From the NCBI GenBank assembly GCA_937946835.1, contig CALFAV010000029.1, positions 62,001 to 126,000 on the forward strand: a stretch of DNA of 64,000 bases, given 5' to 3'. Positions 1-64,000 of the stretch are shown here, piece by piece. A model generated the notes under the pieces. It had not been told where the DNA came from. It made no database searches and was given only the letters and a program-made list of their open reading frames with translations. This stretch comes from an uncultured Verrucomicrobiae bacterium. Lineage in GTDB: Bacteria > Verrucomicrobiota > Verrucomicrobiia > Limisphaerales > J093. The number at the start of each line of letters is the position of its first letter. The stretch's first letter is position 1. Made by a program: the position numbers and the translations under genes.

Positions 1-340
1 TGTCCGGGTAGGTGGGGCCGACGGTCGCGTCCGGCATCAGCCGGTTGCCGGGCTTGAGCCACGGTTCGTAGCTGGGGATGGGGAAGGTCACGATTTCATA
101 AACGCCCACCAGGGTGCGCAACACGCTGCGGTTGATGCCGTGGAGGAACCCGGTGGTGTAGGCCACTTCCGGTCCCTCCCACAGCGCCTTCTGCTCGACC
201 GAGCGCCGGAGTTCTCCCAGGCGCGCGAATTCCGTGGCATTGGTGATCCCGCGGCCCAGTTTGCGTTCCGGCCCCTTGCAGCCCCCCACCAACGCGGCAC
301 CCAGCAGCAGCGAAAACGTAGTCAAGACCTTGAAATTCAT
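1..340 (-). CDS. Exosortase-associated TIGR04073-family lipoprotein (partial, C-terminus outside window)
   Basis: The gene starts at the ATG at 338-340 and runs off the left edge, so about 113 N-terminal codons are visible. The N-terminus is a short hydrophobic segment ending in a lipobox-like VGGC, which suggests an outer-membrane or periplasmic lipoprotein. After it comes KLGRGITNATEF, then a stretch with GFLHGINRSVLRTLVGVYE and FPIPSYEPWLKPG. The order 'KLGRG-x-N ... G-x-YE-(I/V)-VTFP ... YEP' is what I recall of the TIGR04073 family, small proteins found in genomes with exosortase/PEP-CTERM systems. The molecular function is unknown. It is not obviously in an operon with mqnC, whose stop lies 281 bases upstream. 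The family call is from memory of motifs; the lipoprotein call is from the visible Cys. Confidence 0.6.
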   Translation of the reverse strand, partial: MNFKVLTTFSLLLGAALVGGCKGPERKLGRGITNATEFARLGELRRSVEQKALWEGPEVAYTTGFLHGINRSVLRTLVGVYEIVTFPIPSYEPWLKPGNRLMPDATVGPTYPD

Positions 341-621
341 GGACGGATCGTTTTTCGACATCGTCTTTTCCGGGCCGGCGCTTGTAAAGGAAGTTTTGCG
401 GCCGGCCCCCAAGGGGACCGACTCCGTGGGCGGCAAAGCGGCGGCCGGTGAATCCAAAAGCCGAAAAGCCGCCGTTCAAAAACGCCCGCCCCCCGGCCCG
501 GCCTCGCCGCAGTCCGGCCCGACTCGCAGAGGGAGGCCTTTTGTTTGGCCGTCCCCCCGGCCGGCAGGATGGGAATCGCCCTGCGCCTCTCCTGACCCGT
601 CACACGCGGGAAACCGGCGGC

Positions 622-1779
622 TCAATCCACCAGCCGATACCAGTTGTCGCGCTGGTGCGGCTCGTAGCCCAGGTCGCGGATGAGCCGGTGCATGTCCTCG
701 ACGCCCATCCGGTAGGTGGCCCCGGCCTGCGAGACCACGTTTTCCTCGATCATGACACTCCCCAGGTCGTTGGCCCCGAACCGGAGCGCCACCTGACCGA
801 TGTCCGGGCCCTGGGTCACCCAGGAGCTTTGCACGTTCTGGAAGTTGTCGAGGTAAATCCGGGCCAGAGCCTGCGTGCGCAGGTACTCGTGGCCGCCCAC
901 CGTCGGCGCCCGGAGCCGGGTGTTCTCGGGCTGAAACGTCCACCCGATGAACGCCGTGAAGCAACCGGGACCATCGCCCGGGGTGTAGGGCTCGTCGGCG
1001 GCGCCGTTGAGGGCCGCCCGGCGCCGGGCCAGCGAGCGGTCCTGCTGCTGGCGCAGTCGCTCCAGGTGCTCGATCCGGTCCTCGAGGGTCTCGACGTGGC
1101 CGAACATCATCGTGGCGCTCGAATACAGGCCCAGCCGGTGCGCCACGTCCATCACCTCCAGCCACTCGTCACTCATGGCCTTGAGCGGCGAGATGCGCTT
1201 GCGCACGCGGTCCACGAGGATTTCGCCACCCCCGCCCGGGATGCTGCCCAGGCCGGCGGCGCGGAAATCGGCGATGATCCGCTCGAGCGGTTCGTTGAAG
1301 ACCTCGCGGAAGTGGATGAACTCGCTGGGGCTGAAGCCGTGGATGTTGACCTGCGGGAACTTCGTCTTCAGATGCCCGAGCAGGTCCAGATACCACTGCT
1401 TGGTGAGCTTGGGGTGATGGCCCCCTTGCAGGAGAATCTGGTTGCCGCCCCGGGCCAGGGTCTCCTCGATCTTCCGGTCCAGTTCCGCCCAGGTGATGAC
1501 GTAGGCGTCCGGGTCCTTCTCGGTCCGGTAAAAGGCGCAGAACTTGCAATAGACGTTGCAGACGTTGGTGTAGTTGATGTTGCGGTCCACCTGGTAGGTC
1601 ACGATCTCGTTGCCCCGGCCGCCGTAGGCGGCGGCCTTGGCCAGTTGGCGCCGGCGGTCGGCCAGCGCGCCCAGCTCCTCGAGCGGCAGGGCCGCCAACC
1701 GCAGCGCCTCCGCGCGGGTAACACGCTCCCCGTCCCAGACCTTCTGCAACAGATCGTCCAACGTCGCGTCGTACACCAT
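622..1779 (-). CDS. mqnC: Cyclic dehypoxanthinyl futalosine synthase (MqnC), radical SAM
   Basis: This 385-residue radical SAM enzyme cyclises dehypoxanthine futalosine in the futalosine route to menaquinone. The 4Fe-4S motif CNVYCKFC sits at about residues 74-81. It is followed by the MqnC-typical sequences FYRTEKDPDAYVI, LQGGHHP and IHGFSPSEF, the SAM-region GSIPGGGGEILVDRVR, and MMFGHVE. I chose the ATG at 1777-1779 (MVYDATLDD). The longer upstream extension is Arg/Pro-rich and lacks family character. A stretch around residues 260-290 is Arg/Gly-rich. No other mqn gene lies in the window, so the pathway is scattered. It is co-directional with the ABC genes but separated by 124 bases. The cell probably respires with menaquinone made by this pathway. 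Confidence 0.92.
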   Translation of the reverse strand: MVYDATLDDLLQKVWDGERVTRAEALRLAALPLEELGALADRRRQLAKAAAYGGRGNEIVTYQVDRNINYTNVCNVYCKFCAFYRTEKDPDAYVITWAELDRKIEETLARGGNQILLQGGHHPKLTKQWYLDLLGHLKTKFPQVNIHGFSPSEFIHFREVFNEPLERIIADFRAAGLGSIPGGGGEILVDRVRKRISPLKAMSDEWLEVMDVAHRLGLYSSATMMFGHVETLEDRIEHLERLRQQQDRSLARRRAALNGAADEPYTPGDGPGCFTAFIGWTFQPENTRLRAPTVGGHEYLRTQALARIYLDNFQNVQSSWVTQGPDIGQVALRFGANDLGSVMIEENVVSQAGATYRMGVEDMHRLIRDLGYEPHQRDNWYRLVD

Positions 1780-1903
1780 GCACCCCAAGCTTAGCCGCCA
1801 GCGGGCGCTTGGCAACGCGGCCCCCCGATCGGTCCAAGCCGGCTTTCGGCCCGCCTCGGCCGGGGCGTTTGCCACGGCTCTGCTCGCACGCCTCGCTCCG
1901 GCG

Positions 1904-2926
1904 TCAGGAGCGCCGCCGGCGCTGGGTCAGCACCGCCGCCACGATGATGACGCCGGTGAGCATGAGCCGGGTGGCCTCCGGCACGGCGTTGATGCTCAGA
2001 ATTTTTTCCAGGTACCCGATGGTGAGCGTGCCCAGCAGGGTCAGGCCGATGCCGCCGCGACCGCCGGTCAGCGGCGTCCCGCCGATCACCACGATGGCAA
2101 TGGCCGTGAGTTCATAGCCGGCGCCGGCCTCGGGGTCACCCTGTTGTTCCTGCGCCGCCTGGCACATCCCGGCCACGGCCGCCAGCAGACCGCTGGCCGC
2201 GTAGGCCAGCACCTTGGTCCGCACCACCGGTACGCCCGAGAGCCGCGCCGCCTCCTCGTTGCCGCCGATGGCGTACAACTCCCGCCCCCAGCGGTGCCGG
2301 GCCAGCAGCAGCCACGTCAACAACGCGCACCCCACAAAGATCACTGTCACCACCGTCAGGTTGTCGCCCAGGATGCGGCTGTCGATGAACCGAAACACGC
2401 CCGGCACCGGCACGTAGTCGTAACTCCCGTCCGGGTTCTTGACCGCGGTCGAGACCTTCATGCCGCCGGAAATGGTCTTCGCCAGGCCGCGCGCGAAGAC
2501 CATCATCGCCAGCGTGGCGATGAAGGGCTGAATGCGGAACCCGGCGGTGAGACTGCCGGCCACCCCGCCGCAGAGCGCCCCCAGCGCCAGGCACAGCGGC
2601 ACCGCCAGCACCGGCGACCAGGCCCGGTGAATGCTCAGCAGTGAAAACGTGACCGCCACCAGCGCCAGCACGCTGCCCACCGCCAGGTCAATGCCGCCGC
2701 TGATGATCACCAGCGTCATCCCGCAGGCGAGGATGCCGAAGACCGACGCCTGCCGCAGCGCGTCGCGGTGGGTGCCCGGCTTGAAGAAGGCGCCGTCGGC
2801 GTGAAACACGCACCCCAGCGCCAGCACCAGCGCCAGCGCCAGGAGCGCGCGGCTGGCCGGGTTGGCCCACAGGCGGCCCAGTGGACTTCGCGCTTCGGAC
2901 TTTGGACCTCGGACTTCGGCGTTCAT
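1904..2926 (-). CDS. Sugar ABC transporter permease (RbsC/YtfT-like)
   Basis: An inner-membrane permease of 340 residues for a CUT2-type (ribose/galactose-like) sugar importer. Repeated hydrophobic segments run through the protein. The family signatures TLVIISGGIDLAVGSV, PFIATLAMMVFARGLA and AIGGNEEAARLSGV are visible, with a C-terminal VVIGGTPLTGGRGG. Its ATG overlaps the stop of the upstream ATPase by four bases (ATGA), so the two are almost certainly translationally coupled. The first 17 codons are encoded by tandem heptamers and read as a charged, low-complexity tail (EVRGPKSEARSP) before the first membrane segment. A start further in cannot be excluded. No periplasmic binding protein is adjacent, so the substrate cannot be assigned. 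Confidence 0.9.
   Translation of the reverse strand: MNAEVRGPKSEARSPLGRLWANPASRALLALALVLALGCVFHADGAFFKPGTHRDALRQASVFGILACGMTLVIISGGIDLAVGSVLALVAVTFSLLSIHRAWSPVLAVPLCLALGALCGGVAGSLTAGFRIQPFIATLAMMVFARGLAKTISGGMKVSTAVKNPDGSYDYVPVPGVFRFIDSRILGDNLTVVTVIFVGCALLTWLLLARHRWGRELYAIGGNEEAARLSGVPVVRTKVLAYAASGLLAAVAGMCQAAQEQQGDPEAGAGYELTAIAIVVIGGTPLTGGRGGIGLTLLGTLTIGYLEKILSINAVPEATRLMLTGVIIVAAVLTQRRRRS
2884..2918 (-). repeat. Tandem heptamer repeat (CGAAGTC)x5 at a gene start
   Basis: Five tandem 7-base units are visible on the minus strand: CGAAGTC, CGAGGTC, CAAAGTC, CGAAGCG, CGAAGTC. They occupy codons 3-14 of the permease reading frame. Seven is not a multiple of three, so gain or loss of a unit would shift the frame. 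Confidence 0.8.
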
Positions 2927-4449
2927 GCGGTGCCCATGGCGGCGGCGAGGACTTTTTCCGGCGTGGCCTCCCCACGCGTCAACTCCGCGCTCAACCGGCC
3001 GCGGTGCAGGACCACGATGCGGTCGCTCAGCGCCAGCAATTCCGGCAGTTCGGAGGTGATGAGCAGGATCGCCAGCCCGCGCGCGGTCAGGTCGTTGAGG
3101 AGCTGGTAAATCTCGCGCTTGGCGCCCACATCAATCCCGCGCGTGGGCTCGTCCAGCAACAACACCCGGGGTCGGGTTTGCAGCCATTTGGCCAGCACCA
3201 CCTTTTGCTGGTTGCCGCCGGAGAGGGCCTCAACCTCCAGGTCCAGCGAGGCCGCGCGCAGCGCCAGGGTCGCCGCCAGTTCGCGGGTGACGGCCTGTTC
3301 GCGCCCCGGGTGCCGCCAGCCGCCGGGCGAGAGCCGCGGCAGGTCGGCCAGCGTGGTGTTGGCGATGACAGAGAGCGGCAGCACCAGCCCCGTGGCCTTG
3401 CGGTCGTTGGTCAACCAGGCCAGCCCCTGGTCAATCGCCCGGCGCGGCCCGGCGATTTCGAGCGGTTGGCCGTCCAGCCAGGCCCGACCGCCGACCGCCC
3501 GGCCGTACGCGCCGAACAGGCCCGCGAACAAATCGCTGGCGCCGGAGCCCTGCAGACCGGCCACGCCCAGGATTTCCCCGGCGTGAACGCACAACGAAAC
3601 CCCTGCGACCACCGCCCGGCCGCCGCGCCAGACCGAAAAGTTTTCCACACGCAGCCGCTCCGGGCCGGGCCGGGCGGCGTGGCGGGGAAATTGTTCGCCC
3701 AACTCGCGGCCGACCATCCAGTTCACCAGCCGGGCGGGCGGCAGCTCGGCGGCGGGGGCCGTGCCCACGTGCTCGCCGTCGCGCAACACGCAGATGCGGT
3801 CGGCCAGCCGCTCGATTTCCTCCATCTTGTGGGTGATGTACACCACGCCGCAGCCGCGGGCCCTGAGGTCGGCGATCAGGCCGAAGAGCTTCTCGACCTC
3901 CGGGGCGTTGAGCGCGCTGGTCGGCTCGTCCATGACGATGACCCGCGCGTCCCGGGCCAGGGCCTTGGCGATTTCGGTCAATTGCTGCTCGGCCAGGGAC
4001 AGGTCCTCGACCCGCCGGTCCACGTCCAGGTCCAGGCCCAGTTGGTCCAACAGGCGACGGGCGGCGGCGCGTTGGGCGGCCGTGTCCACAAACCCGCGCC
4101 GGGTCAGCGGTCGGCCCAGGAAGATGTTGTCGGCCACGCTCAGGGTGGGCACGAGCGACAGCTCCTGGAAGATGATGGCCACGCCCAGCGCCGCGGCCTC
4201 CAGGGGCGAGCGCGGCCGCACCACCCGCCCGGCGATCTCGAGCGTGCCGTCGAAGTCGGTGTACACGCCGCCGAGGATTTTGATGAGCGTGCTCTTGCCC
4301 GCGCCGTTTTCACCGGCCAGCACCAGCACCTCCCCGCCGTAGATGTCCAGGTCCACCCCGCGCAGCACGGTCACCGGCCCGAAACGCTTGCCGATGCCGC
4401 GCAGGCGGACCAGCGGCGGACCGGGCGGGACGGCGGGCAACGCGGCCAT
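2923..4449 (-). CDS. Sugar ABC transporter, dual-domain ATP-binding protein (RbsA/MglA-like)
   Basis: A 508-residue fused two-domain ATPase of the CUT2 sugar importers. The N-terminal domain has Walker A GENGAGKST, the RbsA-type signature LSLAEQQ and Walker B VIVMDEPTSAL. The C-terminal domain has the degenerate P-loop AGLQGSGASD expected in this family, the signature LSGGNQQK and Walker B LLLDEPTRGID. The start is the ATG at 4447-4449, ten bases after the stop of the small Cys-rich gene; the N-terminal extension in the longer frame is not family-like. The stop overlaps the permease start by four bases. With the upstream exported dehydrogenase this forms a sugar uptake/processing operon, but the binding protein is missing from the neighbourhood. 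Confidence 0.93.
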   Translation of the reverse strand: MAALPAVPPGPPLVRLRGIGKRFGPVTVLRGVDLDIYGGEVLVLAGENGAGKSTLIKILGGVYTDFDGTLEIAGRVVRPRSPLEAAALGVAIIFQELSLVPTLSVADNIFLGRPLTRRGFVDTAAQRAAARRLLDQLGLDLDVDRRVEDLSLAEQQLTEIAKALARDARVIVMDEPTSALNAPEVEKLFGLIADLRARGCGVVYITHKMEEIERLADRICVLRDGEHVGTAPAAELPPARLVNWMVGRELGEQFPRHAARPGPERLRVENFSVWRGGRAVVAGVSLCVHAGEILGVAGLQGSGASDLFAGLFGAYGRAVGGRAWLDGQPLEIAGPRRAIDQGLAWLTNDRKATGLVLPLSVIANTTLADLPRLSPGGWRHPGREQAVTRELAATLALRAASLDLEVEALSGGNQQKVVLAKWLQTRPRVLLLDEPTRGIDVGAKREIYQLLNDLTARGLAILLITSELPELLALSDRIVVLHRGRLSAELTRGEATPEKVLAAAMGTA

Positions 4450-4459
4450 GCGGGGGGTG

Positions 4460-4663
4460 TCAGGCTGCCGGCGGGGAGTGGGCCGGCCGACCGTACACGC
4501 GGGCATAGGCGCGGCAAAACGGGCAGAGCCGTGATTCGACCCGCCGCACCAGGGCAAACGCGAGGCCGCGTTGACGCCGCCGGGCGGCGCGGCAGACCGG
4601 GCAGTTTCGGCAAACCGCGGCCAGGAGGCGGTCCGGGCGGGAGGCTTGAGAATTGACGTTCAT
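4460..4663 (-). CDS. Small Cys-rich (zinc-ribbon-like) protein of unknown function
   Basis: A 67-residue, strongly basic protein with five cysteines: C18, C21 and C24 (CRNCPVC) and C47 and C50 (CPFC). The spacing of two knuckles fits a structural zinc site or a small redox site. It sits 34 bases downstream of the exported dehydrogenase and 10 bases upstream of the ABC ATPase, in the same direction, which supports a real gene inside the operon. No signal peptide or strong Shine-Dalgarno is visible. The GC-rich context allows chance ORFs, but paired CxxC motifs are unlikely by chance. Function unknown; I do not recognise a named family. Confidence 0.55.
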   Translation of the reverse strand: MNVNSQASRPDRLLAAVCRNCPVCRAARRRQRGLAFALVRRVESRLCPFCRAYARVYGRPAHSPPAA

Positions 4664-4697
4664 CGGTGAGCGGCTCGCGGTTTGCCGCCGGGGCGGC

Positions 4698-5939
4698 TCA
4701 GGCCTTCAGCTCCTGGAGCGGGAACTCCCACGCCTCGGCCCGACGGAGCATTTCGTCCCAGGTCACCTCCTTGCCGGTGTAGGCGGCGGTGCGGCCGAGG
4801 ATGGTGGTCAGATTCGAGCGCACGCTGGGCGCCACGGTGGGGTTGGTGAAGTCGCCCTTGACGATGCTCTCGTAGAACGTGGCGATGTTCCGCACCGCGC
4901 CGTCCTGGTAGAGGTTGCGCGAGTCGCCGTTGAAGGCGTCGTCGCGCGTGCGCAGGGTGACCTTGCCCGCGTAATGCGTGTCCACCGTGCCGGCGGTGCC
5001 GTAGGCGCGGCAGAGGATGTCGTCGTAGCCAAAGCCCACCTGTTTCGAGCTGAAGCTGGCCAGCACGTCGCCGGGGAACCAGAAGATCACCGCGAAGTGG
5101 TCCCAGCAGTCGCCCGCAAAGGGCCGGGCGCGGCCGCCGGTGCCGAAGGCCCTGACCGGCGCGGTGTCGGTGAACCACGTGGCCACATCCAGCGAGTGGA
5201 TGTTCTGCTCGGTGATGACGTCGCCGGAGAGCACGCGGTCCACGGCCCAGGCGCGCACGCGGGCCTCGGCGTCGCGCTTGCTTTTGCGGAACTCGTCGTC
5301 CATGCCCTGGAAGTACAGGTCGCACTGGTAGCCCACGTCCAGGGACACCAGCCGCCCGATCTGGCCGGCGTGAATGCGCCGGGCCACTTCCTGGTAGTCC
5401 GGGTGGGCGCGGGTCTGGAAGTCCACCAGGAAGGCCAGTTTTTTGGCCGTGGCCTGGCGGCCGCTGGCCTCGATGCGCTGGCAGCCCGGCACGTCCACTG
5501 CCACCGGTTTGGCCAGATAAACGTGCTTGCCCGCGGCCACGGCATCGGCGGCCTGCATGGGGTGGAAGAACGGCGGGCTTTCGATGACCACGGCATCCAG
5601 GCCGGGCTGCTCGAGCATCTTCCGGTAACCGTACAGGCCGCTGTAGCGGTGCGCGGCCGGGACCTGGAACTGGTCGCCGGCGGCGTTGGTACGGTCGGCG
5701 AAGTAGTCGGACACGGCGGCCAGGCGGTAGCCGCCGTGCTTGACGAACAGGTCGGCGATCCAGCGGCCGCGCCCACCGCAGCCGATGAGCCCCAGGTTGA
5801 GCTTCGGCCCCGGCTCGGCGGCGCGCGCGGCGGCGGGCAGGACGGAAAACCCGGCGGCCAGGGCGGTGGTGCGGTGCAGGAACTGGCGGCGGGTGACGGG
5901 GGTGGTGGCCTGCGGCGGAAAACCTGGGGTGCGTTTCAT
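4698..5939 (-). CDS. Tat-exported Gfo/Idh/MocA family oxidoreductase
   Basis: A 413-residue NAD(P)-dependent dehydrogenase-like protein. The N-terminus carries a twin-arginine signal (TRRQFLHRTTALAAG, then a cleavage-like AARAAE). The Rossmann motif GLIGCGGRGRW follows, and then the family's EKP position reads AKP (YLAKPVAVD), with Lys kept and Glu lost. The C-terminal part (WDHFAVIFWFPGDV, VRSNLTTILGRTAAYTG) is typical of the large exported Planctomycetes/Verrucomicrobia subset of the family. Substrates are usually sugars or inositols; export with bound NAD(H) would make it a self-contained periplasmic enzyme (known for glucose-fructose oxidoreductase, inferred here). It leads the likely operon with the small Cys-rich gene and the ABC ATPase/permease. 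Confidence 0.88.
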   Translation of the reverse strand: MKRTPGFPPQATTPVTRRQFLHRTTALAAGFSVLPAAARAAEPGPKLNLGLIGCGGRGRWIADLFVKHGGYRLAAVSDYFADRTNAAGDQFQVPAAHRYSGLYGYRKMLEQPGLDAVVIESPPFFHPMQAADAVAAGKHVYLAKPVAVDVPGCQRIEASGRQATAKKLAFLVDFQTRAHPDYQEVARRIHAGQIGRLVSLDVGYQCDLYFQGMDDEFRKSKRDAEARVRAWAVDRVLSGDVITEQNIHSLDVATWFTDTAPVRAFGTGGRARPFAGDCWDHFAVIFWFPGDVLASFSSKQVGFGYDDILCRAYGTAGTVDTHYAGKVTLRTRDDAFNGDSRNLYQDGAVRNIATFYESIVKGDFTNPTVAPSVRSNLTTILGRTAAYTGKEVTWDEMLRRAEAWEFPLQELKA

Positions 5940-6111
5940 GCCGCGATGAAATCCAGCCTCGCGCGGCGAGGCAAACGGAAAGTCGGCCGCTCCGGCGCCC
6001 GGGGCACCGCGCAGTTTTCCGGCGGATCGGCTGCGTCCCGGCCAAAGAAGCCGTCTTTTCCGGTGATCAGCCGCGGCCAGGCCCCTTGGGGGCAACGAGG
6101 CGGTTTCTGGT

Positions 6112-9100
6112 TTAATCCACCGGCTGCAGCCGGATTTCACCCAGATCCACCACCTCACCGTCGCTCCCGGCGGGGACCACTACGGGACCTTCCCAAAGGT
6201 TGGGATACACCTGGCCTGCCGGCGCGGGGAATCCGGCGCGAACAACGTACTGGCCGGGGGTAACGTCTTCCGCCTCCCAGGCGCCGTCTGCCGTCCGCTG
6301 GAGCGGCCAGGTCCGCGCCGCCTTCAAAGCGGTGGCGATTTCCGGGCGCCGGCGCCACCGGGCCAGGGCCTGCGGGTCGTTGCGGATTTCGGCCGGCGGG
6401 TGGGGCATGGACGTGACGATACTCGCGAAGGCGAGAGCCTGGTCGGGTGGTAGCCCCGGGCCGTACGGCCAGCGCAACCCCAACCGGACGGTCACTGCAT
6501 CTTTGCCGATCTCGACGAAAACTGTCTCGCCGGGCGTGGCATGTATTACTTCCCTCGTCTGGAGGGACCAGCCGCGCCCCGCGGGCGGCGTGTCGAAGGG
6601 AATCAACTCCTTTACGATCAGTTCACCCGGGGGCACTCGTTCGAACTTGAACTCGCCGCGGACATCGCTCGTTGTCCGCCAGCTTTCAAAGTCCAGATGG
6701 ATCAACCCTTCAGCGGTCGCGCGGCCGAAATCCACCCCCAGGTCCCGCTCCGCCGCCGGTTTCCCGCGGCTCCAGATGCGGCCTTCCAGCCGTGCCCAGG
6801 GCCGGAGCCGCAGCACGGGTTCGGCCGCAAGGGTGGTTCGAGGTACCAGGGCAAACCCCTGCGGATGCGCGGCAACCACCGCCGTCACGGTTTCGTCCGG
6901 AGGCAGGCGAAACTGCCCGGCGGCATCGGCGGTGAGCACCGCGGCACGGGATAAACGTTCCAAGCCGCCCGGAAGAAGCGTCAGATTGGTTTCGGGCGAA
7001 ACCAAGCCGACATCGCAATGGGCCGCCGGCTGGCCGTTCGGCAGAAGCACCGTCACGGTGACCGTTTCGGCGGGCTGGAGTTTCACGGCGAACTCCACCT
7101 CGCCTTCGTCCGGCCGGAAGACGCGCGTCACGTACGGCGCGTAACCCTCAGCCTCGAACTTGAAAACGTAGCCGGGATTAGAAATCCCGCCGATCATGGC
7201 CTCCTCGAGTACGTGCCGAAATGTCCCGCCGCTAAAAGCCAGTTGGTGGCGATCAATCGGGCTCCAGTGCGGACGCTGCTCGCTCCCGAAGGTCTCCGGC
7301 CAGCCGCAGAAAATGCGGAAGTTGGAAATGGGTTTGCCCGTGACGGCGTCGTTCACGGTGCCGGCGATGGTAAGGGCCGGCTCCAAGACGATGACGTGTT
7401 CCGTATCGCCGGGCCGCAGCGAGACGTCGTCCCGCCGCAGGTAGCCCGACTTGGCAAACGAGAACACCAGTTCTTGGTCGGGCGCGTTTTCCCAGACCGC
7501 CCGCCCCTCGGCGTCCGTTTCGCCACTAAACTCGACCTGGGGCGGAGACGTGGCTGCTAGCTCCCTCTGCTCCCGCAGGCCACCGAACAGGCTGTAGGCG
7601 AACCACACCTTGGGCAGGGGCTGTCCAGACCCATCCACCGTTCGGAACCGCAAGGTCTTCCCCGGCTGCAACACCAGCCGCAGCGGCGGCGTGTTCTCGT
7701 GGATGTCCGTTTCGATGGTCGTCGCGGTAAAGCCCGGAGCTTCCGCGGTCACCGGCTTGCGGCCCGGCTCGCAGGCGGCCACCGCAAATGATCCGTCCGC
7801 CAAGGTGCGTGTTTCCCGGGCATGCACCTCGCCCAACATTCCGACTCGGACCGTGGCCTCGGTGACCGGCTGCTCTAAACCATCCACCACCACCCCCCGC
7901 ACGGTCACGCCGCGGCGAAGCTGAAAGACGTACTGACCGGCGCGGAGGCGCTCTTCGGCTCCGGGATTGCGGGCGACTTCAAGATCGGCCGCGCGGACGA
8001 AATCCGGATGTTCGGCGCTGCCGCGGATCCACCGGAGCACCTCCTCAGCGATCCGGTTGACTGCCCAGCGGCCCTCGCTGTCGGTCTCGACCTGAAGCCA
8101 ACCGAAGGCATGGCTCTCCGGGCGCCGGTCGCGCGCTGGGTCATCCGCGTGTCCGAAGCTGACCTTCGCCCCCGCCACCGGTTGGCCGTCCGGGTCCACG
8201 ACCGTGCCGCCAATGGGCACGGCGCGCTCCAGCCGCAGCGTGTACTCGAAGGGGATCTGCTCGCCGCGGTCCGGTCGCCATTCCAGACGGGTGTCGGCGA
8301 AGCCCTCGCAGCGCGTGGTCAATTGCAGGTGCGTGGCGGTGCCCCGCGGAAAGCGCACGTCGCAAATTCCCCCGCGGGTGCCATGCAGCGTCCGGCGGTC
8401 CCAGTCAGTGCCCATCCGGCACCGGTAATCCACCACCACGTCCGGCACGGGCTGGCCGGTCTCGGCGTCGAGCAGTGTGAGCACCAGGGCTTCGGGGTCG
8501 GGCGTCGTGGCCACCGCGGGCAAGTTGGCGGAAGCCGAACCGGAAGCGCCGCCCGTGGAGACGTTCCGGCTGGAGTCGTGGGCATTCCCGACCGACGCGG
8601 CGGTTGTTCCCGCCCGGTCGCCGGCACTCCGGCCCGGTGGAGAACTGTCCCGGCTCAGGTACCACGCCAACGGCACGGCCACGATGGCGGCCGCGGCCAG
8701 ACCCACTGCGAGCCTGCCTTTCCCGGTGGCCAGCAGCGCCCCCAGCCAGGTCAGTCCGTTCACCGCACTGGCGGCCAGGGCCGCCCGGCTCACCGGCTCG
8801 GCCAGGGTCGCCGGTGCGGCTTCCACCGCCCGTTCACCCAGCAATGCGGCCAGGGCCGCCCCGCCCGGGCTGACACCCCGCTCGGCCAGCAGCCCCCGCA
8901 GCTTTTCCAGGGCCCGCGCCACCCGTTTTTGGGCGGCGTCTTCGCTTACGCCCAGCGCGGCGCCGACCGTGCGCAGGTCGCGCCGCTCGTAAAAGCGCAG
9001 CAGCAGCGCCTCGCGGTCGGCCGGCTCCAGTTCGTTCAGGGTTTCATCAAGCACGGGCGCGAGGGCCTGCCAGGCGGATTCGCCGGCGAGTTCCGGGGAG

Positions 9101-9423
9101 TTCATGGCGGCGGCGGTTTGTTCGCGAGCCAGACGGCGTTGCTCGGCGCGGCGGTGGTTGGCGGCCACAAAGCACGTGTGCCGATGCAACCAGCCGCCCA
9201 GCGCGCACGGCCCGCCGGCCAACGGCCCGCGTCCGCGGCGGGTTTGCACGACCAGGTCGGTGAAGACCTGTTGGACGAGGTCCTCGGCGGCGTGCACATC
9301 GCCGCCGGTTTGGCGGCGGGCCACCGACCAAACCAGGTCCAGGTAGCGGCGGACCAGTTCGCGGAAGGCTTCCTCCGAGCCGCGTTCGGCCCAGGCCCGG
9401 AGCAGTTGGGTGGCATCCGTCAT
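6112..9423 (-). CDS. ECF-type sigma factor fused through a membrane segment to carboxypeptidase-regulatory-like domains
   Basis: A single uninterrupted 1103-residue frame. Residues 1-100 form sigma-70 region 2 (EEAFRELVRRYLDLVWSVA, then HAAEDLVQQVFTDL). Residues 125-180 form region 4 with its helix-turn-helix (LEPADREALLLRFYERRD, VGAALGVSEDAAQKRVARAL). A Gly/Ala-rich linker leads to one transmembrane helix at about 238-256, with GKGR on its N-terminal side, consistent with the sigma part in the cytoplasm. A Ser/Gly-rich stalk (258-310) follows. The rest, about 790 residues, is a string of beta-sandwich modules of the carboxypeptidase regulatory-like type (IGGTVVDPDGQPVAGAKV, VRGVVVDGLEQPVTEA, IAGTVNDAVTGKPISN). 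The architecture suggests a membrane-tethered sigma factor with its own extracytoplasmic sensor or anchor. No separate anti-sigma gene is adjacent. Sigma activity and release mechanism are inferred. Confidence 0.85.
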   Translation of the reverse strand: MTDATQLLRAWAERGSEEAFRELVRRYLDLVWSVARRQTGGDVHAAEDLVQQVFTDLVVQTRRGRGPLAGGPCALGGWLHRHTCFVAANHRRAEQRRLAREQTAAAMNSPELAGESAWQALAPVLDETLNELEPADREALLLRFYERRDLRTVGAALGVSEDAAQKRVARALEKLRGLLAERGVSPGGAALAALLGERAVEAAPATLAEPVSRAALAASAVNGLTWLGALLATGKGRLAVGLAAAAIVAVPLAWYLSRDSSPPGRSAGDRAGTTAASVGNAHDSSRNVSTGGASGSASANLPAVATTPDPEALVLTLLDAETGQPVPDVVVDYRCRMGTDWDRRTLHGTRGGICDVRFPRGTATHLQLTTRCEGFADTRLEWRPDRGEQIPFEYTLRLERAVPIGGTVVDPDGQPVAGAKVSFGHADDPARDRRPESHAFGWLQVETDSEGRWAVNRIAEEVLRWIRGSAEHPDFVRAADLEVARNPGAEERLRAGQYVFQLRRGVTVRGVVVDGLEQPVTEATVRVGMLGEVHARETRTLADGSFAVAACEPGRKPVTAEAPGFTATTIETDIHENTPPLRLVLQPGKTLRFRTVDGSGQPLPKVWFAYSLFGGLREQRELAATSPPQVEFSGETDAEGRAVWENAPDQELVFSFAKSGYLRRDDVSLRPGDTEHVIVLEPALTIAGTVNDAVTGKPISNFRIFCGWPETFGSEQRPHWSPIDRHQLAFSGGTFRHVLEEAMIGGISNPGYVFKFEAEGYAPYVTRVFRPDEGEVEFAVKLQPAETVTVTVLLPNGQPAAHCDVGLVSPETNLTLLPGGLERLSRAAVLTADAAGQFRLPPDETVTAVVAAHPQGFALVPRTTLAAEPVLRLRPWARLEGRIWSRGKPAAERDLGVDFGRATAEGLIHLDFESWRTTSDVRGEFKFERVPPGELIVKELIPFDTPPAGRGWSLQTREVIHATPGETVFVEIGKDAVTVRLGLRWPYGPGLPPDQALAFASIVTSMPHPPAEIRNDPQALARWRRRPEIATALKAARTWPLQRTADGAWEAEDVTPGQYVVRAGFPAPAGQVYPNLWEGPVVVPAGSDGEVVDLGEIRLQPVD

Positions 9424-9500
9424 GTTCGCTCACCCGATATAAAGCCGCCGCCGGGCAAAAGCCGACCGGGGCCCCGCGTCCGGGCCGGGGTCGGCCGGGG

Positions 9501-10688
9501 TCAGACGCCGCGGATGTACCGGCGGTCCTCCCACACGGCGCGCAGCGAGGAGAGGTTGCGGCGGTCGAGGAGGTGCTTGGCGGCGGCGACCAGACGGCGG
9601 CGTTTGAGGTGCTGCCAGGCGTCGTGCAGGCTCACGGCGGCGAACTGGAGCACGCTGGGGTCGCGGTAGCAGTCAATCATGCACCGGGTGCAACCGTCGC
9701 GGATCAACTTCGAGGCGTCGAAGTCGTAGATGTTGCACATCGGCGTTTCCCAGAAATGGCAGCGGTAGAGTTGGAGCTTCCAGTCCAGGTAAAAGTACTT
9801 GAAGCCGCCCAGGCAACCGAAGCGCTCGGGTTCCCCGCGCAGGTGCCGCTGCATCTCGGTGAGCGACTCGCGGGGGTTGACCACCGGGAAGCGGCTGCGG
9901 CGCTTGAGGGCCTTGATGCGCTCGAAGACCTCGATCAGCTCGTCGCGGGTGTAGTTGACCAGGCCGCTGTCGCTGAAGCTCAGGTAGCTGGAGCCCAGGG
10001 TGGTGAGCGGGTAGCTGAAGGTGCAGGTGGTGAAGCCCAGGCTTTCGAGGAAAGGCGGCAGTTGGTGGTAGTCTTCAATCAGCCGGCTGGCGGTGATACT
10101 GGCGGTGGTCTGGATGCCCACGCCGGCGAAGAATTCATTGGCCCGCTTGATCTTGCGGCACACGTCCGGCAGCCCGCGGTTGGCCTCGTGCCGGGCCGCA
10201 TCCGCGGCGTCAATGGACATGATGACACTGGCCAGGCCGGCATCGGTCAGGGCGCGCAGGTTTTCCTCGGTCCACAGCGCGCCGTTGGTGCAGATCATGG
10301 GCCGCAGGCCGCGCTCGGCGGCGTAGCGGACCATGGCGGTGAGGTCGCGGTGCACCATTGGCTCCCCGCCCACAAAGAGCAGGTAGCCGATGTGGTTGCG
10401 GACGCAGATGTCAATGACGTCGCGCGCCTCCGCCAGGGTGACCGAGGCGCGGGCGCGGGGGTCGAACTTCGAGCGGGCGAAGCCGCAGAAGTCGCAGTCG
10501 GCGTTGCAGATGTTGGTGATGGCGAACTGGAGGTAACCCGGGCCGGCGTGGTGCAGCACTTCGCGGAACAGTTGCCAGGGGCTTTTGCGCGGCGGCCGCA
10601 CCGGAGCGGAGGCGGAGGCCGCCCGGGCCGGCGTGCGGGGAGAGGCGGGCGGGCCGGCCGGGGGGACATCAGTCGCGGGCGCGTTCAT
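9501..10688 (-). CDS. Radical SAM protein with C-terminal SPASM-like cysteines
   Basis: A 395-residue protein. The radical SAM cluster motif CNADCDFC lies at about residues 61-68, followed by FVGGEPMVHRDL and SIDAADAARHEANRG, which match SAM-binding and barrel elements. The C-terminal part has a Cys set (FGCLGG, YRCHF, MCNIYD, CTRCMIDCYRD) like the auxiliary-cluster (SPASM/twitch) region. I use the ATG at 10686-10688; an N-terminal Ala/Pro-rich tail of about 35 residues follows it. Related proteins act in peptide, cofactor or hopanoid/lipid modification, but nothing here fixes the substrate. It is transcribed away from the DUF5679 gene across a 255-base intergenic gap and towards the sigma fusion (77 bases apart), so the two may be co-transcribed. 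Confidence 0.8.
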   Translation of the reverse strand: MNAPATDVPPAGPPASPRTPARAASASAPVRPPRKSPWQLFREVLHHAGPGYLQFAITNICNADCDFCGFARSKFDPRARASVTLAEARDVIDICVRNHIGYLLFVGGEPMVHRDLTAMVRYAAERGLRPMICTNGALWTEENLRALTDAGLASVIMSIDAADAARHEANRGLPDVCRKIKRANEFFAGVGIQTTASITASRLIEDYHQLPPFLESLGFTTCTFSYPLTTLGSSYLSFSDSGLVNYTRDELIEVFERIKALKRRSRFPVVNPRESLTEMQRHLRGEPERFGCLGGFKYFYLDWKLQLYRCHFWETPMCNIYDFDASKLIRDGCTRCMIDCYRDPSVLQFAAVSLHDAWQHLKRRRLVAAAKHLLDRRNLSSLRAVWEDRRYIRGV

Positions 10689-10905
10689 GCACGTTGGCCC
10701 ATACTGTCGGGCCAAAAGCGGGCGGGGCAACTTTTTTCCCGGCCGGAGGCTCTCGGGGCTTACATGGAGACGACCTGCCACTTGGAGATAAGGCCATGCC
10801 GGGGGTAGGGCCACACGGCGGCGCGCCCCCCGCCCGGGACCGGGGAGGCTCGGCTTTTACCGGTTGACCCTCCGGGGGGCCGTCCCTAAGCTTGGAACCG
10901 GTTAC

Positions 10906-10932
10906 GGATGGGCCGCCGGAAGTGGTCCATCC
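10906..10932 (+). promoter_or_regulatory. Leader stem-loop just upstream of the DUF5679 gene
   Basis: GGATGGGCC (10906-10914) pairs with GGTCCATCC (10924-10932): nine pairs including one G.U, with a nine-base loop. It ends 11 bases before the ATG at 10944, where it could mask or expose the translation start. No known riboswitch consensus is recognised. Confidence 0.3.
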
Positions 10933-10943
10933 GGCGCTTTCTT

Positions 10944-11189
10944 ATGGCCGAAGGTTACTGCGTCAAATGCAAAGCCAAGAAGGAGATTGCCGACGGCGTG
11001 GAAGAGATCATGAAAAACGGCCGCAGAGCGATCAAGGGACGCTGCCCAACCTGCGGCGTGGTCATGTTCAAGATCCTGGGTGGCAAGGCGGTCACCCCCC
11101 CGGCCACTGATCCCCAAGGGCCGCCGGGCAATCCCCCCCCAGCAACCGGCTCACCGCCTCCGGCTCCCGAACCACCCTCCGCGGCCTGA
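10944..11189 (+). CDS. DUF5679 small zinc-ribbon protein with Pro-rich tail
   Basis: An 81-residue protein starting MAEGYCVKCKAKKEI. Cys pairs at C6/C9 and C34/C37 (CPTC) frame a short beta hairpin, and the segment MKNGRRAIKGRCPTCG is characteristic of DUF5679. The second half (about 30 residues) is a Pro/Ala-rich tail beyond the usual short domain. The ATG at 10944 is chosen because the domain begins exactly there; the 12 residues upstream in the longer frame are basic and unrelated. The role is unknown; zinc binding is inferred from the Cys pairs. The NDP kinase gene follows after 36 bases in the same direction. Confidence 0.82.
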   Translation: MAEGYCVKCKAKKEIADGVEEIMKNGRRAIKGRCPTCGVVMFKILGGKAVTPPATDPQGPPGNPPPATGSPPPAPEPPSAA

Positions 11190-11225
11190 GCCCGCGGCAG
11201 CCCTTGCTTTCCCCTGCCACTGATT

Positions 11226-12401
11226 ATGCCCGAGACCCAACTGGCCTACGCGATCATCACCCCCCATTCCCTGCACAAATCCCGCACCGGCGGGATCATC
11301 GCCCGGTTGATCGCCCGCACCAATCTGGACCTGGTGGCCGCGCGCATGTTTGCGCCCGGCCCGGAACTGGTGCGGGAGTACGCCGGGGCAATCGTCTCGG
11401 CGGCCGACCCCCAGGACCGCCGCATTCAGGAACTGATCCGCGATTACGTGCTGACCCAGTTCAGCGAAGACCCCAAGACCCACCGGCGGCGTCGGGTCAT
11501 GATGCTGGTCTTCAAGGGCGAGGACGCCGTGCGCAAGGTCCGCAGCGTGGTGGGCAATTTTTCCTTCCACCGCCGCGGTGGGGAAACCATCCGCGACACC
11601 TACGGGGACCTGGTGGTGGACAGCGACGACAACGTCCGGTACTTCGAGCCGGCGGTCCTGGCCGCGCCCACCCCGGAGGAGGCCGCCGCCAAGCTGCGGT
11701 TGTGGGCCCGGTACTCGGACACCGACGGCGGGGTGCTCGAAAACGTCATCGCCTACGGGCCGGACGAGAAACCCGAGCGCACGCTGGTCCTGCTCAAGCC
11801 CGACAACTTCCGCTTCGCCTCCGGGCGGCCGGGCAACATGATTGACTTCTTCTCCCGGACCGGGCTGTACATCGTGGGCATCAAGGTGCACCGGATGAGC
11901 GTGGCCCAGGCGATGGAGTTTTACGGGCCGGTGCGGGAGGTGCTCCGCACCAAGCTCAAAAGCGTGGTGGCCGGCCGGGCCAAAGAAGTGCTCCAAAAGG
12001 AACTGGGCCTGCGGATTCCCCCCACCGAGGAGGAACAACTCGGCGAACTGCTCGGGCCGTTGTACGGCGAAAACCAGTTCGAGAACATCATCCGGTTCAT
12101 GGCCGGCCGCAGCCCCAGCGAGTGCGAGCCTTCCCAGTTGACCGCCCCCGGCCCCGAGAAGTGCATCGCCCTGGTTTATGAGGGCGTGAACGCCGTGGCC
12201 AAGATCCGCGACGTGCTCGGCCCCACCGACCCCTCGAAGGCCCCGCCCGGCTCGATCCGCCGCGAGTTCGGCCTCAACATCATGGTCAACGCCGCCCACG
12301 CCAGCGACTCGCCCGAAAACGCCCGGCGCGAGATGCGCATCGTCAACGTGGGCGAAAACACCTTCAAACGCGAGATCGAGGCCGTGTTGGGCCGGGTGTA
12401 A
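11226..12401 (+). CDS. ndk: Nucleoside-diphosphate kinase, tandem-domain form
   Basis: A 391-residue protein made of two NDP-kinase-like halves. The C-terminal half (from about residue 180) has LVLLKPDNF, matching the family's (I/V)KPD strand, and NAAHASDSPENARREM at about 350-365, where His is the phosphorylated residue of the NxxHGSDS motif. It also carries an insertion (about residues 250-310) between these motifs. The N-terminal half starts like an NDP kinase (AYAIITPHSL, TGGIIARLIARTNLDLVAARM) but has lost the Lys (ITPH for IKPD) and has no active-site His (TYGDLVVDSDD). It is therefore probably a structural or regulatory pseudo-domain. The expected reaction is phosphate exchange between NTPs and NDPs. 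Canonical bacterial enzymes are about 140 residues and form hexamers or tetramers; the fusion would supply two subunits in one chain. Confidence 0.85.
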   Translation: MPETQLAYAIITPHSLHKSRTGGIIARLIARTNLDLVAARMFAPGPELVREYAGAIVSAADPQDRRIQELIRDYVLTQFSEDPKTHRRRRVMMLVFKGEDAVRKVRSVVGNFSFHRRGGETIRDTYGDLVVDSDDNVRYFEPAVLAAPTPEEAAAKLRLWARYSDTDGGVLENVIAYGPDEKPERTLVLLKPDNFRFASGRPGNMIDFFSRTGLYIVGIKVHRMSVAQAMEFYGPVREVLRTKLKSVVAGRAKEVLQKELGLRIPPTEEEQLGELLGPLYGENQFENIIRFMAGRSPSECEPSQLTAPGPEKCIALVYEGVNAVAKIRDVLGPTDPSKAPPGSIRREFGLNIMVNAAHASDSPENARREMRIVNVGENTFKREIEAVLGRV

Positions 12402-12497
12402 CCCGATTCCCCGCCGCGGGAGCCGGGTTTCCGAAGGCGCTCGCCGAGCGGGCCGGATCGAGCACCGCTTTTGCCGACAGCGCTGGCGCGCGGTCCC

Positions 12498-13829
12498 TCA
12501 GTCCTCCGGCAGCGGCCGTCCCTTGGTCTCCGGGGCCCAGATCAACGCCACCAGCCCCAGCAGATAAACGGCGCACATGAGGATGGCGGCGGTCCGGAAC
12601 GACCCCACCCACACGCTCAAATGCCCCAGCAGCGTCGGCGCCGGCGCGGCCAGGTACCGCACCGTGTTGTAGCAAAAGCCCACCCCGGTGCCCCGCAACC
12701 GGGTCGGAAACAGCTCGGGAAAGTAAATCGAGTACCCGGCGAAAACCGACAGGGTGGCAAATCCCATCAAGGGCAGCATCCAGTACGCCTGCCCCTCGGT
12801 CTTGAGCGCGAAGAACACCCCGGCCACCGTGACCGTGCACAGCAAGAACGACAGCAGAAAAGCCAGCCGCCGCGTCAGGTACGCCGCCACCGCGGTAAAG
12901 GCCAGCATCCCGCAAAACGCCCCCGCATCCTGCAGGGCCGTGCCCAGCGCGCGCACCCGATTCACCTTTTCCTGGGGCTCGCCCCGCAGGGCCTCGTTGA
13001 TCAGTTCGGGCGAAAAAAAGGCGATGCCCCACAGCCCGATCATCCCGGCCACGCCCAGCAACAGCCCGACCAGGGCGTGGCGTCGCCAGCGCGGATGCCC
13101 GAACAGGTCGCCCAGCGACCCCACCTGCTTGTGCGCGCCCCCCTGCGCGGCCGCGGCCTTGGCCGCCTTCCACGGCTCCGGCTCCCGCAGCCACAGGAGC
13201 ATCGGGGCCGCCAGCAGCGCGGGCACAATCCCCACAAAGAACAGCACCCGCCAGCCGGAGAAACTGCCCAGGAACTGCGCCTGTCCGGGGGGGATGAGGT
13301 AACTGATCAGGGACCCGGTGATGTTGCCCGTGGCCGACAACGCCTGCAACGAACCCAGCGCCACCGCGCGGAACCGCCCCGGCACGCTCTCGGCCACCAG
13401 CGTCGTGGCCGCGCCAAACATCCCCCCCACGCCCAGGCCCACCAGAAACCGGTAGGCGATGAATTCCTGCCAGCTCTGGGCCAGACCGGACAACCCGGTA
13501 AACCCCGAGTACACCAACAACGTGGCCACCATCGTTTTCACCCGGCCCCACTTGTCGCTCATCATGCCGAAGATGATCCCCCCCGTGGCCCAGCCGATCA
13601 TCATGGCCGTGGTCGCGTAGCCCCCGAACTTCTTGACCACCTCCCGCGCCTCCTGCCCGCCGAGCAACTCGGCCAGCGCCGGTTCCCGCGCCAGGATGAA
13701 CAGCCGCTGGTCCATGCAGTCGAACAACCAGCCCGCCGAGGCGATCAGCACCACCAGCCAGTGGTACGGGGTGACGCCGGCAAAAACGCTCCCTTCCGGG
13801 GCGGAAGTCTGGGGGGACGAGGGACCCAT
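12498..13829 (-). CDS. MFS transporter, sugar/organic-acid porter-like
   Basis: A 443-residue integral membrane protein with about twelve hydrophobic helices. The inter-helix motif A appears as GMMSDKWGRVKT after helix 2. The RFLVGLGVGGMFG and YFPELFPTRLRGTGVGFCYN segments match the metabolite:H+ symporter branch of the major facilitator family (related to sialic acid, shikimate and aromatic acid carriers). The ATG at 13827-13829 (MGPSSPQTSA) is taken; the longer frame adds a non-family tail. It is convergent with the NDP kinase gene, with 96 bases between. The substrate cannot be told from sequence alone. Confidence 0.85.
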   Translation of the reverse strand: MGPSSPQTSAPEGSVFAGVTPYHWLVVLIASAGWLFDCMDQRLFILAREPALAELLGGQEAREVVKKFGGYATTAMMIGWATGGIIFGMMSDKWGRVKTMVATLLVYSGFTGLSGLAQSWQEFIAYRFLVGLGVGGMFGAATTLVAESVPGRFRAVALGSLQALSATGNITGSLISYLIPPGQAQFLGSFSGWRVLFFVGIVPALLAAPMLLWLREPEPWKAAKAAAAQGGAHKQVGSLGDLFGHPRWRRHALVGLLLGVAGMIGLWGIAFFSPELINEALRGEPQEKVNRVRALGTALQDAGAFCGMLAFTAVAAYLTRRLAFLLSFLLCTVTVAGVFFALKTEGQAYWMLPLMGFATLSVFAGYSIYFPELFPTRLRGTGVGFCYNTVRYLAAPAPTLLGHLSVWVGSFRTAAILMCAVYLLGLVALIWAPETKGRPLPED

Positions 13830-14055
13830 GTGCGGCTGGTCTTCAGACCGGTTGAGACATCCGTGAACGCCCGCAGTGTCCCGAAACGCCCCGCGCCGTG
13901 TCAAGAACCGGGGTCCCGGCCGGCAACAGCCCGCCGCTTCGCGCCCCGGCCCCCGGCGCCGAACCCCAAAACTTGAATTCCGGGCCGGCCCAATGCCCGA
14001 ATCCCAAACTGCCGGGCCGGCCGGATCGCCGCGCCGCCGTGCGGGTGTCCGGCCC

Positions 14056-14940
14056 TCAGCCGCCCCGGAATTGCGGATGCCGCTCGAGGCGTTCGAGCGT
14101 GGCCGCGCTCAACCGCGCCTGCACATAGCGCGGCCCCGCCAGCGGCTCGGCGCTGGTGGAGCGGCGCGCCCGCGCCAGCCAGCGGCGGTCCAGCGGCCGC
14201 GGGATGAGCCTCGGGTCGGTGGCGGCGAGCGTGGTTTCCTCCTTTTCGCCCGTGGCCTCGCCCACGCCCACGAAAAAACCCGCCACCAGCAGCGTCACCC
14301 GCACCAGCGTGGCCCGGCTGTACGTGGCCAGGGCACAGGGCCGGCTCGGGTCCAGCCGCGCCCGCAGCCGCTGAAACAGCGGCAGCGTCCACATGTCCGG
14401 GTTTCGCGCCGGCGAGAAGGCGTCGTAGAGGATGGCGTGGGGGTCCGGTGCTTCCGTCGTCGGGGCGCCGGCCAGCCAGGTGGGGAAATCCGCCACAATG
14501 ACCGACCAGTCCACCGGTTGGCGGCCGTTGTAAAACCGCACTTCCCGCGTGCCCAGCAGCGCGTCCACCGCCGGTTCATAGTCGGCCAGATAACCCAGTT
14601 CGGCCCCGTGGCGCCGCGCGAAGTCCAGGGCCTCCAGCGTCCGGTCGAAGCTGACCACCCGCAGCGGCGAGGCCAGCGCGCGCGTGGCGCGGAACAAGGT
14701 CAACACGTTGGCCGCCGCGCCCAGGCCCACATCCCAGACCACAAACTCCCCCGCGTGAGCGCGCATCCGCTCCGCCAGGCGCAACGGCCGCAGGTACACG
14801 GCCTCGGCCTCCGCCGCCGGGCCGATGCCGGGATGAAACGTCTCGCCCTCGGCCCGCGCGCGCACGCTCCAGGCCCCCCCGGCCACGCGCACCAATTCGT
14901 AGCCGCCCCCGCCGGTCGTACCCGGTGCGGGCTTTTTCAT
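14056..14940 (-). CDS. MnmC-like (DUF752) methyltransferase-domain protein
   Basis: A 294-residue protein resembling the methyltransferase half of MnmC, which completes 5-methylaminomethyl-2-thiouridine at tRNA position 34. Visible signs are the family N-terminal ETFHPGIGPAAEAEAVYL, the SAM-binding WDVGLGAAANVL and the C-terminal YDAFSPARNPDMW with PLFQRLRARL. The FAD-dependent oxidase half of bifunctional MnmC is absent, as in single-domain forms known from other bacteria. Its start overlaps the hldE-like gene by four bases, placing it last in the thiG-hldE-mnmC operon. The tRNA role is inferred from the family; another small-molecule or RNA methyl acceptor remains possible. Confidence 0.75.
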   Translation of the reverse strand: MKKPAPGTTGGGGYELVRVAGGAWSVRARAEGETFHPGIGPAAEAEAVYLRPLRLAERMRAHAGEFVVWDVGLGAAANVLTLFRATRALASPLRVVSFDRTLEALDFARRHGAELGYLADYEPAVDALLGTREVRFYNGRQPVDWSVIVADFPTWLAGAPTTEAPDPHAILYDAFSPARNPDMWTLPLFQRLRARLDPSRPCALATYSRATLVRVTLLVAGFFVGVGEATGEKEETTLAATDPRLIPRPLDRRWLARARRSTSAEPLAGPRYVQARLSAATLERLERHPQFRGG

Positions 14941-15956
14941 GCCCTGCGGTCAAAACTGGCCAGCAGTTCGGCCGGCGACACCGTGGCCGTGCCCAGCTTG
15001 CCCACCACCACGCCGGCGGCGTGATTGGAAAAGACCGCCGCCTCGACCGGCGAGGCCCCGGCGGCCACGGCCAGGGTGAAGGCCGCAATCACCGTGTCGC
15101 CCGCGCCGGACACGTCGAACACCTCCCGTGCCACGGTGGGGATGTGTTGCGGCGCGCCGGTGCGCGGGCACAACAACAGACCGTGCTCACCCAGGGTGAT
15201 GAGCAGCAGTGCGGGCCGGAGGGTCTCCAGCAGCCGCTGCGCAACCACTCGCAGCGCCGGGTCCTCCCGGGGCGGCCCGGCGGGATGCGGATCCGGCAGG
15301 TGCGCCAGCTCGAAGGCCTCTTTGCGATTGGGTGTGAGCAGGGACAGGTGGCTCAGGTCCAGCGCGTGCACCGGCTTGGGGTCCAGGCTCAGCCAGACGC
15401 CCCGACGGCGGCAGGCCTCCCGCACCGCGTCGAGCACCGCCTGCGTCACCACGCCCTTGCCGTAATCGCCCACAATGACGGCATCCGCCCCGGGCAGGCG
15501 CCGGCGCCAGCGCCGCAGGAGCGTTTCGGCCGCCGCCGCATCCAGATCGGCCCGGGCCTCGCGGTCCAGGCGGACCACCTGTTGGCGGTGGGCGAGGATG
15601 CGGGTTTTCACACTGGTGGGGCGAGTGGGGTGCGTGACCAGACCGCGGCAGTCCACCCCCTCGCGCTCCAGCAGACCGCGCAGGCGGGCGCCCTCGGCGT
15701 CCGGGCCGATGAGGGCGAAGAGTTCCGCGCGCGCGCCCAGGGCGGTGAGGTTGCGGGCCACGTTGGCGGCGCCCCCGGGCATGAAGCTTTCGTGGTCGAA
15801 CTCGACCACCGGCACGGGCGCCTCGGGCGAAATGCGGTTGACCCGGCCCCAGATGAACTGGTCGAGCATCACGTCGCCCAGCACCAGGACGCGGCGCCGG
15901 GCGGCGGCGGCGAGCAGGCCGCGGACCCGCGCCCGCGGAAGGTGGTTGGGGTTCAT
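14937..15956 (-). CDS. D-glycero-beta-D-manno-heptose-7-phosphate kinase (HldE kinase domain, RfaE1)
   Basis: A 339-residue PfkB-family sugar kinase matching the N-terminal domain of HldE. It shows [28 protein letters not shown], the substrate motif [12 protein letters not shown] and the PfkB anion-hole signature [13 protein letters not shown] near the C-terminus. It phosphorylates heptose 7-phosphate at C1 on the way to ADP-heptose for lipopolysaccharide core. The C-terminal adenylyltransferase domain of bifunctional HldE is missing, so a separate RfaE2-type gene is expected elsewhere. It overlaps thiG upstream and the mnmC-like gene downstream by four bases each, giving tight translational coupling. 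Confidence 0.85.
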
Positions 15957-16756
15957 GCCGGTTGCGGGGAATCCAGGAACGCCGTCAGCGGACTGGTGGC
16001 GTGGGCCTCGAGGCTGGCCGGCGCCAGGCCGATTTCCCAGGCCGCGCGTCCTGCCTCGACCGCCGCCTTGAAGGCGCGCGCCATGCGCACGGGGTCGGCG
16101 GCCACGGCGATGGCGGTGTTCACCAGCACGGCGTCGGCGCCCAACTCCATGGCCTCGGCGGCGTGGCTGGGCGCGCCCAGGCCGGCGTCCACCACCACGG
16201 GCACGGTGGCCTGCTCGATGATGATGCGGAGCTGGTCGCGGGTTTGCAGGCCGCGATTGGAGCCGATGGGCGAGCCCAGGGGCATGACCGTGGCCACGCC
16301 CACGTCCTGGAGGCGCTTGGCGAGCACGGGGTCGGCGTTGATGTAGGGCAGGACCACGAAGCCCTCGGCCACGAGCTGTTCGGCGGCGCGCAGGGTTTCC
16401 ACCGGGTCGGGCAGCAGGTAACGCGGGTCGGGATGGATTTCCAATTTCACCCAGGGGGGCAAACCGGCCGCGCGGGCCAGGCGGGCCAACCGCACCGCCT
16501 CGGTGGCGTTCATCGCCCCGCTGGTGTTGGGCAAAATCAGGTACCGGTCCGGGTCAATGAACTCGAGGATGTTGGCAAAGGGGTCCCGCCGCCCGCTCAG
16601 GTCGGCGCGGCGCAAAGCCACGGTGACCATTTCCGCGCCGCTGGCGGCCAGGGCGTCGCGCATCAACGCGGGCGAGGCGAACTTGCCCGTGCCCAGGATG
16701 AGCCGCGAGGCAAAGGTGCGCCCGGCGATGGTCAGCGGTGTGTGTGTCAGCGACAT
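15953..16756 (-). CDS. thiG: Thiazole synthase ThiG
   Basis: A 267-residue TIM-barrel enzyme that builds the thiazole phosphate of thiamine from deoxyxylulose phosphate, dehydroglycine and ThiS thiocarboxylate. Clear family segments are [33 protein letters not shown] (containing the Schiff-base Lys), [38 protein letters not shown] and NTAIAVA. The ATG at 16754-16756 is chosen (MSLTHTPL). No thiS, thiF or thiH lies nearby, and no TPP riboswitch motif is visible upstream. It is the first gene of a four-base-overlap operon with a heptose kinase and a tRNA methyltransferase-like gene, an unusual mix of pathways. Confidence 0.95.
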
Positions 16757-16829
16757 CGGGTCGAAGTTAAAACCGGCGGCACGGGGCGTCGAGGGGGCAT
16801 TGGGTGGCCGGCAGCCGCCGGCGGGCGGG

Positions 16830-16844
16830 TCGGCACCGTGCCGA
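16830..16844. promoter_or_regulatory. 15-bp palindrome upstream of thiG (operator candidate)
   Basis: TCGGCAC-C-GTGCCGA forms a perfect inverted repeat with 7-base arms around one central base. It lies 73 bases upstream of the thiG ATG, between thiG and the end of the pseudopilin gene. The size and symmetry fit a dimeric regulator site; no protein can be assigned. Confidence 0.3.
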
Positions 16845-16943
16845 GCGGCCGGAGCGAGCGGGGCGGGATCGGGCGGTTGGTGGCGCGCGGCAGCGGACCT
16901 TGGAACGGACCGGACCGGATTGCCCATCCGCGGCGCGGCGGGG

Positions 16944-17831
16944 TCAGCGGGTGGGCACGGTGGCGTTGTCGGCCATCCACTTGGCGTCCACCCAGGCGTC
17001 CAGGGCGGGGAAGTTCAGGCTCAGATTGCGGGCGCCGGTGAAGTACACGGGCATGTTCCGCAGGCCGGCCCGGGTTTCCGGGTGCCCGGAGGAGACGCTG
17101 AGCCACTTTTTGATTTCCGAGTGGCCGTCGGCGAAGGAAAAGCCACAGGCGCCGTTGTGGTAATTGGCGGGGATGTCAATGATGCGGGCGGCAGCACGGT
17201 TGTCGGCGCCGGTGCACTGGTTGGCAAAGGCCGCGTCGTTGATGCTGTTGGGGTGCTCGTCCACGAAGACGAAGGTCTTGGTGGGCTGCACGATCTCGGA
17301 GGCCTTGCCGTAAATGCGCCAGCGGGTCTGGTTGCGGCCGCTGGCCCCGCCGTCCAGCCAGTCGCCGAAGGCGAAAACCTGGCTCATGGAGTTGCTGCGG
17401 ATGCGCGGGACCTGGCGGCCGGAGATCATCACTACGGCCTTGTCGGCCGGGCAGCGGAAAATCTCGCGGCTGCCGCCCACGTAGGGGAAGAGCGGGCTGT
17501 TGGTGATGTAGCGCAGGTTGGCGGCGTCGGCGTTCCAACTCTGCAGGTCGCCCTGAATCCAGTTCACCCGCCGGTTGGGCAGGCCGTCCAGGCAGCCCAG
17601 CAACAGGTCATTGTAGTCATCAGCATACACCAACCAACCCAGGGTAAGCTGCTTGGTGTTGTTCATGCAGAAAATGCCCTGCGACTTGGATTTGGCCCTG
17701 GCCAGGGCGGGTAGGAGCATCCCGGCCAGGATGGCAATGATGGCGATGACCACCAGCAGTTCGATCAGCGTAAACCCGGCGGCCCGTGTTCCCGGGCCGT
17801 GGGCGGGCGGGCGATGAACGAGCTTTTTCAT
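16944..17831 (-). CDS. Prepilin-type N-terminal cleavage/methylation protein with H-X9-DG motif
   Basis: A 295-residue pseudopilin-like protein. The N-terminus has a charged leader and the type IV prepilin site [20 protein letters not shown], cleaved after Gly with a long hydrophobic helix. The remainder carries the C-terminal motif [16 protein letters not shown], the H-X9-DG signature of large secreted paralogous families in Planctomycetes and Verrucomicrobia. Such proteins are probably assembled or exported by a type II secretion-like machinery; none is encoded here. The adjacent 540-base upstream region is non-coding and carries palindromes. The exact role (surface fibre, scaffold or adhesin) is unknown. 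Confidence 0.88.
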
Positions 17832-18149
17832 GTCTGGCTCCGGTTTGGAGTGGCTCGGTGGAAACTTCGGGTAACCTTGCGCCTCCTCTGCTCCGGATGC
17901 AAGCGGGTGTTCCCCCGCGCAAGACCGTGCTCCGGCATCCGGAAGGGGCGGATTACCCGCGCCCCGCCGGTGGAGGCCGCTTTACACCGCGGCCCTGGTC
18001 CCCGGAAGAAACGCCCGCCTCCGCGGCAGGCGGGGTGTCCGCCGCCGGAGCGCAAACTTTCAGTCTGCCGCCTGCCTGCCGCGGTTTGCTTGGCGCTGGT
18101 AGGTACCGCGGGTTCGGACCCGCAAACCGTGGCCCACCGCCATCAGCTC

Positions 18150-18166
18150 GCCGGCTGGAAGCCGGC
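18150..18166. repeat. Palindromic intergenic repeat GCCGGC-TGGAA-GCCGGC
   Basis: Six-base arms surround a five-base loop. From memory, the same core (…GGCTGGAAGCCGGCGCTCC…) is a common dispersed intergenic element in Verrucomicrobia; that recollection is untested here. Confidence 0.5.
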
Positions 18167-18196
18167 GCTCCGGCGTAGCGGCGACCGTCTTGGTGC

Positions 18197-18230
18197 CGTA
18201 GTGGGCGGCAGATTGCCAATCTGCGCTACG
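18197..18230. repeat. Nested palindromic repeat CGTAG…GCAGATT-GCC-AATCTGC…CTACG
   Basis: Inner arms of seven bases (18208-18214 and 18218-18224) are flanked by outer arms CGTAG (18197-18201) and CTACG (18226-18230). The layout is REP-like and resembles dispersed verrucomicrobial elements. Confidence 0.55.
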
Positions 18231-18307
18231 CCAGCTTCCCGCCAGGTTAGCGCCCGACTCTACGGCCGGCGGGCTGCCCGCTGCCCCTGGAGCGGCCGCG
18301 GACGGCC

Positions 18308-18339
18308 GCAACCACCTGCCCCGCCGGGCAGGTGGTTGC
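18308..18339. repeat. Perfect 14-bp stem-loop 33 bp upstream of trpS
   Basis: GCAACCACCTGCCC (18308-18321) and GGGCAGGTGGTTGC (18326-18339) are exact complements around a CGCC loop. There is no following T-run, so it is not a classical terminator. It could be a further REP-like element or a leader structure for trpS. Confidence 0.65.
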
Positions 18340-18371
18340 GCGGTGCGGAAGTCGCCTGCTAGGCTCGACTC

Positions 18372-19337
18372 ATGCGGATTTTGTCAGGCATTCAGCCGTC
18401 CGGCGCGCTGCATCTGGGCAACTATTTCGGCATGATGCGGCCCGCCATCGAACTCCAGTCCCAGGGCGAGGCGTTTTACTTCATCGCGGACTGGCATTCG
18501 ATGACCTCGCTGACCGACCCCGCGTTGCGCCGGCGTTACACCCTGGACGTGGCGCTGGACTTTCTGGCCTGCGGGCTGGACCCGGTGCGGACGGTGTTCT
18601 TCCGACAATCCGACGTGCCCGAAGTGGCCGAGTTGACCTGGATGCTGAGCACCGTCACGCCGATGGGGCTGTTGGAGCGCTGCCACAGCTACAAGGACAA
18701 GGTGGCCAAGGGCCTGTCCTTCAATCACGGGTTGTTTGCCTACCCGGTCCTGATGGCGGCGGACATCCTCATCTACGACTCGAACCTCGTGCCCGTGGGG
18801 CGCGATCAAAAGCAGCACGTCGAGGTCACCCGCGACATCGCCATCAAGTTCAACGAACTGTACGGCCCCACTTTTGTCCTGCCCGAACCGCAAATCCGCG
18901 AGGAGGTCGCGGTGGTGCCCGGCACCGACGGGCAGAAGATGAGCAAAAGCTACGGCAACACCATCGAGATTTTCGGTGAGGAAAAGGTCCTGCGCAAAAA
19001 GGTCATGAGCATCGTCATGGACAGCCGCACCCCGCAGGAACCCAAGCCGGATGCCGACAAAAACCTCGCCATCCAGTTGCTCAAGCTGGTGGCGCCGGCG
19101 GACGTGGCGGCGGATTTCGAGGCCCGTTTGCGCGCCGGCGGCCTGGGCTACGGCGATCTCAAGAAGGCCCTCTTCGAGCACTACTGGAACTACTTTGCCC
19201 CGGCCCGGCAGCGCCGGGCCGAATTGGCGGCCAACCTCGATTATGTCCACCAGGTGCTCCGCGAGGGCGCGGCGCGGGCGCGGGCGGTGGCCGGGCAGGT
19301 CCTGGCCCGTGCCCGTCGCCAGGCCGGGTTGGACTAG
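18372..19337 (+). CDS. trpS: Tryptophan--tRNA ligase
   Basis: A 321-residue class I aminoacyl-tRNA synthetase that charges tRNA-Trp. The HIGH-type motif reads SGALHLGNYFG at about residues 10-20. The KMSKS motif is intact at about residue 195 (DGQKMSKSYGN). Other family blocks are ADWHSMTSL, FRQSDVPEVAELTW, YPVLMAADILIYDS and VPVGRDQKQHVEVTRDIA. Length and order are normal. A strong hairpin precedes the start; no T-box-like leader is recognised. A cNMP-binding protein follows after 164 bases. Confidence 0.97.
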   Translation: MRILSGIQPSGALHLGNYFGMMRPAIELQSQGEAFYFIADWHSMTSLTDPALRRRYTLDVALDFLACGLDPVRTVFFRQSDVPEVAELTWMLSTVTPMGLLERCHSYKDKVAKGLSFNHGLFAYPVLMAADILIYDSNLVPVGRDQKQHVEVTRDIAIKFNELYGPTFVLPEPQIREEVAVVPGTDGQKMSKSYGNTIEIFGEEKVLRKKVMSIVMDSRTPQEPKPDADKNLAIQLLKLVAPADVAADFEARLRAGGLGYGDLKKALFEHYWNYFAPARQRRAELAANLDYVHQVLREGAARARAVAGQVLARARRQAGLD

Positions 19338-19476
19338 GTCCCGTCGGCGCTTCCCACGCGCCGCCGCCCGCGGAAGACCCGGGCCAAAGAAAGTCAAGCC
19401 TTCGCCAAAAGACGTTTGGTTCCGGGGCGGGCGGGGCGTAAGTTGAATCGCAAAGCTACCGGAGCCCATGGGGTAG

Positions 19477-19495
19477 GCCCCCGTCCGGGGCTTTT
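19477..19495 (+). terminator. Possible terminator between trpS and the cNMP-binding gene
   Basis: GCCCC (19477-19481) pairs with GGGGC (19487-19491) around a five-base loop and is followed directly by TTTT. The stem is short. It lies six bases before the next ATG, so an attenuator role is also possible. Confidence 0.35.
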
Positions 19496-19501
19496 CCGCT
19501 T

Positions 19502-20029
19502 ATGAACCAACTGCAAGAGCTCATCGCCGCGCACCCGTTTTGGCAGGGGATTGCCCCGGAACACATCGCCCGGCTGGCCCGGTTGGCCACGGTGCAGCAT
19601 TACGGGGTGGGCGAACTGATTTTTCAGGAGCGTCACGAGGCCACGCACCTGTACCTGGTGCAGCACGGCCACGTGGCTCTGGAAAGCTTCCTCCCCGGCG
19701 TCGGGGTGACCACCATTCTCATCCTCGGCTCCGGCGAAGCGTTGGGTTGGTCGTGGTTGTTCGCGCCCTACCGCTGGCAATACAGCGCCCGCTCCGTGGA
19801 TGTGACCGAGATCATCGCCCTCGACGCCGCCCGGCTGCGTGAACTGGTGGACCAGGACCCGGTGTTCGGGCGGGACCTGATCACGCGCACGGCCAAACTG
19901 CTCGAGCAGCGCCTGCTGGCCGAGCGGGGCAAGCTGGTGGAACTCCAACTTGCGCAAACCAAGCCGCTGGGAGACGTGCTCGGCGAACCTGAGGAAGACC
20001 CGGAACCCTTTGTGGCCCCGCGCGCCTGA
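19502..20029 (+). CDS. Cyclic-nucleotide-binding-domain protein without DNA-binding domain
   Basis: A 175-residue protein consisting of one Crp/Fnr-type cNMP-binding beta-barrel. It shows the early FWQGIAPEHIARLARLA helix, GELIFQERHEATHLYLVQHGHV and a phosphate-binding-cassette-like stretch GEALGWSWLFAPYRWQYSARSV. A helix rich in charged residues follows, then a short acidic tail. The C-terminal winged helix of Crp/Fnr regulators is absent, so it probably acts through protein contacts or as a sensor subunit. The nucleotide ligand is unproven, because similar domains can bind other ligands or none. It stands alone between trpS and the convergent hisH. Confidence 0.82.
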   Translation: MNQLQELIAAHPFWQGIAPEHIARLARLATVQHYGVGELIFQERHEATHLYLVQHGHVALESFLPGVGVTTILILGSGEALGWSWLFAPYRWQYSARSVDVTEIIALDAARLRELVDQDPVFGRDLITRTAKLLEQRLLAERGKLVELQLAQTKPLGDVLGEPEEDPEPFVAPRA

Positions 20030-20045
20030 GCGGGGGAGACCCCGC
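20030..20045 (+). terminator. GNRA-capped hairpin immediately after the cNMP-binding gene
   Basis: GCGGGG-GAGA-CCCCGC forms a six-pair GC stem with a GAGA tetraloop, starting at the base after the TGA. There is no T-run, so intrinsic termination is uncertain; RNA stabilisation is an alternative. The rest of the gap to 20347 shows no gene. Confidence 0.35.
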
Positions 20046-20347
20046 CGGTGCCCGGGATTCCGGAGGGCAAGCGGCCGGGCAGGGGGGACCGTCGCGATTT
20101 GGGACCGGCACCTCCCGCCCGATTCCCTGAGCGGCAGGGTGCCGGGCGCCTGCGGGCGGTGGGATGGCGCGCCTCCAAGCGCCGGGAGATGGCCGGTAGT
20201 GGTGCGCTTCGGTCGGGTCCTTGATCTGGTGCGGCCTCCAGCGCCGGGATCCGGCACTGTACATTCCGGGCAGGGCGGGAGGCCCGACCCCAGGCGCTGC
20301 GAGCGAGCGCTTCGGAAGGCGGCGATGCGGGGCGCCGTCCCGATTAT

Positions 20348-20971
20348 TCAAGCGGCACCGGCCAGGGCGACAAAGTTCCGCAGCATTTGCAGGCCGACGT
20401 CCTGGCTTTTCTCCGGGTGAAACTGCGTGGCGAAGACGTTGTCCCGCCAAATGGCCGAGGCAAAGCGGACCCCGTATTCGGTGCGCGTGGCCACCAGACC
20501 CTCATCGGCGGGTTGCGGGTAGTAGCTGTGCACGAAGTACACGTGGCTGCCGTCGGGCACCCCGCGCAGCAACGGGCAGTCCGGGCGCACGATCTCGAGT
20601 TGGTTCCACCCGATTTGTGGCACCTTGAGGTCCGGCCGTTCGGGGAAACGGACCACCGGCCCGGCGAAAATGCCCAGACCGGCCGTGCCCCGGTTGAATT
20701 CCTCGCTGCGCTCGAACAGCGCTTGATAACCCACACAGATGCCCAGAAACGGCCGACCGGAGCGGATGAACGCGCGGCAGGCCTCAAACAAGTCCTGACG
20801 CCGCAGGGCATTGAGGCAGTCGTCAAACGCCCCCACCCCCGGCAACACCAGCGCCCGGAGTCCCGCCAGACCCTCCGGGCGGTCCACCAGCCGCACCGGA
20901 GCCCCCACGTGGACCAGCGCCTTGTGGACGCTGCGCAGATTGCCCGCGCCGTAGTCAATCAGTCCAATCAC
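20348..20971 (-). CDS. hisH: Imidazole glycerol phosphate synthase subunit HisH
   Basis: A 207-residue class I glutamine amidotransferase that supplies ammonia to HisF in histidine synthesis. It begins MIGLIDYGAGNLRSV. The nucleophile Cys is in GICVGYQALFE at about residue 79. The His/Glu of the catalytic triad are in FHPEKSQ near the C-terminus, and IGWNQL and VYFVHSYY match the family. The gene is isolated: no hisF, hisA or hisB is adjacent. It diverges from aspS across 278 bases that contain a 17-base direct repeat. Confidence 0.96.
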   Translation of the reverse strand: MIGLIDYGAGNLRSVHKALVHVGAPVRLVDRPEGLAGLRALVLPGVGAFDDCLNALRRQDLFEACRAFIRSGRPFLGICVGYQALFERSEEFNRGTAGLGIFAGPVVRFPERPDLKVPQIGWNQLEIVRPDCPLLRGVPDGSHVYFVHSYYPQPADEGLVATRTEYGVRFASAIWRDNVFATQFHPEKSQDVGLQMLRNFVALAGAA

Positions 20972-21061
20972 GCCCCGAGCATAAACACCCGCCCCCGGGA
21001 TTCAACCGGCGCGCGGCCCCGCCGCCCCCCGGCATCCGGGCCGACCGGGAAAAGCGCCGGC

Positions 21062-21139
21062 CGCGCGTCTTGGAACCGGAAAAGGCCGGTAGGGAAATGC
21101 CGGGGAAGTTGAACCCCGGTGGCGCGCGACTTGGAACCG
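21062..21139 (+). repeat. 17-base direct repeat pair upstream of aspS
   Basis: CGCGCGTCTTGGAACCG (21062-21078) and CGCGCGACTTGGAACCG (21123-21139) differ at one base and are 61 bases apart. The core CTTGGAACCG also occurs at 10891-10900, upstream of the DUF5679 gene, so it may be a regulator or sigma recognition element. Confidence 0.5.
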
Positions 21140-21249
21140 CGACGGCGCGCAAATTCGCCTTGGAAAAGGCGGCCCGCGGCGGCCAAGATGCGCGCTCGCT
21201 CCGGCCCCGGGGGCGGCACATTGCGCTCCCCCGCCGGAGCCGTGCCGAC

Positions 21250-23076
21250 ATGAAACGCACGCATCATTGCAACGAACTGCGGCCGGAACACGTCGGGCAG
21301 ACCGTGACCCTGTGCGGCTGGGTGCATTCCCGCCGCGACCTGGGCGGGGTCATTTTTGTGGATGTCCGCGACCGGGAAGGCCGCACCCAGGTGGTGTTTG
21401 ATCCCTCCGACCTGCCCGCCGCGGTGTTTCACCGGGCCGAAACGCTGCGCAGCGAAAGCGTGGTGCGCGTGACCGGCGGGGTGCGCCGCCGGCCCGAGGG
21501 CACGGACAACCCGAAGATCGCCACCGGCCAGGTCGAGGTGTTGGCCCGGGAGCTGGAGGTGTTGAACCTGGCCGACCCGCTGCCCTTCCAGATTGACGAG
21601 CCCGAAGCCGCGGCGCGCGTGGGCGAAGAGATCCGCCTCAAGTACCGCTACCTGGACCTGCGCCGGCCAGAGATGCTGCGCAACCTGCGCCTGCGCAGCC
21701 GCGTGGCCGCGGCGGTGCGCCGTTACTTCGACGACCTGGGCTTTCTGGAGGTGGAGACGCCCATTCTGTTCAAGTCCACCCCGGAGGGGGCGCGGGAATT
21801 TCTGGTGCCCAACCGTCGCGAGCCGGGCACGGCCTACGCGCTGCCCCAGTCGCCCCAGCAGTTCAAGCAAATCCTCATGGTGGCCGGCATCGAGCGGTAC
21901 TACCAACTGGCCCGCTGCTTCCGTGACGAAGACCAGCGCGCCGACCGCCAGCTCGAGTTCACCCAGATTGACGTGGAGATGTCGTTCGTGGATCGCGAGG
22001 ACATCTACGCCGTCATCGAGGGTCTGCTCCAGCGGGTTTGGCAGGTGGCGCTGGGCCGGGACATTCCCACCCCCTTTCCGCGACTGCGTTTCGAGGAGGC
22101 CCTGAACCGTTTCGGCACCGACAAGCCGGACACCCGGTTTGGTCTGGAACTGGCCGACTTCACGGACGAATTCCGGCACAGCCCCTTCAAGGTCTTCAGC
22201 GGCGCGGTCGCCGCGGGCGGGGTGGTGAAGGCCCTCAACGCCAAGGGCCTGGCCGGCGCCACCCAGGGCCAGATCCAGGCCATGACCGACATCGCCTACG
22301 GCTTCGGCGCCAAGGGGCTGGCCTTCATCAAGGTCGAGGGCGGCGAGTGGAAATCGCCCATCGTGAAATTCTTCGGCGAAGCGGAGAAGGCGGCGCTGAC
22401 CGCAAAGCTGGGCATCGAGGAGGGCGACCTGATCCTGTTTGCCGCGGGCGAGTGGCAAACCTCGTGCGAAATCCTGGGCAAAATCCGCCTCTACGCCGCC
22501 GACCTGCTCAAACAGCAGGGCCGGCTGAACCTCCCGGCGGATCGCTTTGACTTCCGGTGGGTGGTGGACTTCCCGCTGGGGAGCTTCGACCGCGAGCAAA
22601 ACCGCTGGTCCTCGAGCCACCACCCCTTCACCGCGCCGGTGGTCGAGGACATCCCGCTGCTCACCACCGACCCCAAACGGGTCCGCGGTCAGCATTACGA
22701 CGTGGTGGTCAACGGCGTCGAGCTGGGCGGCGGCTCGATCCGCATCCACCAGCCGGACGTGCAGAAAACGGTCTTTGAAGAGGTGCTCCAAATCCCGCCG
22801 GACATCGCCCGGGCCCGCTTCGGGTACCTGCTGGAGGCGTTTCGCTACGGCGCGCCCCCGCACGGGGGCATCGCGCTGGGCTTTGACCGGCTCATCGCCA
22901 TCCTCTGCGGCACTCCCAGTATCCGCGATGTGATCGCCTTCCCCAAGACGGCCAAGGGCACCTGTCTGATGACCGAATCCCCCGGGCTGATCGAGCCGTG
23001 GCAACTGCGGGAACTCCACCTCGAATTGCGGGTGCCTCGCCGGGAACCGGCTCCGGACGGCGCGGCCAAGAGCTGA
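21250..23076 (+). CDS. aspS: Aspartate--tRNA ligase
   Basis: A 608-residue class II synthetase, bacterial type. The N-terminal anticodon-binding OB fold reads TVTLCGWVHSRRDLGGVIFVDVRDREG. Class II motifs follow: RYLDLRRP and FLEVETPILFKSTPEGAREFLVP (motif 1 area), RCFRDEDQRADRQLEFTQIDVEMSF (motif 2) and GIALGFDRLIAI near the end (motif 3). A GAD insertion domain lies in the middle (FRHSPFKVFSG region). The ATG at 21250 (MKRTHHCNELRPE) is chosen since family homology starts there. Whether it is discriminating or also charges tRNA-Asn cannot be read with certainty. rsmI follows 31 bases downstream. Confidence 0.96.
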   Translation: MKRTHHCNELRPEHVGQTVTLCGWVHSRRDLGGVIFVDVRDREGRTQVVFDPSDLPAAVFHRAETLRSESVVRVTGGVRRRPEGTDNPKIATGQVEVLARELEVLNLADPLPFQIDEPEAAARVGEEIRLKYRYLDLRRPEMLRNLRLRSRVAAAVRRYFDDLGFLEVETPILFKSTPEGAREFLVPNRREPGTAYALPQSPQQFKQILMVAGIERYYQLARCFRDEDQRADRQLEFTQIDVEMSFVDREDIYAVIEGLLQRVWQVALGRDIPTPFPRLRFEEALNRFGTDKPDTRFGLELADFTDEFRHSPFKVFSGAVAAGGVVKALNAKGLAGATQGQIQAMTDIAYGFGAKGLAFIKVEGGEWKSPIVKFFGEAEKAALTAKLGIEEGDLILFAAGEWQTSCEILGKIRLYAADLLKQQGRLNLPADRFDFRWVVDFPLGSFDREQNRWSSSHHPFTAPVVEDIPLLTTDPKRVRGQHYDVVVNGVELGGGSIRIHQPDVQKTVFEEVLQIPPDIARARFGYLLEAFRYGAPPHGGIALGFDRLIAILCGTPSIRDVIAFPKTAKGTCLMTESPGLIEPWQLRELHLELRVPRREPAPDGAAKS

Positions 23077-23107
23077 GGGCCCGGCCCCCGGGCAATCCGC
23101 ACCTGCG

Positions 23108-23866
23108 GTGAGCGAACCCGCCCCAGCCCCCCGATCCCCTCCGCCCCTGCGGCCCGGCACGCTGTACCTGGTGGCCACCCCGATCGGCAACCTGGAGGAC
23201 ATCACCCTGCGTGCCCTGCGGGTGCTCAAAGAATGCGACGTGATCGCCGCCGAGGACACCCGGCGCAGCGGACAGTTGCTCGCGCATTTCGGCATCCGCA
23301 AGCCGCTGCTGAGCTACTTCAAATTCAACGAAGCGCGTCGCAGCGCGGACATTCTCGCGCGGCTGCGCCGCGGCCAAACGGTGGCGCTGGTGACCGACGC
23401 CGGCAGCCCGGGCATCAGCGACCCCGGGGAGCGCGTGGTCCGGGCGGCCCTGGCCGCCGGATGCCGGGTGGAACCGGTGCCCGGGCCGTGTGCCTTGATC
23501 GCGGCCCTCACCGCCAGCGGCTTGCCCACGGACGAGTTTCACTTCGTCGGGTTTTTGCCGCACAAATCCGGGGCGCGACGCCGGGAGCTGGAACGTCTGC
23601 GTTTGCTGCCGGGCACGCTGGTTCTGTACGAATCCCCGCACCGAGTGGAACGGCTGCTGGGGGAACTGGCGGAGTTGATGCCCCGGCGCCCGGTGGTGCT
23701 GGCCCGGGAGCTGACCAAGAAATTCGAGGAATTCCTGCGCGGCCGACCGGCCGAGGTGCTTGACCGGATCCGCCAGCACGCGGTGCGCGGCGAGTGCGTG
23801 GTCCTGGTCGGCCCCGAAACGACGGCCGATTCCCCCCCCGCACACCCCACCCCGCCGGGGAGTTGA
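23108..23866 (+). CDS. rsmI: 16S rRNA (cytidine(1402)-2'-O)-methyltransferase RsmI
   Basis: A 252-residue SAM-dependent methyltransferase of the tetrapyrrole-methylase fold that methylates the ribose of C1402 in 16S rRNA. The hallmarks LYLVATPIGNLEDITLRAL, ECDVIAAEDTRRSGQLL, LVTDAGSPGISDPG, FHFVGFLPHK and LYESPHRVERLL are all present. The start is GTG at 23108, with an Ala/Pro-rich leader of about 18 residues before the domain. It lies 31 bases after aspS and is probably co-transcribed with it. Confidence 0.95.
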   Translation: MSEPAPAPRSPPPLRPGTLYLVATPIGNLEDITLRALRVLKECDVIAAEDTRRSGQLLAHFGIRKPLLSYFKFNEARRSADILARLRRGQTVALVTDAGSPGISDPGERVVRAALAAGCRVEPVPGPCALIAALTASGLPTDEFHFVGFLPHKSGARRRELERLRLLPGTLVLYESPHRVERLLGELAELMPRRPVVLARELTKKFEEFLRGRPAEVLDRIRQHAVRGECVVLVGPETTADSPPAHPTPPGS

Positions 23867-23952
23867 GTTGATTTGGCGGGCGGCCGCGCTTGGCTCAAGG
23901 GCCGGCCGGGTGCGGGCCGTGGGCGCCGCCCTGGTCGGCGGGGATCCCTGCT

Positions 23953-25326
23953 TCAGGCCGTTACCGGGTGGTTGGCGCTCGGGCGCCTTTCGGGGGAGAG
24001 GCTGGCCAGGGCCGTCAACATGTCTCGGGCCATGCGGGTGGCATGGTAAAACTCGTTCACCGCCTGGCGCGCCGCGCGGGCCAACCGCTGCCGATGGTCC
24101 GCATCCAGGAGCACCTTTTCCAGCGCCTCCGCCAGCGCGCCTGGATTCTCCGGCTCGCAGAGTTCCCCGGCGCCGCTGGTCTCGATGATCTCCGGAAAGG
24201 CCGCGGTGCGCGGCTGGACCACCGGCACCCCGGCCGCCATCGCCTCCAGGAGGTACAACCCAAACGCCTCGCCGTAGCGGGCGGGCACGGAGAACACCGT
24301 CAGCGAGCGCAGGAACTTGATCTTCGCCGCCCGGTCGAGGTTGGCGTAAAAATCCACCTCGCCCAACACCCCCGCGCCGGCCAGCCGGTGGCGCAAGTCG
24401 GCCACGAAGCGGCGGTCGGCCGGGCCGCAACTGCCGCCGATCTTCAGGCGCACCCCGGGGACCCGGCCGCGCTGCCGCAGTTGGATAAAGGCCTCCACCA
24501 ACGTGTCCAGGCCCTTTTCCCGGGACATCCGGGCAAAGAAACCGACCGTGGGCGGCGGCGGCCGCAGCGCCGCCGGTACGGGCAGTTCGGCCTCGAAACC
24601 GGCCGGGTTGATGCCCAGCGGAACCACGCGAATTCGCTCCGGGGCCAGTCGCAGCCGCGCCGCCATGTGGTCGGCAAAGTAGCGGCTGGGAGCGACAAAC
24701 AAATCCGCGTCGTGCGTGGTTTCTGAAAGCAGCTTCCAGGCTTCCTCGCGCGGGCGCGCCGGCAGGGCATCCAGGAAGGTGTCCTCTCCTGCCAACAAAC
24801 ACACCACCGGCGTCCCCACGCCCTGACGCAACCGCCGGGCCAGGCCCATCAGCAACAGGTTGGACAGGACCACGTAGTCCGGCTTGGGCTGGCTCTTGAG
24901 CCAGGCCACCAATTCCTCCAGCTCCCGCGCCTGGTTGCCGTGCTCGCCATGCAGCATCGAGAGCGTCAGCTCGCCCACCTCCTCGGGCCGGGTTTTGGCG
25001 GCCAGCCGGCCCACCAGCCGGAGCAGCCAGGGCTGGGCGAAAAACCGGTGCAACCACGGCGGCATGGCGCGCAACAGGGCGCCGCGCTGTTCCAGGTACA
25101 CGTTGATGCCGCTGAAAAAAATGGGCACCCGCGCGCCGGCCACCGGCTCATCCAGTTTGACCGGCAGGTACATCGGCACCAGCAGGGCCTCGTGCCCCAG
25201 ACGACGCCACTCCGCGACCAGCGTGTTGTCGCGGATGCAATTCCCGCAATACGACCCGCCCGTGCCCGGGGTGATTTGAATGATTCTCACGGCCTGTTGA
25301 CTGCTCGGTTGCCCCGACGGCTCCAT
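23953..25326 (-). CDS. Glycosyltransferase family 4 (GT-B) protein
   Basis: A 457-residue GT-B glycosyltransferase. The N-terminal half starts RIIQITPGTGGSYCGNCIRDN. The C-terminal half has GFFARMSREKGLDTLVEAF and the retaining-enzyme E-x7-E motif in YGEAFGLYLLEAMAAGVPVV. Sugar donor and acceptor are unknown; a polysaccharide or glycolipid role is likely. I use the ATG at 25324-25326, preceded by GGAG three bases away; a GTG three codons upstream is an alternative. It is convergent with rsmI. An unusual Cys pair (YCGNC) near the N-terminus is seen in a subset of such proteins. Confidence 0.85.
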   Translation of the reverse strand: MEPSGQPSSQQAVRIIQITPGTGGSYCGNCIRDNTLVAEWRRLGHEALLVPMYLPVKLDEPVAGARVPIFFSGINVYLEQRGALLRAMPPWLHRFFAQPWLLRLVGRLAAKTRPEEVGELTLSMLHGEHGNQARELEELVAWLKSQPKPDYVVLSNLLLMGLARRLRQGVGTPVVCLLAGEDTFLDALPARPREEAWKLLSETTHDADLFVAPSRYFADHMAARLRLAPERIRVVPLGINPAGFEAELPVPAALRPPPPTVGFFARMSREKGLDTLVEAFIQLRQRGRVPGVRLKIGGSCGPADRRFVADLRHRLAGAGVLGEVDFYANLDRAAKIKFLRSLTVFSVPARYGEAFGLYLLEAMAAGVPVVQPRTAAFPEIIETSGAGELCEPENPGALAEALEKVLLDADHRQRLARAARQAVNEFYHATRMARDMLTALASLSPERRPSANHPVTA

Positions 25327-25458
25327 GAGCTCCACGGAGCCCGGGTTCGACGGTTACTGAGCCACTTGTGCCACTCCGCGGCCGGCAGTGCAAGTGCGGT
25401 TCATCAATTCCGCGCGCCGACCCGGGGGCGGTCCGCCCGCGAATCCCCCGCCAGCGGC

Positions 25459-26100
25459 TCAAGGCCCGGCCGGTTGCCCGACGGCGGCGCTGTCCAGGAG
25501 CTGTTGCGCGCGGCGACTTATTTCCGGGTCCGTGGCCGCGGCCAGCTCCTGCAGACGCGGCGCCGCCTTCCGGACCTCCGCCCCGGCGGCTTCGAGGCAG
25601 CGCCAGGCAAACTCGCGCAGTTGCTCGTCCTCGGTGGTGAGCCGCCCCGCGCACAGCCCGATCAGGGCCTCCGAAGTGCCCGGGCTTTGCCGGGCCAGAC
25701 TCAGCACCTCTGCGGGGGGCAGGCCGCTGTAAACCGTCACCAACCACGCGTAAAAAGCCGTCGAGGAATCCGCTCCCCGCAGGGCCGGCAGCAACCCTGG
25801 TACGACGGGCTGCACCGCCGGCCCCAGGGCCATCAAATTATGACAGGCCTCCAGACTGCGCCGCTGGACCGTCTCCGAGCGGAGAAAGACGGGCAGTCGC
25901 CCCGCCAGGCCGGGCACCACTTCGGTCAGGCGCTCCGCCAGGCGCCGGTGCAATCCCGGCCGCGCGGTCAGTTGCCGCACCAGCCGTGCCACCCCGGGGG
26001 AGACCCCGGGCGGTGGGGCCGACGGCGCCCGCCACCCGGCGACCCCCAGGACCACCAGTCCCGCGGCCAGGGCTAGCCCCAGACCGACCGAGCTTTTCAT
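25459..26100 (-). CDS. Membrane-anchored HEAT-like repeat protein, function unknown
   Basis: A 213-residue protein. Residues 5-23 form an N-terminal hydrophobic segment (signal anchor). The rest is Ala/Leu-rich alpha-helical sequence with HEAT-like units (SLEACHNLMALGPAVQPVVPGLLPAL, EFAWRCLEAAGAEVRKAAPRLQELA), the kind of fold used for protein contacts. No catalytic motif is seen. Its ATG overlaps the stop of the upstream gamma-glutamyltransferase remnant by four bases, so translation may depend on reading that remnant. Similar HEAT proteins with a membrane anchor are common in Verrucomicrobia and Planctomycetes, mostly uncharacterised. Confidence 0.65.
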   Translation of the reverse strand: MKSSVGLGLALAAGLVVLGVAGWRAPSAPPPGVSPGVARLVRQLTARPGLHRRLAERLTEVVPGLAGRLPVFLRSETVQRRSLEACHNLMALGPAVQPVVPGLLPALRGADSSTAFYAWLVTVYSGLPPAEVLSLARQSPGTSEALIGLCAGRLTTEDEQLREFAWRCLEAAGAEVRKAAPRLQELAAATDPEISRRAQQLLDSAAVGQPAGP

Positions 26101-26435
26101 CGGACCGGCTCGGGCACGGCCGCGCCGTCCTTGCGGGGATCGGACGCGCCGGAGTTGATGCCGCGGGCGAAATCCCGCATCACCGCCTGCCCCCCGCCCA
26201 CCGCGTCGGCAAAGGCCGGCAGCGTGCGGACGGCGTGCCCGCGGGCGGCCAGCGCGGTGCGCACCAGCTCGGGCACGCGCGCCTCGAGGTCCACGTCCCG
26301 CCCCTCGAAGGTCAGCTTGGTGAAGCGCGGGGCCTCGAGCGCGGCCTGGAGGTTCAGGCCGAAATCCACCACGTTGGCCACGAACTGGGCGTGGGCCGCG
26401 GCATCCTCCGGGTCCATTAATCGCGCGCGGTTCAC
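26097..26435 (-). pseudogene. C-terminal remnant of gamma-glutamyltransferase
   Basis: An open frame of 112 residues (GTG start at 26433-26435) whose sequence matches only the end of gamma-glutamyltransferases. It has FVANVVDFGLNLQAALEAPRF, as in the family's 'NV(I/V)DFGM-x-LQEA-x-APRF' region, and the characteristic terminal GASDPRKDGAA. The catalytic Thr and the rest of the enzyme (several hundred residues) are missing. The 270 bases upstream show no matching frame, so the 5' part is deleted rather than frameshifted. The remaining frame is intact and runs into the HEAT-like gene with a four-base overlap. It is either a decaying relic or a fragment kept for translational coupling. Confidence 0.65.
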
Positions 26436-26707
26436 GCGGCCACTATGGCAGCCCGCGCCGGGGAAACCAGCGGGAACCGCCCGCGATTGGCCTCCCCGGT
26501 TTGGGCCGAACGGCGGCTTCCCGCTGCGGGGAATGGGCCGGCCGGGGTGAACGAGGCGCGCGGCCGGGACGGGCGCGCGCTCATTGCGGGAATCCCCGCC
26601 TCCCGGGCCTGTCCTGAGAGCAGTAACCGATTTGCCCGGGGAAAGGTCCCGGCTGCGCGCCCACCTCGACCGACCGAGCGGGCATTGACGCCCCGGAGCA
26701 CATCAGC

Positions 26708-29083
26708 TCAGTCGGCGTCCACCTCGAGCACCTTCCACTCGTGCACCCCGGCGGCCCAGCCCGAGCGCAGTTGCACCACCAACCGCAGTGCGGCGGTGGT
26801 GACCGGCTCGAAGCGGACCTCGCACCAACGGTCCGGCGCCACCGGATACTCGCCCTGCACGGCGACGGGTTTCCACGCCTCGCCGTCGCGATACTCGAGG
26901 TGCCAACGGGCCGGCAGGCGGCAGGCGCCGCGGCCGGTGTCATCGAACCAATAAACCCGCGCGCCGCCCACCGTGAGCGGCTCCGGCCAGGTGTACTGCG
27001 CCCACTCGGTGGTGCCGCGGTGCGGCCACCAGTGGCACAGGGCGGCGGGCTGCTCGCCGCTGTGCGCCGGTTCGACCCCGTCGTTGAGGCCGGCGGGTTG
27101 GGAATTGTTGTGGGCGAAAGACACGCTGACGCGGGCGCGGGTTTCCGGGCCGCCGACGCGCGGCAAGGGCGGGGTTTGGGGCAGCCAGACCTTCATCGGC
27201 CCGGGCGCGCGGTTGTCCCAGGCGTAGTACGGGACGGCGCGGAACGGCACCAGGCGCGCCGGCACCAGCGGCTGGTAAAGGCGGTGCCCCCAGTCCGGTT
27301 CGGGCGCGACGCGGGCGAACCCCTCGAGCAGGACCGCCCCGCCGAGCAGGGCGGGGTCCCGGTGAACGGACAGCGGCTCCTCGGGCGAAAAGTACAGGGC
27401 CTCGAGCGGCTCGGCCTGGTCCACCTGCTCCAGGCAATAGACCAGCGGCCCGCGTTGCAGGGCAAAGAGGCCGCGGTTGGCCTTCACATTCGGGTGGGCC
27501 ACCACGCGCTCGACCGGCATCGGCAGTTCGAGCGTGACGCGGTCGCCGGCGTGCCAGGCACGTTCGAGCACCAGGTAGCCGGCCTCGGTGCGGACCGCAG
27601 CAGCGGGTTGACCGTTCACCGCGACCTTGGCCGTCCGGGCCCATCCGGGCTGGCGCAGACGCAGGGCGAAGGCCGGCTCGGCCGCGCGCTCGAACTCGAA
27701 TTCCACGCGGCCTTCCCAGGGGTGGTCGGTGCGCACGCGCAGGGCAATTTCGCGCCCGCCCACGCGCGTCCGCACGGCACCCTGGATGAAGAGGTTCACG
27801 TAGAGCGCGTCCGGGGAGGTGGCATAGGCGTAGCCGCCCAGAGCGGCCAGGGTGCGGGCGACGTTCGGCGGGCAGCAGGCACAACCAAACCACGGCGAGC
27901 GGTGGTGGGTGCCGCGGCTTTCGAGCGGGTTCACGTAAAAGAACCGCGTGCCGTCCTGCGAGACGCCGGCCAGGACACCGTTGTAGAGCGCGCGCTCGAC
28001 CACGTCCGCAAAACGCGCCTCCCCGTGCAAGAGCGCCAGCCGGTGACCCCACTGGGCCAGGGCGATGGTGGCGCAGGTTTCCTGGTAGGCGGTGAGGTTG
28101 GGCAGGTCGTAATCCTCGGTGAAGCCCTCGTTGTGGGCGCTGGGGCCGATGCCGCCGGTCAGGTACTGGTTGCGTTCGGTGGTGTTGCGCCAAACCCGGT
28201 GGAGCATCCGCAACAGGCGTTCGTCGCCGGTGTCGCGGACGATGTCCGTGACGCCGGACATGAGGTAGGCGGCGCGCACGGCGTGGCCCTTGATGTTCCG
28301 ATGCTCGTAAATCGGCACGTCATCCTGCCAGTAGGTGCCGTCGTAGCGGTCGAGCGGGGTGTGGTGCTCGACGGCAAAGAACTTCTGCCCGCGGCTTTCC
28401 ACAAAAAACCGGGCCAGCTCGAAGTAACGGCGTTCGCCGGTGACGCGCCCGAGCTTGACCAGGGCCAGCTCGATTTCCGGGTGCCCGGGGTAGCCCATCC
28501 GCTTGGGCGGCGGGCCGAACACCGAGTCAATGTGGTCGGCCAGCCGGCGGGCCACGGCGAGGAAGTTGGTTTTGCCCGTAGCCTGGTAATGCGCGACCGC
28601 GGCCTCGAAGAGGTGGCCGGCGCAGTACAGCTCGTGGTTGTCGCGCAGATTCACCCAGCGCACCCCCGGCTCTTTCACGGTGTAGTAGCTGTTGAGGTAG
28701 CCGTCTGCGTGTTGGGCGGCGGCCAGCAGGGCGATGATCTCGTCCAGCCGGCGCTCAAGCGCGGGGTCAGGGTCCGTGGCCAGCGTGTAGGCGGCGGCCT
28801 CGAGGGCCTTGTACACGTCCGAGTCCATGAAGACCGGGCCGGTGTAGCCGTTGGTGGCGCGCCGGGCGGCGAGCCGGAGGTTCTCGAGGTTGCCGGCCTT
28901 TTCGAGGTTTTCCAGGTTGACCGGGATCGAGACCAATCGGTTGGTCTCGCGGCGCGGCGCCCAGAAGGCGTCGCGGATTTCGACCTGGTGGAACGGCACG
29001 GCCTCGAGTCGCACCAGCGGCGGCGGAGCGGCGAGGGTCGGCAACACCGGTAAAGCGGCCAGCAACACGCCCAGGGTTTTCAT
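26708..29083 (-). CDS. Secreted GH127 beta-L-arabinofuranosidase-like glycoside hydrolase
   Basis: A 791-residue protein. A short signal peptide (MKTLGVLLAALPVLPTLA) is followed by the (alpha/alpha)6 barrel typical of GH127/DUF1680 (PVFMDSDVYKALEAAAY, QHADGYLNSYY, NHELYCAGHLFEAAVAHY, GHAVRAAYLMSG). The zinc/cysteine site of the family is visible: YQETCATIAL provides Glu and Cys, and FGCACCPPNVAR provides the Cys pair that includes the proposed nucleophile. A beta-sandwich follows, and about 120 C-terminal residues form an extra discoidin-like module (WAQYTWPEPLTVGGARVYWF). It likely releases L-arabinofuranose outside the cytoplasm. It is followed on the 5' side by araD and an isomerase in the same direction. 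Confidence 0.88.
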   Translation of the reverse strand: MKTLGVLLAALPVLPTLAAPPPLVRLEAVPFHQVEIRDAFWAPRRETNRLVSIPVNLENLEKAGNLENLRLAARRATNGYTGPVFMDSDVYKALEAAAYTLATDPDPALERRLDEIIALLAAAQHADGYLNSYYTVKEPGVRWVNLRDNHELYCAGHLFEAAVAHYQATGKTNFLAVARRLADHIDSVFGPPPKRMGYPGHPEIELALVKLGRVTGERRYFELARFFVESRGQKFFAVEHHTPLDRYDGTYWQDDVPIYEHRNIKGHAVRAAYLMSGVTDIVRDTGDERLLRMLHRVWRNTTERNQYLTGGIGPSAHNEGFTEDYDLPNLTAYQETCATIALAQWGHRLALLHGEARFADVVERALYNGVLAGVSQDGTRFFYVNPLESRGTHHRSPWFGCACCPPNVARTLAALGGYAYATSPDALYVNLFIQGAVRTRVGGREIALRVRTDHPWEGRVEFEFERAAEPAFALRLRQPGWARTAKVAVNGQPAAAVRTEAGYLVLERAWHAGDRVTLELPMPVERVVAHPNVKANRGLFALQRGPLVYCLEQVDQAEPLEALYFSPEEPLSVHRDPALLGGAVLLEGFARVAPEPDWGHRLYQPLVPARLVPFRAVPYYAWDNRAPGPMKVWLPQTPPLPRVGGPETRARVSVSFAHNNSQPAGLNDGVEPAHSGEQPAALCHWWPHRGTTEWAQYTWPEPLTVGGARVYWFDDTGRGACRLPARWHLEYRDGEAWKPVAVQGEYPVAPDRWCEVRFEPVTTAALRLVVQLRSGWAAGVHEWKVLEVDAD

Positions 29084-29179
29084 GGCCCGGATTGTGCCCC
29101 GGTCCGCCGGGGCGGCAAGCCTCACCGCCGTAGCGGGCGCCGGCACCGCCCGGGAAATCAAGGCCCCGGGGGCGGCAGG

Positions 29180-29872
29180 TTATTGCTGGCCGTAGTAGGC
29201 CGCGGGGCCGTGCTTGCGGGTGAAGTGCTTGTTCAACAGCGCATCCGGCATGGGCGGCGTGCGCGGGTTGATCAGGTAGGTGTCGAAGGCCAACCGGGCG
29301 ATAAACTCGAGCGCCTCGGCGTGGTGCACCGCCTCGACCGGGGTGCGGCCCCAGGCAAACGGGCCGTGATGCAACACCAGCGCGCCGGGCAGGCGCAGCG
29401 GGTCCAGTCGGGCCAGGCGGCGGATGATGGATTCTCCGGTGCTGGTCTCGTAGTCGTCCCGGATTTCGGCCGGACTCAGTTCGCGGGTGCAGGGCACGGG
29501 GCCGTCGAAGAAGTCGGCATGGGTCGTGCCCAGCGGCGGAATTTCGCGGCCGGCCTGCGCCCAGGCCGTGGCGTACGGGCTGTGGGTGTGGGCGATGCCG
29601 CCGATCTCGGCCCAGGCGCGGTAGAGCGCCCGGTGGGTGGGGGTGTCCGAGCTGGGGCGCAACGCACCTTCGAGCACGGCGCCGGTTTCGAGCGCGACCA
29701 CGACCATGTGCTCCGGCCGCAGGTCGCGGTACCCGACCCCGGAAGGCTTGATCACCAGCGCGCCGGCCGCGCGGTCCACGCCGCTGACGTTGCCAAAGGT
29801 TTGCCGGACCAGCCCGGCGCGGACCAGTTCGAGATTGGCCTCGCACACCGCCTGTTTGAGTTCCTCAAGCAT
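29180..29872 (-). CDS. araD: L-ribulose-5-phosphate 4-epimerase (AraD-like)
   Basis: A 230-residue class II aldolase-fold enzyme that converts L-ribulose 5-phosphate to D-xylulose 5-phosphate. It shows the family blocks GNVSGVDRAAGALVIKPSGV, THRALYR, the zinc pair in GGIAHTHSPYATAWAQ, GTTHADFF, and the third His in VLHHGPFAWG. Length matches AraD (about 231). The ATG at 29870-29872 (MLEELKQAV) is used because homology begins there. No araA or araB lies beside it; the XylA-like gene upstream may supply an isomerase step. It lies 96 bases upstream of the GH127 gene and is co-directional with it. Confidence 0.92.
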   Translation of the reverse strand: MLEELKQAVCEANLELVRAGLVRQTFGNVSGVDRAAGALVIKPSGVGYRDLRPEHMVVVALETGAVLEGALRPSSDTPTHRALYRAWAEIGGIAHTHSPYATAWAQAGREIPPLGTTHADFFDGPVPCTRELSPAEIRDDYETSTGESIIRRLARLDPLRLPGALVLHHGPFAWGRTPVEAVHHAEALEFIARLAFDTYLINPRTPPMPDALLNKHFTRKHGPAAYYGQQ

Positions 29873-30169
29873 GGCCGCGTGAGCATGGGCCGGGGCGGCC
29901 CGGCGGAGCAAGTGGTTAGTCCGAAACCCTGCCGGAGGGGCGAGTTCCACCGGTTCCCCGAGCGGCGCTCGCAGTCCCGTCGAGGCTCCGGGCCAAAGCC
30001 ACCGGCCCCGGCCGAAACAACGGGATGTGCCCGGCACGGCGGTGGACAACTCTTTCGGTGGAACACCGGCCAACCGTTGTGGCCGGCGGCCGCGCGGGCG
30101 GAACGCCGGGCGGCTGCGCAAAGCCGCCACCGGGCAGAGGGTCGGCCCGGGCACCTTGCGCCCGGGGGG

Positions 30170-31210
30170 TTATTTGCCCATGAGGTGCTCGAGCACCAGT
30201 TGGTCCAGCGCCGCGTAGTTGCGGTCTTTGATCAGCTTCTGGGCCTCGGCTTCGGGGAAGGTGCGGGCCTTTTCCACCAGGCGCAGGAAGGTGCGCCGGC
30301 TGTTTTCCAGGTGCAGCGTCCAGTGCTCCACCTTGGTGGTGCGGAAGGGGTGGACGTCGAAGGCCACATACTCGCCGTGCCGGCCGTAGCCGTTGCGTTC
30401 CAGCGCGCGCACCTGGTTGAAGGCCACGCGCAGGTTGGCCGAGCCGAACGGCTTGTCCTGGTCGAACTTGAGGCCGTTTTGGTCGTTGAGGTGCAGCGAC
30501 CACAACTTGCCGAAGGCGCAGGCGAAATCAATTTCGTCGGCCGGGTCCAGGCCCGCGAGCAGGGCGTGGGCGGTCTCAATGAGGCAGCCGACGCGCTTGG
30601 GGTCGTCGGTCAGATTGGCCAGCGCCAGGGCGTGGCCGATGGTGGGGATGTAGGCCAGGTCCATCGGCTCGTTGGGCTTGGGCTCGATGGCGATGCGGAT
30701 TTTCGGGTCGTGGGCGAGCATCCGGTTGATGGCCTCGACCAGGTAGTCCACGCACTTGCGGGCGTTTTTGCTCTCGCGGATGTACGAGCCTTCCCGGGCC
30801 AGCCACAGCACGATGAGGTCGCAGTCCAGGTGGTTGGCCACGTCAATGCACCGGAGCGAGCGCTCGATGGCGTACTGGCGGCACTTGGGGTCGTTGCTGG
30901 TGTAGGCGCCATCCACGGTGCGGGGATCAAACCACAGCCGCGGGGCCACGATCTCGGCCACCACGCCGGCGTCGTCGAGCTTCTTCTTGAGCGCCCGGGC
31001 CTCGGCCTTGAGCTGGGCGTCGGACTTGTTGTCAATGTCCGGCACGGCGTCGTCGTCATGGAACATCATGGCGTCGAAGCCGAGCTTCTTGAGCTGTTCC
31101 AGCTTCCAGTCGAAGGACTGGGCGGGTCGGGTGGGCGGCCCGTAGGGGTCCTGGCCCTCGCTGAGGTTCCACGGGCCGAAACAGAATTTGTAGGTGTGTG
31201 CTTTGGGCAT
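30170..31210 (-). CDS. Xylose-isomerase-like sugar isomerase (XylA family)
   Basis: A 346-residue TIM-barrel protein. The start KFCFGPWNLSEGQDPYG resembles the FGxWTxxxxGxDPFG of xylose isomerases. Metal- and substrate-site segments follow: FHDDDAVPD, LWLAREGSY, AIEPKPNEPMDLAYIP (Glu metal ligand), HLNDQNGLKFDQD (His/Asp ligands) and FDVHPFRTT. Several substitutions relative to canonical XylA (LAREG for GREGY, MDL for RGD) suggest a divergent substrate range, possibly another aldopentose or deoxyhexose. It lies upstream of araD and GH127 in the same direction, pointing to pentose use. A 297-base gap separates it from araD and shows no gene. Confidence 0.8.
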   Translation of the reverse strand: MPKAHTYKFCFGPWNLSEGQDPYGPPTRPAQSFDWKLEQLKKLGFDAMMFHDDDAVPDIDNKSDAQLKAEARALKKKLDDAGVVAEIVAPRLWFDPRTVDGAYTSNDPKCRQYAIERSLRCIDVANHLDCDLIVLWLAREGSYIRESKNARKCVDYLVEAINRMLAHDPKIRIAIEPKPNEPMDLAYIPTIGHALALANLTDDPKRVGCLIETAHALLAGLDPADEIDFACAFGKLWSLHLNDQNGLKFDQDKPFGSANLRVAFNQVRALERNGYGRHGEYVAFDVHPFRTTKVEHWTLHLENSRRTFLRLVEKARTFPEAEAQKLIKDRNYAALDQLVLEHLMGK

Positions 31211-31282
31211 AGGTCTTCGGCCAAAGCCTAGGAGGGGCGGCGGCCTTGGGAAGAAAAAAGCAGTGGACCCGGCGGAAAGAAA

Positions 31283-32770
31283 TCAACCCGCGGCGCGAGA
31301 GCGCGCCAGGCGCGAGTGCCGCCGACCGTACCCCCAGTAAAGGCCCATGCCCAGCGCCATCCAGACCAGCAGCCGCGCCCAGGTGTCCGGCGGCAAATTG
31401 TACATCAGCCAACCGCACGACAACACCCCCAGCGGGCAGATCAGCCAGAAGGCCGGCACGCGGAACGGGCGCGGAATCTCCGGGTCGGTGAACCGCAACA
31501 CAAACACGCCGGCGCACACGATGGTAAAGGCCAGCAAGGTGCCGATGGACACCAGCTCGCCCAGGATGCCGATGGGGAAAAGCCCGGCCATGACCATGGC
31601 GACCAGCCCGGTCAGGATCGTGGCCAGCCAGGGGGTGCGAAAGCGGTGATGCACGTGGCTGAAGACCGGCGGCAGCAACCCGTCCCGGGACATGGCGTAA
31701 AAGATGCGCGGCTGACCGAGCATCATCACCAGGATCACCGAGGACAACCCGGCAATGGCGCCCACCTTGATGATCGGGCGCAGCCAGGCCACCGCCGACC
31801 CCAGCGAGTCAATGGCGTGGGCGATGGGGTCCGGCACGCCCAGCTCGGTGTACTTGATCACCCCGGTGAGCACCAGCGCCACGCCGATGTAGAGCAGCGT
31901 GCACACCAGCAGCGACCCCAGGATGCCGATGGGCATGTCCCGTTGCGGGCGGCGGGCTTCCTGGGCCGCGGTGGACACCGCGTCAAAGCCGATGTAGGCG
32001 AAAAAGATCACCCCCGCGGCCCGGAACACGCCGTCCCAGCCGAAGCGGCCCGGTCCCTGGTTTTCCGGGATGAACGGCGTCCAGTTCTCCGGGTTCAGAT
32101 AGGCCGCGCCCACGGCCAGAAACAGCAGAATCACCGTGACCTTGATCGCCACCACCAGGTTGTTGAACGCGGCCGACTCCCGGATGCCGATGACCAGCAG
32201 CCCGGTGATCACGGCGATCACAAACATGGCCGGCACGTTCAAAATCGCCCCGGTGGTGCTCCAGCCCTCGGTGAAAATGCGCCACAGGTTCCAGCCGGCA
32301 TCGGCGGGCGCCTGATGCGTGTACGGCGCCTTGGACAACTCGGGAGGAATGGACAACCCGAAATCGGCCAGAAAGGACACCATGTACCCCGACCAGCCCA
32401 CGGCCACCGTGGACGCGGCAAAGAGGTACTCCAGGATCAAATCCCACCCGATGATCCAGGCGAACAACTCCCCCAGCGTGGCGTAGCCGTAGGTGTAGGC
32501 GGAACCCGAAACCGGAATCATCGCCGCAAACTCCGCGTAACACAGGCCCGCAAAGGCGCAGGCCAGCCCCGCCAACACAAAGGACAGCACAATCCCCGGG
32601 CCGGCGAACTCCGCCGCCGCGTGCCCCGTCAACACAAAGATGCCGGCCCCGATGATGGCGCCCACGCCCAGCGCCACCAGGTTCACCGGGCCCAGTGTCC
32701 GGTGCAGCCGCTGGTCGTTGACCGCCTCGGCCTGAAGTTCGGCGACGGGTTTGCGGCGGAGAAATTTCAT
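31283..32770 (-). CDS. APC-family amino acid permease
   Basis: A 495-residue transporter with about twelve transmembrane helices. The family signature near the N-terminus is LVALGVGAIIGAGIFVLTG, followed by SFVLAGLACAFAGLCYAEFAAMIPVSGSAYTY and the mid-protein FFAYIGFDAVSTAAQEARRPQRDMPIGI. This matches the cationic/branched amino acid transporter (YfnA-like) branch. A long periplasmic-type loop between helices 4 and 5 (about residues 140-170) is notable. It sits 72 bases downstream of the XylA-like gene start, but its own frame ends before that gene begins; the two are co-directional. Substrate unknown. Confidence 0.9.
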   Translation of the reverse strand: MKFLRRKPVAELQAEAVNDQRLHRTLGPVNLVALGVGAIIGAGIFVLTGHAAAEFAGPGIVLSFVLAGLACAFAGLCYAEFAAMIPVSGSAYTYGYATLGELFAWIIGWDLILEYLFAASTVAVGWSGYMVSFLADFGLSIPPELSKAPYTHQAPADAGWNLWRIFTEGWSTTGAILNVPAMFVIAVITGLLVIGIRESAAFNNLVVAIKVTVILLFLAVGAAYLNPENWTPFIPENQGPGRFGWDGVFRAAGVIFFAYIGFDAVSTAAQEARRPQRDMPIGILGSLLVCTLLYIGVALVLTGVIKYTELGVPDPIAHAIDSLGSAVAWLRPIIKVGAIAGLSSVILVMMLGQPRIFYAMSRDGLLPPVFSHVHHRFRTPWLATILTGLVAMVMAGLFPIGILGELVSIGTLLAFTIVCAGVFVLRFTDPEIPRPFRVPAFWLICPLGVLSCGWLMYNLPPDTWARLLVWMALGMGLYWGYGRRHSRLARSRAAG

Positions 32771-32929
32771 GGCATGGGCGGCGGAGGGGTTTCCGGCTCA
32801 GGCGATTTGGCTCATTTGTCGGGCGCGTTCATGGAGTCCCGGCCGGGGCAAGTCAAGTCCGGGCCGTCGCGGGCCGCGCTTGACCCCGCCCCGCCGGTTC
32901 TTTTCCCTAGGGCCTGGCCGCTGCCCATC

Positions 32930-33691
32930 ATGAAAATCCGCACCTTGCTCGTGGACGATGAGGCCCTGGCCCGCGAGCGCCTGCGCGCCCTGCTGGCCGG
33001 CGAGCCGGATCTGGAAATCATCGGCGAATGCGCCGACGGGGCCGAGGCCGTGGCCGCCCTCGAACGGGAGCAACCTGACCTGCTGTTCCTCGACGTGCAG
33101 ATGCCCGAGCTGGATGGCTTCGACGTGCTTGCCACGGCTCGTCCGGCCCGCCCGCCGGTGATAATTTTCACCACCGCCTACAGCGAGCACGCCCTGCGGG
33201 CCTTCGAGGTCCACGCCCTGGATTATCTCCTCAAGCCGTTCGACCGGGAACGCCTCCAGGCGGCGCTGCGGCGCGCGCGCGAACACCTGCGCCTGGCCCG
33301 CGCCGAGGCGCTCAACGAGAAACTCCACGCCCTGCTGGCGGAGGTGCGGCCGCCCTCCTCCAAGACCGACCGCCTGGTCGTCAAGTCCGGCGGCCGGGTG
33401 ATGCTCGTCCGTACCGCGGAGGTGGACTGGATCGAATCGGCCGACAACTATGTGATCCTCCACGTCGGGGCCGAGTCCCACATGCTGCGCGAGACCATGG
33501 CCTCGCTGGAGGCACGGCTCGACCCGCGGCAGTTCCTGCGCATCAGCCGCTCGACCATTGTCAACCTGGACCGCGTCAAGGAACTCCAACCCATGTTTCA
33601 CGGGGATTACGTGGTGATCCTGCGCAACGGCACCCGGCTCAACCTCAGTCGCAGTTACCGGGACAAGTTGCAGCACCTGCTGGGGCGCTGA
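32930..33691 (+). CDS. LytTR-family response regulator
   Basis: A 253-residue two-domain regulator. The receiver domain (1-115) has the acidic pair in LLVDDEALARERL, the phospho-acceptor Asp in LLFLDVQMPELDGF and Lys in DYLLKPF. A helical linker leads to a C-terminal LytTR DNA-binding domain (about 150-253: RLVVKSGGRVMLVRTAEVDWIESADNYVILHV, FLRISRSTIVNLDRVKEL, GTRLNLSRSYRDKL). The start is the ATG at 32930. No histidine kinase is adjacent, so it is an orphan. It is divergent from the APC permease (160 bases) and convergent with comB. Confidence 0.95.
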   Translation: MKIRTLLVDDEALARERLRALLAGEPDLEIIGECADGAEAVAALEREQPDLLFLDVQMPELDGFDVLATARPARPPVIIFTTAYSEHALRAFEVHALDYLLKPFDRERLQAALRRAREHLRLARAEALNEKLHALLAEVRPPSSKTDRLVVKSGGRVMLVRTAEVDWIESADNYVILHVGAESHMLRETMASLEARLDPRQFLRISRSTIVNLDRVKELQPMFHGDYVVILRNGTRLNLSRSYRDKLQHLLGR

Positions 33692-33718
33692 ACGCGCCAC
33701 CGGCCGCCCCCGGTTCGC

Positions 33719-34483
33719 TCAACCCGTTCCCTGCGCCCGCACCACCTCGCCCGTCAGCACCGGTACCACCGGGTAAAGATCGCGCCGGGCGCAAAACGCC
33801 ACGTCGTCCCGCAATTCCGGCACCGCCAGCAACCGGCGGCCGTTTCGGGAAAGGGCCAGCGCCCCTGCCAAATCCCCGGCGTATCGCCGATAAAGTTCCC
33901 GGGCCATCAACGCGCCGTCGCTGATTTGCTCAGCGGGGTAAAGCCCTTGGAGCGCCTCCCCCAGCGCCCCGGCGGCCAGGGCATCCTCGAAGGCGGCCTC
34001 GTTTTGGGTGCCGCTGCCCACGAGTAACAATCGCGGGGGACGCCACTGCTCCAGGGTTCGGGCCAGGGCGCCCAGGTTCAGAAACGCGCCCACCAGCACC
34101 CGTCCCGCTCCGGCACAGGCCCGCAGCGCCCGCGTGCCGTTGGTCGTGGTCATGACCACCGTCCGGCCCCGGACCCGCTCGGGCGTAAACTCCCTCGGGG
34201 AATTCCCCAGATCGAAATCCACCCCGCCGCTGACCGCGGCCCGGATGCAGACGCCGTCGCGTTCCCCGGCCAGCAGGACCTCCGGTTGCCTCCGCCGAAG
34301 AGCCAGCGCCGCGGCGATGTCCGCCACGGGCCACACCCCGGTCGCGCCGTTCGCCAGGGCGGTCACGATGCTGCTGGTGGCCCGCAACACGTCGAACACC
34401 ACGCACACCGCATCCGCCAGTCCCTGCCCGGCCCGGGCCTCGATCTCCGCCAGCGTGAACGTGACGTCCAAGGGCTTGCTCAT
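33719..34483 (-). CDS. comB: 2-phosphosulfolactate phosphatase (ComB family)
   Basis: A 254-residue Mg-dependent phosphatase. Family blocks are VVFDVLRATSSIVTALANGA, LLAGERDG, FDLGNSPREFTPERVRGRTVVMTTTNGTRAL and LLVGSGTQNEAAFEDALAAGAL. ComB converts 2-phospho-3-sulfolactate to 3-sulfolactate in coenzyme M synthesis in archaea. In bacteria without coenzyme M it is widespread and its role is unclear, possibly sulfolactate production. No comA, comC or sulfonate gene is nearby. It is convergent with the LytTR regulator (27 bases). Confidence 0.88.
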   Translation of the reverse strand: MSKPLDVTFTLAEIEARAGQGLADAVCVVFDVLRATSSIVTALANGATGVWPVADIAAALALRRRQPEVLLAGERDGVCIRAAVSGGVDFDLGNSPREFTPERVRGRTVVMTTTNGTRALRACAGAGRVLVGAFLNLGALARTLEQWRPPRLLLVGSGTQNEAAFEDALAAGALGEALQGLYPAEQISDGALMARELYRRYAGDLAGALALSRNGRRLLAVPELRDDVAFCARRDLYPVVPVLTGEVVRAQGTG

Positions 34484-34832
34484 GGCCCCGCAGACTGCGC
34501 CCCCGGCTCCGACTCGGCAACTCCTTCCCCGGCCCGGCCGGCGCAGAGGTCCCTGTGCGCAGCCGGAGCAGGGCGGGTAAGGGAAGGGGCCGTCGCGCTG
34601 ACACTGCCGAGCGGGTTTTTTCCGGCGGGCGACGCCTCGGGCCGCGCCGCCGCGCGGCCCTACCGGGGGGTACCCGGGCCGCCGTGGGATTTCGCGGTGG
34701 GCATCCCGGGTCGGCGCTGCAAGGTTCCGGTCGAATTTTCATTCCGGGCTTGCGCGGGTCGTCCGGCAGGCGTAGGGATGGCTTTGTTATTAAGCCTTGG
34801 CAATTGACACAACTTTCAGTTTAAAAATCCAA
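34484..34832. other. Non-coding gap ending in an AT-rich promoter-like stretch
   Basis: No gene is seen. The first 270 bases are GC-rich like the genome; the last 55 become clearly AT-rich just before the exported isomerase-like gene. Confidence 0.5.
34797..34825 (+). promoter_or_regulatory. Promoter candidate for the Tat-exported isomerase-like gene
   Basis: TTGGCA (34797-34802) and TTTAAA (34820-34825) are separated by 17 bases; a perfect TTGACA (34804-34809) lies between them but lacks a well-spaced partner. The expected transcript would start almost at the ATG at 34833, and no Shine-Dalgarno is present, so a leaderless mRNA is possible. Confidence 0.25.
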
Positions 34833-36410
34833 ATGAATACTCCCTTCCTTTCCGGCTGTGCCGGTTGCCCCTTGAACCGGCGTCGGTTCCTGGTCCGCGG
34901 GGGGGCGGCAGCGGTGGGAGCCCTGAGCGCCCTGAGCGGCCCCGCGGGCTTGCTCGCCGCGGCCCGCGGTCCGAAAACCGCCTCGCCCACGCGCATTCGC
35001 ATCGTGTACGCCCTGCACGCCCCGGTCCAGCCGGGTCCGGACTGGCCGAACAAGGGCTTTGACTTCCGGCCGGTGATGGACCGGGTTCAACGCGAGCTGA
35101 CCCGGCGTTGCCCGGGGTTCGAGTTTGTTACCTCGCAGGCCAGCGGTCCGGAGCAGGCCGGGCAAATCCTCGAGGCCGACCAACAGGCCGGCAATGTGGA
35201 CGGCTACCTGGTGTACCAGATGAACTGCTGGAACCGGGTGGTGCAGACCATTGCCGCCTCGGGCAAGCCGGTGCTGTACGCCGATTTTCAGTACGGCGGC
35301 AGCGGCGGTTTCCTGGTGTACAATGCCGCGTTTCTGCGCGAGCGCACCCCCAACGTGGGCTTTGTCGCCTCCTCGAATCTCCAGCATCTGGCCGAGGCGG
35401 TGCAGTGCTTCACCCTGGTCAAACAGGGCGGGTCGGTCGCCGATTTTGTGGCGGCCACGGCCCGGGTCCGCGCCCGCCAGACCCCGCGCGCCCGGCGCTG
35501 GGGTGTGCGTCCCGACGCATTGAGTTGCCTGCCGCCGGAGGAATGCCTGCGCCAAATGAAGGCCGCGCGCATCCTGGCGGTGCGGGACCAGAACGCGGGC
35601 GAAGAGCCGGCCTTCGCCGGTATCCCGGTGCAGAAGGTGCCTTTTGCCGAGTTGAACGAGGCCTGGAAAAACGCCGATCGGGACGAAGTGCGGGCCGTGG
35701 CCGACCGCTGGCAGCGCACCGCGCGGCGCGTGATCGGAGTGTCGCGCCCGACCCTGGAGGCCTCCGCAGCCATGTACCTCGCGCAAAGGGCGCTGCTGCG
35801 GAAATACGGCGCGCACGCGATCACCATCAACTGTCTGGGCGGCTTTTACGGCGGCCACCTTCACGCCTATCCCTGCCTGGGCTTTACCGAGTTGAACAAC
35901 CAAGGACTGGTGGGCGGCTGCGAGTGCGACGTGCGCTCCGCCGCCACCATGCTCATCGGTACCCTGCTGACCCGCGGCCGGCCGGGCTACATTTCCGACC
36001 CGGTCATTGACACGGCCCGGCGTCGGATCATTTACGCGCACTGCGTGGCCGCCACCAAGGTCTTCGGGCCTCAGGGGCCAACCAACCCGTTTGAAATCCT
36101 GACCCACTCCGAAGACCGGCAGGGCGCCTCGCTGCGCTCCCTGTTGCCGACCGGTTACCTGACCACGACCCTGGAGTTCGACCCGGGCCGGAAGCAAATC
36201 CTCTTCCACCAGGCGCGTGCCGTGGACAATGACCCCGACGACCGGGCCTGTCGCACCAAACTCTGCGCCGAACCGGTGGGCGACCTGGAAAAACTCTTCC
36301 GCGAATGGGACCAGTGGGGCTGGCATCGCGTCACCTTCTACGGCGATCTCAAGCAACCCATCCACGCCCTGGCCGACACCCTGGGCTGGAAGGTGCTGGA
36401 AGAAGCGTGA
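34833..36410 (+). CDS. Tat-exported L-fucose/L-arabinose isomerase-like protein
   Basis: A 525-residue protein. The N-terminus has two Cys (CAGC) and then a twin-arginine signal, LNRRRFLVRGGAAAVGALSAL. The body resembles the FucI/AraA fold: an N-terminal Rossmann-like part (GKPVLYADFQYGGSGGF) and a C-terminal part with ITINCLGGFYGGHLHAYPCLGFTELNNQGLVGGCECDV, DPVIDTARRRIIYAHCVAA and FEILTHSEDRQGASL. These offer Glu/Asp/His residues where the family binds Mn2+. Known isomerases of this fold are cytoplasmic, so export of a folded metalloenzyme by Tat is unusual. A non-isomerase role is possible. The ATG at 34833 is chosen; an in-frame TTG upstream adds no signal feature. Confidence 0.65.
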   Translation: MNTPFLSGCAGCPLNRRRFLVRGGAAAVGALSALSGPAGLLAAARGPKTASPTRIRIVYALHAPVQPGPDWPNKGFDFRPVMDRVQRELTRRCPGFEFVTSQASGPEQAGQILEADQQAGNVDGYLVYQMNCWNRVVQTIAASGKPVLYADFQYGGSGGFLVYNAAFLRERTPNVGFVASSNLQHLAEAVQCFTLVKQGGSVADFVAATARVRARQTPRARRWGVRPDALSCLPPEECLRQMKAARILAVRDQNAGEEPAFAGIPVQKVPFAELNEAWKNADRDEVRAVADRWQRTARRVIGVSRPTLEASAAMYLAQRALLRKYGAHAITINCLGGFYGGHLHAYPCLGFTELNNQGLVGGCECDVRSAATMLIGTLLTRGRPGYISDPVIDTARRRIIYAHCVAATKVFGPQGPTNPFEILTHSEDRQGASLRSLLPTGYLTTTLEFDPGRKQILFHQARAVDNDPDDRACRTKLCAEPVGDLEKLFREWDQWGWHRVTFYGDLKQPIHALADTLGWKVLEEA

Positions 36411-36732
36411 ACTCGCCGACGGACGAAGCCGGGCGGGGGCGCCGTCCTGTCCTGGGGGCCCCACCCCCCGCCGCGCCCGCCCCTCATCCGACCCGGGTGC
36501 CCGGCGGCAACGAAGGGGCAAGTCGTTGTGTCCCCACGTGGAATGTCGGATCAGGGCACCCGGGCCGGCTGGTGACCTTAAGGAAGGATGCCAGCCGCGT
36601 GGGTTTGGTGCGGCCCGGGACGCGGGCAACGTGCGCCACCGGTCGGCTGGTTTCGAGGCGCGGCCCCGCGGCGGGCCTTCGGTTTCAGGTTGAAGAACCC
36701 CCCGCTTTCGCCGTCAATATCCGCACGCACAC
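36411..36732. other. Non-coding gap containing a structured element
   Basis: No gene is seen between the isomerase-like gene and the SirB1-family gene. The central 80 bases carry paired inverted repeats, listed separately. Confidence 0.5.
36486..36564 (+). ncRNA. Candidate structured RNA element with interleaved inverted repeats
   Basis: CCCGGGTGCCC (36492-36502) is exactly complementary to GGGCACCCGGG (36554-36564). ATCCGAC (36486-36492) is exactly complementary to GTCGGAT (36545-36551). The pairs are interleaved rather than nested, so they form either a pseudoknot or two alternative helices. GGGG (36515-36518) and CCCC (36532-36535) could pair inside the loop. It may be a leader for the SirB1-family gene or a terminator region; no known family is recognised. 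Confidence 0.3.
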
Positions 36733-37608
36733 GTGTCTGCTCCGCGCACCAGCACCGCTCCCGGGGGGTTGACCGACGCCCTCAAGACCGCGTTGCTCAC
36801 CCTGCTGGCGGATGAGGACCCGGCCGTGCATCAGGCGGCCCGGGCGCGCATCCTGGCCGAGGGCGCTGCGGCGGCCGGGTGGCTGCGCCCGCACGCGCGC
36901 AGTCGCGAGCCGCTGTTGCGGCGGCGGGTCTCGGAAATCCTCGAACACTTCGATCGCCAGCGGGCGGACACGGACTTCCTGACCTTCTGCCTGCGCCAGG
37001 GCGCGGACTGCGACCTCGAAGAGGGTGTATGGTTGCTGGCCCGCACCCAGTATCCCGACATCAGCCTCGCCGGCTACCGGGCGCTGCTGGACAGTTTCGC
37101 GGCGGACATTCGGGAACGGTTGGGCAACACGGCCCGCACCGTTGGGAGCCTGGCGGTGATCAATGACCACCTTTTCAACGAGCTGGGTTTCCGCGGAAAC
37201 GTCGAGCATTTCTACGACCCCGAGAACAACTACCTGAACCGTGTCCTGGACCGGCGTCTGGGCAACCCCATCAGCTTGTGCATCCTGTACTGGCTGCTGG
37301 CCCGGCGCCTGCACCTGCCCGTGGTGGGGGTGGCCCTGCCGCGGCATTTCGTCTGCCGCTTCCAAACCCCCACCGAGACGGTCTTCATTGACGCTTTCCG
37401 TCGCGGCAAGCTGCTGACCCGGGCCGACTGCGTCCGGTTCTTGCAGCAGATCGGCCACGGTTTCCAGGAGAGTTACCTCGCCCCGGCCACCGCCGGGCGC
37501 ACGCTGCTGCGCCTGTGCTCGAACCTCCACCAGATTTACCACGAGCAGGGGCGCCGCGAGGAGGAGGCGCGTTTCCAACGCTACGTCGTGGCGCTGGCGC
37601 GGCATTGA
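36733..37608 (+). CDS. SirB1/transglutaminase-like family protein
   Basis: A 291-residue protein starting at GTG 36733. The first 80 residues are HEAT-like helices (LLTLLADEDPAVHQAARARIL, EPLLRRRVSEILEHF). The SirB1 core follows, with YDPENNYLNRVLDRRLGNPISLCILYWLLARRLHLPVVGVALPRHFVCRF, FIDAFRRGKLLT and a C-terminal helical repeat LLRLCSNLHQIYHEQGR. The family is widespread and related to transglutaminase-fold proteins; it has been tied to regulation and to peptidase-like folds, but no reaction is established. The Cys in SLCILY lies where the transglutaminase-type nucleophile would be. A probable terminator follows. Confidence 0.85.
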   Translation: MSAPRTSTAPGGLTDALKTALLTLLADEDPAVHQAARARILAEGAAAAGWLRPHARSREPLLRRRVSEILEHFDRQRADTDFLTFCLRQGADCDLEEGVWLLARTQYPDISLAGYRALLDSFAADIRERLGNTARTVGSLAVINDHLFNELGFRGNVEHFYDPENNYLNRVLDRRLGNPISLCILYWLLARRLHLPVVGVALPRHFVCRFQTPTETVFIDAFRRGKLLTRADCVRFLQQIGHGFQESYLAPATAGRTLLRLCSNLHQIYHEQGRREEEARFQRYVVALARH

Positions 37609-37703
37609 AGCGCCTCCACGAACCGGCCCCCGGCCGCCGCGGCGGCGCCGAAAAAGTATCGTTCGGGAGCCCAACCACCCTGGTTGCCCGTTCCCCGGCG
37701 CCG

Positions 37704-37728
37704 GGCGGGACCTCCCGCCGGCTTCTTT
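37704..37728 (+). terminator. Rho-independent terminator candidate after the SirB1-family gene
   Basis: GGCGGG (37704-37709) pairs with CCCGCC (37714-37719) around ACCT, followed by GGCTTCTTT. It lies between convergent genes and ends nine bases before the tsf stop, so it mainly serves the plus-strand gene. Confidence 0.4.
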
Positions 37729-37736
37729 AGCCCGGT

Positions 37737-38588
37737 TCAGGCCCCGGGCAGGCTCTCGCCCACCTGGAAGCGCACAAAACGGCGCACGGTGATCTCGTCA
37801 CCAAGCTGGCGGCTCATCTGGGCCAGATGCTCGCGCACGGTGATCTCGGCGTTGCGCTTCACGTAGCCCTGATCCAGCAGGCACACGGTCTGGTAGAACT
37901 TCTCCAGCTTGCCCTCGATGATTTTGGCCAGGGCCTGCGGCGGCTTGTTCTTGAACGCATCCGACTGGGCCACGACGTCCCGCTCCCGGGCCACCAGCGC
38001 CGGATCCAGTTGTTCGCGGCTCACGGCCAGCGGGCTGGCCGCGGCGATCTGCAGGGTGATGTCCTTGACCAGTTGCTTGAAGTCCTCGCTGGCCGCGGTG
38101 GCCTCCCGGCCGGCCCCTACCTCCACCAACACGCCCACCTTGGCTCCGGTGTGGATGTAGGCGGCGATCAGCCCGTTGCCGTCCAGCTCGAACCGCTCAT
38201 GCCGCGCGATGCGGATGTTTTCCCGGATGCGGCTGACCGCGTCGGTGCGCAGCGCCTCAAGGTCCGCCCCCGGATTTTCAGCCAGCGTGCGCGCCACCTG
38301 GTCGCAAAAGGCCCGGAACAGATCGTTCTTGGCCACAAAGTCGGTTTCACAGTTGACCTCCACCAGCACGCCCACCCGGGAACCGGGCAGGATGTGCTGG
38401 GCAATGACGCCCTCGCGGGCCTCGCGGGTGGATTTTTTGGCGGCGGTGGCCACGCCGCGCTTGCGCAACAGGTCCACGGCGGCCTCGAGGTCGCCGCCGG
38501 TTTCCACCAGCGCTTTTTTGCAGTCCATCATGCCGGCGTTGGTTCGCTCGCGCAGTTTGACCACCAGTTGGGGAGTAATCTCGGGCAT
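37737..38588 (-). CDS. tsf: Elongation factor Ts
   Basis: A 283-residue nucleotide-exchange factor for EF-Tu. The N-terminal UBA-like domain reads PQLVVKLRERTNAGMMDCKKAL. The signature NCETDFVAKNDLF (contact to EF-Tu) is intact at about residues 75-90. The C-terminal part has a coiled region and VREHLAQMSRQLGDEI. The start is the ATG at 38586-38588 (MPEITPQLV). It lies 102 bases after rpsB, the usual order in bacteria, and is probably co-transcribed with it. The region before its start contains TTTGGAACCC, similar to a motif seen upstream of aspS. Confidence 0.97.
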   Translation of the reverse strand: MPEITPQLVVKLRERTNAGMMDCKKALVETGGDLEAAVDLLRKRGVATAAKKSTREAREGVIAQHILPGSRVGVLVEVNCETDFVAKNDLFRAFCDQVARTLAENPGADLEALRTDAVSRIRENIRIARHERFELDGNGLIAAYIHTGAKVGVLVEVGAGREATAASEDFKQLVKDITLQIAAASPLAVSREQLDPALVARERDVVAQSDAFKNKPPQALAKIIEGKLEKFYQTVCLLDQGYVKRNAEITVREHLAQMSRQLGDEITVRRFVRFQVGESLPGA

Positions 38589-38690
38589 AGAGTGTTCAGG
38601 GTTCCAAAAATTCGGGGGTTTCAAAGACAGGGCTCAAGTCCGGGTCGCGGGCGCGCTTGGTGCCGCCCGAGCGGCCGGGCGCTCGCCCGT

Positions 38691-39506
38691 TCAGGCCACC
38701 GGCAGCGGGGGCGTTTCCGTGACCACCAACGGGGCGGGGGCCGGGGCGCTCGCCGGGACGGGCGCGGCTTCCGGCTGGGCCGGCGGCGCTTCCTCCTTCG
38801 ATGGCCGGGCACGGCGGGCCTCGTATTCGGCCCGCGCCTGGCCGATGGTCTGCACCACCACGCTCAGGATCAGGCGCACCGACCGGATGGCGTCATCGTT
38901 GCCCGCGATGGGGTAATCCACCAGATTCGGGTCGCAGTTGGTGTCCACGATGGCCACGATGGGGATTTTGAGGCGGCGGGCCTCGGCCACGGCGTTTTTC
39001 TCGCGTTTGATGTCCACGACGAACAGGGCGGCCGGCAACTTGTCCATCGTGCGGATGCCCTCGAGGTTTTTGAGCAGCCGGGCCATTTCCCGCCGGAGGA
39101 CGGATTGCTCCTGTTTGACGTAATTGTTGATGGAGCCGTCGGCCTCCATTTTTTCGATTTCCTTCAGGCGGGCCAGGGAACGGCGGAGCGTTTTCATGTT
39201 GGTGAGCGTGCCGCCCAGCCAGCGCTGGATCACATAAGGTTGGCCGCAACTCAGGGCCGCTTCCTTGACCGCTTCCTGCGCCTGTTTCTTGGTGCCGACA
39301 AACAGAACCTGCCCGCCGTCGGCCGCCGCCCCCCGGAGAAAGGTGCATGCCGCCTCGAGTTGGGCGAGCGTCTTGCTCAGGTCAATGATGTGGATCCCGT
39401 TGCGCGCGTCGAAGATGAACGGCTTCATGGCCGGATTCCACCGGCGCGTTTGATGGCCGAAATGAACGCCCGCCTCGAGCAACTCTTTGATGCCGATATT
39501 GATCAC
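38691..39506 (-). CDS. rpsB: 30S ribosomal protein S2
   Basis: A 271-residue small-subunit protein. The N-terminal [22 protein letters not shown], the [13 protein letters not shown] loop, [15 protein letters not shown] and the C-terminal [26 protein letters not shown] all match S2. The last 45 residues are an Ala/Pro-rich extension beyond the conserved core. The start codon is GTG (39504-39506), preceded by AAGGGA with suitable spacing, one of the clearer ribosome sites in the window. The leader contains a hairpin and a TTG/CAA microsatellite. S2 often represses its own operon through its leader; this is not demonstrated here. Confidence 0.97.
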
Positions 39507-40762
39507 AAGTTCCCTTGGTTGTCAGCGCGCCCGTTGTCGGGCCCGCCATCCCGCGGAACACGGGATTTTTGTTGTTGTTGTTGTGGCCGGTGCCTCCACC
39601 CGGAGGACACACTCTTGAAGGCCGTTGCGCGCCCGCTTTGAGCGAAACGCGAACCGGCAGGCTAGCAAAGCGGGGGCGCCCCGCAACGGCAAATTGGGCT
39701 GCCCGAAGGCCCGGAGCGGGGCCGGGGTGCGGGGCGGTGTCCTCAGGTCCCCGAGACCTCCCGGCCCGACGCATTGACCCCGCGACCGTCCGGGCGCTCG
39801 GGCGGCGACTTGGCGGAATCCGGCGATTGGTCTGGCTGCGGTGGTCGCGATCAAAAAAACCGCACGCGGTCGGTCTCGCGGGAGGCCAAGGGTCCGTGCG
39901 GGTCCGGGCCGCGTGGCGGCAACGCCTGTCCGTCCGGCGCGGGGTGCAGGCCAAAGGCGGTGTGGATGAACGTCGCGTTTTCCGCGGCAGGAACGATGCG
40001 GGTTTCCGGACCGCCACCGGCCACCGGACGCGCCCGCCGGGCCCTCCCGCAGCTTTGGACTTGCTCGGGGCGGGAGGCAGCGCGGGTTTTTCAGAGCGTG
40101 GCAGGCAGGTCTGAGCAGGCCCAATGCTCCCTGCACACCGACCCCATTCCCCGCCGCAGCCACGGCCGGGCGTTGCTTCTCGGTCGAATGCGCCCAGCCA
40201 AGCCGCGGGGTTACGCACAGCGATAGGTACCTTCGTCGTGAATCACCGGATTACTTGCAAGCTCACGTTACCCAGATCAGCAACAGCTCACAGAGGATTG
40301 TTTTCCCCGGTGAACCCTTCCGACCTTGAGGCTTCCGGCCACGGGGGGATGAGGGCTGCAGCGAATTCTAAGTGCCGGCCGCAAAGCAGCCTCACGTCTG
40401 CACCCGTTCGGTACCTCCGGTTCGATCGTCTGACACTGTTCAAGCCCCCTTTTCCCCGACGTGTTGAGCCATTCGAAATTTTCCTACAGGCGCTTCCGAA
40501 CTCCTTGGCGGAGCCCGCGATTTGCCGCGGTTGCCGGGAGTCTGCACAAACCCGGTACAGTTAGACCCTCCGTGCACGTTCCACGCGCCTCGACTTCTCC
40601 GGAGGCAGTGGGGAATTTCCGCCGCACCGACACGACACGATGGCATCGGCATCGTCAGCGCACGGGAGTGGACGAGGAATTTGCTGTGGTCGAGTTTGGA
40701 ACTCGGTTTGTCTCCGCCGGTCATCTGCCGGCAATGGTCGTCGGGGGGGCGCCGAAACTTCC
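39507..40762. other. Long non-coding stretch upstream of rpsB
   Basis: No convincing gene is seen in 1256 bases. The left 700 bases are GC-rich. From about 40200 to 40560 the sequence is noticeably less GC-rich and short frames lack family character. I looked for tRNA, RNase P, SRP and tmRNA signatures and recognised none. It forms one flank of the four-gene cluster at 40763-46682. Confidence 0.55.
39548..39585. promoter_or_regulatory. Hairpin plus (GTT)n microsatellite in the rpsB leader region
   Basis: ATCCCG (39548-39553) pairs with CGGGAT (39561-39566); on the plus strand a T-run and GTT repeats follow. In rpsB orientation it is a (CAA)n tract followed by a hairpin about 40 bases before the GTG. 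It may be part of an S2 leader, or a plus-strand terminator. Confidence 0.3.
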
Positions 40763-42400
40763 TCAGGGCGCCTTTTCCTGGCGGGTGACGATGGGCACGT
40801 AGCCCACCTCCAGACCCTTCGGCGGCGTGACAATCAGGGCCGGATCAAGGGTCACCAACTTTCCGCGGGTCGGTGGCGGCATGTAGTCCCGGTCAATCGG
40901 CCACGCTGCGTGGAGCTTCTCGACGAACGCTTGCAGCTTCGCTTTCTTTCCCGCGCTCCAGTGGTATTGCTGGAAGGAGGGTTGGTCCACGAAGCGATAC
41001 CAGTAGTAGGTCACGACCGAGCCGTCCACGAGCTTGACCTTGAACGGGCCGCTCACCGGCCCGGGCCGGGTCCAGGCCGGGCTGTTGGGGGAGGTGTAGG
41101 GCTGACCTGGCGGGGCCAAACTGAACTCCTGCGCGTGCAGTTGGGTTTCCGCCGGCACCTGCGCCGGGGGCACGGCGATGCGCTCGTCGCCGACGTGCTT
41201 GTAGTATTGCGGGAACAGGCCGGCTGGCGCGAGGTCGTTGGTGACCCATTGCAGGCCCCAGACGTTGCCCTCAAAGATGCGCGTGTCGAAGGCGCGCTCC
41301 ACCCCCACGATCCGCTTACCGGCCTGGTCGTAGCGGGTGGTGCGCGTGTTGAGCTTGGGTTTGAAAGCGCCTTTCTCGTCGAAGCGCCCGGAGCAGGCCG
41401 GGCCGCCGTCGCGCCAGGCCTTGAAGGCGTCGTAAAGCGCGGCCTTTGAGTAATAAGTCACGTCTTGCACCAGATACGCCCGGCCTTCGGCGTCCACGGG
41501 CCACTGAAGCTTCGGCAGCTTCGTGTAGGTGTTGCCTTGAGCATCTTTTGAGTCGAAGCGCGGGACGGTGTTGATCTCCATGGCGCCGCCGCCCATGATG
41601 CCGGGGCGCGCGTCGAGGCCGCGTCCGTAAAGGAAGGGGTAGTTGAACAGCTTGCCGATCTTGCTCCAGGTCTCCGGGATGTAGTAGGCGATGGGGCCTT
41701 TGAAGTTGGCCGCGCTCAGGAAGCAGGTCCAGCTCTGGTCGCCGGTGGGCGGGTCCTCCGTGGTCGGGTCGGTGAACGGCAGTGCCATCCAGGTGTAACC
41801 GAGGAACTCGCCGTTGGGATTGCCCTGGAACGGCAGCGCGTCGGGCGGAATGAGCAGCCGATTGCTGAGCTGCGCGATGCCCAGCCGGTCATCCGGCAGC
41901 GCCTCGTCGCTGTAGAAGAACGACCAGCCCGGCGACCCGATCTCGTAATCGTAGCACTGCGGCGTCCCGTTCATGCTGAACTTGGGCGGGCCGTAACGGA
42001 AGTGGTTGCCCGCCCAGTAGCCCAGACCGCCTTCGATGGTCTGAAAGACGCTGCTCCAGGTTGGTCCCCGCTCCTTCCACCGGCGGGCCAGGGTGCTCTC
42101 CGGACACAGTGGCATGTCCTTGTTGTCGGAATTGTCCGGCTGAATCCACGAGCTGGGCAGGCCGATCTGGAAGTTGGCCAGCGGCTGATCCACCAGCGGC
42201 CAGACCGCCGCGTAAAAGCCCATGCCGGCGGTGTAGCCGCCGTCCGCGGGCAACTGCTCGTGGCCGAACCCGATGTAACCGTGCAGACCCTGCGAATGCG
42301 ACGTGACGAGGCCGGCCTTGTCCGCTGCGGTGACGGTCCCGACGCTGATGACCGTTGCGGCAAACAGGCAGCCGGACCTCCCGGTTGTTTTGCATTTCAT
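40763..42400 (-). CDS. Secreted protein of unknown family, copy B (paralog of the adjacent upstream gene)
   Basis: A 545-residue protein with an N-terminal signal-like segment (SGCLFAATVISVGTVTAAD). I do not recognise the family. Blocks shared with the neighbouring 541-residue protein show homology along the whole length: YAAVWPLVDQPL, EGGLGYWAGNHF, LGIAQLSNRLLIPPD, PTGDQSWTCFLSAANFKGPIAYY, GSVVTYYWYRF, DRDYMPPP and PALIVTPPKGLEVGYVPI. The abundance of Trp, Tyr and Phe and the lack of membrane helices suggest a soluble carbohydrate-handling or binding protein outside the cytoplasm. AGGAGA lies 11 bases before the ATG. It is the last gene of the cluster, 20 bases after copy A. Confidence 0.75.
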   Translation of the reverse strand: MKCKTTGRSGCLFAATVISVGTVTAADKAGLVTSHSQGLHGYIGFGHEQLPADGGYTAGMGFYAAVWPLVDQPLANFQIGLPSSWIQPDNSDNKDMPLCPESTLARRWKERGPTWSSVFQTIEGGLGYWAGNHFRYGPPKFSMNGTPQCYDYEIGSPGWSFFYSDEALPDDRLGIAQLSNRLLIPPDALPFQGNPNGEFLGYTWMALPFTDPTTEDPPTGDQSWTCFLSAANFKGPIAYYIPETWSKIGKLFNYPFLYGRGLDARPGIMGGGAMEINTVPRFDSKDAQGNTYTKLPKLQWPVDAEGRAYLVQDVTYYSKAALYDAFKAWRDGGPACSGRFDEKGAFKPKLNTRTTRYDQAGKRIVGVERAFDTRIFEGNVWGLQWVTNDLAPAGLFPQYYKHVGDERIAVPPAQVPAETQLHAQEFSLAPPGQPYTSPNSPAWTRPGPVSGPFKVKLVDGSVVTYYWYRFVDQPSFQQYHWSAGKKAKLQAFVEKLHAAWPIDRDYMPPPTRGKLVTLDPALIVTPPKGLEVGYVPIVTRQEKAP

Positions 42401-42420
42401 GGTGGTGCTTTCTCCTGACG

Positions 42421-44046
42421 TTATGGACGACTCCTCGGAGGGGCCAATTCCTGGCGGGTCGCAATGGGGACATAACCCACTTCCAAGCCTTGTGGCGGAG
42501 TCACGATCAGCGCGGGATCAAGCTCCGCCAATTGCCCGATCGCTGGCGGCGGGAGATAGTCGCGGTCCTTGGTCCACGCGCGGTGCAGCTTTTCCACGCG
42601 CCGCTGGACCACTTCGCGCTCCTCGGGCGTGAGATCGGCGTTGAGCATCGCGGGTTGGTCGGCGAACCGATACCAGTAATAGGTCACCACGCTGCCGTCG
42701 CCGAGACGCGCTTGAAACGGGCCGGCGGCGGGACCGGGTTTCTTCCAACAGCTCGCGGGATCGTCGGGTGTGGTGCGGGGTTCCGGCAGCGCTTCCTTCG
42801 GGGTTTTAAACCGGTATTGGGTGAGGCCGAGTTCCGCCGGCACGTCCTGGACAGCAACGACCGACCAGACCTGCTTTTCGCCTTGTTTGCCGAGGCGAAA
42901 GAATTCCGGCAGCGTCACCAGCGAGCCGCTCTTGCGCGTGAGTTCTTCGTTCCAGCAAAAGCCCAGCGTCAACGGGTCCGGCGTGATGGGCGTGGCAAAG
43001 GATTTCCACGCCAGTGACGCCGCTTCCTTCCGGGGAACGCCCGGCGGGAAGAAGCTCCAGCTTGAGCCGCCCGCAGCCTTGAATCGCTGCGTGGTGGAGG
43101 CGGTGAGTTTGATGAGCCCATCGGCGGGCGGCCCCCCCGCGAACCAGCGCGCCACGTCGTCCCACAGCGCAGCTCTGGTATAGACGGTGTGGCGATGCAG
43201 CAGAGCGGAGTGTCCATCCGGCATGACCGGAAACGAAGTCCGCGCCATCCGGGCAAACGAGGTTCCATCCTTGGCCGTGCCGAAGATGGCCGGGATGTGC
43301 TGGGTCTCCATCTGGATGGCCTTGTTCGGGTCGGACGGAGCCGAGTCGAGCAGCTTGCCCGCCCACTGCGGGTTCTTCACCAGGGCGCGCGACCAGAAGT
43401 AGGGAGTGAAGAACGCAACCGGACCTTTGAAGTTGGCCGTGTTCAAAAAGAGCGTCCAGCATTGGTTGCCGGTGGGAACATTGGCCCCGGCCGTGGTCGG
43501 CTTGGGATCGGTGAGCGGCAGAGGCAAATAGCCGTAGCCGAACAGTTCCCCGCAGGTGCCTTGTTTCAGATTTAAGCCGTCCAGCGGGAACAAGAGCCAG
43601 GGACTGAGCTGGGCGACGCCGTAGAGGCCACGCTCCTCTTCCCAGGTGCCCGCGCCGTAGCCCGGACCGTTGGCGATGACCGAAAAGTTCGGCCCCACGC
43701 CGCCCATGATGAACTTCGGCGTGGTCGTCGGGAAATGGGTGTCGCGCCACCAGCCCAGTCCGCCCTCGATGTCGGTGTAACATTCTTCCTTCGGTTTCTG
43801 GCCGGGTTCATCGAGTGGATGCATCCACGTGCTGAGCAGCCCGGTTTGAAACTCGTGCCCGGGGTAGTGGTCCACCAGCGGCCAGGCGGCGGCATAGAAC
43901 GAGAAGCCGGCGTTGTATTCATTGGGCATCCGTTCGCCGTCGAACAACAGGTAGCCGAACATTTCGCCACGTTTGACTTCGGTGGGGGAGTCGGGTGCCG
44001 CGATGGCACCTTGGGCGGCTAGAAACAGGAAGGCCAGATGGTTCAT
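42421..44046 (-). CDS. Secreted protein of unknown family, copy A
   Basis: A 541-residue homolog of the downstream gene, with signal peptide MNHLAFLFLAAQGAIAAPD. Conserved blocks occur in the same order (FYAAAWPLVDHY, EGGLGWWRDTHF, YGVAQLSPWLLFPLD, PTGNQCWTLFLNTANFKGPVAFF, SVVTYYWYRFADQP, DRDYLPPP, ALIVTPPQGLEVGYVPIATRQE). Divergence is large enough that the duplication is old. A clear AAGGAG sits five bases before the ATG, stronger than for most genes in the window. It lies 24 bases after the esterase gene. The function is unknown; context (esterase, exported dehydrogenase) suggests a role with acylated carbohydrate. Confidence 0.78.
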   Translation of the reverse strand: MNHLAFLFLAAQGAIAAPDSPTEVKRGEMFGYLLFDGERMPNEYNAGFSFYAAAWPLVDHYPGHEFQTGLLSTWMHPLDEPGQKPKEECYTDIEGGLGWWRDTHFPTTTPKFIMGGVGPNFSVIANGPGYGAGTWEEERGLYGVAQLSPWLLFPLDGLNLKQGTCGELFGYGYLPLPLTDPKPTTAGANVPTGNQCWTLFLNTANFKGPVAFFTPYFWSRALVKNPQWAGKLLDSAPSDPNKAIQMETQHIPAIFGTAKDGTSFARMARTSFPVMPDGHSALLHRHTVYTRAALWDDVARWFAGGPPADGLIKLTASTTQRFKAAGGSSWSFFPPGVPRKEAASLAWKSFATPITPDPLTLGFCWNEELTRKSGSLVTLPEFFRLGKQGEKQVWSVVAVQDVPAELGLTQYRFKTPKEALPEPRTTPDDPASCWKKPGPAAGPFQARLGDGSVVTYYWYRFADQPAMLNADLTPEEREVVQRRVEKLHRAWTKDRDYLPPPAIGQLAELDPALIVTPPQGLEVGYVPIATRQELAPPRSRP

Positions 44047-44070
44047 GTGTTCTCCTTGGGGAAATGGGCA

Positions 44071-45342
44071 TCAGCGGTCCCGCTGGTCTTTCGCCATTTG
44101 AAGCAGGGCTTCGGCGAAGGCTTGGCCCATCAGCGCAAAGGTCTTCGCGCAGCCGAGGTAGTGGTAACCGGCATTGGAGGCGCCGCGTTTCCAAAGGGCC
44201 GCTTCCGCGGGCGTGATAAGGTCGGCCTCGAACTTCCTGATCCACTCCCGCTTTTGTTCCTCGGTCATCTGGCCGTCGGCGTTGGCGTGGTCCTTGTGTT
44301 TCGAGTCCAGGAACCAGCGCATCTGCCGCACCCGCTCGTGCTTCTTGTCAATGGCCCCGAGTTCTTCCGACCAGAACGGCGCGGTTTCCACCGCGACCAC
44401 GTTGCCCGCAAACTCCGGCAACGCCGCCGGCGCCGCCATCGCCTTGCGAAACTCGAGGGTCTCCGCGTCCGGCGTCGCGCCGCCCACGCCCAGCACGCCG
44501 ATGACGAACGGCATCTTCGGCGCCTGGAGGTCCCGTCGCACATCGCGGATGAACTGCGCGAGCAGTTCCGAGTAGGCATCGAAGCGATTGGGCCGGCCAC
44601 GCTCGGGATAGACGTGGCCATCCACCATGTCATTCCAACCTTGTAACCAGACAAAGCCGGCCAGTTCATAGCCCTGCGCGGGATCGTAATCCGGGACCAC
44701 ACGCCGGGGATTGGCCAGCACCTTTTTCACGTGCTCCATCATCAACCGGTAATACACCCCGGTGGCCCCGGCCTTTTCCTCCTTCCACTGCGCAAAATCC
44801 TTCGGAATGCCATGCCCGGTCTGCTTGGGGTAATTCTCCCGCTGAAACGAACTCAATTGATACGGCCCGGCGCCGGGTGGCCGGAAATCCGTGTGCAGGC
44901 TTTTGCCGCCCCAGGCAGCCTTGATGATGAGCACCGGCCCGGCGAGCGCGGCGTCGAGCGTAAGGCCGAAGGTGAACTCGGGGCCGATTTTGTCCCCGGG
45001 CTGGGTGGGATCCAAACCCCACAATGAGCCGTAGCCGGCCGTCAGTTTGCCCGTGAGTTCAAAGTTTTTCCCCCCGTCGCCGGTGAGGTACGAAATCCAC
45101 ACGTGGTCGCAGACGCGCGGCTGGCCGTCCTCGCCGCGCATCTGCCGGAGCAAGGGCGCGGTGGCCGGGTCGTCGCCGAGGTAGTCGAAGGTTCGGATAT
45201 TCGCCGGACCTTCCATGTTCGACTGGCCTGCGAGGATGAAGACTTTAAGCGGTTTGGCGTGAGCCTGGCTGGTGGTCGCCAACATCAGGCTGGCAGCCAC
45301 TGCGGCCCACGTGCGCCTGGTCATCCCTCGTTTGACCTTCAT
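44071..45342 (-). CDS. SGNH-type (sialate O-acetylesterase-like, SASA) secreted carbohydrate esterase
   Basis: A 423-residue protein. A signal peptide follows a basic start (MTRRTWAAVAASLMLATTSQAHA). The nucleophile Ser is in the SGNH block I motif VFILAGQSNMEG at about residue 40. WLQGWNDMVDG in the middle corresponds to the 'W-x-QGE/W-x-D' block of the SASA domain, and AGYHYLGCAKTFALMGQAFAEAL at the end carries the His of the catalytic dyad. It probably removes acetyl or similar groups from extracellular glycans. Its ATG overlaps the stop of the Gfo/Idh gene by four bases, and AGGA precedes it. The upstream extension in the same frame antisense-overlaps the dehydrogenase and is not coding. 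Confidence 0.85.
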   Translation of the reverse strand: MKVKRGMTRRTWAAVAASLMLATTSQAHAKPLKVFILAGQSNMEGPANIRTFDYLGDDPATAPLLRQMRGEDGQPRVCDHVWISYLTGDGGKNFELTGKLTAGYGSLWGLDPTQPGDKIGPEFTFGLTLDAALAGPVLIIKAAWGGKSLHTDFRPPGAGPYQLSSFQRENYPKQTGHGIPKDFAQWKEEKAGATGVYYRLMMEHVKKVLANPRRVVPDYDPAQGYELAGFVWLQGWNDMVDGHVYPERGRPNRFDAYSELLAQFIRDVRRDLQAPKMPFVIGVLGVGGATPDAETLEFRKAMAAPAALPEFAGNVVAVETAPFWSEELGAIDKKHERVRQMRWFLDSKHKDHANADGQMTEEQKREWIRKFEADLITPAEAALWKRGASNAGYHYLGCAKTFALMGQAFAEALLQMAKDQRDR

Positions 45343-46682
45343 GCTGTCCTGCCGGTTTGTTCCTCGGCCCAAACAATTTCTTCCCGTGCCGCGTCCCAGC
45401 GCACCATGCGGCCTTCCTGCTGGGCTTTCAGCGACATGAGGAACGTGGCCGTTTCGATGAACGCTTCGTCCGTGGAGCACTTGGGCGTGCCGCGGGTGCG
45501 GATGCAATTGAGCCAATCCACGAGGTGATTGGGCTGCGGAGGTGTTTTGCCACGCTCGTAGCCCTTGGGCAGATTCGGGTTCCGGTTGTGCGGGGCCGGG
45601 ATGATTTCGAACGTGGTGACGTCGTGGGCGATGGCGTCGAAGCGCAGCGTGGCATCGCGCCCGCAAATCGTCACCGGCTGGCTGTCGGTGGCGATCATGC
45701 TGCCCTCGAAGGTCACGGTGCGACCCAGTTTCTCGAATTGGTAAGTGGCGATCCAGGTGTCGGGCACCTCGCGGTCGTCGCGCAGCAGTGCAATCTGCCC
45801 GGCGCTCACGCAGGTGTCGGGAATGCCGTGGCCCAGCAAGTATTGGACAAAATCCATCTCGTGCGACAGCAGGTCGCCGGCGTAGCCCGTGCCGTAGGCG
45901 TAGTAACAACGCCAGTGCCAGAAGTGACGTTCGTTCCATGGGATTTTCGGCGCCGGGCCGAGCCAACGGTCCCAATCCAGCTCCCTGCGTACCGGGTCCG
46001 GGTCGGGCCGTTCCCATTGATCGTAGTACCCATACCAGCGCCAGTTGGGCCGATCCGGCGTGGTGGGCTTGAAGCGGCCGGTGCGCACCAGCGTGATCGG
46101 CCCCAGGATGCCCTGGGCAATCAGTTCCCTGGCCTGCAGGGCGCAGGTGGCCTGACGGGCCTGGTGGCCGAGCTGGAAAACCACCTTGCTCCGCTTGAGC
46201 GCGTCGCGCATCCGCTTGGCCTCGTCGAGGGTCCGGGCGAACCCTTTTTCGCAGTAGATGTCTTTGCCCGCCTGCACGGCGTCCAGCACCATTTGGCAAT
46301 GCCAGTGATCGGGCGTGGCGATGACCACGGCGTCCACTTTCGGGTCGGCCAGCAGGTCCCGGTAATCCACGTAGGCCTTCACGTCGGGGTTGCGGCTGCG
46401 CTCGATGCCCTTGTGGCGGTGCGGCCCGTAGACATCGCACACGGCTACCACCTTGACGTTCGGTGCGGCCACCACGGCGTTCAGCAAGTCCCCGCCCCGG
46501 GTGCCCAGGCCGATGCAGCCCACCCCGATGGTTTTGGCCGACGGTTCCGCGGCGAGAACGGTGGGCCCAAGGGCGGAAGCGACGGTCAGGGCGGAGGCGG
46601 TTTGACCGGCTGTCCGCAGGAACTGCCGCCGGTTGATGCCCGCGGAATTTTCCTGATGAGTGACCTGGTTCAGGGGTTTCAT
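45339..46682 (-). CDS. Tat-exported Gfo/Idh/MocA family oxidoreductase (first gene of cluster)
   Basis: A 447-residue protein with the twin-arginine signal INRRQFLRTAGQTASALTV and an AAEPSAKT cleavage area. The Rossmann motif is GCIGLGTRGGDLL. The catalytic Lys region reads YCEKGFARTL (EKG rather than EKP). The downstream LGHQARQ, the YAYGTGYAGDLLSHEMDFVQYLLG segment and EGSMIATDSQPVTICG are typical of exported sugar dehydrogenase-like members. It heads the four-gene unit and is coupled to the esterase gene by a four-base overlap. The reaction (perhaps oxidation or epimerisation of a glycan-derived sugar) is inferred only from family and context. Confidence 0.88.
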   Translation of the reverse strand: MKPLNQVTHQENSAGINRRQFLRTAGQTASALTVASALGPTVLAAEPSAKTIGVGCIGLGTRGGDLLNAVVAAPNVKVVAVCDVYGPHRHKGIERSRNPDVKAYVDYRDLLADPKVDAVVIATPDHWHCQMVLDAVQAGKDIYCEKGFARTLDEAKRMRDALKRSKVVFQLGHQARQATCALQARELIAQGILGPITLVRTGRFKPTTPDRPNWRWYGYYDQWERPDPDPVRRELDWDRWLGPAPKIPWNERHFWHWRCYYAYGTGYAGDLLSHEMDFVQYLLGHGIPDTCVSAGQIALLRDDREVPDTWIATYQFEKLGRTVTFEGSMIATDSQPVTICGRDATLRFDAIAHDVTTFEIIPAPHNRNPNLPKGYERGKTPPQPNHLVDWLNCIRTRGTPKCSTDEAFIETATFLMSLKAQQEGRMVRWDAAREEIVWAEEQTGRTA

Positions 46683-46758
46683 GGTCGGGTTTGTCGGCGG
46701 GTGTTCCGACCTTGAGGTTCGTTGGAGATGGTTCGATGGATGGCCGTACGGGTTTGAG

Positions 46759-46786
46759 ATTGCACGGGTCGCAAACGCTTGGTCAA
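46759..46786 (-). promoter_or_regulatory. Promoter candidate for the four-gene cluster
   Basis: On the minus strand TTGACC (46786-46781) and TGCAAT (46764-46759) are separated by 16 bases and lie 77 bases upstream of the dehydrogenase ATG. Each box matches four or five of six sigma-70 consensus bases. Confidence 0.3.
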
Positions 46787-47352
46787 GGCGAGGACGGCTG
46801 TGGATGGAAACAAGCTCTGCGGGCAGCGACTTTTACCGCCGCGAACCGCGGCTCGCTGGCCGGGGATGCGGCGGGGCACCAAACCGTCCAGCCCGCCGCA
46901 GCGTAGTACGCGCAGCTTCTGATCGGCAATCCCTTTGGCGGTTTCGAGCCCCTCTTTGTTGGCACAACCACAGCGTTCTCAGCCGGCGCCATGTGCGCGC
47001 GGGCGGGCATCGCTGGCGGCCATAACTTGCCTTCCTGTTGGAGGTTGCAGTGGGTCCGGACCGCGGAAAACCCTGCTCCAACAAACGCGGCAAGCTGGAA
47101 AGAAATTGCCGGGGGCACCGGTTTGGGGGGACGGTGAATATTTCAGTTCGCCTTCCGAAGGCTTAGCGGCCTTGCTCTACGGAGGCGGCGCATGGTGGTC
47201 ACCGAGCCGTCACCGACTGCAGCGCCTGGGTTTTGCCGCCCTTGGCGGCCATCGCAGCCCCGAGTGCGACGCAACCTGCTTTGCCCCGGTTCTTCGAACC
47301 AGCGGCCAGAGGCAACAAACCCCTGCGAGCCGGGCTTGCGGGGGGTGGAAAT
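46787..47352. other. Non-coding stretch between the cluster and tRNA-fMet
   Basis: No convincing gene is seen. Base composition is mixed, and short frames lack family character. With 39507-40762 it brackets the four-gene cluster. Confidence 0.5.
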
Positions 47353-47429
<77 letters not shown>

Positions 47430-47512
47430 ATTCAGGACGGCCTTAATTTGGGCCAACGGCGGGCGGCTGGCAAGCGGTTTTCCACTGCCCGGCCACGTTG
47501 TCCCCCAGGGGA

Positions 47513-48244
47513 TTAATCGCGGTTCTCGAAGGAGCGGGCGAGCAGGATCAGCCGCACCAGTTCCAGCACCGCCGTCACCAGCGCCGCCACGTAGGTGAGC
47601 GCTGCCGCGCCCAGCACCCGGCTGACCGCCGGCGCTTCCGCCTGCGAAACAATCCCCGTCCGCACCAACGCGGCCCGGGCCCGCCGGCTGGCGTCGAATT
47701 CCACCGGCAGGGTGATCAGTTGAAACAGCGTGACCACCGCGTAAGCCCCCACCGCGTAAGGCAGCAGCGCGCCGAAAATCTGGGGGCTCAAAATCCCCAT
47801 CATGGTCAGGAGGAACCCCACGCCCAGGATCAGAAAGGCCGCCTTGCTGGCGAAGTTGGTGGCCGGGACCATGAACATCCGCAGTTGCAGGGGCAGATAG
47901 GCCGCTTGGTGCTGCAGAGCGTGACCCGCTTCGTGGGCGGCCACACCCACGGCCGCCAGAGAACGCCCGTAATAATTGGCTTCGGACAGGTACAACGCCC
48001 GCCGGAGCGGATCGTAATGGTCGGTTAATTGCCCCGGTACGGGTTTGACCGGCACTTCCCGAAGGCCGGCGCGGTCCAAGATTTCCCGGGCGGCCTCGGC
48101 CCCGGTCAACCCGCCGGTGGCCGGAACCTGGGAGTACCGGCCGTAGGTGGACATCAGCTTCATCTGCGCCCAGATGCCCAGCAACAACCCGGGCAAAATC
48201 AGGATGTCCCACGCGAAGAAAAACCCAAACGCAAACATGGTCAT
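47513..48244 (-). CDS. Membrane zinc metallopeptidase (Zn_peptidase_2/YugP-like)
   Basis: A 243-residue membrane protein. The N-terminal helix (FAFGFFFAWDILILPGLLLGIWAQ) is followed by a cytoplasmic or periplasmic domain with the zinc motif HEAGH in GVAAHEAGHALQHQ at about residue 105. Then come two or three hydrophobic helices, the segment LPVEFDASRRA (acidic ligand region) and a last helix at the C-terminus. The family is common in bacteria but its substrates are unknown; membrane protein turnover is usually suggested. It is alone between tRNA-fMet and the M24-like gene. Confidence 0.9.
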   Translation of the reverse strand: MTMFAFGFFFAWDILILPGLLLGIWAQMKLMSTYGRYSQVPATGGLTGAEAAREILDRAGLREVPVKPVPGQLTDHYDPLRRALYLSEANYYGRSLAAVGVAAHEAGHALQHQAAYLPLQLRMFMVPATNFASKAAFLILGVGFLLTMMGILSPQIFGALLPYAVGAYAVVTLFQLITLPVEFDASRRARAALVRTGIVSQAEAPAVSRVLGAAALTYVAALVTAVLELVRLILLARSFENRD

Positions 48245-48449
48245 GTCTTTTTTTCAGTTGCACGGACGTCTCGAGCGAAACCCGGTTCCCACTCGGACGC
48301 CGCCTTTCTCCGGACCGCCGGAGGCGAATCGCGGGGAAAATATCCACGAACTGCGCCGGTGCAAGCCCAACCGGCGGAGTTCCGGGGTCTTTCGGGACTA
48401 CCCCGCTCCCCACTGGCCGGGGCCGCAGGGGCGTCTTTTTCCCGCTGGC

Positions 48450-49580
48450 TCAAACCTCGAGGACTTTTTCGAACTGCGTGAGGTTGCGGGCGCCGTGCCG
48501 GGTGACCAGGATCAGGTCACCCAGGCAAACCGCTCCGAACCGGGGTCGGGTGATCGCGCACACCACGCTCAACACCTGGCCGGTCTGCAGGGTGAGGCCG
48601 GCTTCTCCCGGCAGCCACGGAGCTTCCCGACGGGCCAGGCCCACCCCATGTCCATCCACCAGCACGTGACGGCTCGAGCCGGGCTTCCACTTGCCGGCGC
48701 CAGCGGGCGTGCCCGGGTTGAGCAGGTGCACCAGGCGGGCGTGGACCTCTTCGGTGGCGACACCGTCCTGCAGCAGGCGCAGGGCTTGCACGTGGGCTTG
48801 CACCAGGGCGGCGTGGTCCGCGCGGACGCATTCGCGGGCCCGTCCGCGAACCACGGTGCGCGCCAGCTCGGCGTGGTAACCGGTTTTGTGCGAGCGGGGC
48901 GCCAGGGCCAGCACGATCGGCCGGTGGGCGGGCAACGGTCCATGCGCCTCCGGTCCGGGTTGGTCCCCGGTCAGGCCGAGCGCCACGGTGACCTGCTCGG
49001 GATGCCCGCCCGCCTGGAACACCGCCACCTGCATGATGGCGCGCAAGCGCTCGGCGGTGAGCGGGGTGCCCCGGTACACCAGACGCCCTCGCGGCGTGAT
49101 CTGGGCGTTTTTCAGCATCTGGAGCCCTTCGGCCAATCCCACCTCGGCCATGACCACGGCGGCCCGAATCATGGCCACCTCCCCGGGGGACTTGATGGCG
49201 CGCTCGGGGAACAACGTTTCGACCCGACCGGGACGCACGCGCAACTTGTGCTGGCGCAGCTCCCGGGCCAGCGCCAGGGGGAAATCGGCCGGGACCACCA
49301 CCCGGCGCACCTGTTGGGCGCGGAGCAGGCGCCGAAGCGCCGCGGCGAGCGCCTTGGTTGGCTGGCCGTTGCCCCGTCCCAGAACACGCTTCAGCGTTCG
49401 GACGCGACAGTGCGCAGAAATTGAAGACGCCGCCGCCAGATCGGCTTCATCCAGGAGGGCGTAACCGCGGCCCTTGACGCGCAGATACACGGCCGGCCGG
49501 CTCAGGGCGGCCCCGACGGCGTAGCGCAGGTCGGCGCAGTGGGCGCCGTCTCCGACGATGAGCAGGTCTTCGGAAACCAT
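48450..49580 (-). CDS. M24 (Xaa-Pro aminopeptidase-like) protein with degenerate metal site
   Basis: A 376-residue protein with the creatinase/pita-bread layout. The N-terminal part is a creatinase-N-like domain (MVSEDLLIVGD…), and ERAIKSPGEVAMIRAAVVMAEVGL starts the catalytic domain. In the five metal-ligand positions, the first Asp reads Ala (VLALAPRS), the second Asp reads Glu (YHAELART), the His is kept (DGHGVGL), the first Glu is lost (GQVLSVVCAI for the usual T-(I/V)-EP) and the last Glu is replaced by Gly (VCLGDLILV for (R/I)-(I)-ED-x-V). It is therefore probably not a metallopeptidase; a binding or regulatory role is possible. ATG at 49578-49580 chosen; the longer frame starts with TTG. 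Confidence 0.75.
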   Translation of the reverse strand: MVSEDLLIVGDGAHCADLRYAVGAALSRPAVYLRVKGRGYALLDEADLAAASSISAHCRVRTLKRVLGRGNGQPTKALAAALRRLLRAQQVRRVVVPADFPLALARELRQHKLRVRPGRVETLFPERAIKSPGEVAMIRAAVVMAEVGLAEGLQMLKNAQITPRGRLVYRGTPLTAERLRAIMQVAVFQAGGHPEQVTVALGLTGDQPGPEAHGPLPAHRPIVLALAPRSHKTGYHAELARTVVRGRARECVRADHAALVQAHVQALRLLQDGVATEEVHARLVHLLNPGTPAGAGKWKPGSSRHVLVDGHGVGLARREAPWLPGEAGLTLQTGQVLSVVCAITRPRFGAVCLGDLILVTRHGARNLTQFEKVLEV

Positions 49581-49683
49581 GGTCGGGTCGGGCAGTGACT
49601 CTTGCGCGGTCGCACCGCCGTGCAACTCAAAAAAGCGGGCGCGGCGGAGTCGTGCCCCGCCGCGCCCGGAGGCGGGCGCCGGC

Positions 49684-52600
49684 CTATTCGTAGCTCAACA
49701 CCAGGTTGGCGCCCTGGAGCTGAACGGTCTTGATCCGATGGGCCTGTCCGGCACGCAGGCGGTAAAAGCGGGTCGGCCCGCTGATCGGCACGGTGATGGT
49801 TTTGGCGCCGGTGTTGATCACGGCAGTGTCGTCGTCAGCGAACGGCTCGCCCAGCCGCGCGGTGGACTGCAATTTGATCTCGGGTTCGGCGGCGACCTCC
49901 ACGTAGGCTTTAATGGCCCGGGGTGAGGTGGCGTCGTTGATCAAGGTGCGTTCGCCGGTGGCGAGGTCCACCGAGAACCATTCGGCGTAGGCGTTGCCGC
50001 CGCGCTCGTACCAGACCATGCGGAACGGATAAAAGCCGGCCTGCGTGACCACGAACTCGAAGGTCTCGTTGGCCGGACCGCCGTTGTGGAAGCCGAGCAC
50101 GGGGGTTTTGTCGCTGAGGCGGGCACCGGAGGAGATTTTGTAACCGTCATCGGTCACCACGCCGAAGCGATGGGCGCCGGCCGGCAGTTCGAGCCAGGCG
50201 GTGATTTCCACGGCGAAATCGTCGGTACCTTCCTGGGATTCGGCCAGGCCGGGCACCAGGCTCTCCGGGTAGCCGTTGTCGGCGGTGAAGTAGCCGGAGG
50301 GCCGGTCGTCCTGGGCCATGTTCACGAGCTGCTCGACCACGTTGGTCTCGAAGGCCCTGGGGATGGTCGAGTTGGGGGCCAACTGGTTCTCGGCGCGGTC
50401 CAGGCTGTTTTCCAGGTTCGAGAAGGCCGGCGCCTGCACCATGCGCACGTTGAAGCCGCGCGCCAGGCCGGGGCCGGAGCGCCGGTTGGCCGGGTCCAGG
50501 GCCAGGTAGTTGAGGGTGAAGCTCCAGGACTGGGCAATGTCCACACCCTCGCTGTCCTTGAACGACAACCGCGCGGTGTGGGTCTGGCCCGGCGGCGGCA
50601 GGGGGCTGATGGCGTAACGGACATCGGCTCCGGTGGCCGTGGGGGTGACGGTGGCGGGCACCGCCACGCCGTTCAGCTCCAACTGGATGGTCGCGGTGTT
50701 GACCGCGGTGTCGCGGTTCTGAATCGAGGCGATGATCACCGGGGCGATGGTTTCGACCACCGCGTCCGGGGCCGGGTTCAGGTTGGCGATGACCGGCCGC
50801 TGCGGGCCGACCTCCGGCACGGGCAGGAAGACCAGGTAGTTGAGGTACCGGTTGCCGGTGTTGTCATCGGGGGTCACGTGCCGCAGGCGCAGGGTCTTCT
50901 TGCCGGACAGCCGCAGCACGATCTTGTTCTGGCCGGTGCCATCGGTCAGGGGCACGTTGCGGAAGGTGAAGCCGCTGGTGCGTCCCAGGAAACTGCCCAG
51001 CACGCGGGTGGTCTGGTCCGGCTGCGCCGGGTCGCTGGTGACTTCCTCGAGCACGCTTTCGGCCTGCGCGAAGTTCACAATGGCCTCGCGCAGGTACACC
51101 TCGTAGGAGCCGGCGGTGAAGTCGCGGGTGAAGTTCTGCCACTCGTTCGCGGCGATGTCGCCCACGTCGTAGTCGTACACGCCGTTGTCCGGGTTGAAGG
51201 CCGGCCGGGCCAGGTCCAGCGAACGCTGCATCCGCACCGGGTCCATCGTGCGGTACATCGTGTTGGCGCCGTTCGGGGTGGTGCGGGTGTCGTGGAAATC
51301 CACCCCCGCGATGCCGGCGCGGTCGGTGTAGGAGTTGTTGGCCTGGCCCCAGCCTTCCGGGGTGCGGACCGGGTTGTTGAAGTAGGAACCGCCGTCGAAG
51401 TTGTAGTCCTCGACCTCGAGCACGCGGGCCGCGGCGGTGAAGGTGTCGAAGTAGATGGTCTGGGCGGTGGTCACACCGTCCGCATCCGTGACCTCCAGGC
51501 GGGCGATGTAGTTCTGGTCCGCGGTCAGGCCGCCGAGGCTGGCGGTGCGATTGGCCCCGGAGCCGCCCAGCACCAGGCCGTTGGCGGTGGTGTACGTGAC
51601 CCCGTTGAGGACCACCCGAATGGCGGCATCCTCCAGGGCCTTGTCGTCCGTGGCGCGGAAGGTGATTTGGGTCGCGGCTGGCAGGAAATTCGCGCCGTCG
51701 CGCGGGCTGATTTCACTCAGGATGGGCGGTTGGTTGGCCGCTTCGGGGGGGGCGCAGGCGATCAGGTTGTCGTAGATGACCTGGTAGCCGGCCGGGTCCT
51801 GGCCGCCGTCGGCGTACAGGTACAGGACCACGTGCCCCGGGCCAACGAACGGCGCCGGAGGTGAGTCGGTCCCGTCGTCGAGCACGTCCGCGCCGGCGGT
51901 GTCCACAAAAGTGCGGTCGAAGATGATGGCGTTGTTGTCGTCCCGGTCATACACCCGCCCGCGAATGGTCACCTCGCCGTTGCGCACGGTCAGGGCCAGG
52001 GACAGCGTGATGTTCTCGTTTTTGAGGGCGGTGGCCTGGTTGAGGAAGTACTTGTTGATGCCCTTGGTGATGAGGATGTCGGTGGTGGACTTGGCCAGGC
52101 CGTAGCCCGCCAGGGTGTTCGGCCCGGTGGCCTGGGGAATCCACGCCAATACGGCAAAGGAGTCCGGCCCCTGGCCGCTGACCAGGTCCACGCTAAACTC
52201 GTGGGTGGTGCCTTCTTCGAGGGTGAAGGTCTTGGACTTCTTGGTGCTGGAGACGAAGTAGGCTTGTCCCAGCCGGGGTAGATTGAAGGTGAACACCCCG
52301 TTGGCCTGCTGGCCGCCGGGCAGGGGCTGGTTGGCCGGATTGGCATCCTCCCAGCCCGTGCGCTGGGCGGCGTTGAAGTCGTCCAGCACCTGCTCGTCGC
52401 AGATGAACACTTCAAGGTTGTCGTACACCACCTGGTACCCGGCCGGGTCCTGGCCGCCGTCGGCGTACAGGTACAAGGTCGGGTGCCCGAGTCCCAAGAA
52501 CGGGGCCGGGGGCGAATCCGTGCCGTCATCGAGCACGTCGGCGCCCGGTGTGTCCACAAATGTGCGCTCGAAGATCACGGCGTTGTGGTCATCCTTGTCG

Positions 52601-53127
52601 AGCACCTGGCCGGTGATGTGCACGCTGCCGCCCTTGACCTGGAGCCGGAGCACCAGCGTGATGTTCTCGTTTTTGAGAGCGGTGGCGGAGTTGAGGAAGT
52701 ACTTGTTGATGCCCTTGGTGATGAGGATGTCGCTGGTGGACTTGGCCAGGCCGTAGCCCGCCAGGGAGTTGGGCCCGGTGGCTTGGGGAATCCACGCCAG
52801 TACGGCGAAGGAGTCCGGTCCCTGGCCATTGACCAGGTCCACCCGCAACTCGATGGTCCGGCCCTCCTTCAACTCGAGGGTTTCGGACTTCTTGGTGCTG
52901 GAGACAAAGTAGGCTTGTCCCAGCCGGGGCAGATTGAAGGTGAACACCCCGTTGGCCTGCTGGCCACCGGGCAGGGGCAGGTTGGCCGGATTGGCGTCTT
53001 CCCAGCCCGCGCGCTGGGCCGCGTTGAAGTCGTCAATCACCCGGGCGTGGCCCGCCCACAAACCCGCCGTGCAAACCAGCGCCGCCGAGGTCTTGGCCCA
53101 GAAGGGGAGTCGAGGGAATTTTTTCAT
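49684..53127 (-). CDS. Large secreted multidomain protein with an internal 217-residue tandem duplication
   Basis: An 1147-residue extracellular protein. The signal peptide KTSAALVCTAGLWAGHA is followed by two nearly identical modules beginning (V/I)DDFNAAQR-x-GWEDANPAN and ending YDNL, each resembling a LamG/concanavalin-like or CBM beta-sandwich. Next is an Ig-like domain (NQPPILSEISPRDGANFLPAATQITF), then a segment RVLEVEDYNFDGGSYF…YEVYLREAIV that looks like a carbohydrate-binding module, a second Ig-like domain (PVIANLNPAPDAVVETIAP) and a PA14-like part (ITAWLELPAGAHRFGVVTDDGYKI). The end is a short beta-rich tail. No catalytic residues are evident, so it is likely an adhesin or glycan-binding protein. 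It diverges from a Gfo/Idh gene. Confidence 0.8.
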   Translation of the reverse strand: MKKFPRLPFWAKTSAALVCTAGLWAGHARVIDDFNAAQRAGWEDANPANLPLPGGQQANGVFTFNLPRLGQAYFVSSTKKSETLELKEGRTIELRVDLVNGQGPDSFAVLAWIPQATGPNSLAGYGLAKSTSDILITKGINKYFLNSATALKNENITLVLRLQVKGGSVHITGQVLDKDDHNAVIFERTFVDTPGADVLDDGTDSPPAPFLGLGHPTLYLYADGGQDPAGYQVVYDNLEVFICDEQVLDDFNAAQRTGWEDANPANQPLPGGQQANGVFTFNLPRLGQAYFVSSTKKSKTFTLEEGTTHEFSVDLVSGQGPDSFAVLAWIPQATGPNTLAGYGLAKSTTDILITKGINKYFLNQATALKNENITLSLALTVRNGEVTIRGRVYDRDDNNAIIFDRTFVDTAGADVLDDGTDSPPAPFVGPGHVVLYLYADGGQDPAGYQVIYDNLIACAPPEAANQPPILSEISPRDGANFLPAATQITFRATDDKALEDAAIRVVLNGVTYTTANGLVLGGSGANRTASLGGLTADQNYIARLEVTDADGVTTAQTIYFDTFTAAARVLEVEDYNFDGGSYFNNPVRTPEGWGQANNSYTDRAGIAGVDFHDTRTTPNGANTMYRTMDPVRMQRSLDLARPAFNPDNGVYDYDVGDIAANEWQNFTRDFTAGSYEVYLREAIVNFAQAESVLEEVTSDPAQPDQTTRVLGSFLGRTSGFTFRNVPLTDGTGQNKIVLRLSGKKTLRLRHVTPDDNTGNRYLNYLVFLPVPEVGPQRPVIANLNPAPDAVVETIAPVIIASIQNRDTAVNTATIQLELNGVAVPATVTPTATGADVRYAISPLPPPGQTHTARLSFKDSEGVDIAQSWSFTLNYLALDPANRRSGPGLARGFNVRMVQAPAFSNLENSLDRAENQLAPNSTIPRAFETNVVEQLVNMAQDDRPSGYFTADNGYPESLVPGLAESQEGTDDFAVEITAWLELPAGAHRFGVVTDDGYKISSGARLSDKTPVLGFHNGGPANETFEFVVTQAGFYPFRMVWYERGGNAYAEWFSVDLATGERTLINDATSPRAIKAYVEVAAEPEIKLQSTARLGEPFADDDTAVINTGAKTITVPISGPTRFYRLRAGQAHRIKTVQLQGANLVLSYE
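51739..53040 (-). repeat. In-frame tandem duplication of 651 bp inside the large secreted protein gene
   Basis: Unit 1 spans about 53040-52390 and unit 2 about 52389-51739. The DNA is close to identical over long runs (for example around 52260-52380 versus 52910-53030), with scattered mostly synonymous changes, indicating a recent event. Confidence 0.85.
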
Positions 53128-53381
53128 GGCTTGAACGTGGCTGGGGCCGTCTCCGCCCCGTGTCACCCCAGGCACCCGCCTTGGCTTCCAGCGAGCGGAA
53201 ACGGCACCAACGCCACCAGGAACATGGTTCATTTGGATTGGGTGCCATGCTGCTCGGCAAAGGCTTGAGGCGTCAACCGAATTCCGCGCGGGCACACCGC
53301 CGGACGTCTGCCGGAGGTCCCCGGGCCGCCGCCCTGCACCGGCCGGTTGCCAAGCGGCGGCGGCGGGGGTTCACTCCCGGC

Positions 53382-54770
53382 ATGAACTCACCCCAACTGC
53401 CTCCCGCCGGGAAGCGGCCTCCGGCTCTGACCCGACGCGCTTTTCTCCATCGCTCCGCCCAGGGCACGGCCGCTCTGGCCGTTGGCACCTGGCTGGTCGC
53501 CCCGGCTCCCGGCCGGGCGGCCGGCGCCAATGAACGGGTGGTGCTGGCCCTGATTGGCGCCGGCGGCCGCGGTTCGGACCTGGCCCTCAAGTTCGCCCAG
53601 ATTCCGGCCGTCGAGTTCAAGTACGTCTGCGATCCCGATGCCACGCGCGGAGCCGGGTTGCTCCGGCAGCTCGAAGAAAAACAGGGCCGCGCCCCCGAGC
53701 GGCTCCGGGACTTCCGCCGCGCACTTGAAGACCGTGACGTGACCGCCGTGGTCGTGGCCACGCCCGAGCACTGGCACGCCCTGGCCAGCGTGTGGGCCTG
53801 CCAGGCCGGCAAGGACGTGTACGTGGAGAAAAACACCTCCCTGACCCTTTGGGAAGGGCGCCAGATGATCGCCGCCGCGCGCAAGTATCGTCGCGTCGTC
53901 CAGGTCGGTTTCCAAAACCGCAGCGCACCCTACGCCGCCACCGCCCGCGAGTACCTCGCCGGCGGCAAGCTGGGCAAGGTCACCCTGGTCAAGGTCTTCA
54001 ACCTGCTGGACGGCGGCCCCTGGCAGCCGCAGCCCGATTCTCCGCCGCCGCCCACGCTGGACTGGGACCTCTGGCTCGGTCCCGCGCCCGCGGTTCCCTA
54101 CAACCGCGGCCGGCATCTGGGCTGGAATGACTGGTGGGACTATGCCGGCGGGCATTTCTCCGGCGACGCCAGCCACCAACTCGACCTCACCCGGCTGGTG
54201 CTCGGGGATCCGCCGCCGCCCCGGCGCGTGTTTTGCGCCGGGGGCCGGCTGGCCCATCCCGACCGCCGCCAGATGCCCGACCTGTTTTGCGTCACCTACG
54301 ACTTCGGCGACTTCGTGATGACCTGCGAGAGCGGCAACTTCACCCCCTACATGCGCAAGTTCCCCAACGAGGTCCGTTACGGCGACCAGTGGCCGTACTG
54401 GCCGCAAAGCTCCTGCCGCGTGGAAATCTACGGCACCCGCAACCTCATGTACCTGGGCCGCCACGGCTGCGGCTGGCAGGTGCTCGAGGCCAACGGCAAG
54501 GTCATCGCCCAGGACAAGGGCCGCTTCCCCGACCAGTGGCACCTGCCGAACTTCATTGACTGCGTGCGCTCGCGCCAGCCGCCCAACGCCGACATCGAGC
54601 AGGCCCACCTGAGCGCCTGCCTGGTTCACCTCGGCGCCATCGCCCTGCGCGCCGGCGGCCGGCAGGTGGACTTTGACCCCGTGGGCGAACGCTTCTCCCA
54701 CCCCGATGATGCCAACCGCTTCCTCAAACCCGCCTACCGCCCCGGCTACGCCATGCCCGAGCCGGTCTGA
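53382..54770 (+). CDS. Tat-exported Gfo/Idh/MocA family oxidoreductase
   Basis: A 462-residue protein. The Tat signal is LTRRAFLHRSAQGTAALAVGTW. The nucleotide-binding motif is ALIGAGGRGSDLAL, and the catalytic Lys region reads YVEKNTSLTL (EKN for EKP). WDLWLGPAPAVPYN, WWDYAGGHFSGDASHQLDL and FGDFVMTCESGNFTPYM match the large exported clade. The ATG at 53382 is chosen since the signal starts there. It ends 13 bases before the likely start of the double hydrolase, so the two probably form an operon; the large secreted protein gene is divergent from it (254-base gap). The substrate is unknown. Confidence 0.88.
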   Translation: MNSPQLPPAGKRPPALTRRAFLHRSAQGTAALAVGTWLVAPAPGRAAGANERVVLALIGAGGRGSDLALKFAQIPAVEFKYVCDPDATRGAGLLRQLEEKQGRAPERLRDFRRALEDRDVTAVVVATPEHWHALASVWACQAGKDVYVEKNTSLTLWEGRQMIAAARKYRRVVQVGFQNRSAPYAATAREYLAGGKLGKVTLVKVFNLLDGGPWQPQPDSPPPPTLDWDLWLGPAPAVPYNRGRHLGWNDWWDYAGGHFSGDASHQLDLTRLVLGDPPPPRRVFCAGGRLAHPDRRQMPDLFCVTYDFGDFVMTCESGNFTPYMRKFPNEVRYGDQWPYWPQSSCRVEIYGTRNLMYLGRHGCGWQVLEANGKVIAQDKGRFPDQWHLPNFIDCVRSRQPPNADIEQAHLSACLVHLGAIALRAGGRQVDFDPVGERFSHPDDANRFLKPAYRPGYAMPEPV

Positions 54771-54783
54771 ATCCCGCGCCGGC

Positions 54784-57060
54784 TTGCACCCGTGGCCCGG
54801 CCGCGGCCGGGGTGCACTGACTCTGGCCATCCTGGCCGGCCCTCTGCTCGCCGGTGCCCCGACTCAACCGCTCCCGGGGACCGCGCCACTGACTGAAACC
54901 GGCGACTACGCCGCCGCGATGGTGGCGGGGCTGGCCCGTTACCTGGACCGGGAACTGGCGGCCCTGCCCGCGCGCCGCGCGGAACAGCGTGCCCAAGCCC
55001 TTCCAAACCCCGAGGCCGAGCGCGCGCGGCTGCGCCACATTTGGGGCGTGGGGGACACGCGGACGCCGGTCCAGATGCGCTTCCTTGCCCCGGCCGGCGC
55101 GGGGGCGGTCCCGGCGGGCGCGGAACTGGCGCACGGCTCCGGATACCGGGTTTTCGCGGTGGCCTGGACCGTGTTTCGCGGCGTCGAAGGCGAAGGGTTG
55201 CTGCTCGAACCGGAAGCGCCGCCACGGGCGCAGGTCATTGCGGTGCCGGACTGCGATTGGACCCCGGAGCAACTGGCCGGCCTGGCGCCGGGACTGCCGG
55301 CCGAGGGGCAGTTCGCGCGACGCCTCGCGGAGCACGGCTGCCGCGTGCTGGTGCCGGTGCTGATTGATCGCAGCGACCGGTTCGCCGGCAATCCCGGCGT
55401 GCGGGCGGTCAGGCACAGCCAGCGCGAGACCCTGTGGCGCGCGGCCTACGAAATGGGGCGCACGCCGGCGGGCTACGAAATCCAAAAAGTGCTGGCGGCG
55501 GCGGACTGGCTGGCGGCCGGGCCGGCGGCGCCGCCCCTGGGGCTGATCGGCCACGGCGAGGGCGGCCTGATCGCCTTTTACGCGGCCGCCCTGGACCCGC
55601 GCTTTCAAGCCGTGGCGGTGGGCGGGTACTTCGCCCCGCATGACCGACTTCACGAGGAGCCGATTTACCGCAACGTCTGGTCGCTGCGCCGCGACTTCAG
55701 CGAGGCGGACGTGGCCCGCCTCATCCGCCCGCGCCGGTTGGTGATCGAGTTCGGCCACTATCCCGAGGTGCAACACCTCGATCAACACGGCGGCGCCCCG
55801 GGGCGTTTGGAGCGCCCGATCTGGGAAGCCGTGCAGGCGGAGGCGGCTCGCGCCGCGGACGAGGCGTGGGCGCCCGCGGTGGTCCGCGCCGGGCCGCAGG
55901 AGGTGGGCGCGACGGCGACGCTGGCCGGCTTGTGCCGGGGGCTGGGACTGCCGGAACCGCCCGCGGCCGGCGCAGGCGCGCCGGAGCCACGGCCGGCAGG
56001 GCCGCTACCCGACGCGGCGGCACGGCAGCTTCGCCAGTACCGCCAACTGCTCGAGGACACCCAGCATCTGATGCGCGAGGCCGAGTACGCGCGCCGCGAC
56101 TTCTGGAAGCGGGCGGACTTCGGCTCGCTGGCGGCATTCACCAACTCGGCGGCCTGGTACCGCGACCACTTCGCCCGGGAAATCGTCGGCCTGATTCCGC
56201 CCGCGTCCCTGCCACCGAATCCGCGCTCGCGCCTGCTCTACGAGACCAACGGCATTCGCGGCTACGAAATCGTGCTGGACGTCCACCCCGACGTGTTCGC
56301 GTACGGCATCCTCGTGCTGCCGGCCGGCCTCAAGGAGGGCGAACGCCGGCCGGTGGTGGTGTGCCAGCACGGGCTGGAGGGCCGGCCCGTGGACGTGGCC
56401 GACCCGCGCGTGGACGACCCGGCCTACCACCGGTTCGCCTTCCGGCTGGCCGAGCGCGGGTTCGTCACGTTCGCGCCGCAGAATCCATACCGGGGCGGGA
56501 CGCGCTTCCGGCAGGTGCTGCGCCAGGCCCAGCCACTGGGGCTCACGCTCTGGTCGTTCATCGTCCGGCAACACGAGGTCCTCACGGACTGGCTGGCGGC
56601 GCAGCCGTTTGCGGACCCGCGGCGCCTCGGTTTTTACGGGCTGAGCTACGGCGGCAAGACGGCCATGCGCGTGCCGGTGCTGGTGGACCGGTACGGCCTG
56701 AGCATCTGCTCGGCGGACTTCAACGAGTGGATTTGGAAGAACGTCTCGGCCCGCGCGCCGTACTCCTACCTGTGGACCGGCGAGTACGACATGCCGGAAT
56801 TCAACCTGGGCAACACCTTCAACTACGCCGAGCTGAGCTGGCTGATCTGCCCGCGGCCGTTCATGGTCGAGCGCGGGCACGACGACGGCGTGGCGCCGGA
56901 TGAGTGGGTGGCCTACGAGTACGCCAAGACCCGGCGGCATTACGTGAAGCTGGGTCTGGGCGAGCGGACCGCGATCGAGTTTTTCGCCGGCCCGCACACC
57001 ATCCACGGCGTGGGCACGTTCGCGTTTTTGCACCGACACCTGGGCTGGCCGGAGCCGTGA
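54784..57060 (+). CDS. Secreted double alpha/beta-hydrolase (acetyl-xylan-esterase/dienelactone-hydrolase-like)
   Basis: About 758 residues from a TTG start at 54784, which gives a signal peptide (HPWPGRGRGALTLAILAGPLLAGA). An in-frame ATG at 54673 would overlap the preceding gene by about 100 bases and bury the signal. Two hydrolase domains follow. The first (about 130-330) has LIGHGEGGLIAFY, where the elbow Ser is Gly. The second (about 480-758) has VVCQHGLEGRP as oxyanion strand and GFYGLSYGGKTAM with an intact Ser elbow, then GHDDGVAPDEW and AGPHTIHG offering the Asp and His. Only the second domain looks active. It probably deacylates a glycan processed with the upstream dehydrogenase. 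The start is uncertain. Confidence 0.75.
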   Translation: MHPWPGRGRGALTLAILAGPLLAGAPTQPLPGTAPLTETGDYAAAMVAGLARYLDRELAALPARRAEQRAQALPNPEAERARLRHIWGVGDTRTPVQMRFLAPAGAGAVPAGAELAHGSGYRVFAVAWTVFRGVEGEGLLLEPEAPPRAQVIAVPDCDWTPEQLAGLAPGLPAEGQFARRLAEHGCRVLVPVLIDRSDRFAGNPGVRAVRHSQRETLWRAAYEMGRTPAGYEIQKVLAAADWLAAGPAAPPLGLIGHGEGGLIAFYAAALDPRFQAVAVGGYFAPHDRLHEEPIYRNVWSLRRDFSEADVARLIRPRRLVIEFGHYPEVQHLDQHGGAPGRLERPIWEAVQAEAARAADEAWAPAVVRAGPQEVGATATLAGLCRGLGLPEPPAAGAGAPEPRPAGPLPDAAARQLRQYRQLLEDTQHLMREAEYARRDFWKRADFGSLAAFTNSAAWYRDHFAREIVGLIPPASLPPNPRSRLLYETNGIRGYEIVLDVHPDVFAYGILVLPAGLKEGERRPVVVCQHGLEGRPVDVADPRVDDPAYHRFAFRLAERGFVTFAPQNPYRGGTRFRQVLRQAQPLGLTLWSFIVRQHEVLTDWLAAQPFADPRRLGFYGLSYGGKTAMRVPVLVDRYGLSICSADFNEWIWKNVSARAPYSYLWTGEYDMPEFNLGNTFNYAELSWLICPRPFMVERGHDDGVAPDEWVAYEYAKTRRHYVKLGLGERTAIEFFAGPHTIHGVGTFAFLHRHLGWPEP

Positions 57061-57142
57061 GGCGGGCGGGGCCATGGGTGGCGGGCCGGGGCGGGGGCCA
57101 CGGGGGGGTGGCTGTGGCCCGGGGCAGTACCCGGGCTGACCT

Positions 57143-57562
57143 TCATTCCCCGATGATTTTCACCAGCACGCGCTTGCGGCGGCGGCCGTCGAACTCGCCG
57201 TAAAAAATCTGTTCCCACGGCCCGAGGTCGAGCCGGCCGCGGGTAATGGCCACGACCACCTCGCGGCCCATGATCTGGCGTTTGAGGTGCGCGTCGGCGT
57301 TGTCCTCGCCGGTGCGGTTGTGCCGGTACTGGGAGACCGGCTCGTGAGGGGCGAGCTTTTCCAGCCACACGTCGTAATCGTGGAGCAGGCCGTCCTCGGC
57401 GTCGTTGATGTACACGCTGGCGGTGATGTGCATGGCGTTGACCAGGCACAGCCCTTCCTGGACCCCGCTGCGGCGGACCAGCTCGGCCACGGTGTCGGTG
57501 ATGTTCAAATAACCCCGGCGGTCCGGGACGTGGAACCAGAGGTATTCGGTGAGCGATTTCAC
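57143..57562 (-). CDS. YjbQ/UPF0047 family protein (possible thiamin phosphate synthase-like)
   Basis: A 139-residue protein starting at GTG 57560-57562 ([11 protein letters not shown]), the usual start of the family. Conserved signatures are [18 protein letters not shown] (with the metal-site His), [38 protein letters not shown] and a C-terminal (K/R)-V-x-V-K-I-I-GE. Some members can substitute weakly for thiamin phosphate synthase ThiE, but the true role is unsettled. It lies alone between the hydrolase gene (convergent) and the giant surface protein gene. Confidence 0.9.
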
Positions 57563-57766
57563 GGGCGCATTCCACGCCGCCCGGCGCCGGACGCCAATGG
57601 CAAAGCGCGGCGGCCGACAGGGAGGTGTCCGGCCGGGCCTGTGGCGGCCGGACGGTTCGCGGGATCCGTGGGCGCCTTCCTGTTCGGCGCCGGCGCAGCG
57701 GCACCTGACCGTCGGCCAGGGGTGCCCGAACATGGTGGGTGGGGCCGCGCTGCGTCGCGACCCTGG

Positions 57767-60700
57767 TCAGGGCAGCAGCACGACCCGGTAGAACTGGGTG
57801 GCGGCCCCACCGTGGCCGGTGTCCGTGAAGACGACCGTGGTGCCCGTGGCCGTGGTCTGGCCCACGGTGCGCCAGCTTGCGCTGCCCAGCACGGTCGTGG
57901 CCTCGAGGCGGTAGGTGCGTCCCGGTTGGGCGCTCCAGCGCAACGTGACCTGGCCGGCCGGCCCCAGCTCCAGTCCCGTCAGACTCGGGGCCGGCGGCGG
58001 GCTGGCTTGATTGGCCGCGCCCGGCGTCGGCACCGCCAGCACCTGCGGGGCGGTGTCCTCCCGGCGCGGGGCCGGGTAGCCGAAGGCCTGGTCGGCGGCC
58101 AGCGCCGGATATTCGAGGAAGTCCACCACCGCGGGCTGGGCGCCCTGGAGCCGGGAGAGCACCACCACGCCCCCGGCGGGATTGAGGCGGAAGAAGGTGT
58201 GCCACTCGCCGGCGGTGGTCTGGCCGGCCTGGGCATCGGCCCAGATCAGCTTGAGTTCGCCGCCGGCCAGGGCCGCGCCGGCCGGGAACGGCCATTGGGC
58301 GAGGTTGTCAAAGTTGTCCGCGAGGTACCAGCCGCTCAGCGGCACGGGCGCGGCGCCGAAGTTGGCCAGCTCGATCCACGGATCGCGCTCACCGGCGTTG
58401 TCGCGCGGGCCGGTTTGGTTCACGGCCTGGACCTCGTTGATCCAGACCGGCGGGAACGGCTCGAGGTTGGCGCGCACCGAGTTGACAAAGCCGGGCGTGT
58501 AGCCCGCGCGGGGGGCCTCGATCACCTCGACACTCACGCCCATGACGACGTCCGTACTGTTCGGGTTGGTCTGATGCACCTCCACCGCCAGCACGTTGGC
58601 GCCCTCGCGCAGGTTGTTCACCGGCACCGTGAAGGGGCCTTCGTAGGCCGCGTCCCCGACGGTGCGGGAGGCGGCGTCGCCGCGGTTGGGAATGACGCCC
58701 GCGGGCATGCCCAGCCAGAAGATGGGGGTGCCGTTGAGGTAAAACACCGCGCCGTCGTCAATGACCGGGTTGAGCACCAGTTGGGCGCCCTCGGGGTTGC
58801 CGGTGAAGGTGAAGGTGTGGCGGAAGAGGTAGCTCATTGGCCCCAGTGTGAGCAGGGTGTTTTTGGGCGCGGGCAGCGCGGCGCTTTCGACGTACAAGAG
58901 CGCCCGGCCACTCGGCCAGGCGGTGTCGTTGTAGCCGAGATTGGTCCAGCCGGGCGCGGGATCTTCGGCGGCCTGCCAGTAGCGCCAGGGGGCGTCAATG
59001 GGGATGAGGTTGCGCGGGGCGTTGGTGCCGGAAGCGCCCACCACCGCGGCCCAGTTGGCCACACGCGCGTTGTCCTGGCGCGGGTCAATCAACTGGAGCG
59101 AGGCCCGGCCGGTCAGGGCTGCCGGCGGCCAGGGCGGGCCGGCCCGGAAAGCGACGCGGTCCACCAGCGTGTCCGGGTCCGGGGTGGCGCTCCGGTACAG
59201 GGCGATGACGCCGCCCTCCGGGGCCAGTTCGTTCACGTAGTCGCCGACCACGTTGGTGCGAGCGCCGTAGGTGGTGGTGAACACGGTCCGGTTGCGGGCG
59301 ACCACCAGATAGCCGCCCGGCTCCAGGCGCGTGCCCGTCGGGAAGAGGTACCGGGTGCCGGTCAACAGCCAACCCGAAAGGTCCCAGGTGATGTTGGTGG
59401 ACCAGTTGTGCAACTCGACGTACTCGGCGCCGGCGGCGGGCGGGCGATGCATGATTTCGTTGATGACGATGCGCGGGACGCCGCGCACCACCACCGTGAA
59501 GCGGCGTTCGGCACTGAGCGGGTTGCGCAGGTCATCGTCGGTCACCCGCACGGTGATCGTGTTGGTGCTCGGGCCGAATTCGGCGGGCACCGCCCAGGTG
59601 AACCAGCCCTCGAGCGGATCAATGCCCGTGCCCTCGGGCGCGCCGGGGCCGAGGCTGAAGGTGAGTCGTTGCGGCGGCCGGTCGGCGTCCGTGGCGATGG
59701 CCCGGAATTGCAGCAGCTCGCCCTCGCGCACCTCGCGGTCGGCCAGTGGCGCCAGCTCCGGCGCCTGGTTGCGCTCGAGCACCTCGACGGCGAAAACACG
59801 GGTGGCACTCAACTGCGGCGGCAGCGTCTCGGTGGCGCGCACCTCGAAGATGTGGGTGCCGGGGCCGTCGTCCTCGGTGGTCGGCCAGGTGATCAGGCCG
59901 GAGGTGGGATTGATCGAGGCGCCGGCCGGGGCGCGCACCAGGCTGAAGGTGATGGGTGAGTTGGCCGCGTCGGGGTCGCGGGCCTGGACCTGGTAGGTGA
60001 AGGTGTCCATCTCCTCGACCGTTTGCGGGGCGATGAAGGGCATCTCGGGCGGGTTGTTCACCTCGTTGACCGTCACCCGGAAACTCCGGGTGTGGCTCCG
60101 CGGCGGGGTGCCGTCGTCGGTCACCCGCACGGTGACCTGATACACGCCGGGGCCATGCTCCTCGGCCGGCGTCCACACCACCGCCGGCCCTTCGGGGTCA
60201 ATGGCCATCCCCGCGGGGGCGCCGGGTTCGAGGCCGAAGGCCAGGGCCTGTGGCGGCAGGTCGGGGTCGCTGGCACTGAGCGGCACCACGAGCAGCGCGC
60301 CTTCGTCCACGACCTGATCGGGAATGGCCGCCAGCGTGGGCGGCAGGTTCACTTCAGTGACCCGGACGGTCAGCGTGCGGGTGGCTTGGCGCGGCGGGGT
60401 GCCGTTGTCGGAGACGCGGATCGTGAAGGTGTACTCGCCCGGGCCCTGAGCCTCGGTGGGCGTCCAGGTGAGCACGCCGGTGCCCGGCTCGAGGCTGACG
60501 CCCGCCGGGGCGTCGCCGCCCAGGCTGAAGGTCAGTTGCTGGCCGGCATCGGGGTCGGAGGCGGTAACGGTCAGGCGCAACAGGGTCAGTTCGGCGACCT
60601 GCTGGTCCGGGATGGGGTCCAGCACCGGGGGACGGTTGCCGCCGGCCATGAAGTTGGGTTCGCCCGGGGTGGGCCGGTCCAGGGTCAGCAGCGGCAGGGG

Positions 60701-63700
60701 CGCGCCGTCGGGAAAACGGCCCTGACTGACATCGTTGGTTTGGGCGCCGAAGCTGAAGCCATCCACCAACGAGCCGTCGGGCGCAAAGAGGCCCAGGTCT
60801 TCACCGGCGAGGCTGAGCTTGAAGTTGACGTGCAGCGGGCCGCCGGGTTGGGTCTGGTTGCCCTCCTCGTCCGCCCAGACCAGCAGGAAACCACCGGGCG
60901 GGATGATCGTGCCGGGCGGGATGGTGTATTTGGTGGGGTTGGCCAGGTTGTCGGTGAGCGTGTATCCGGACAGGTCGGCCGGCGCGGCCCCGGCATTGTA
61001 CAGCTCGAACCAATCGTCGAAGTCGCCGTCGGCCGGGTCGGGAATGGTGGTGTTGCCGGCCATGAACTCGTTGATGAACACCTGAATGGCGGGCATGGCC
61101 GGGTTGTTGGGGCCGCCGGGGGTGACGTGGTGGAACGGCCGGCGGCGGCGCGGCTCGCCGTCCGGGTACGAGCCGTAGCTGCGGTCGGCCGCCAACTGCG
61201 CGTAGTCCAGGTAATCCATCACCGCCGGCTGGGACGGACTGCCCTGCAGGCGGACCAGCGCCACTGAGCCGGTGTCCGGGGCGAGCCGGAAGTTGGTGTG
61301 GGGCGCGCCGGGAACGGATTGCGCCGGCTCGGCGTCCGCCCAAATCACCAGGAACTGGCGGGGGCCGATGACAGTACCGGCGGGGAACTGCCAACGGGTC
61401 AGGTTGGTGTAGGTGTCGGTCAGGTAAAACGCCGAGAGGTCCACCGCGGTGTCGCCGGCGTTGTACAGCTCGATCCACGGCTCGCGGCGGCCGCCGGCGT
61501 CGGTCGGGCCGGTGAGGTTGTGGGGCTGGACCTCGTTGATCCAGACCGGCGGGAAGGGGGGCAGGGTTTGCCGCACGGCATTGGCGCGGCCGGGGGTGAC
61601 GCGGTTGACATCATTGGTGGCCGTGGCCGCCCAGTTGCCCACGCGCCAGGCGCCCCGGGCCGGGTCCACGAGTTGGAGCGAGGGGCCGCGGCCGTCGGCC
61701 TCGAGCGGCCAGGGCAGGCGGTCGTCATACCGCACGTCGCTGATGACCGTGTCCCGGGCGGGGGTGTCGCCGGGCCGGATCAACCGGAGGTGTTCCCCGC
61801 CGTTGTCGAGCGTGCCGGGGTACTGGTCAAAGACCGGGATGGTCTGGCCGTAGAGGTTGGCGAAGGCCTGGCGGTCCTGGGCCAGGACCAGGAAGCCGCC
61901 GGCCGGCAGGATGGCGCCGGGCGGGAAGGTGTAGCCCACCCCGTCCAGCCGCCAGCCCGAGAGGTCGAAGGGCGTGGTGGTGGAGCGGTTGTGCAGCTCG
62001 AGGAAGTCACCGCCGGGCTGGTGGGCGTTGTACTGGATTTCGTTGATCACGACGAACTCCTCGGGGCGCTCCAGTTCGCCGGTGTAGGTGACGGTGATGG
62101 TGCGGCTGGCGCCGGGCACGGGGTTGCCGCGGCGGTCCCTGCCCACCAGCGTGAGTACGTTGGTGCGCTGGGTCAGCGGCACGGTCAGGCGGAAGGTGCG
62201 CTGGTCGGTCCAGGTGGCCGGGTAGGGGACGCCGTTGACCTCGAGGGTGGCCACGGCAAACGGCGCGGTGCCGGACAGGAGGGTGGTGGGCGTGCTCGAG
62301 GTGTAGTCCTGGCCGCCGTTGGTGGTGATGGCAAAGCTGGCGGCGTCATTGAGGCGAATCTGGTTGGAAATGTAGTTGCGCCGGGAATTGATGTAGCTGG
62401 TGATGCTGCTCGGCGAGGACAGGCCGGTGATGCCGTTTTTCAGGAGCACGTCGCGGCGGGCGTCAATCTGGGGCTGGAAGCGCTCGGGCCGCAGTGGCCC
62501 GTTGATCGCGTCCAGGTACGCGCGCCAGAGCATCCGGCGGAAGGTGGGGTTGTCATACATGCGGTTGACCACCGGGTCCTGGCCGCCCCAGAGCGCGGTG
62601 GTGGCGCCGTCGCCCAGGCCGAAGGTGAAGTCAATGTCCCAGCGCATGAGCACCGAGCGCAGGCCGGGTTGTTTGTACAGGAACATGTTCTGGCCGACGC
62701 GGTAGCTCCACATGTCCCAGTCGCCCATGATCCAGCCGCAACTGAAGGTGCGCATCCACTGGTCCATGTCGGCAAGGGTCAGCAGGCCGTCCACGTACCC
62801 GGCGCCGGTGGTGTTGGCGGCGTTCACCAGGTCGAAGATGGTGGTGTAATTGGTGGCCGTGCCGTCGTTGGAGCGGCGCTGGAAGGTCCAGCGGTAGCGG
62901 GCCGGCTTGAGCGTGGTACCGCTCAAGAAGCGCTCGAGCGTGGCGCTGACGGCGTTGAACTGGCTGTTGTCGTCCTGGAATTCGAACCACATGGCGACCT
63001 TGTACAGGTCGCCCGGGCCGCCCTGCGGGAACCAGCGTTCGGCGTAGTCGTGGTCGGGTTGCTCGAGGTCCTCCATGACGTTGTAGGGCATGTTGCCGTT
63101 GCGATACAGCCGCAGGTAGTGGGCGTGCAGGTAGGGCACGCCCTGTTGCTGGTGCAACCAGGCGGCCAGTTGGCTGCGGATGGCGGTGGGTTCGTTGCCG
63201 GCGTTGCCGGTGGAGGCCAACACCCGTTCGTCGGCGCCCAGCAACCGGTCGTCGGCCGGGCACTCGACGGCGAAGTCGCCCCGGCCCCCGTGCCAGGGGC
63301 TGGCCTTGTCGCGGAAGCCCACGTTGTAGATCACCCGGTGGTGGTTATAGACCAGCGTGGCGTCGCGGTAGGTGTTGTCCAGGCCGGCAGTGCGGGATTG
63401 CTCGGTCGCCTGGGTGCTCCACAGGTGGTAGTGGGCGAAGGTGCCAAACGGCACGGGGTCGCCCCAGCGGATCAGGCACTCCTGGCCCGCCGCGGCCACC
63501 GTGAACTCCCCGGAAGGAAAGACCGTGGTGACCGGGGACGAGGCCGCATCGGTGGCCTGGATGCGGAAGGCCACCAACACCCCCGCCGCCCGGCCGCTGA
63601 TCTGGGCGGACCAGAGGCCGTCCCCGGCCACGGCGTCACCCCCGGTGCCGTCATCGCGCATGACCACCGCGGTGTAGGTAGCCGTGGGGTCCTGCCGGTA

Positions 63701-64000
63701 CAGGAGTCGGACCTGGCCGATGCCATCCGGGTCGTTCACCCGGCAGGTCACGAGCACCGGCTCATTGGCCTGGGGCAGGGCGGGGGTGTGGGTTACGTCG
63801 AAGATCGCGGGCCCGGCATTGGCCACGCGCCGGCTGTTGGGCAGCCCGGGTGTGCCCAGGTTTTTCGGGATTTCCATGCGAGCGGGGAACTCGATCCAGT
63901 TGCCCTGGGCGCGGAAGAGCACTTCCGGCCAGCCGGCCAACCAGCGGACCTTGGCGCGGATGGTGGCGTTTTGGTTCTGCGGCACGGCGGCGAGAAGGGT
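57767..64000 (-). CDS. Giant surface protein with CotH-kinase-like, lamin-tail and cadherin-like domains (N-terminus outside window)
   Basis: At least 2077 residues, open at the right edge. From the visible start: an Ig-like segment; then a CotH-like kinase (about 63.4-62.3 kb) with VIYNVGFRDKAS, YNVMEDLEQP and MRWDIDFTFGLG. Three lamin-tail domains lie near 62.0, 61.5 and 61.1 kb (VVINEIQYNA, VWINEVQPHN, VFINEFMAGN). Four cadherin/putative-Ig repeats follow (60.6-59.5 kb; each starts N-x-(P/A)-P/E, e.g. NRPPVLDPIPDQQV). Two more lamin-tail domains near 59.4 and 58.4 kb flank a galactose-binding-like beta sandwich. The C-terminal tail resembles an Ig/FN3 segment (LRWSAQPGRTYRLEATT). Members phosphorylate or decorate surface structures in other bacteria; that activity is inferred. 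No membrane anchor is visible at the C-terminus. Confidence 0.85.
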   Translation of the reverse strand, partial: TLLAAVPQNQNATIRAKVRWLAGWPEVLFRAQGNWIEFPARMEIPKNLGTPGLPNSRRVANAGPAIFDVTHTPALPQANEPVLVTCRVNDPDGIGQVRLLYRQDPTATYTAVVMRDDGTGGDAVAGDGLWSAQISGRAAGVLVAFRIQATDAASSPVTTVFPSGEFTVAAAGQECLIRWGDPVPFGTFAHYHLWSTQATEQSRTAGLDNTYRDATLVYNHHRVIYNVGFRDKASPWHGGRGDFAVECPADDRLLGADERVLASTGNAGNEPTAIRSQLAAWLHQQQGVPYLHAHYLRLYRNGNMPYNVMEDLEQPDHDYAERWFPQGGPGDLYKVAMWFEFQDDNSQFNAVSATLERFLSGTTLKPARYRWTFQRRSNDGTATNYTTIFDLVNAANTTGAGYVDGLLTLADMDQWMRTFSCGWIMGDWDMWSYRVGQNMFLYKQPGLRSVLMRWDIDFTFGLGDGATTALWGGQDPVVNRMYDNPTFRRMLWRAYLDAINGPLRPERFQPQIDARRDVLLKNGITGLSSPSSITSYINSRRNYISNQIRLNDAASFAITTNGGQDYTSSTPTTLLSGTAPFAVATLEVNGVPYPATWTDQRTFRLTVPLTQRTNVLTLVGRDRRGNPVPGASRTITVTYTGELERPEEFVVINEIQYNAHQPGGDFLELHNRSTTTPFDLSGWRLDGVGYTFPPGAILPAGGFLVLAQDRQAFANLYGQTIPVFDQYPGTLDNGGEHLRLIRPGDTPARDTVISDVRYDDRLPWPLEADGRGPSLQLVDPARGAWRVGNWAATATNDVNRVTPGRANAVRQTLPPFPPVWINEVQPHNLTGPTDAGGRREPWIELYNAGDTAVDLSAFYLTDTYTNLTRWQFPAGTVIGPRQFLVIWADAEPAQSVPGAPHTNFRLAPDTGSVALVRLQGSPSQPAVMDYLDYAQLAADRSYGSYPDGEPRRRRPFHHVTPGGPNNPAMPAIQVFINEFMAGNTTIPDPADGDFDDWFELYNAGAAPADLSGYTLTDNLANPTKYTIPPGTIIPPGGFLLVWADEEGNQTQPGGPLHVNFKLSLAGEDLGLFAPDGSLVDGFSFGAQTNDVSQGRFPDGAPLPLLTLDRPTPGEPNFMAGGNRPPVLDPIPDQQVAELTLLRLTVTASDPDAGQQLTFSLGGDAPAGVSLEPGTGVLTWTPTEAQGPGEYTFTIRVSDNGTPPRQATRTLTVRVTEVNLPPTLAAIPDQVVDEGALLVVPLSASDPDLPPQALAFGLEPGAPAGMAIDPEGPAVVWTPAEEHGPGVYQVTVRVTDDGTPPRSHTRSFRVTVNEVNNPPEMPFIAPQTVEEMDTFTYQVQARDPDAANSPITFSLVRAPAGASINPTSGLITWPTTEDDGPGTHIFEVRATETLPPQLSATRVFAVEVLERNQAPELAPLADREVREGELLQFRAIATDADRPPQRLTFSLGPGAPEGTGIDPLEGWFTWAVPAEFGPSTNTITVRVTDDDLRNPLSAERRFTVVVRGVPRIVINEIMHRPPAAGAEYVELHNWSTNITWDLSGWLLTGTRYLFPTGTRLEPGGYLVVARNRTVFTTTYGARTNVVGDYVNELAPEGGVIALYRSATPDPDTLVDRVAFRAGPPWPPAALTGRASLQLIDPRQDNARVANWAAVVGASGTNAPRNLIPIDAPWRYWQAAEDPAPGWTNLGYNDTAWPSGRALLYVESAALPAPKNTLLTLGPMSYLFRHTFTFTGNPEGAQLVLNPVIDDGAVFYLNGTPIFWLGMPAGVIPNRGDAASRTVGDAAYEGPFTVPVNNLREGANVLAVEVHQTNPNSTDVVMGVSVEVIEAPRAGYTPGFVNSVRANLEPFPPVWINEVQAVNQTGPRDNAGERDPWIELANFGAAPVPLSGWYLADNFDNLAQWPFPAGAALAGGELKLIWADAQAGQTTAGEWHTFFRLNPAGGVVVLSRLQGAQPAVVDFLEYPALAADQAFGYPAPRREDTAPQVLAVPTPGAANQASPPPAPSLTGLELGPAGQVTLRWSAQPGRTYRLEATTVLGSASWRTVGQTTATGTTVVFTDTGHGGAATQFYRVVLLP

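Follow-up and report, generated by a model that had tools for sequence, protein, structure and literature searches.

A secreted protein family with a predicted glutamic-peptidase-like fold, associated with a SASA carbohydrate esterase in a four-gene unit of a Verrucomicrobiae bacterium

The window, that is, the whole 64,000-nucleotide stretch of DNA analysed here, carries on its minus strand a unit of four genes (40763-46682) in the order Gfo/Idh/MocA, SASA, PA and PB. The first gene (45339..46682) encodes a Gfo/Idh/MocA-family protein of 447 residues (PF01408), and the second (44071..45342, with its ATG at 45342) a SASA esterase of 423 residues (PF03629). They are followed by the genes of two secreted paralogues, PA (42421..44046, 541 residues), which presents a predicted neprosin-like glutamic-peptidase fold, and PB (40763..42400, 545 residues). 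The unit is real, co-directional and exported, as an earlier note made from the letters of this DNA had proposed. The SASA and Gfo/Idh genes overlap by 4 bases, and SASA is separated from PA by 24 bases and PA from PB by 20. Inspected by eye, the Gfo/Idh/MocA protein shows a twin-arginine export motif (NRRQFLRT), and SASA, PA and PB start with hydrophobic, signal-peptide-like stretches. The bracketing non-coding DNA of about 1250 and 670 bases was also found, with 1256 bases to rpsB on one side and, on the other, 670 to a tRNA-Met(cat) gene and 830 to the next protein gene. This tRNA gene (47353..47429, minus strand; ARAGORN and Rfam) forms the upstream border, lies on the same strand as the unit and points its 3' end toward it. 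On the other hand, the sigma-70-like promoter that had been read upstream was not recovered, since a simple scan of 39400-47600 gave no hit where 1.0 was expected in shuffles. Concerning the stronger Shine-Dalgarno sites, the claim holds for PA (AAGGAG) and PB (AGGAG), where they are clear, but not for SASA, where the site is weak, nor for Gfo/Idh, where there is none.

Three other minus-strand genes of the window encode large proteins. The gene at 49684-53295 encodes 1203 residues, including a PA14 domain and two repeats, each of about 190 residues, that are highly similar; that at 57767-63985 encodes 2072 residues with a CotH kinase domain, five lamin-tail domains and Ig/cadherin-like repeats; and that at 6112-9423 encodes 1103 residues in which sigma-70 regions 2 and 4 are joined to carboxypeptidase-regulatory-like domains.

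The first two proteins of the unit are ordinary members of their families, both above the curated cut-offs, and the novelty is their association with PA and PB. The Gfo/Idh/MocA protein matches PF01408, the NAD-binding domain, with 75 bits (cut-off 24), and its nearest NCBIfam model is the BT_2158 glycoside 3-dehydrogenase (140 bits, far under the cut-off of 750). The possibility of a GH109-type glycosidase was dropped, as its matches give no support to it. The SASA protein reaches 59.2 bits against PF03629 (cut-off 24.8), contains the GQSNM block and is predicted to be a secreted carbohydrate O-acetylesterase. SASA matches occur at two places only in the 3.46-Mb genome that the window belongs to.

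PA and PB are homologous, with 37% identity in an alignment of 542 columns (E 9e-94), and have the blocks GLEVGYVPI, ANFKGP and YYWYRF in common, just as had been noticed in their translations. The statement that they belong to no recognised family was also borne out: family scans, phmmer and a profile search gave nothing significant for either of them in Pfam, NCBIfam or the PDB sequences, and 56 members of the family gave nothing significant in Pfam and NCBIfam. The PA/PB family is therefore absent from the protein-family libraries searched. The neprosin profile PF03080 matched none of the 56 members at E up to 10, nor PA and PB at E up to 1, and it found no match in 289 genomes of the phylum, where the control genomes were equally silent, so that this last negative carries no weight. 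Moreover, a viral structure library gave no significant match, and no relative was found on plasmids.

Regarding its spread, one scan of species-representative genomes revealed 289 stretches that encode PA relatives. The 80 inspected all come from Verrucomicrobiota, Planctomycetota or uncultured bacteria, with Chthoniobacter flavus and Brevifollis gellanilyticus among the cultured carriers. Across the window's phylum, a single-sequence search matched 16 of 388 evenly sampled genomes; a profile confirmed 14 of these 16, left the weak single-sequence matches L016 and L017 unconfirmed and retrieved no more distant members in the 388 genomes. The PA domain is large (510-540 residues) and keeps about 60% identity or more across phyla. 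PB forms a tight subfamily, in which identity to the window's PB is 75-87%, except for one outlier at 40%. Of the 14 genomes of the window's own family that were searched, its own genome counted, 10 carry PB at 81% or more.

The co-occurrence of these genes was followed in other genomes, where the loci come from related genomes and their counts are not independent events. SASA lies upstream of PA, separate or fused, in about 30 of the 80 loci; a dozen or so of the 80 are too short to judge. In about 20 of the 80, SASA, or two tandem SASA-like domains, is found in the open frame of PA itself, and in about nine more a separate SASA gene is directly upstream. The SASA types joined to PA differ in their similarity to that of the window (about 70%, about 40%, and tandem forms). 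Since the fusion is found in many relatives, the PA family and a sugar-deacetylating enzyme probably work together outside the cell, on polymers or proteins coated with sugars. In the remaining loci PA stands without SASA, in many cases beside housekeeping genes such as aspS, a DEAD-box helicase gene or a photolyase-related gene. The tandem SASA-SASA-PA polypeptides (L036, L043, L051 and L054) carry GHRNME instead of GQSNM in the second SASA-like copy, which therefore seems to have lost its catalytic serine.

The complete order Gfo/Idh-SASA-PA-PB is also present in another genus of the family (L126). A Gfo/Idh relative of 73-85% identity opens this order in L126 and is directly followed by PB in four genomes (L105, L131, L133 and L135). 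PB adjoins PA in L027/L125, L044/L103 and L102, and stands before SASA-PA in L032, while in L024 a remnant of a Gfo/Idh gene of about 100 residues precedes SASA-PA. The association that the earlier note had suggested looking for was thus found in other genomes. The idea that Gfo/Idh regularly accompanies PA was rejected, because most PA genes have no close Gfo/Idh relative beside them and such a relative is found mainly with PB.

The earlier note had also considered the unit a module acquired from elsewhere, on account of its bracketing non-coding DNA, stronger Shine-Dalgarno sites and lower GC. The unit does have a lower GC (64.3%) than the mean of 68.7% in about 150 kb of the genome, and none of 122 sampled 5.9-kb windows is as low. 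However, the adjacent rpsB, tsf and zinc peptidase genes are at 64.8-65.3%, so the difference with the immediate neighbours does not stand and GC gives no sign of a foreign origin of the unit. A recent acquisition as an island at the tRNA-Met gene would fit this low GC, the patchy spread over 16 of 388 genomes and the tRNA 3' end facing the unit, where a perfect 14-base direct repeat, TTGCGGGGGGTGGA (47336-47369), spans the 3' end of the gene and the following bases on the unit side. It would also fit the identity of the window's PB, which stays flat at 82% within its own genus and 82-84% in several other classes, whereas the identity of ribosomal S2 decreases from 76-78% to 52-56% in the corresponding genomes; movement between lineages is for this reason plausible. 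Against the island stand the GC shared with the flanks, the presence of PB in most genomes searched of the window's family, the lack of a distal copy of the repeat within the window and the fact that no integrase was noticed among the scanned neighbours. Furthermore, the four-fold degenerate sites of PB are near saturation (0.48-0.62 identical, with 0.43 expected from composition in one pair), which argues against a recent transfer, and we regard the island as very improbable. The data fit an old exchange between lineages together with strong purifying selection, and strong constraint alone may also be the cause of the flat PB identity. It should be mentioned that in a genome related to that of the window only at class level (G293, L107:8913-13203) PB is also near tsf and rpsB, in a different relative orientation, which could reflect a shared insertion site or chance.

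Structure prediction was run for PA of the two paralogues, with an alignment of 56 members as AlphaFold input, and gave a model with a mean pLDDT of 90.3 and a pTM of 0.90 (model numbering is one lower than the residue numbers used here, where Met = 1). In Foldseek against the PDB, the top four matches of the model were neprosin and scytalido-glutamic peptidase, at E-values that are weak (5e-3 to 8e-3). VIA-align placed the mature forms of neprosin first (Z 14.1-14.4, 237-241 residues), the best row having Z 14.4 and rmsd 3.9 over 238 of 256 residues. The HC7 di-glutamate mucinase came second (Z 10.2-10.3, 211-212 of 340-343 residues), followed by the Bacillus protease CPAVM1 (Z 8.7), YncM (7.9), the best beta-glucanase (7.5) and scytalido-glutamic peptidase (6.8-7.3), with beta-glucanases, GH16 and alginate lyases at Z 5-7.5. 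In this program, a Z under 8 can reflect merely a common arrangement, and therefore the fold argument depends on the rows of neprosin and HC7. A glutamic-peptidase beta-sandwich is thus well supported as the predicted fold of PA.

These known systems share several features with PA and also differ from it. Neprosin (PF03080) is a glutamic prolyl endopeptidase of Nepenthes, active at acid pH, with bacterial relatives. Besides the similar predicted fold, PA presents a Tyr, a Trp and, within a motif of the IE[AG]G type, a Glu at putatively matching places, and PB keeps H-x-Y and T-[IV]-E-x-G. In contrast to neprosin, PA lacks a PF03080 match and the N-terminal all-beta pro-domain of the neprosin zymogen; its fold begins about 25 residues from the N-terminus, right after the signal-peptide-like stretch. 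It also has larger loops and about 135 extra, well-conserved C-terminal residues outside the neprosin match, and it adjoins, or is fused to, a carbohydrate esterase. The HC7 mucinase (8pmu, 8pn3; PMC13003899) may be similar in fold, with 6% identity to PA, and its glutamate-based cleavage of a glycosylated protein is, by analogy, the mode that may be proposed for PA. HC7 carries a CBM5 module, whereas PA is joined to the esterase. The eqolisins (family G1, scytalido-glutamic peptidase) have the broad beta-sandwich in common with PA (Z about 7) and use a catalytic Gln and Glu pair, while PA has, on a weak alignment, an invariant Glu at the proposed assisting position.

In neprosin, the catalytic residues are E188 and E297; Y136 and H134 hold E297, T186, Q173 and Y214 hold E188, and W175 and Q173 stabilise the intermediate (PMC9343461). 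Exactly two Glu residues are invariant across the 56 PA/PB members, E94 (IEGG motif, codon 43765..43767, minus strand) and E247 (QMETQ, codon 43306..43308, minus strand) of PA, which are proposed as the equivalents of E188 and E297, respectively. For E94, the best-scoring path in an hhalign comparison of the PA profile with three neprosin sequences pairs Y136, W175 and E188 with the invariant Tyr32, Trp74 and Glu94. Its total score is insignificant (20 of 150 shuffles were as high), and the coincidence of the three residues appeared in none of 150 shuffles keeping the active-site columns. Y32 and W74 are hence candidate helper residues, and the structural alignment, which starts with model residue 27 on neprosin 132, would bring Tyr32 onto Y136 if ungapped. 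A profile comparison of PA with neprosin was not significant (P 0.16), and hhalign did not match the half of PA that holds the second Glu. The assignment of E247 is proposed because the strand-proline-helix-strand order is common to the PA model and the neprosin sequence, so that it comes from this order and not from sequence similarity; a 231-residue fragment model targeting this Glu reached a pLDDT of 45.

PB presents H40-G-Y42 and Q-T-I-E123-G-G, close to H134-Q-Y136 and N-T-I-E188-A-G of neprosin. A pattern of such kind, picked after the fact, occurred in 73 of 200,000 PB shuffles. E123 and E275, the latter being the second Glu, are invariant in 10 PB sequences. The hhalign comparison of PB with neprosin was not significant, and a PB-only profile gave a different path in which the mapping was not recovered.

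Taken together, PA and PB could constitute a new family of secreted, glutamic-peptidase-like proteins that has a glycan O-deacetylase as its partner, a reading to which we give, mechanism included, a probability of about one in two. Both proteins would be secreted hydrolases built on the beta-sandwich of neprosin, the HC7 mucinase and the eqolisins, in which the glutamate pair (E94 and E247 in PA, E123 and E275 in PB) would probably activate water for the cleavage of a peptide or glycopeptide backbone. The SASA esterase, which is often fused to PA, would remove the O-acetyl groups carried by the substrate's glycans and give PA access, and PB and the Tat-exported Gfo/Idh/MocA enzyme may act on that secreted substrate or on its products. 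Catalysis, the catalytic pair, a glycoprotein as substrate and the order of these steps are what we infer here, and the substrate of the PA family and the deacetylase would probably be acetylated glycoproteins. The most specific form of this proposal is more tentative: new di-glutamate glycopeptidases secreted by Verrucomicrobiota and Planctomycetota, in which the SASA-PA fusion deacetylates the glycans and then cuts the carrier protein, with PB and Gfo/Idh as a second arm.

Several considerations weigh against a peptidase: sequence by itself does not show homology between PA and neprosin, the SASA and Gfo/Idh partners are carbohydrate enzymes, and the neprosin match leaves out the conserved C-terminal part of PA. 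We know of no peptidase activity in the PA/PB family, and the broad fold of PA also serves lectins, glucanases and lyases. Hence, the carbohydrate cluster of the earlier note keeps part of its basis, since SASA and Gfo/Idh point to glycans, while PA has a predicted fold indicative of glutamic peptidases.

The main rival, which we consider somewhat unlikely, is a carbohydrate-cleaving role, with PA and PB as glycoside hydrolases or lyases of concanavalin-like fold acting on an acetylated polysaccharide; Gfo/Idh would make a 3-keto sugar and PB or PA would cleave it. In the 3-keto glycan pathway, DUF1080-type proteins cleave the 3-keto product. The pairing of Gfo/Idh with PB, the glycoside 3-dehydrogenase as nearest NCBIfam model, the carbohydrate esterase and the glucanase, GH16 and lyase rows of the structural search agree with this role, but the glutamic peptidases reach about twice their Z and are covered over nearly all their domain, and most PA genes have no close Gfo/Idh relative alongside. 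PF06439 (DUF1080, 3-keto-disaccharide hydrolase) had no significant match, although one of the 56 members touches it at E 0.066. The lectin-type beta-sandwich and an esterase fusion that resembles an enzyme with a binding module could also suggest that PA and PB are lectin-like modules without a catalytic role, which would bind glycans and thereby direct the esterase. The many PA genes that stand alone beside housekeeping genes, the two invariant Glu residues and the size and conservation of the domain across phyla make this an unlikely role.

The glutamic peptidases form a small catalytic class that has received little study, and, if the peptidase reading is true, the PA family with its 289 stretches would widen it. 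The natural SASA-PA fusions provide a concrete and testable functional link, and the family would then give a hint of how, in water and soil, acetylated glycoproteins or polymers are attacked by its carriers.
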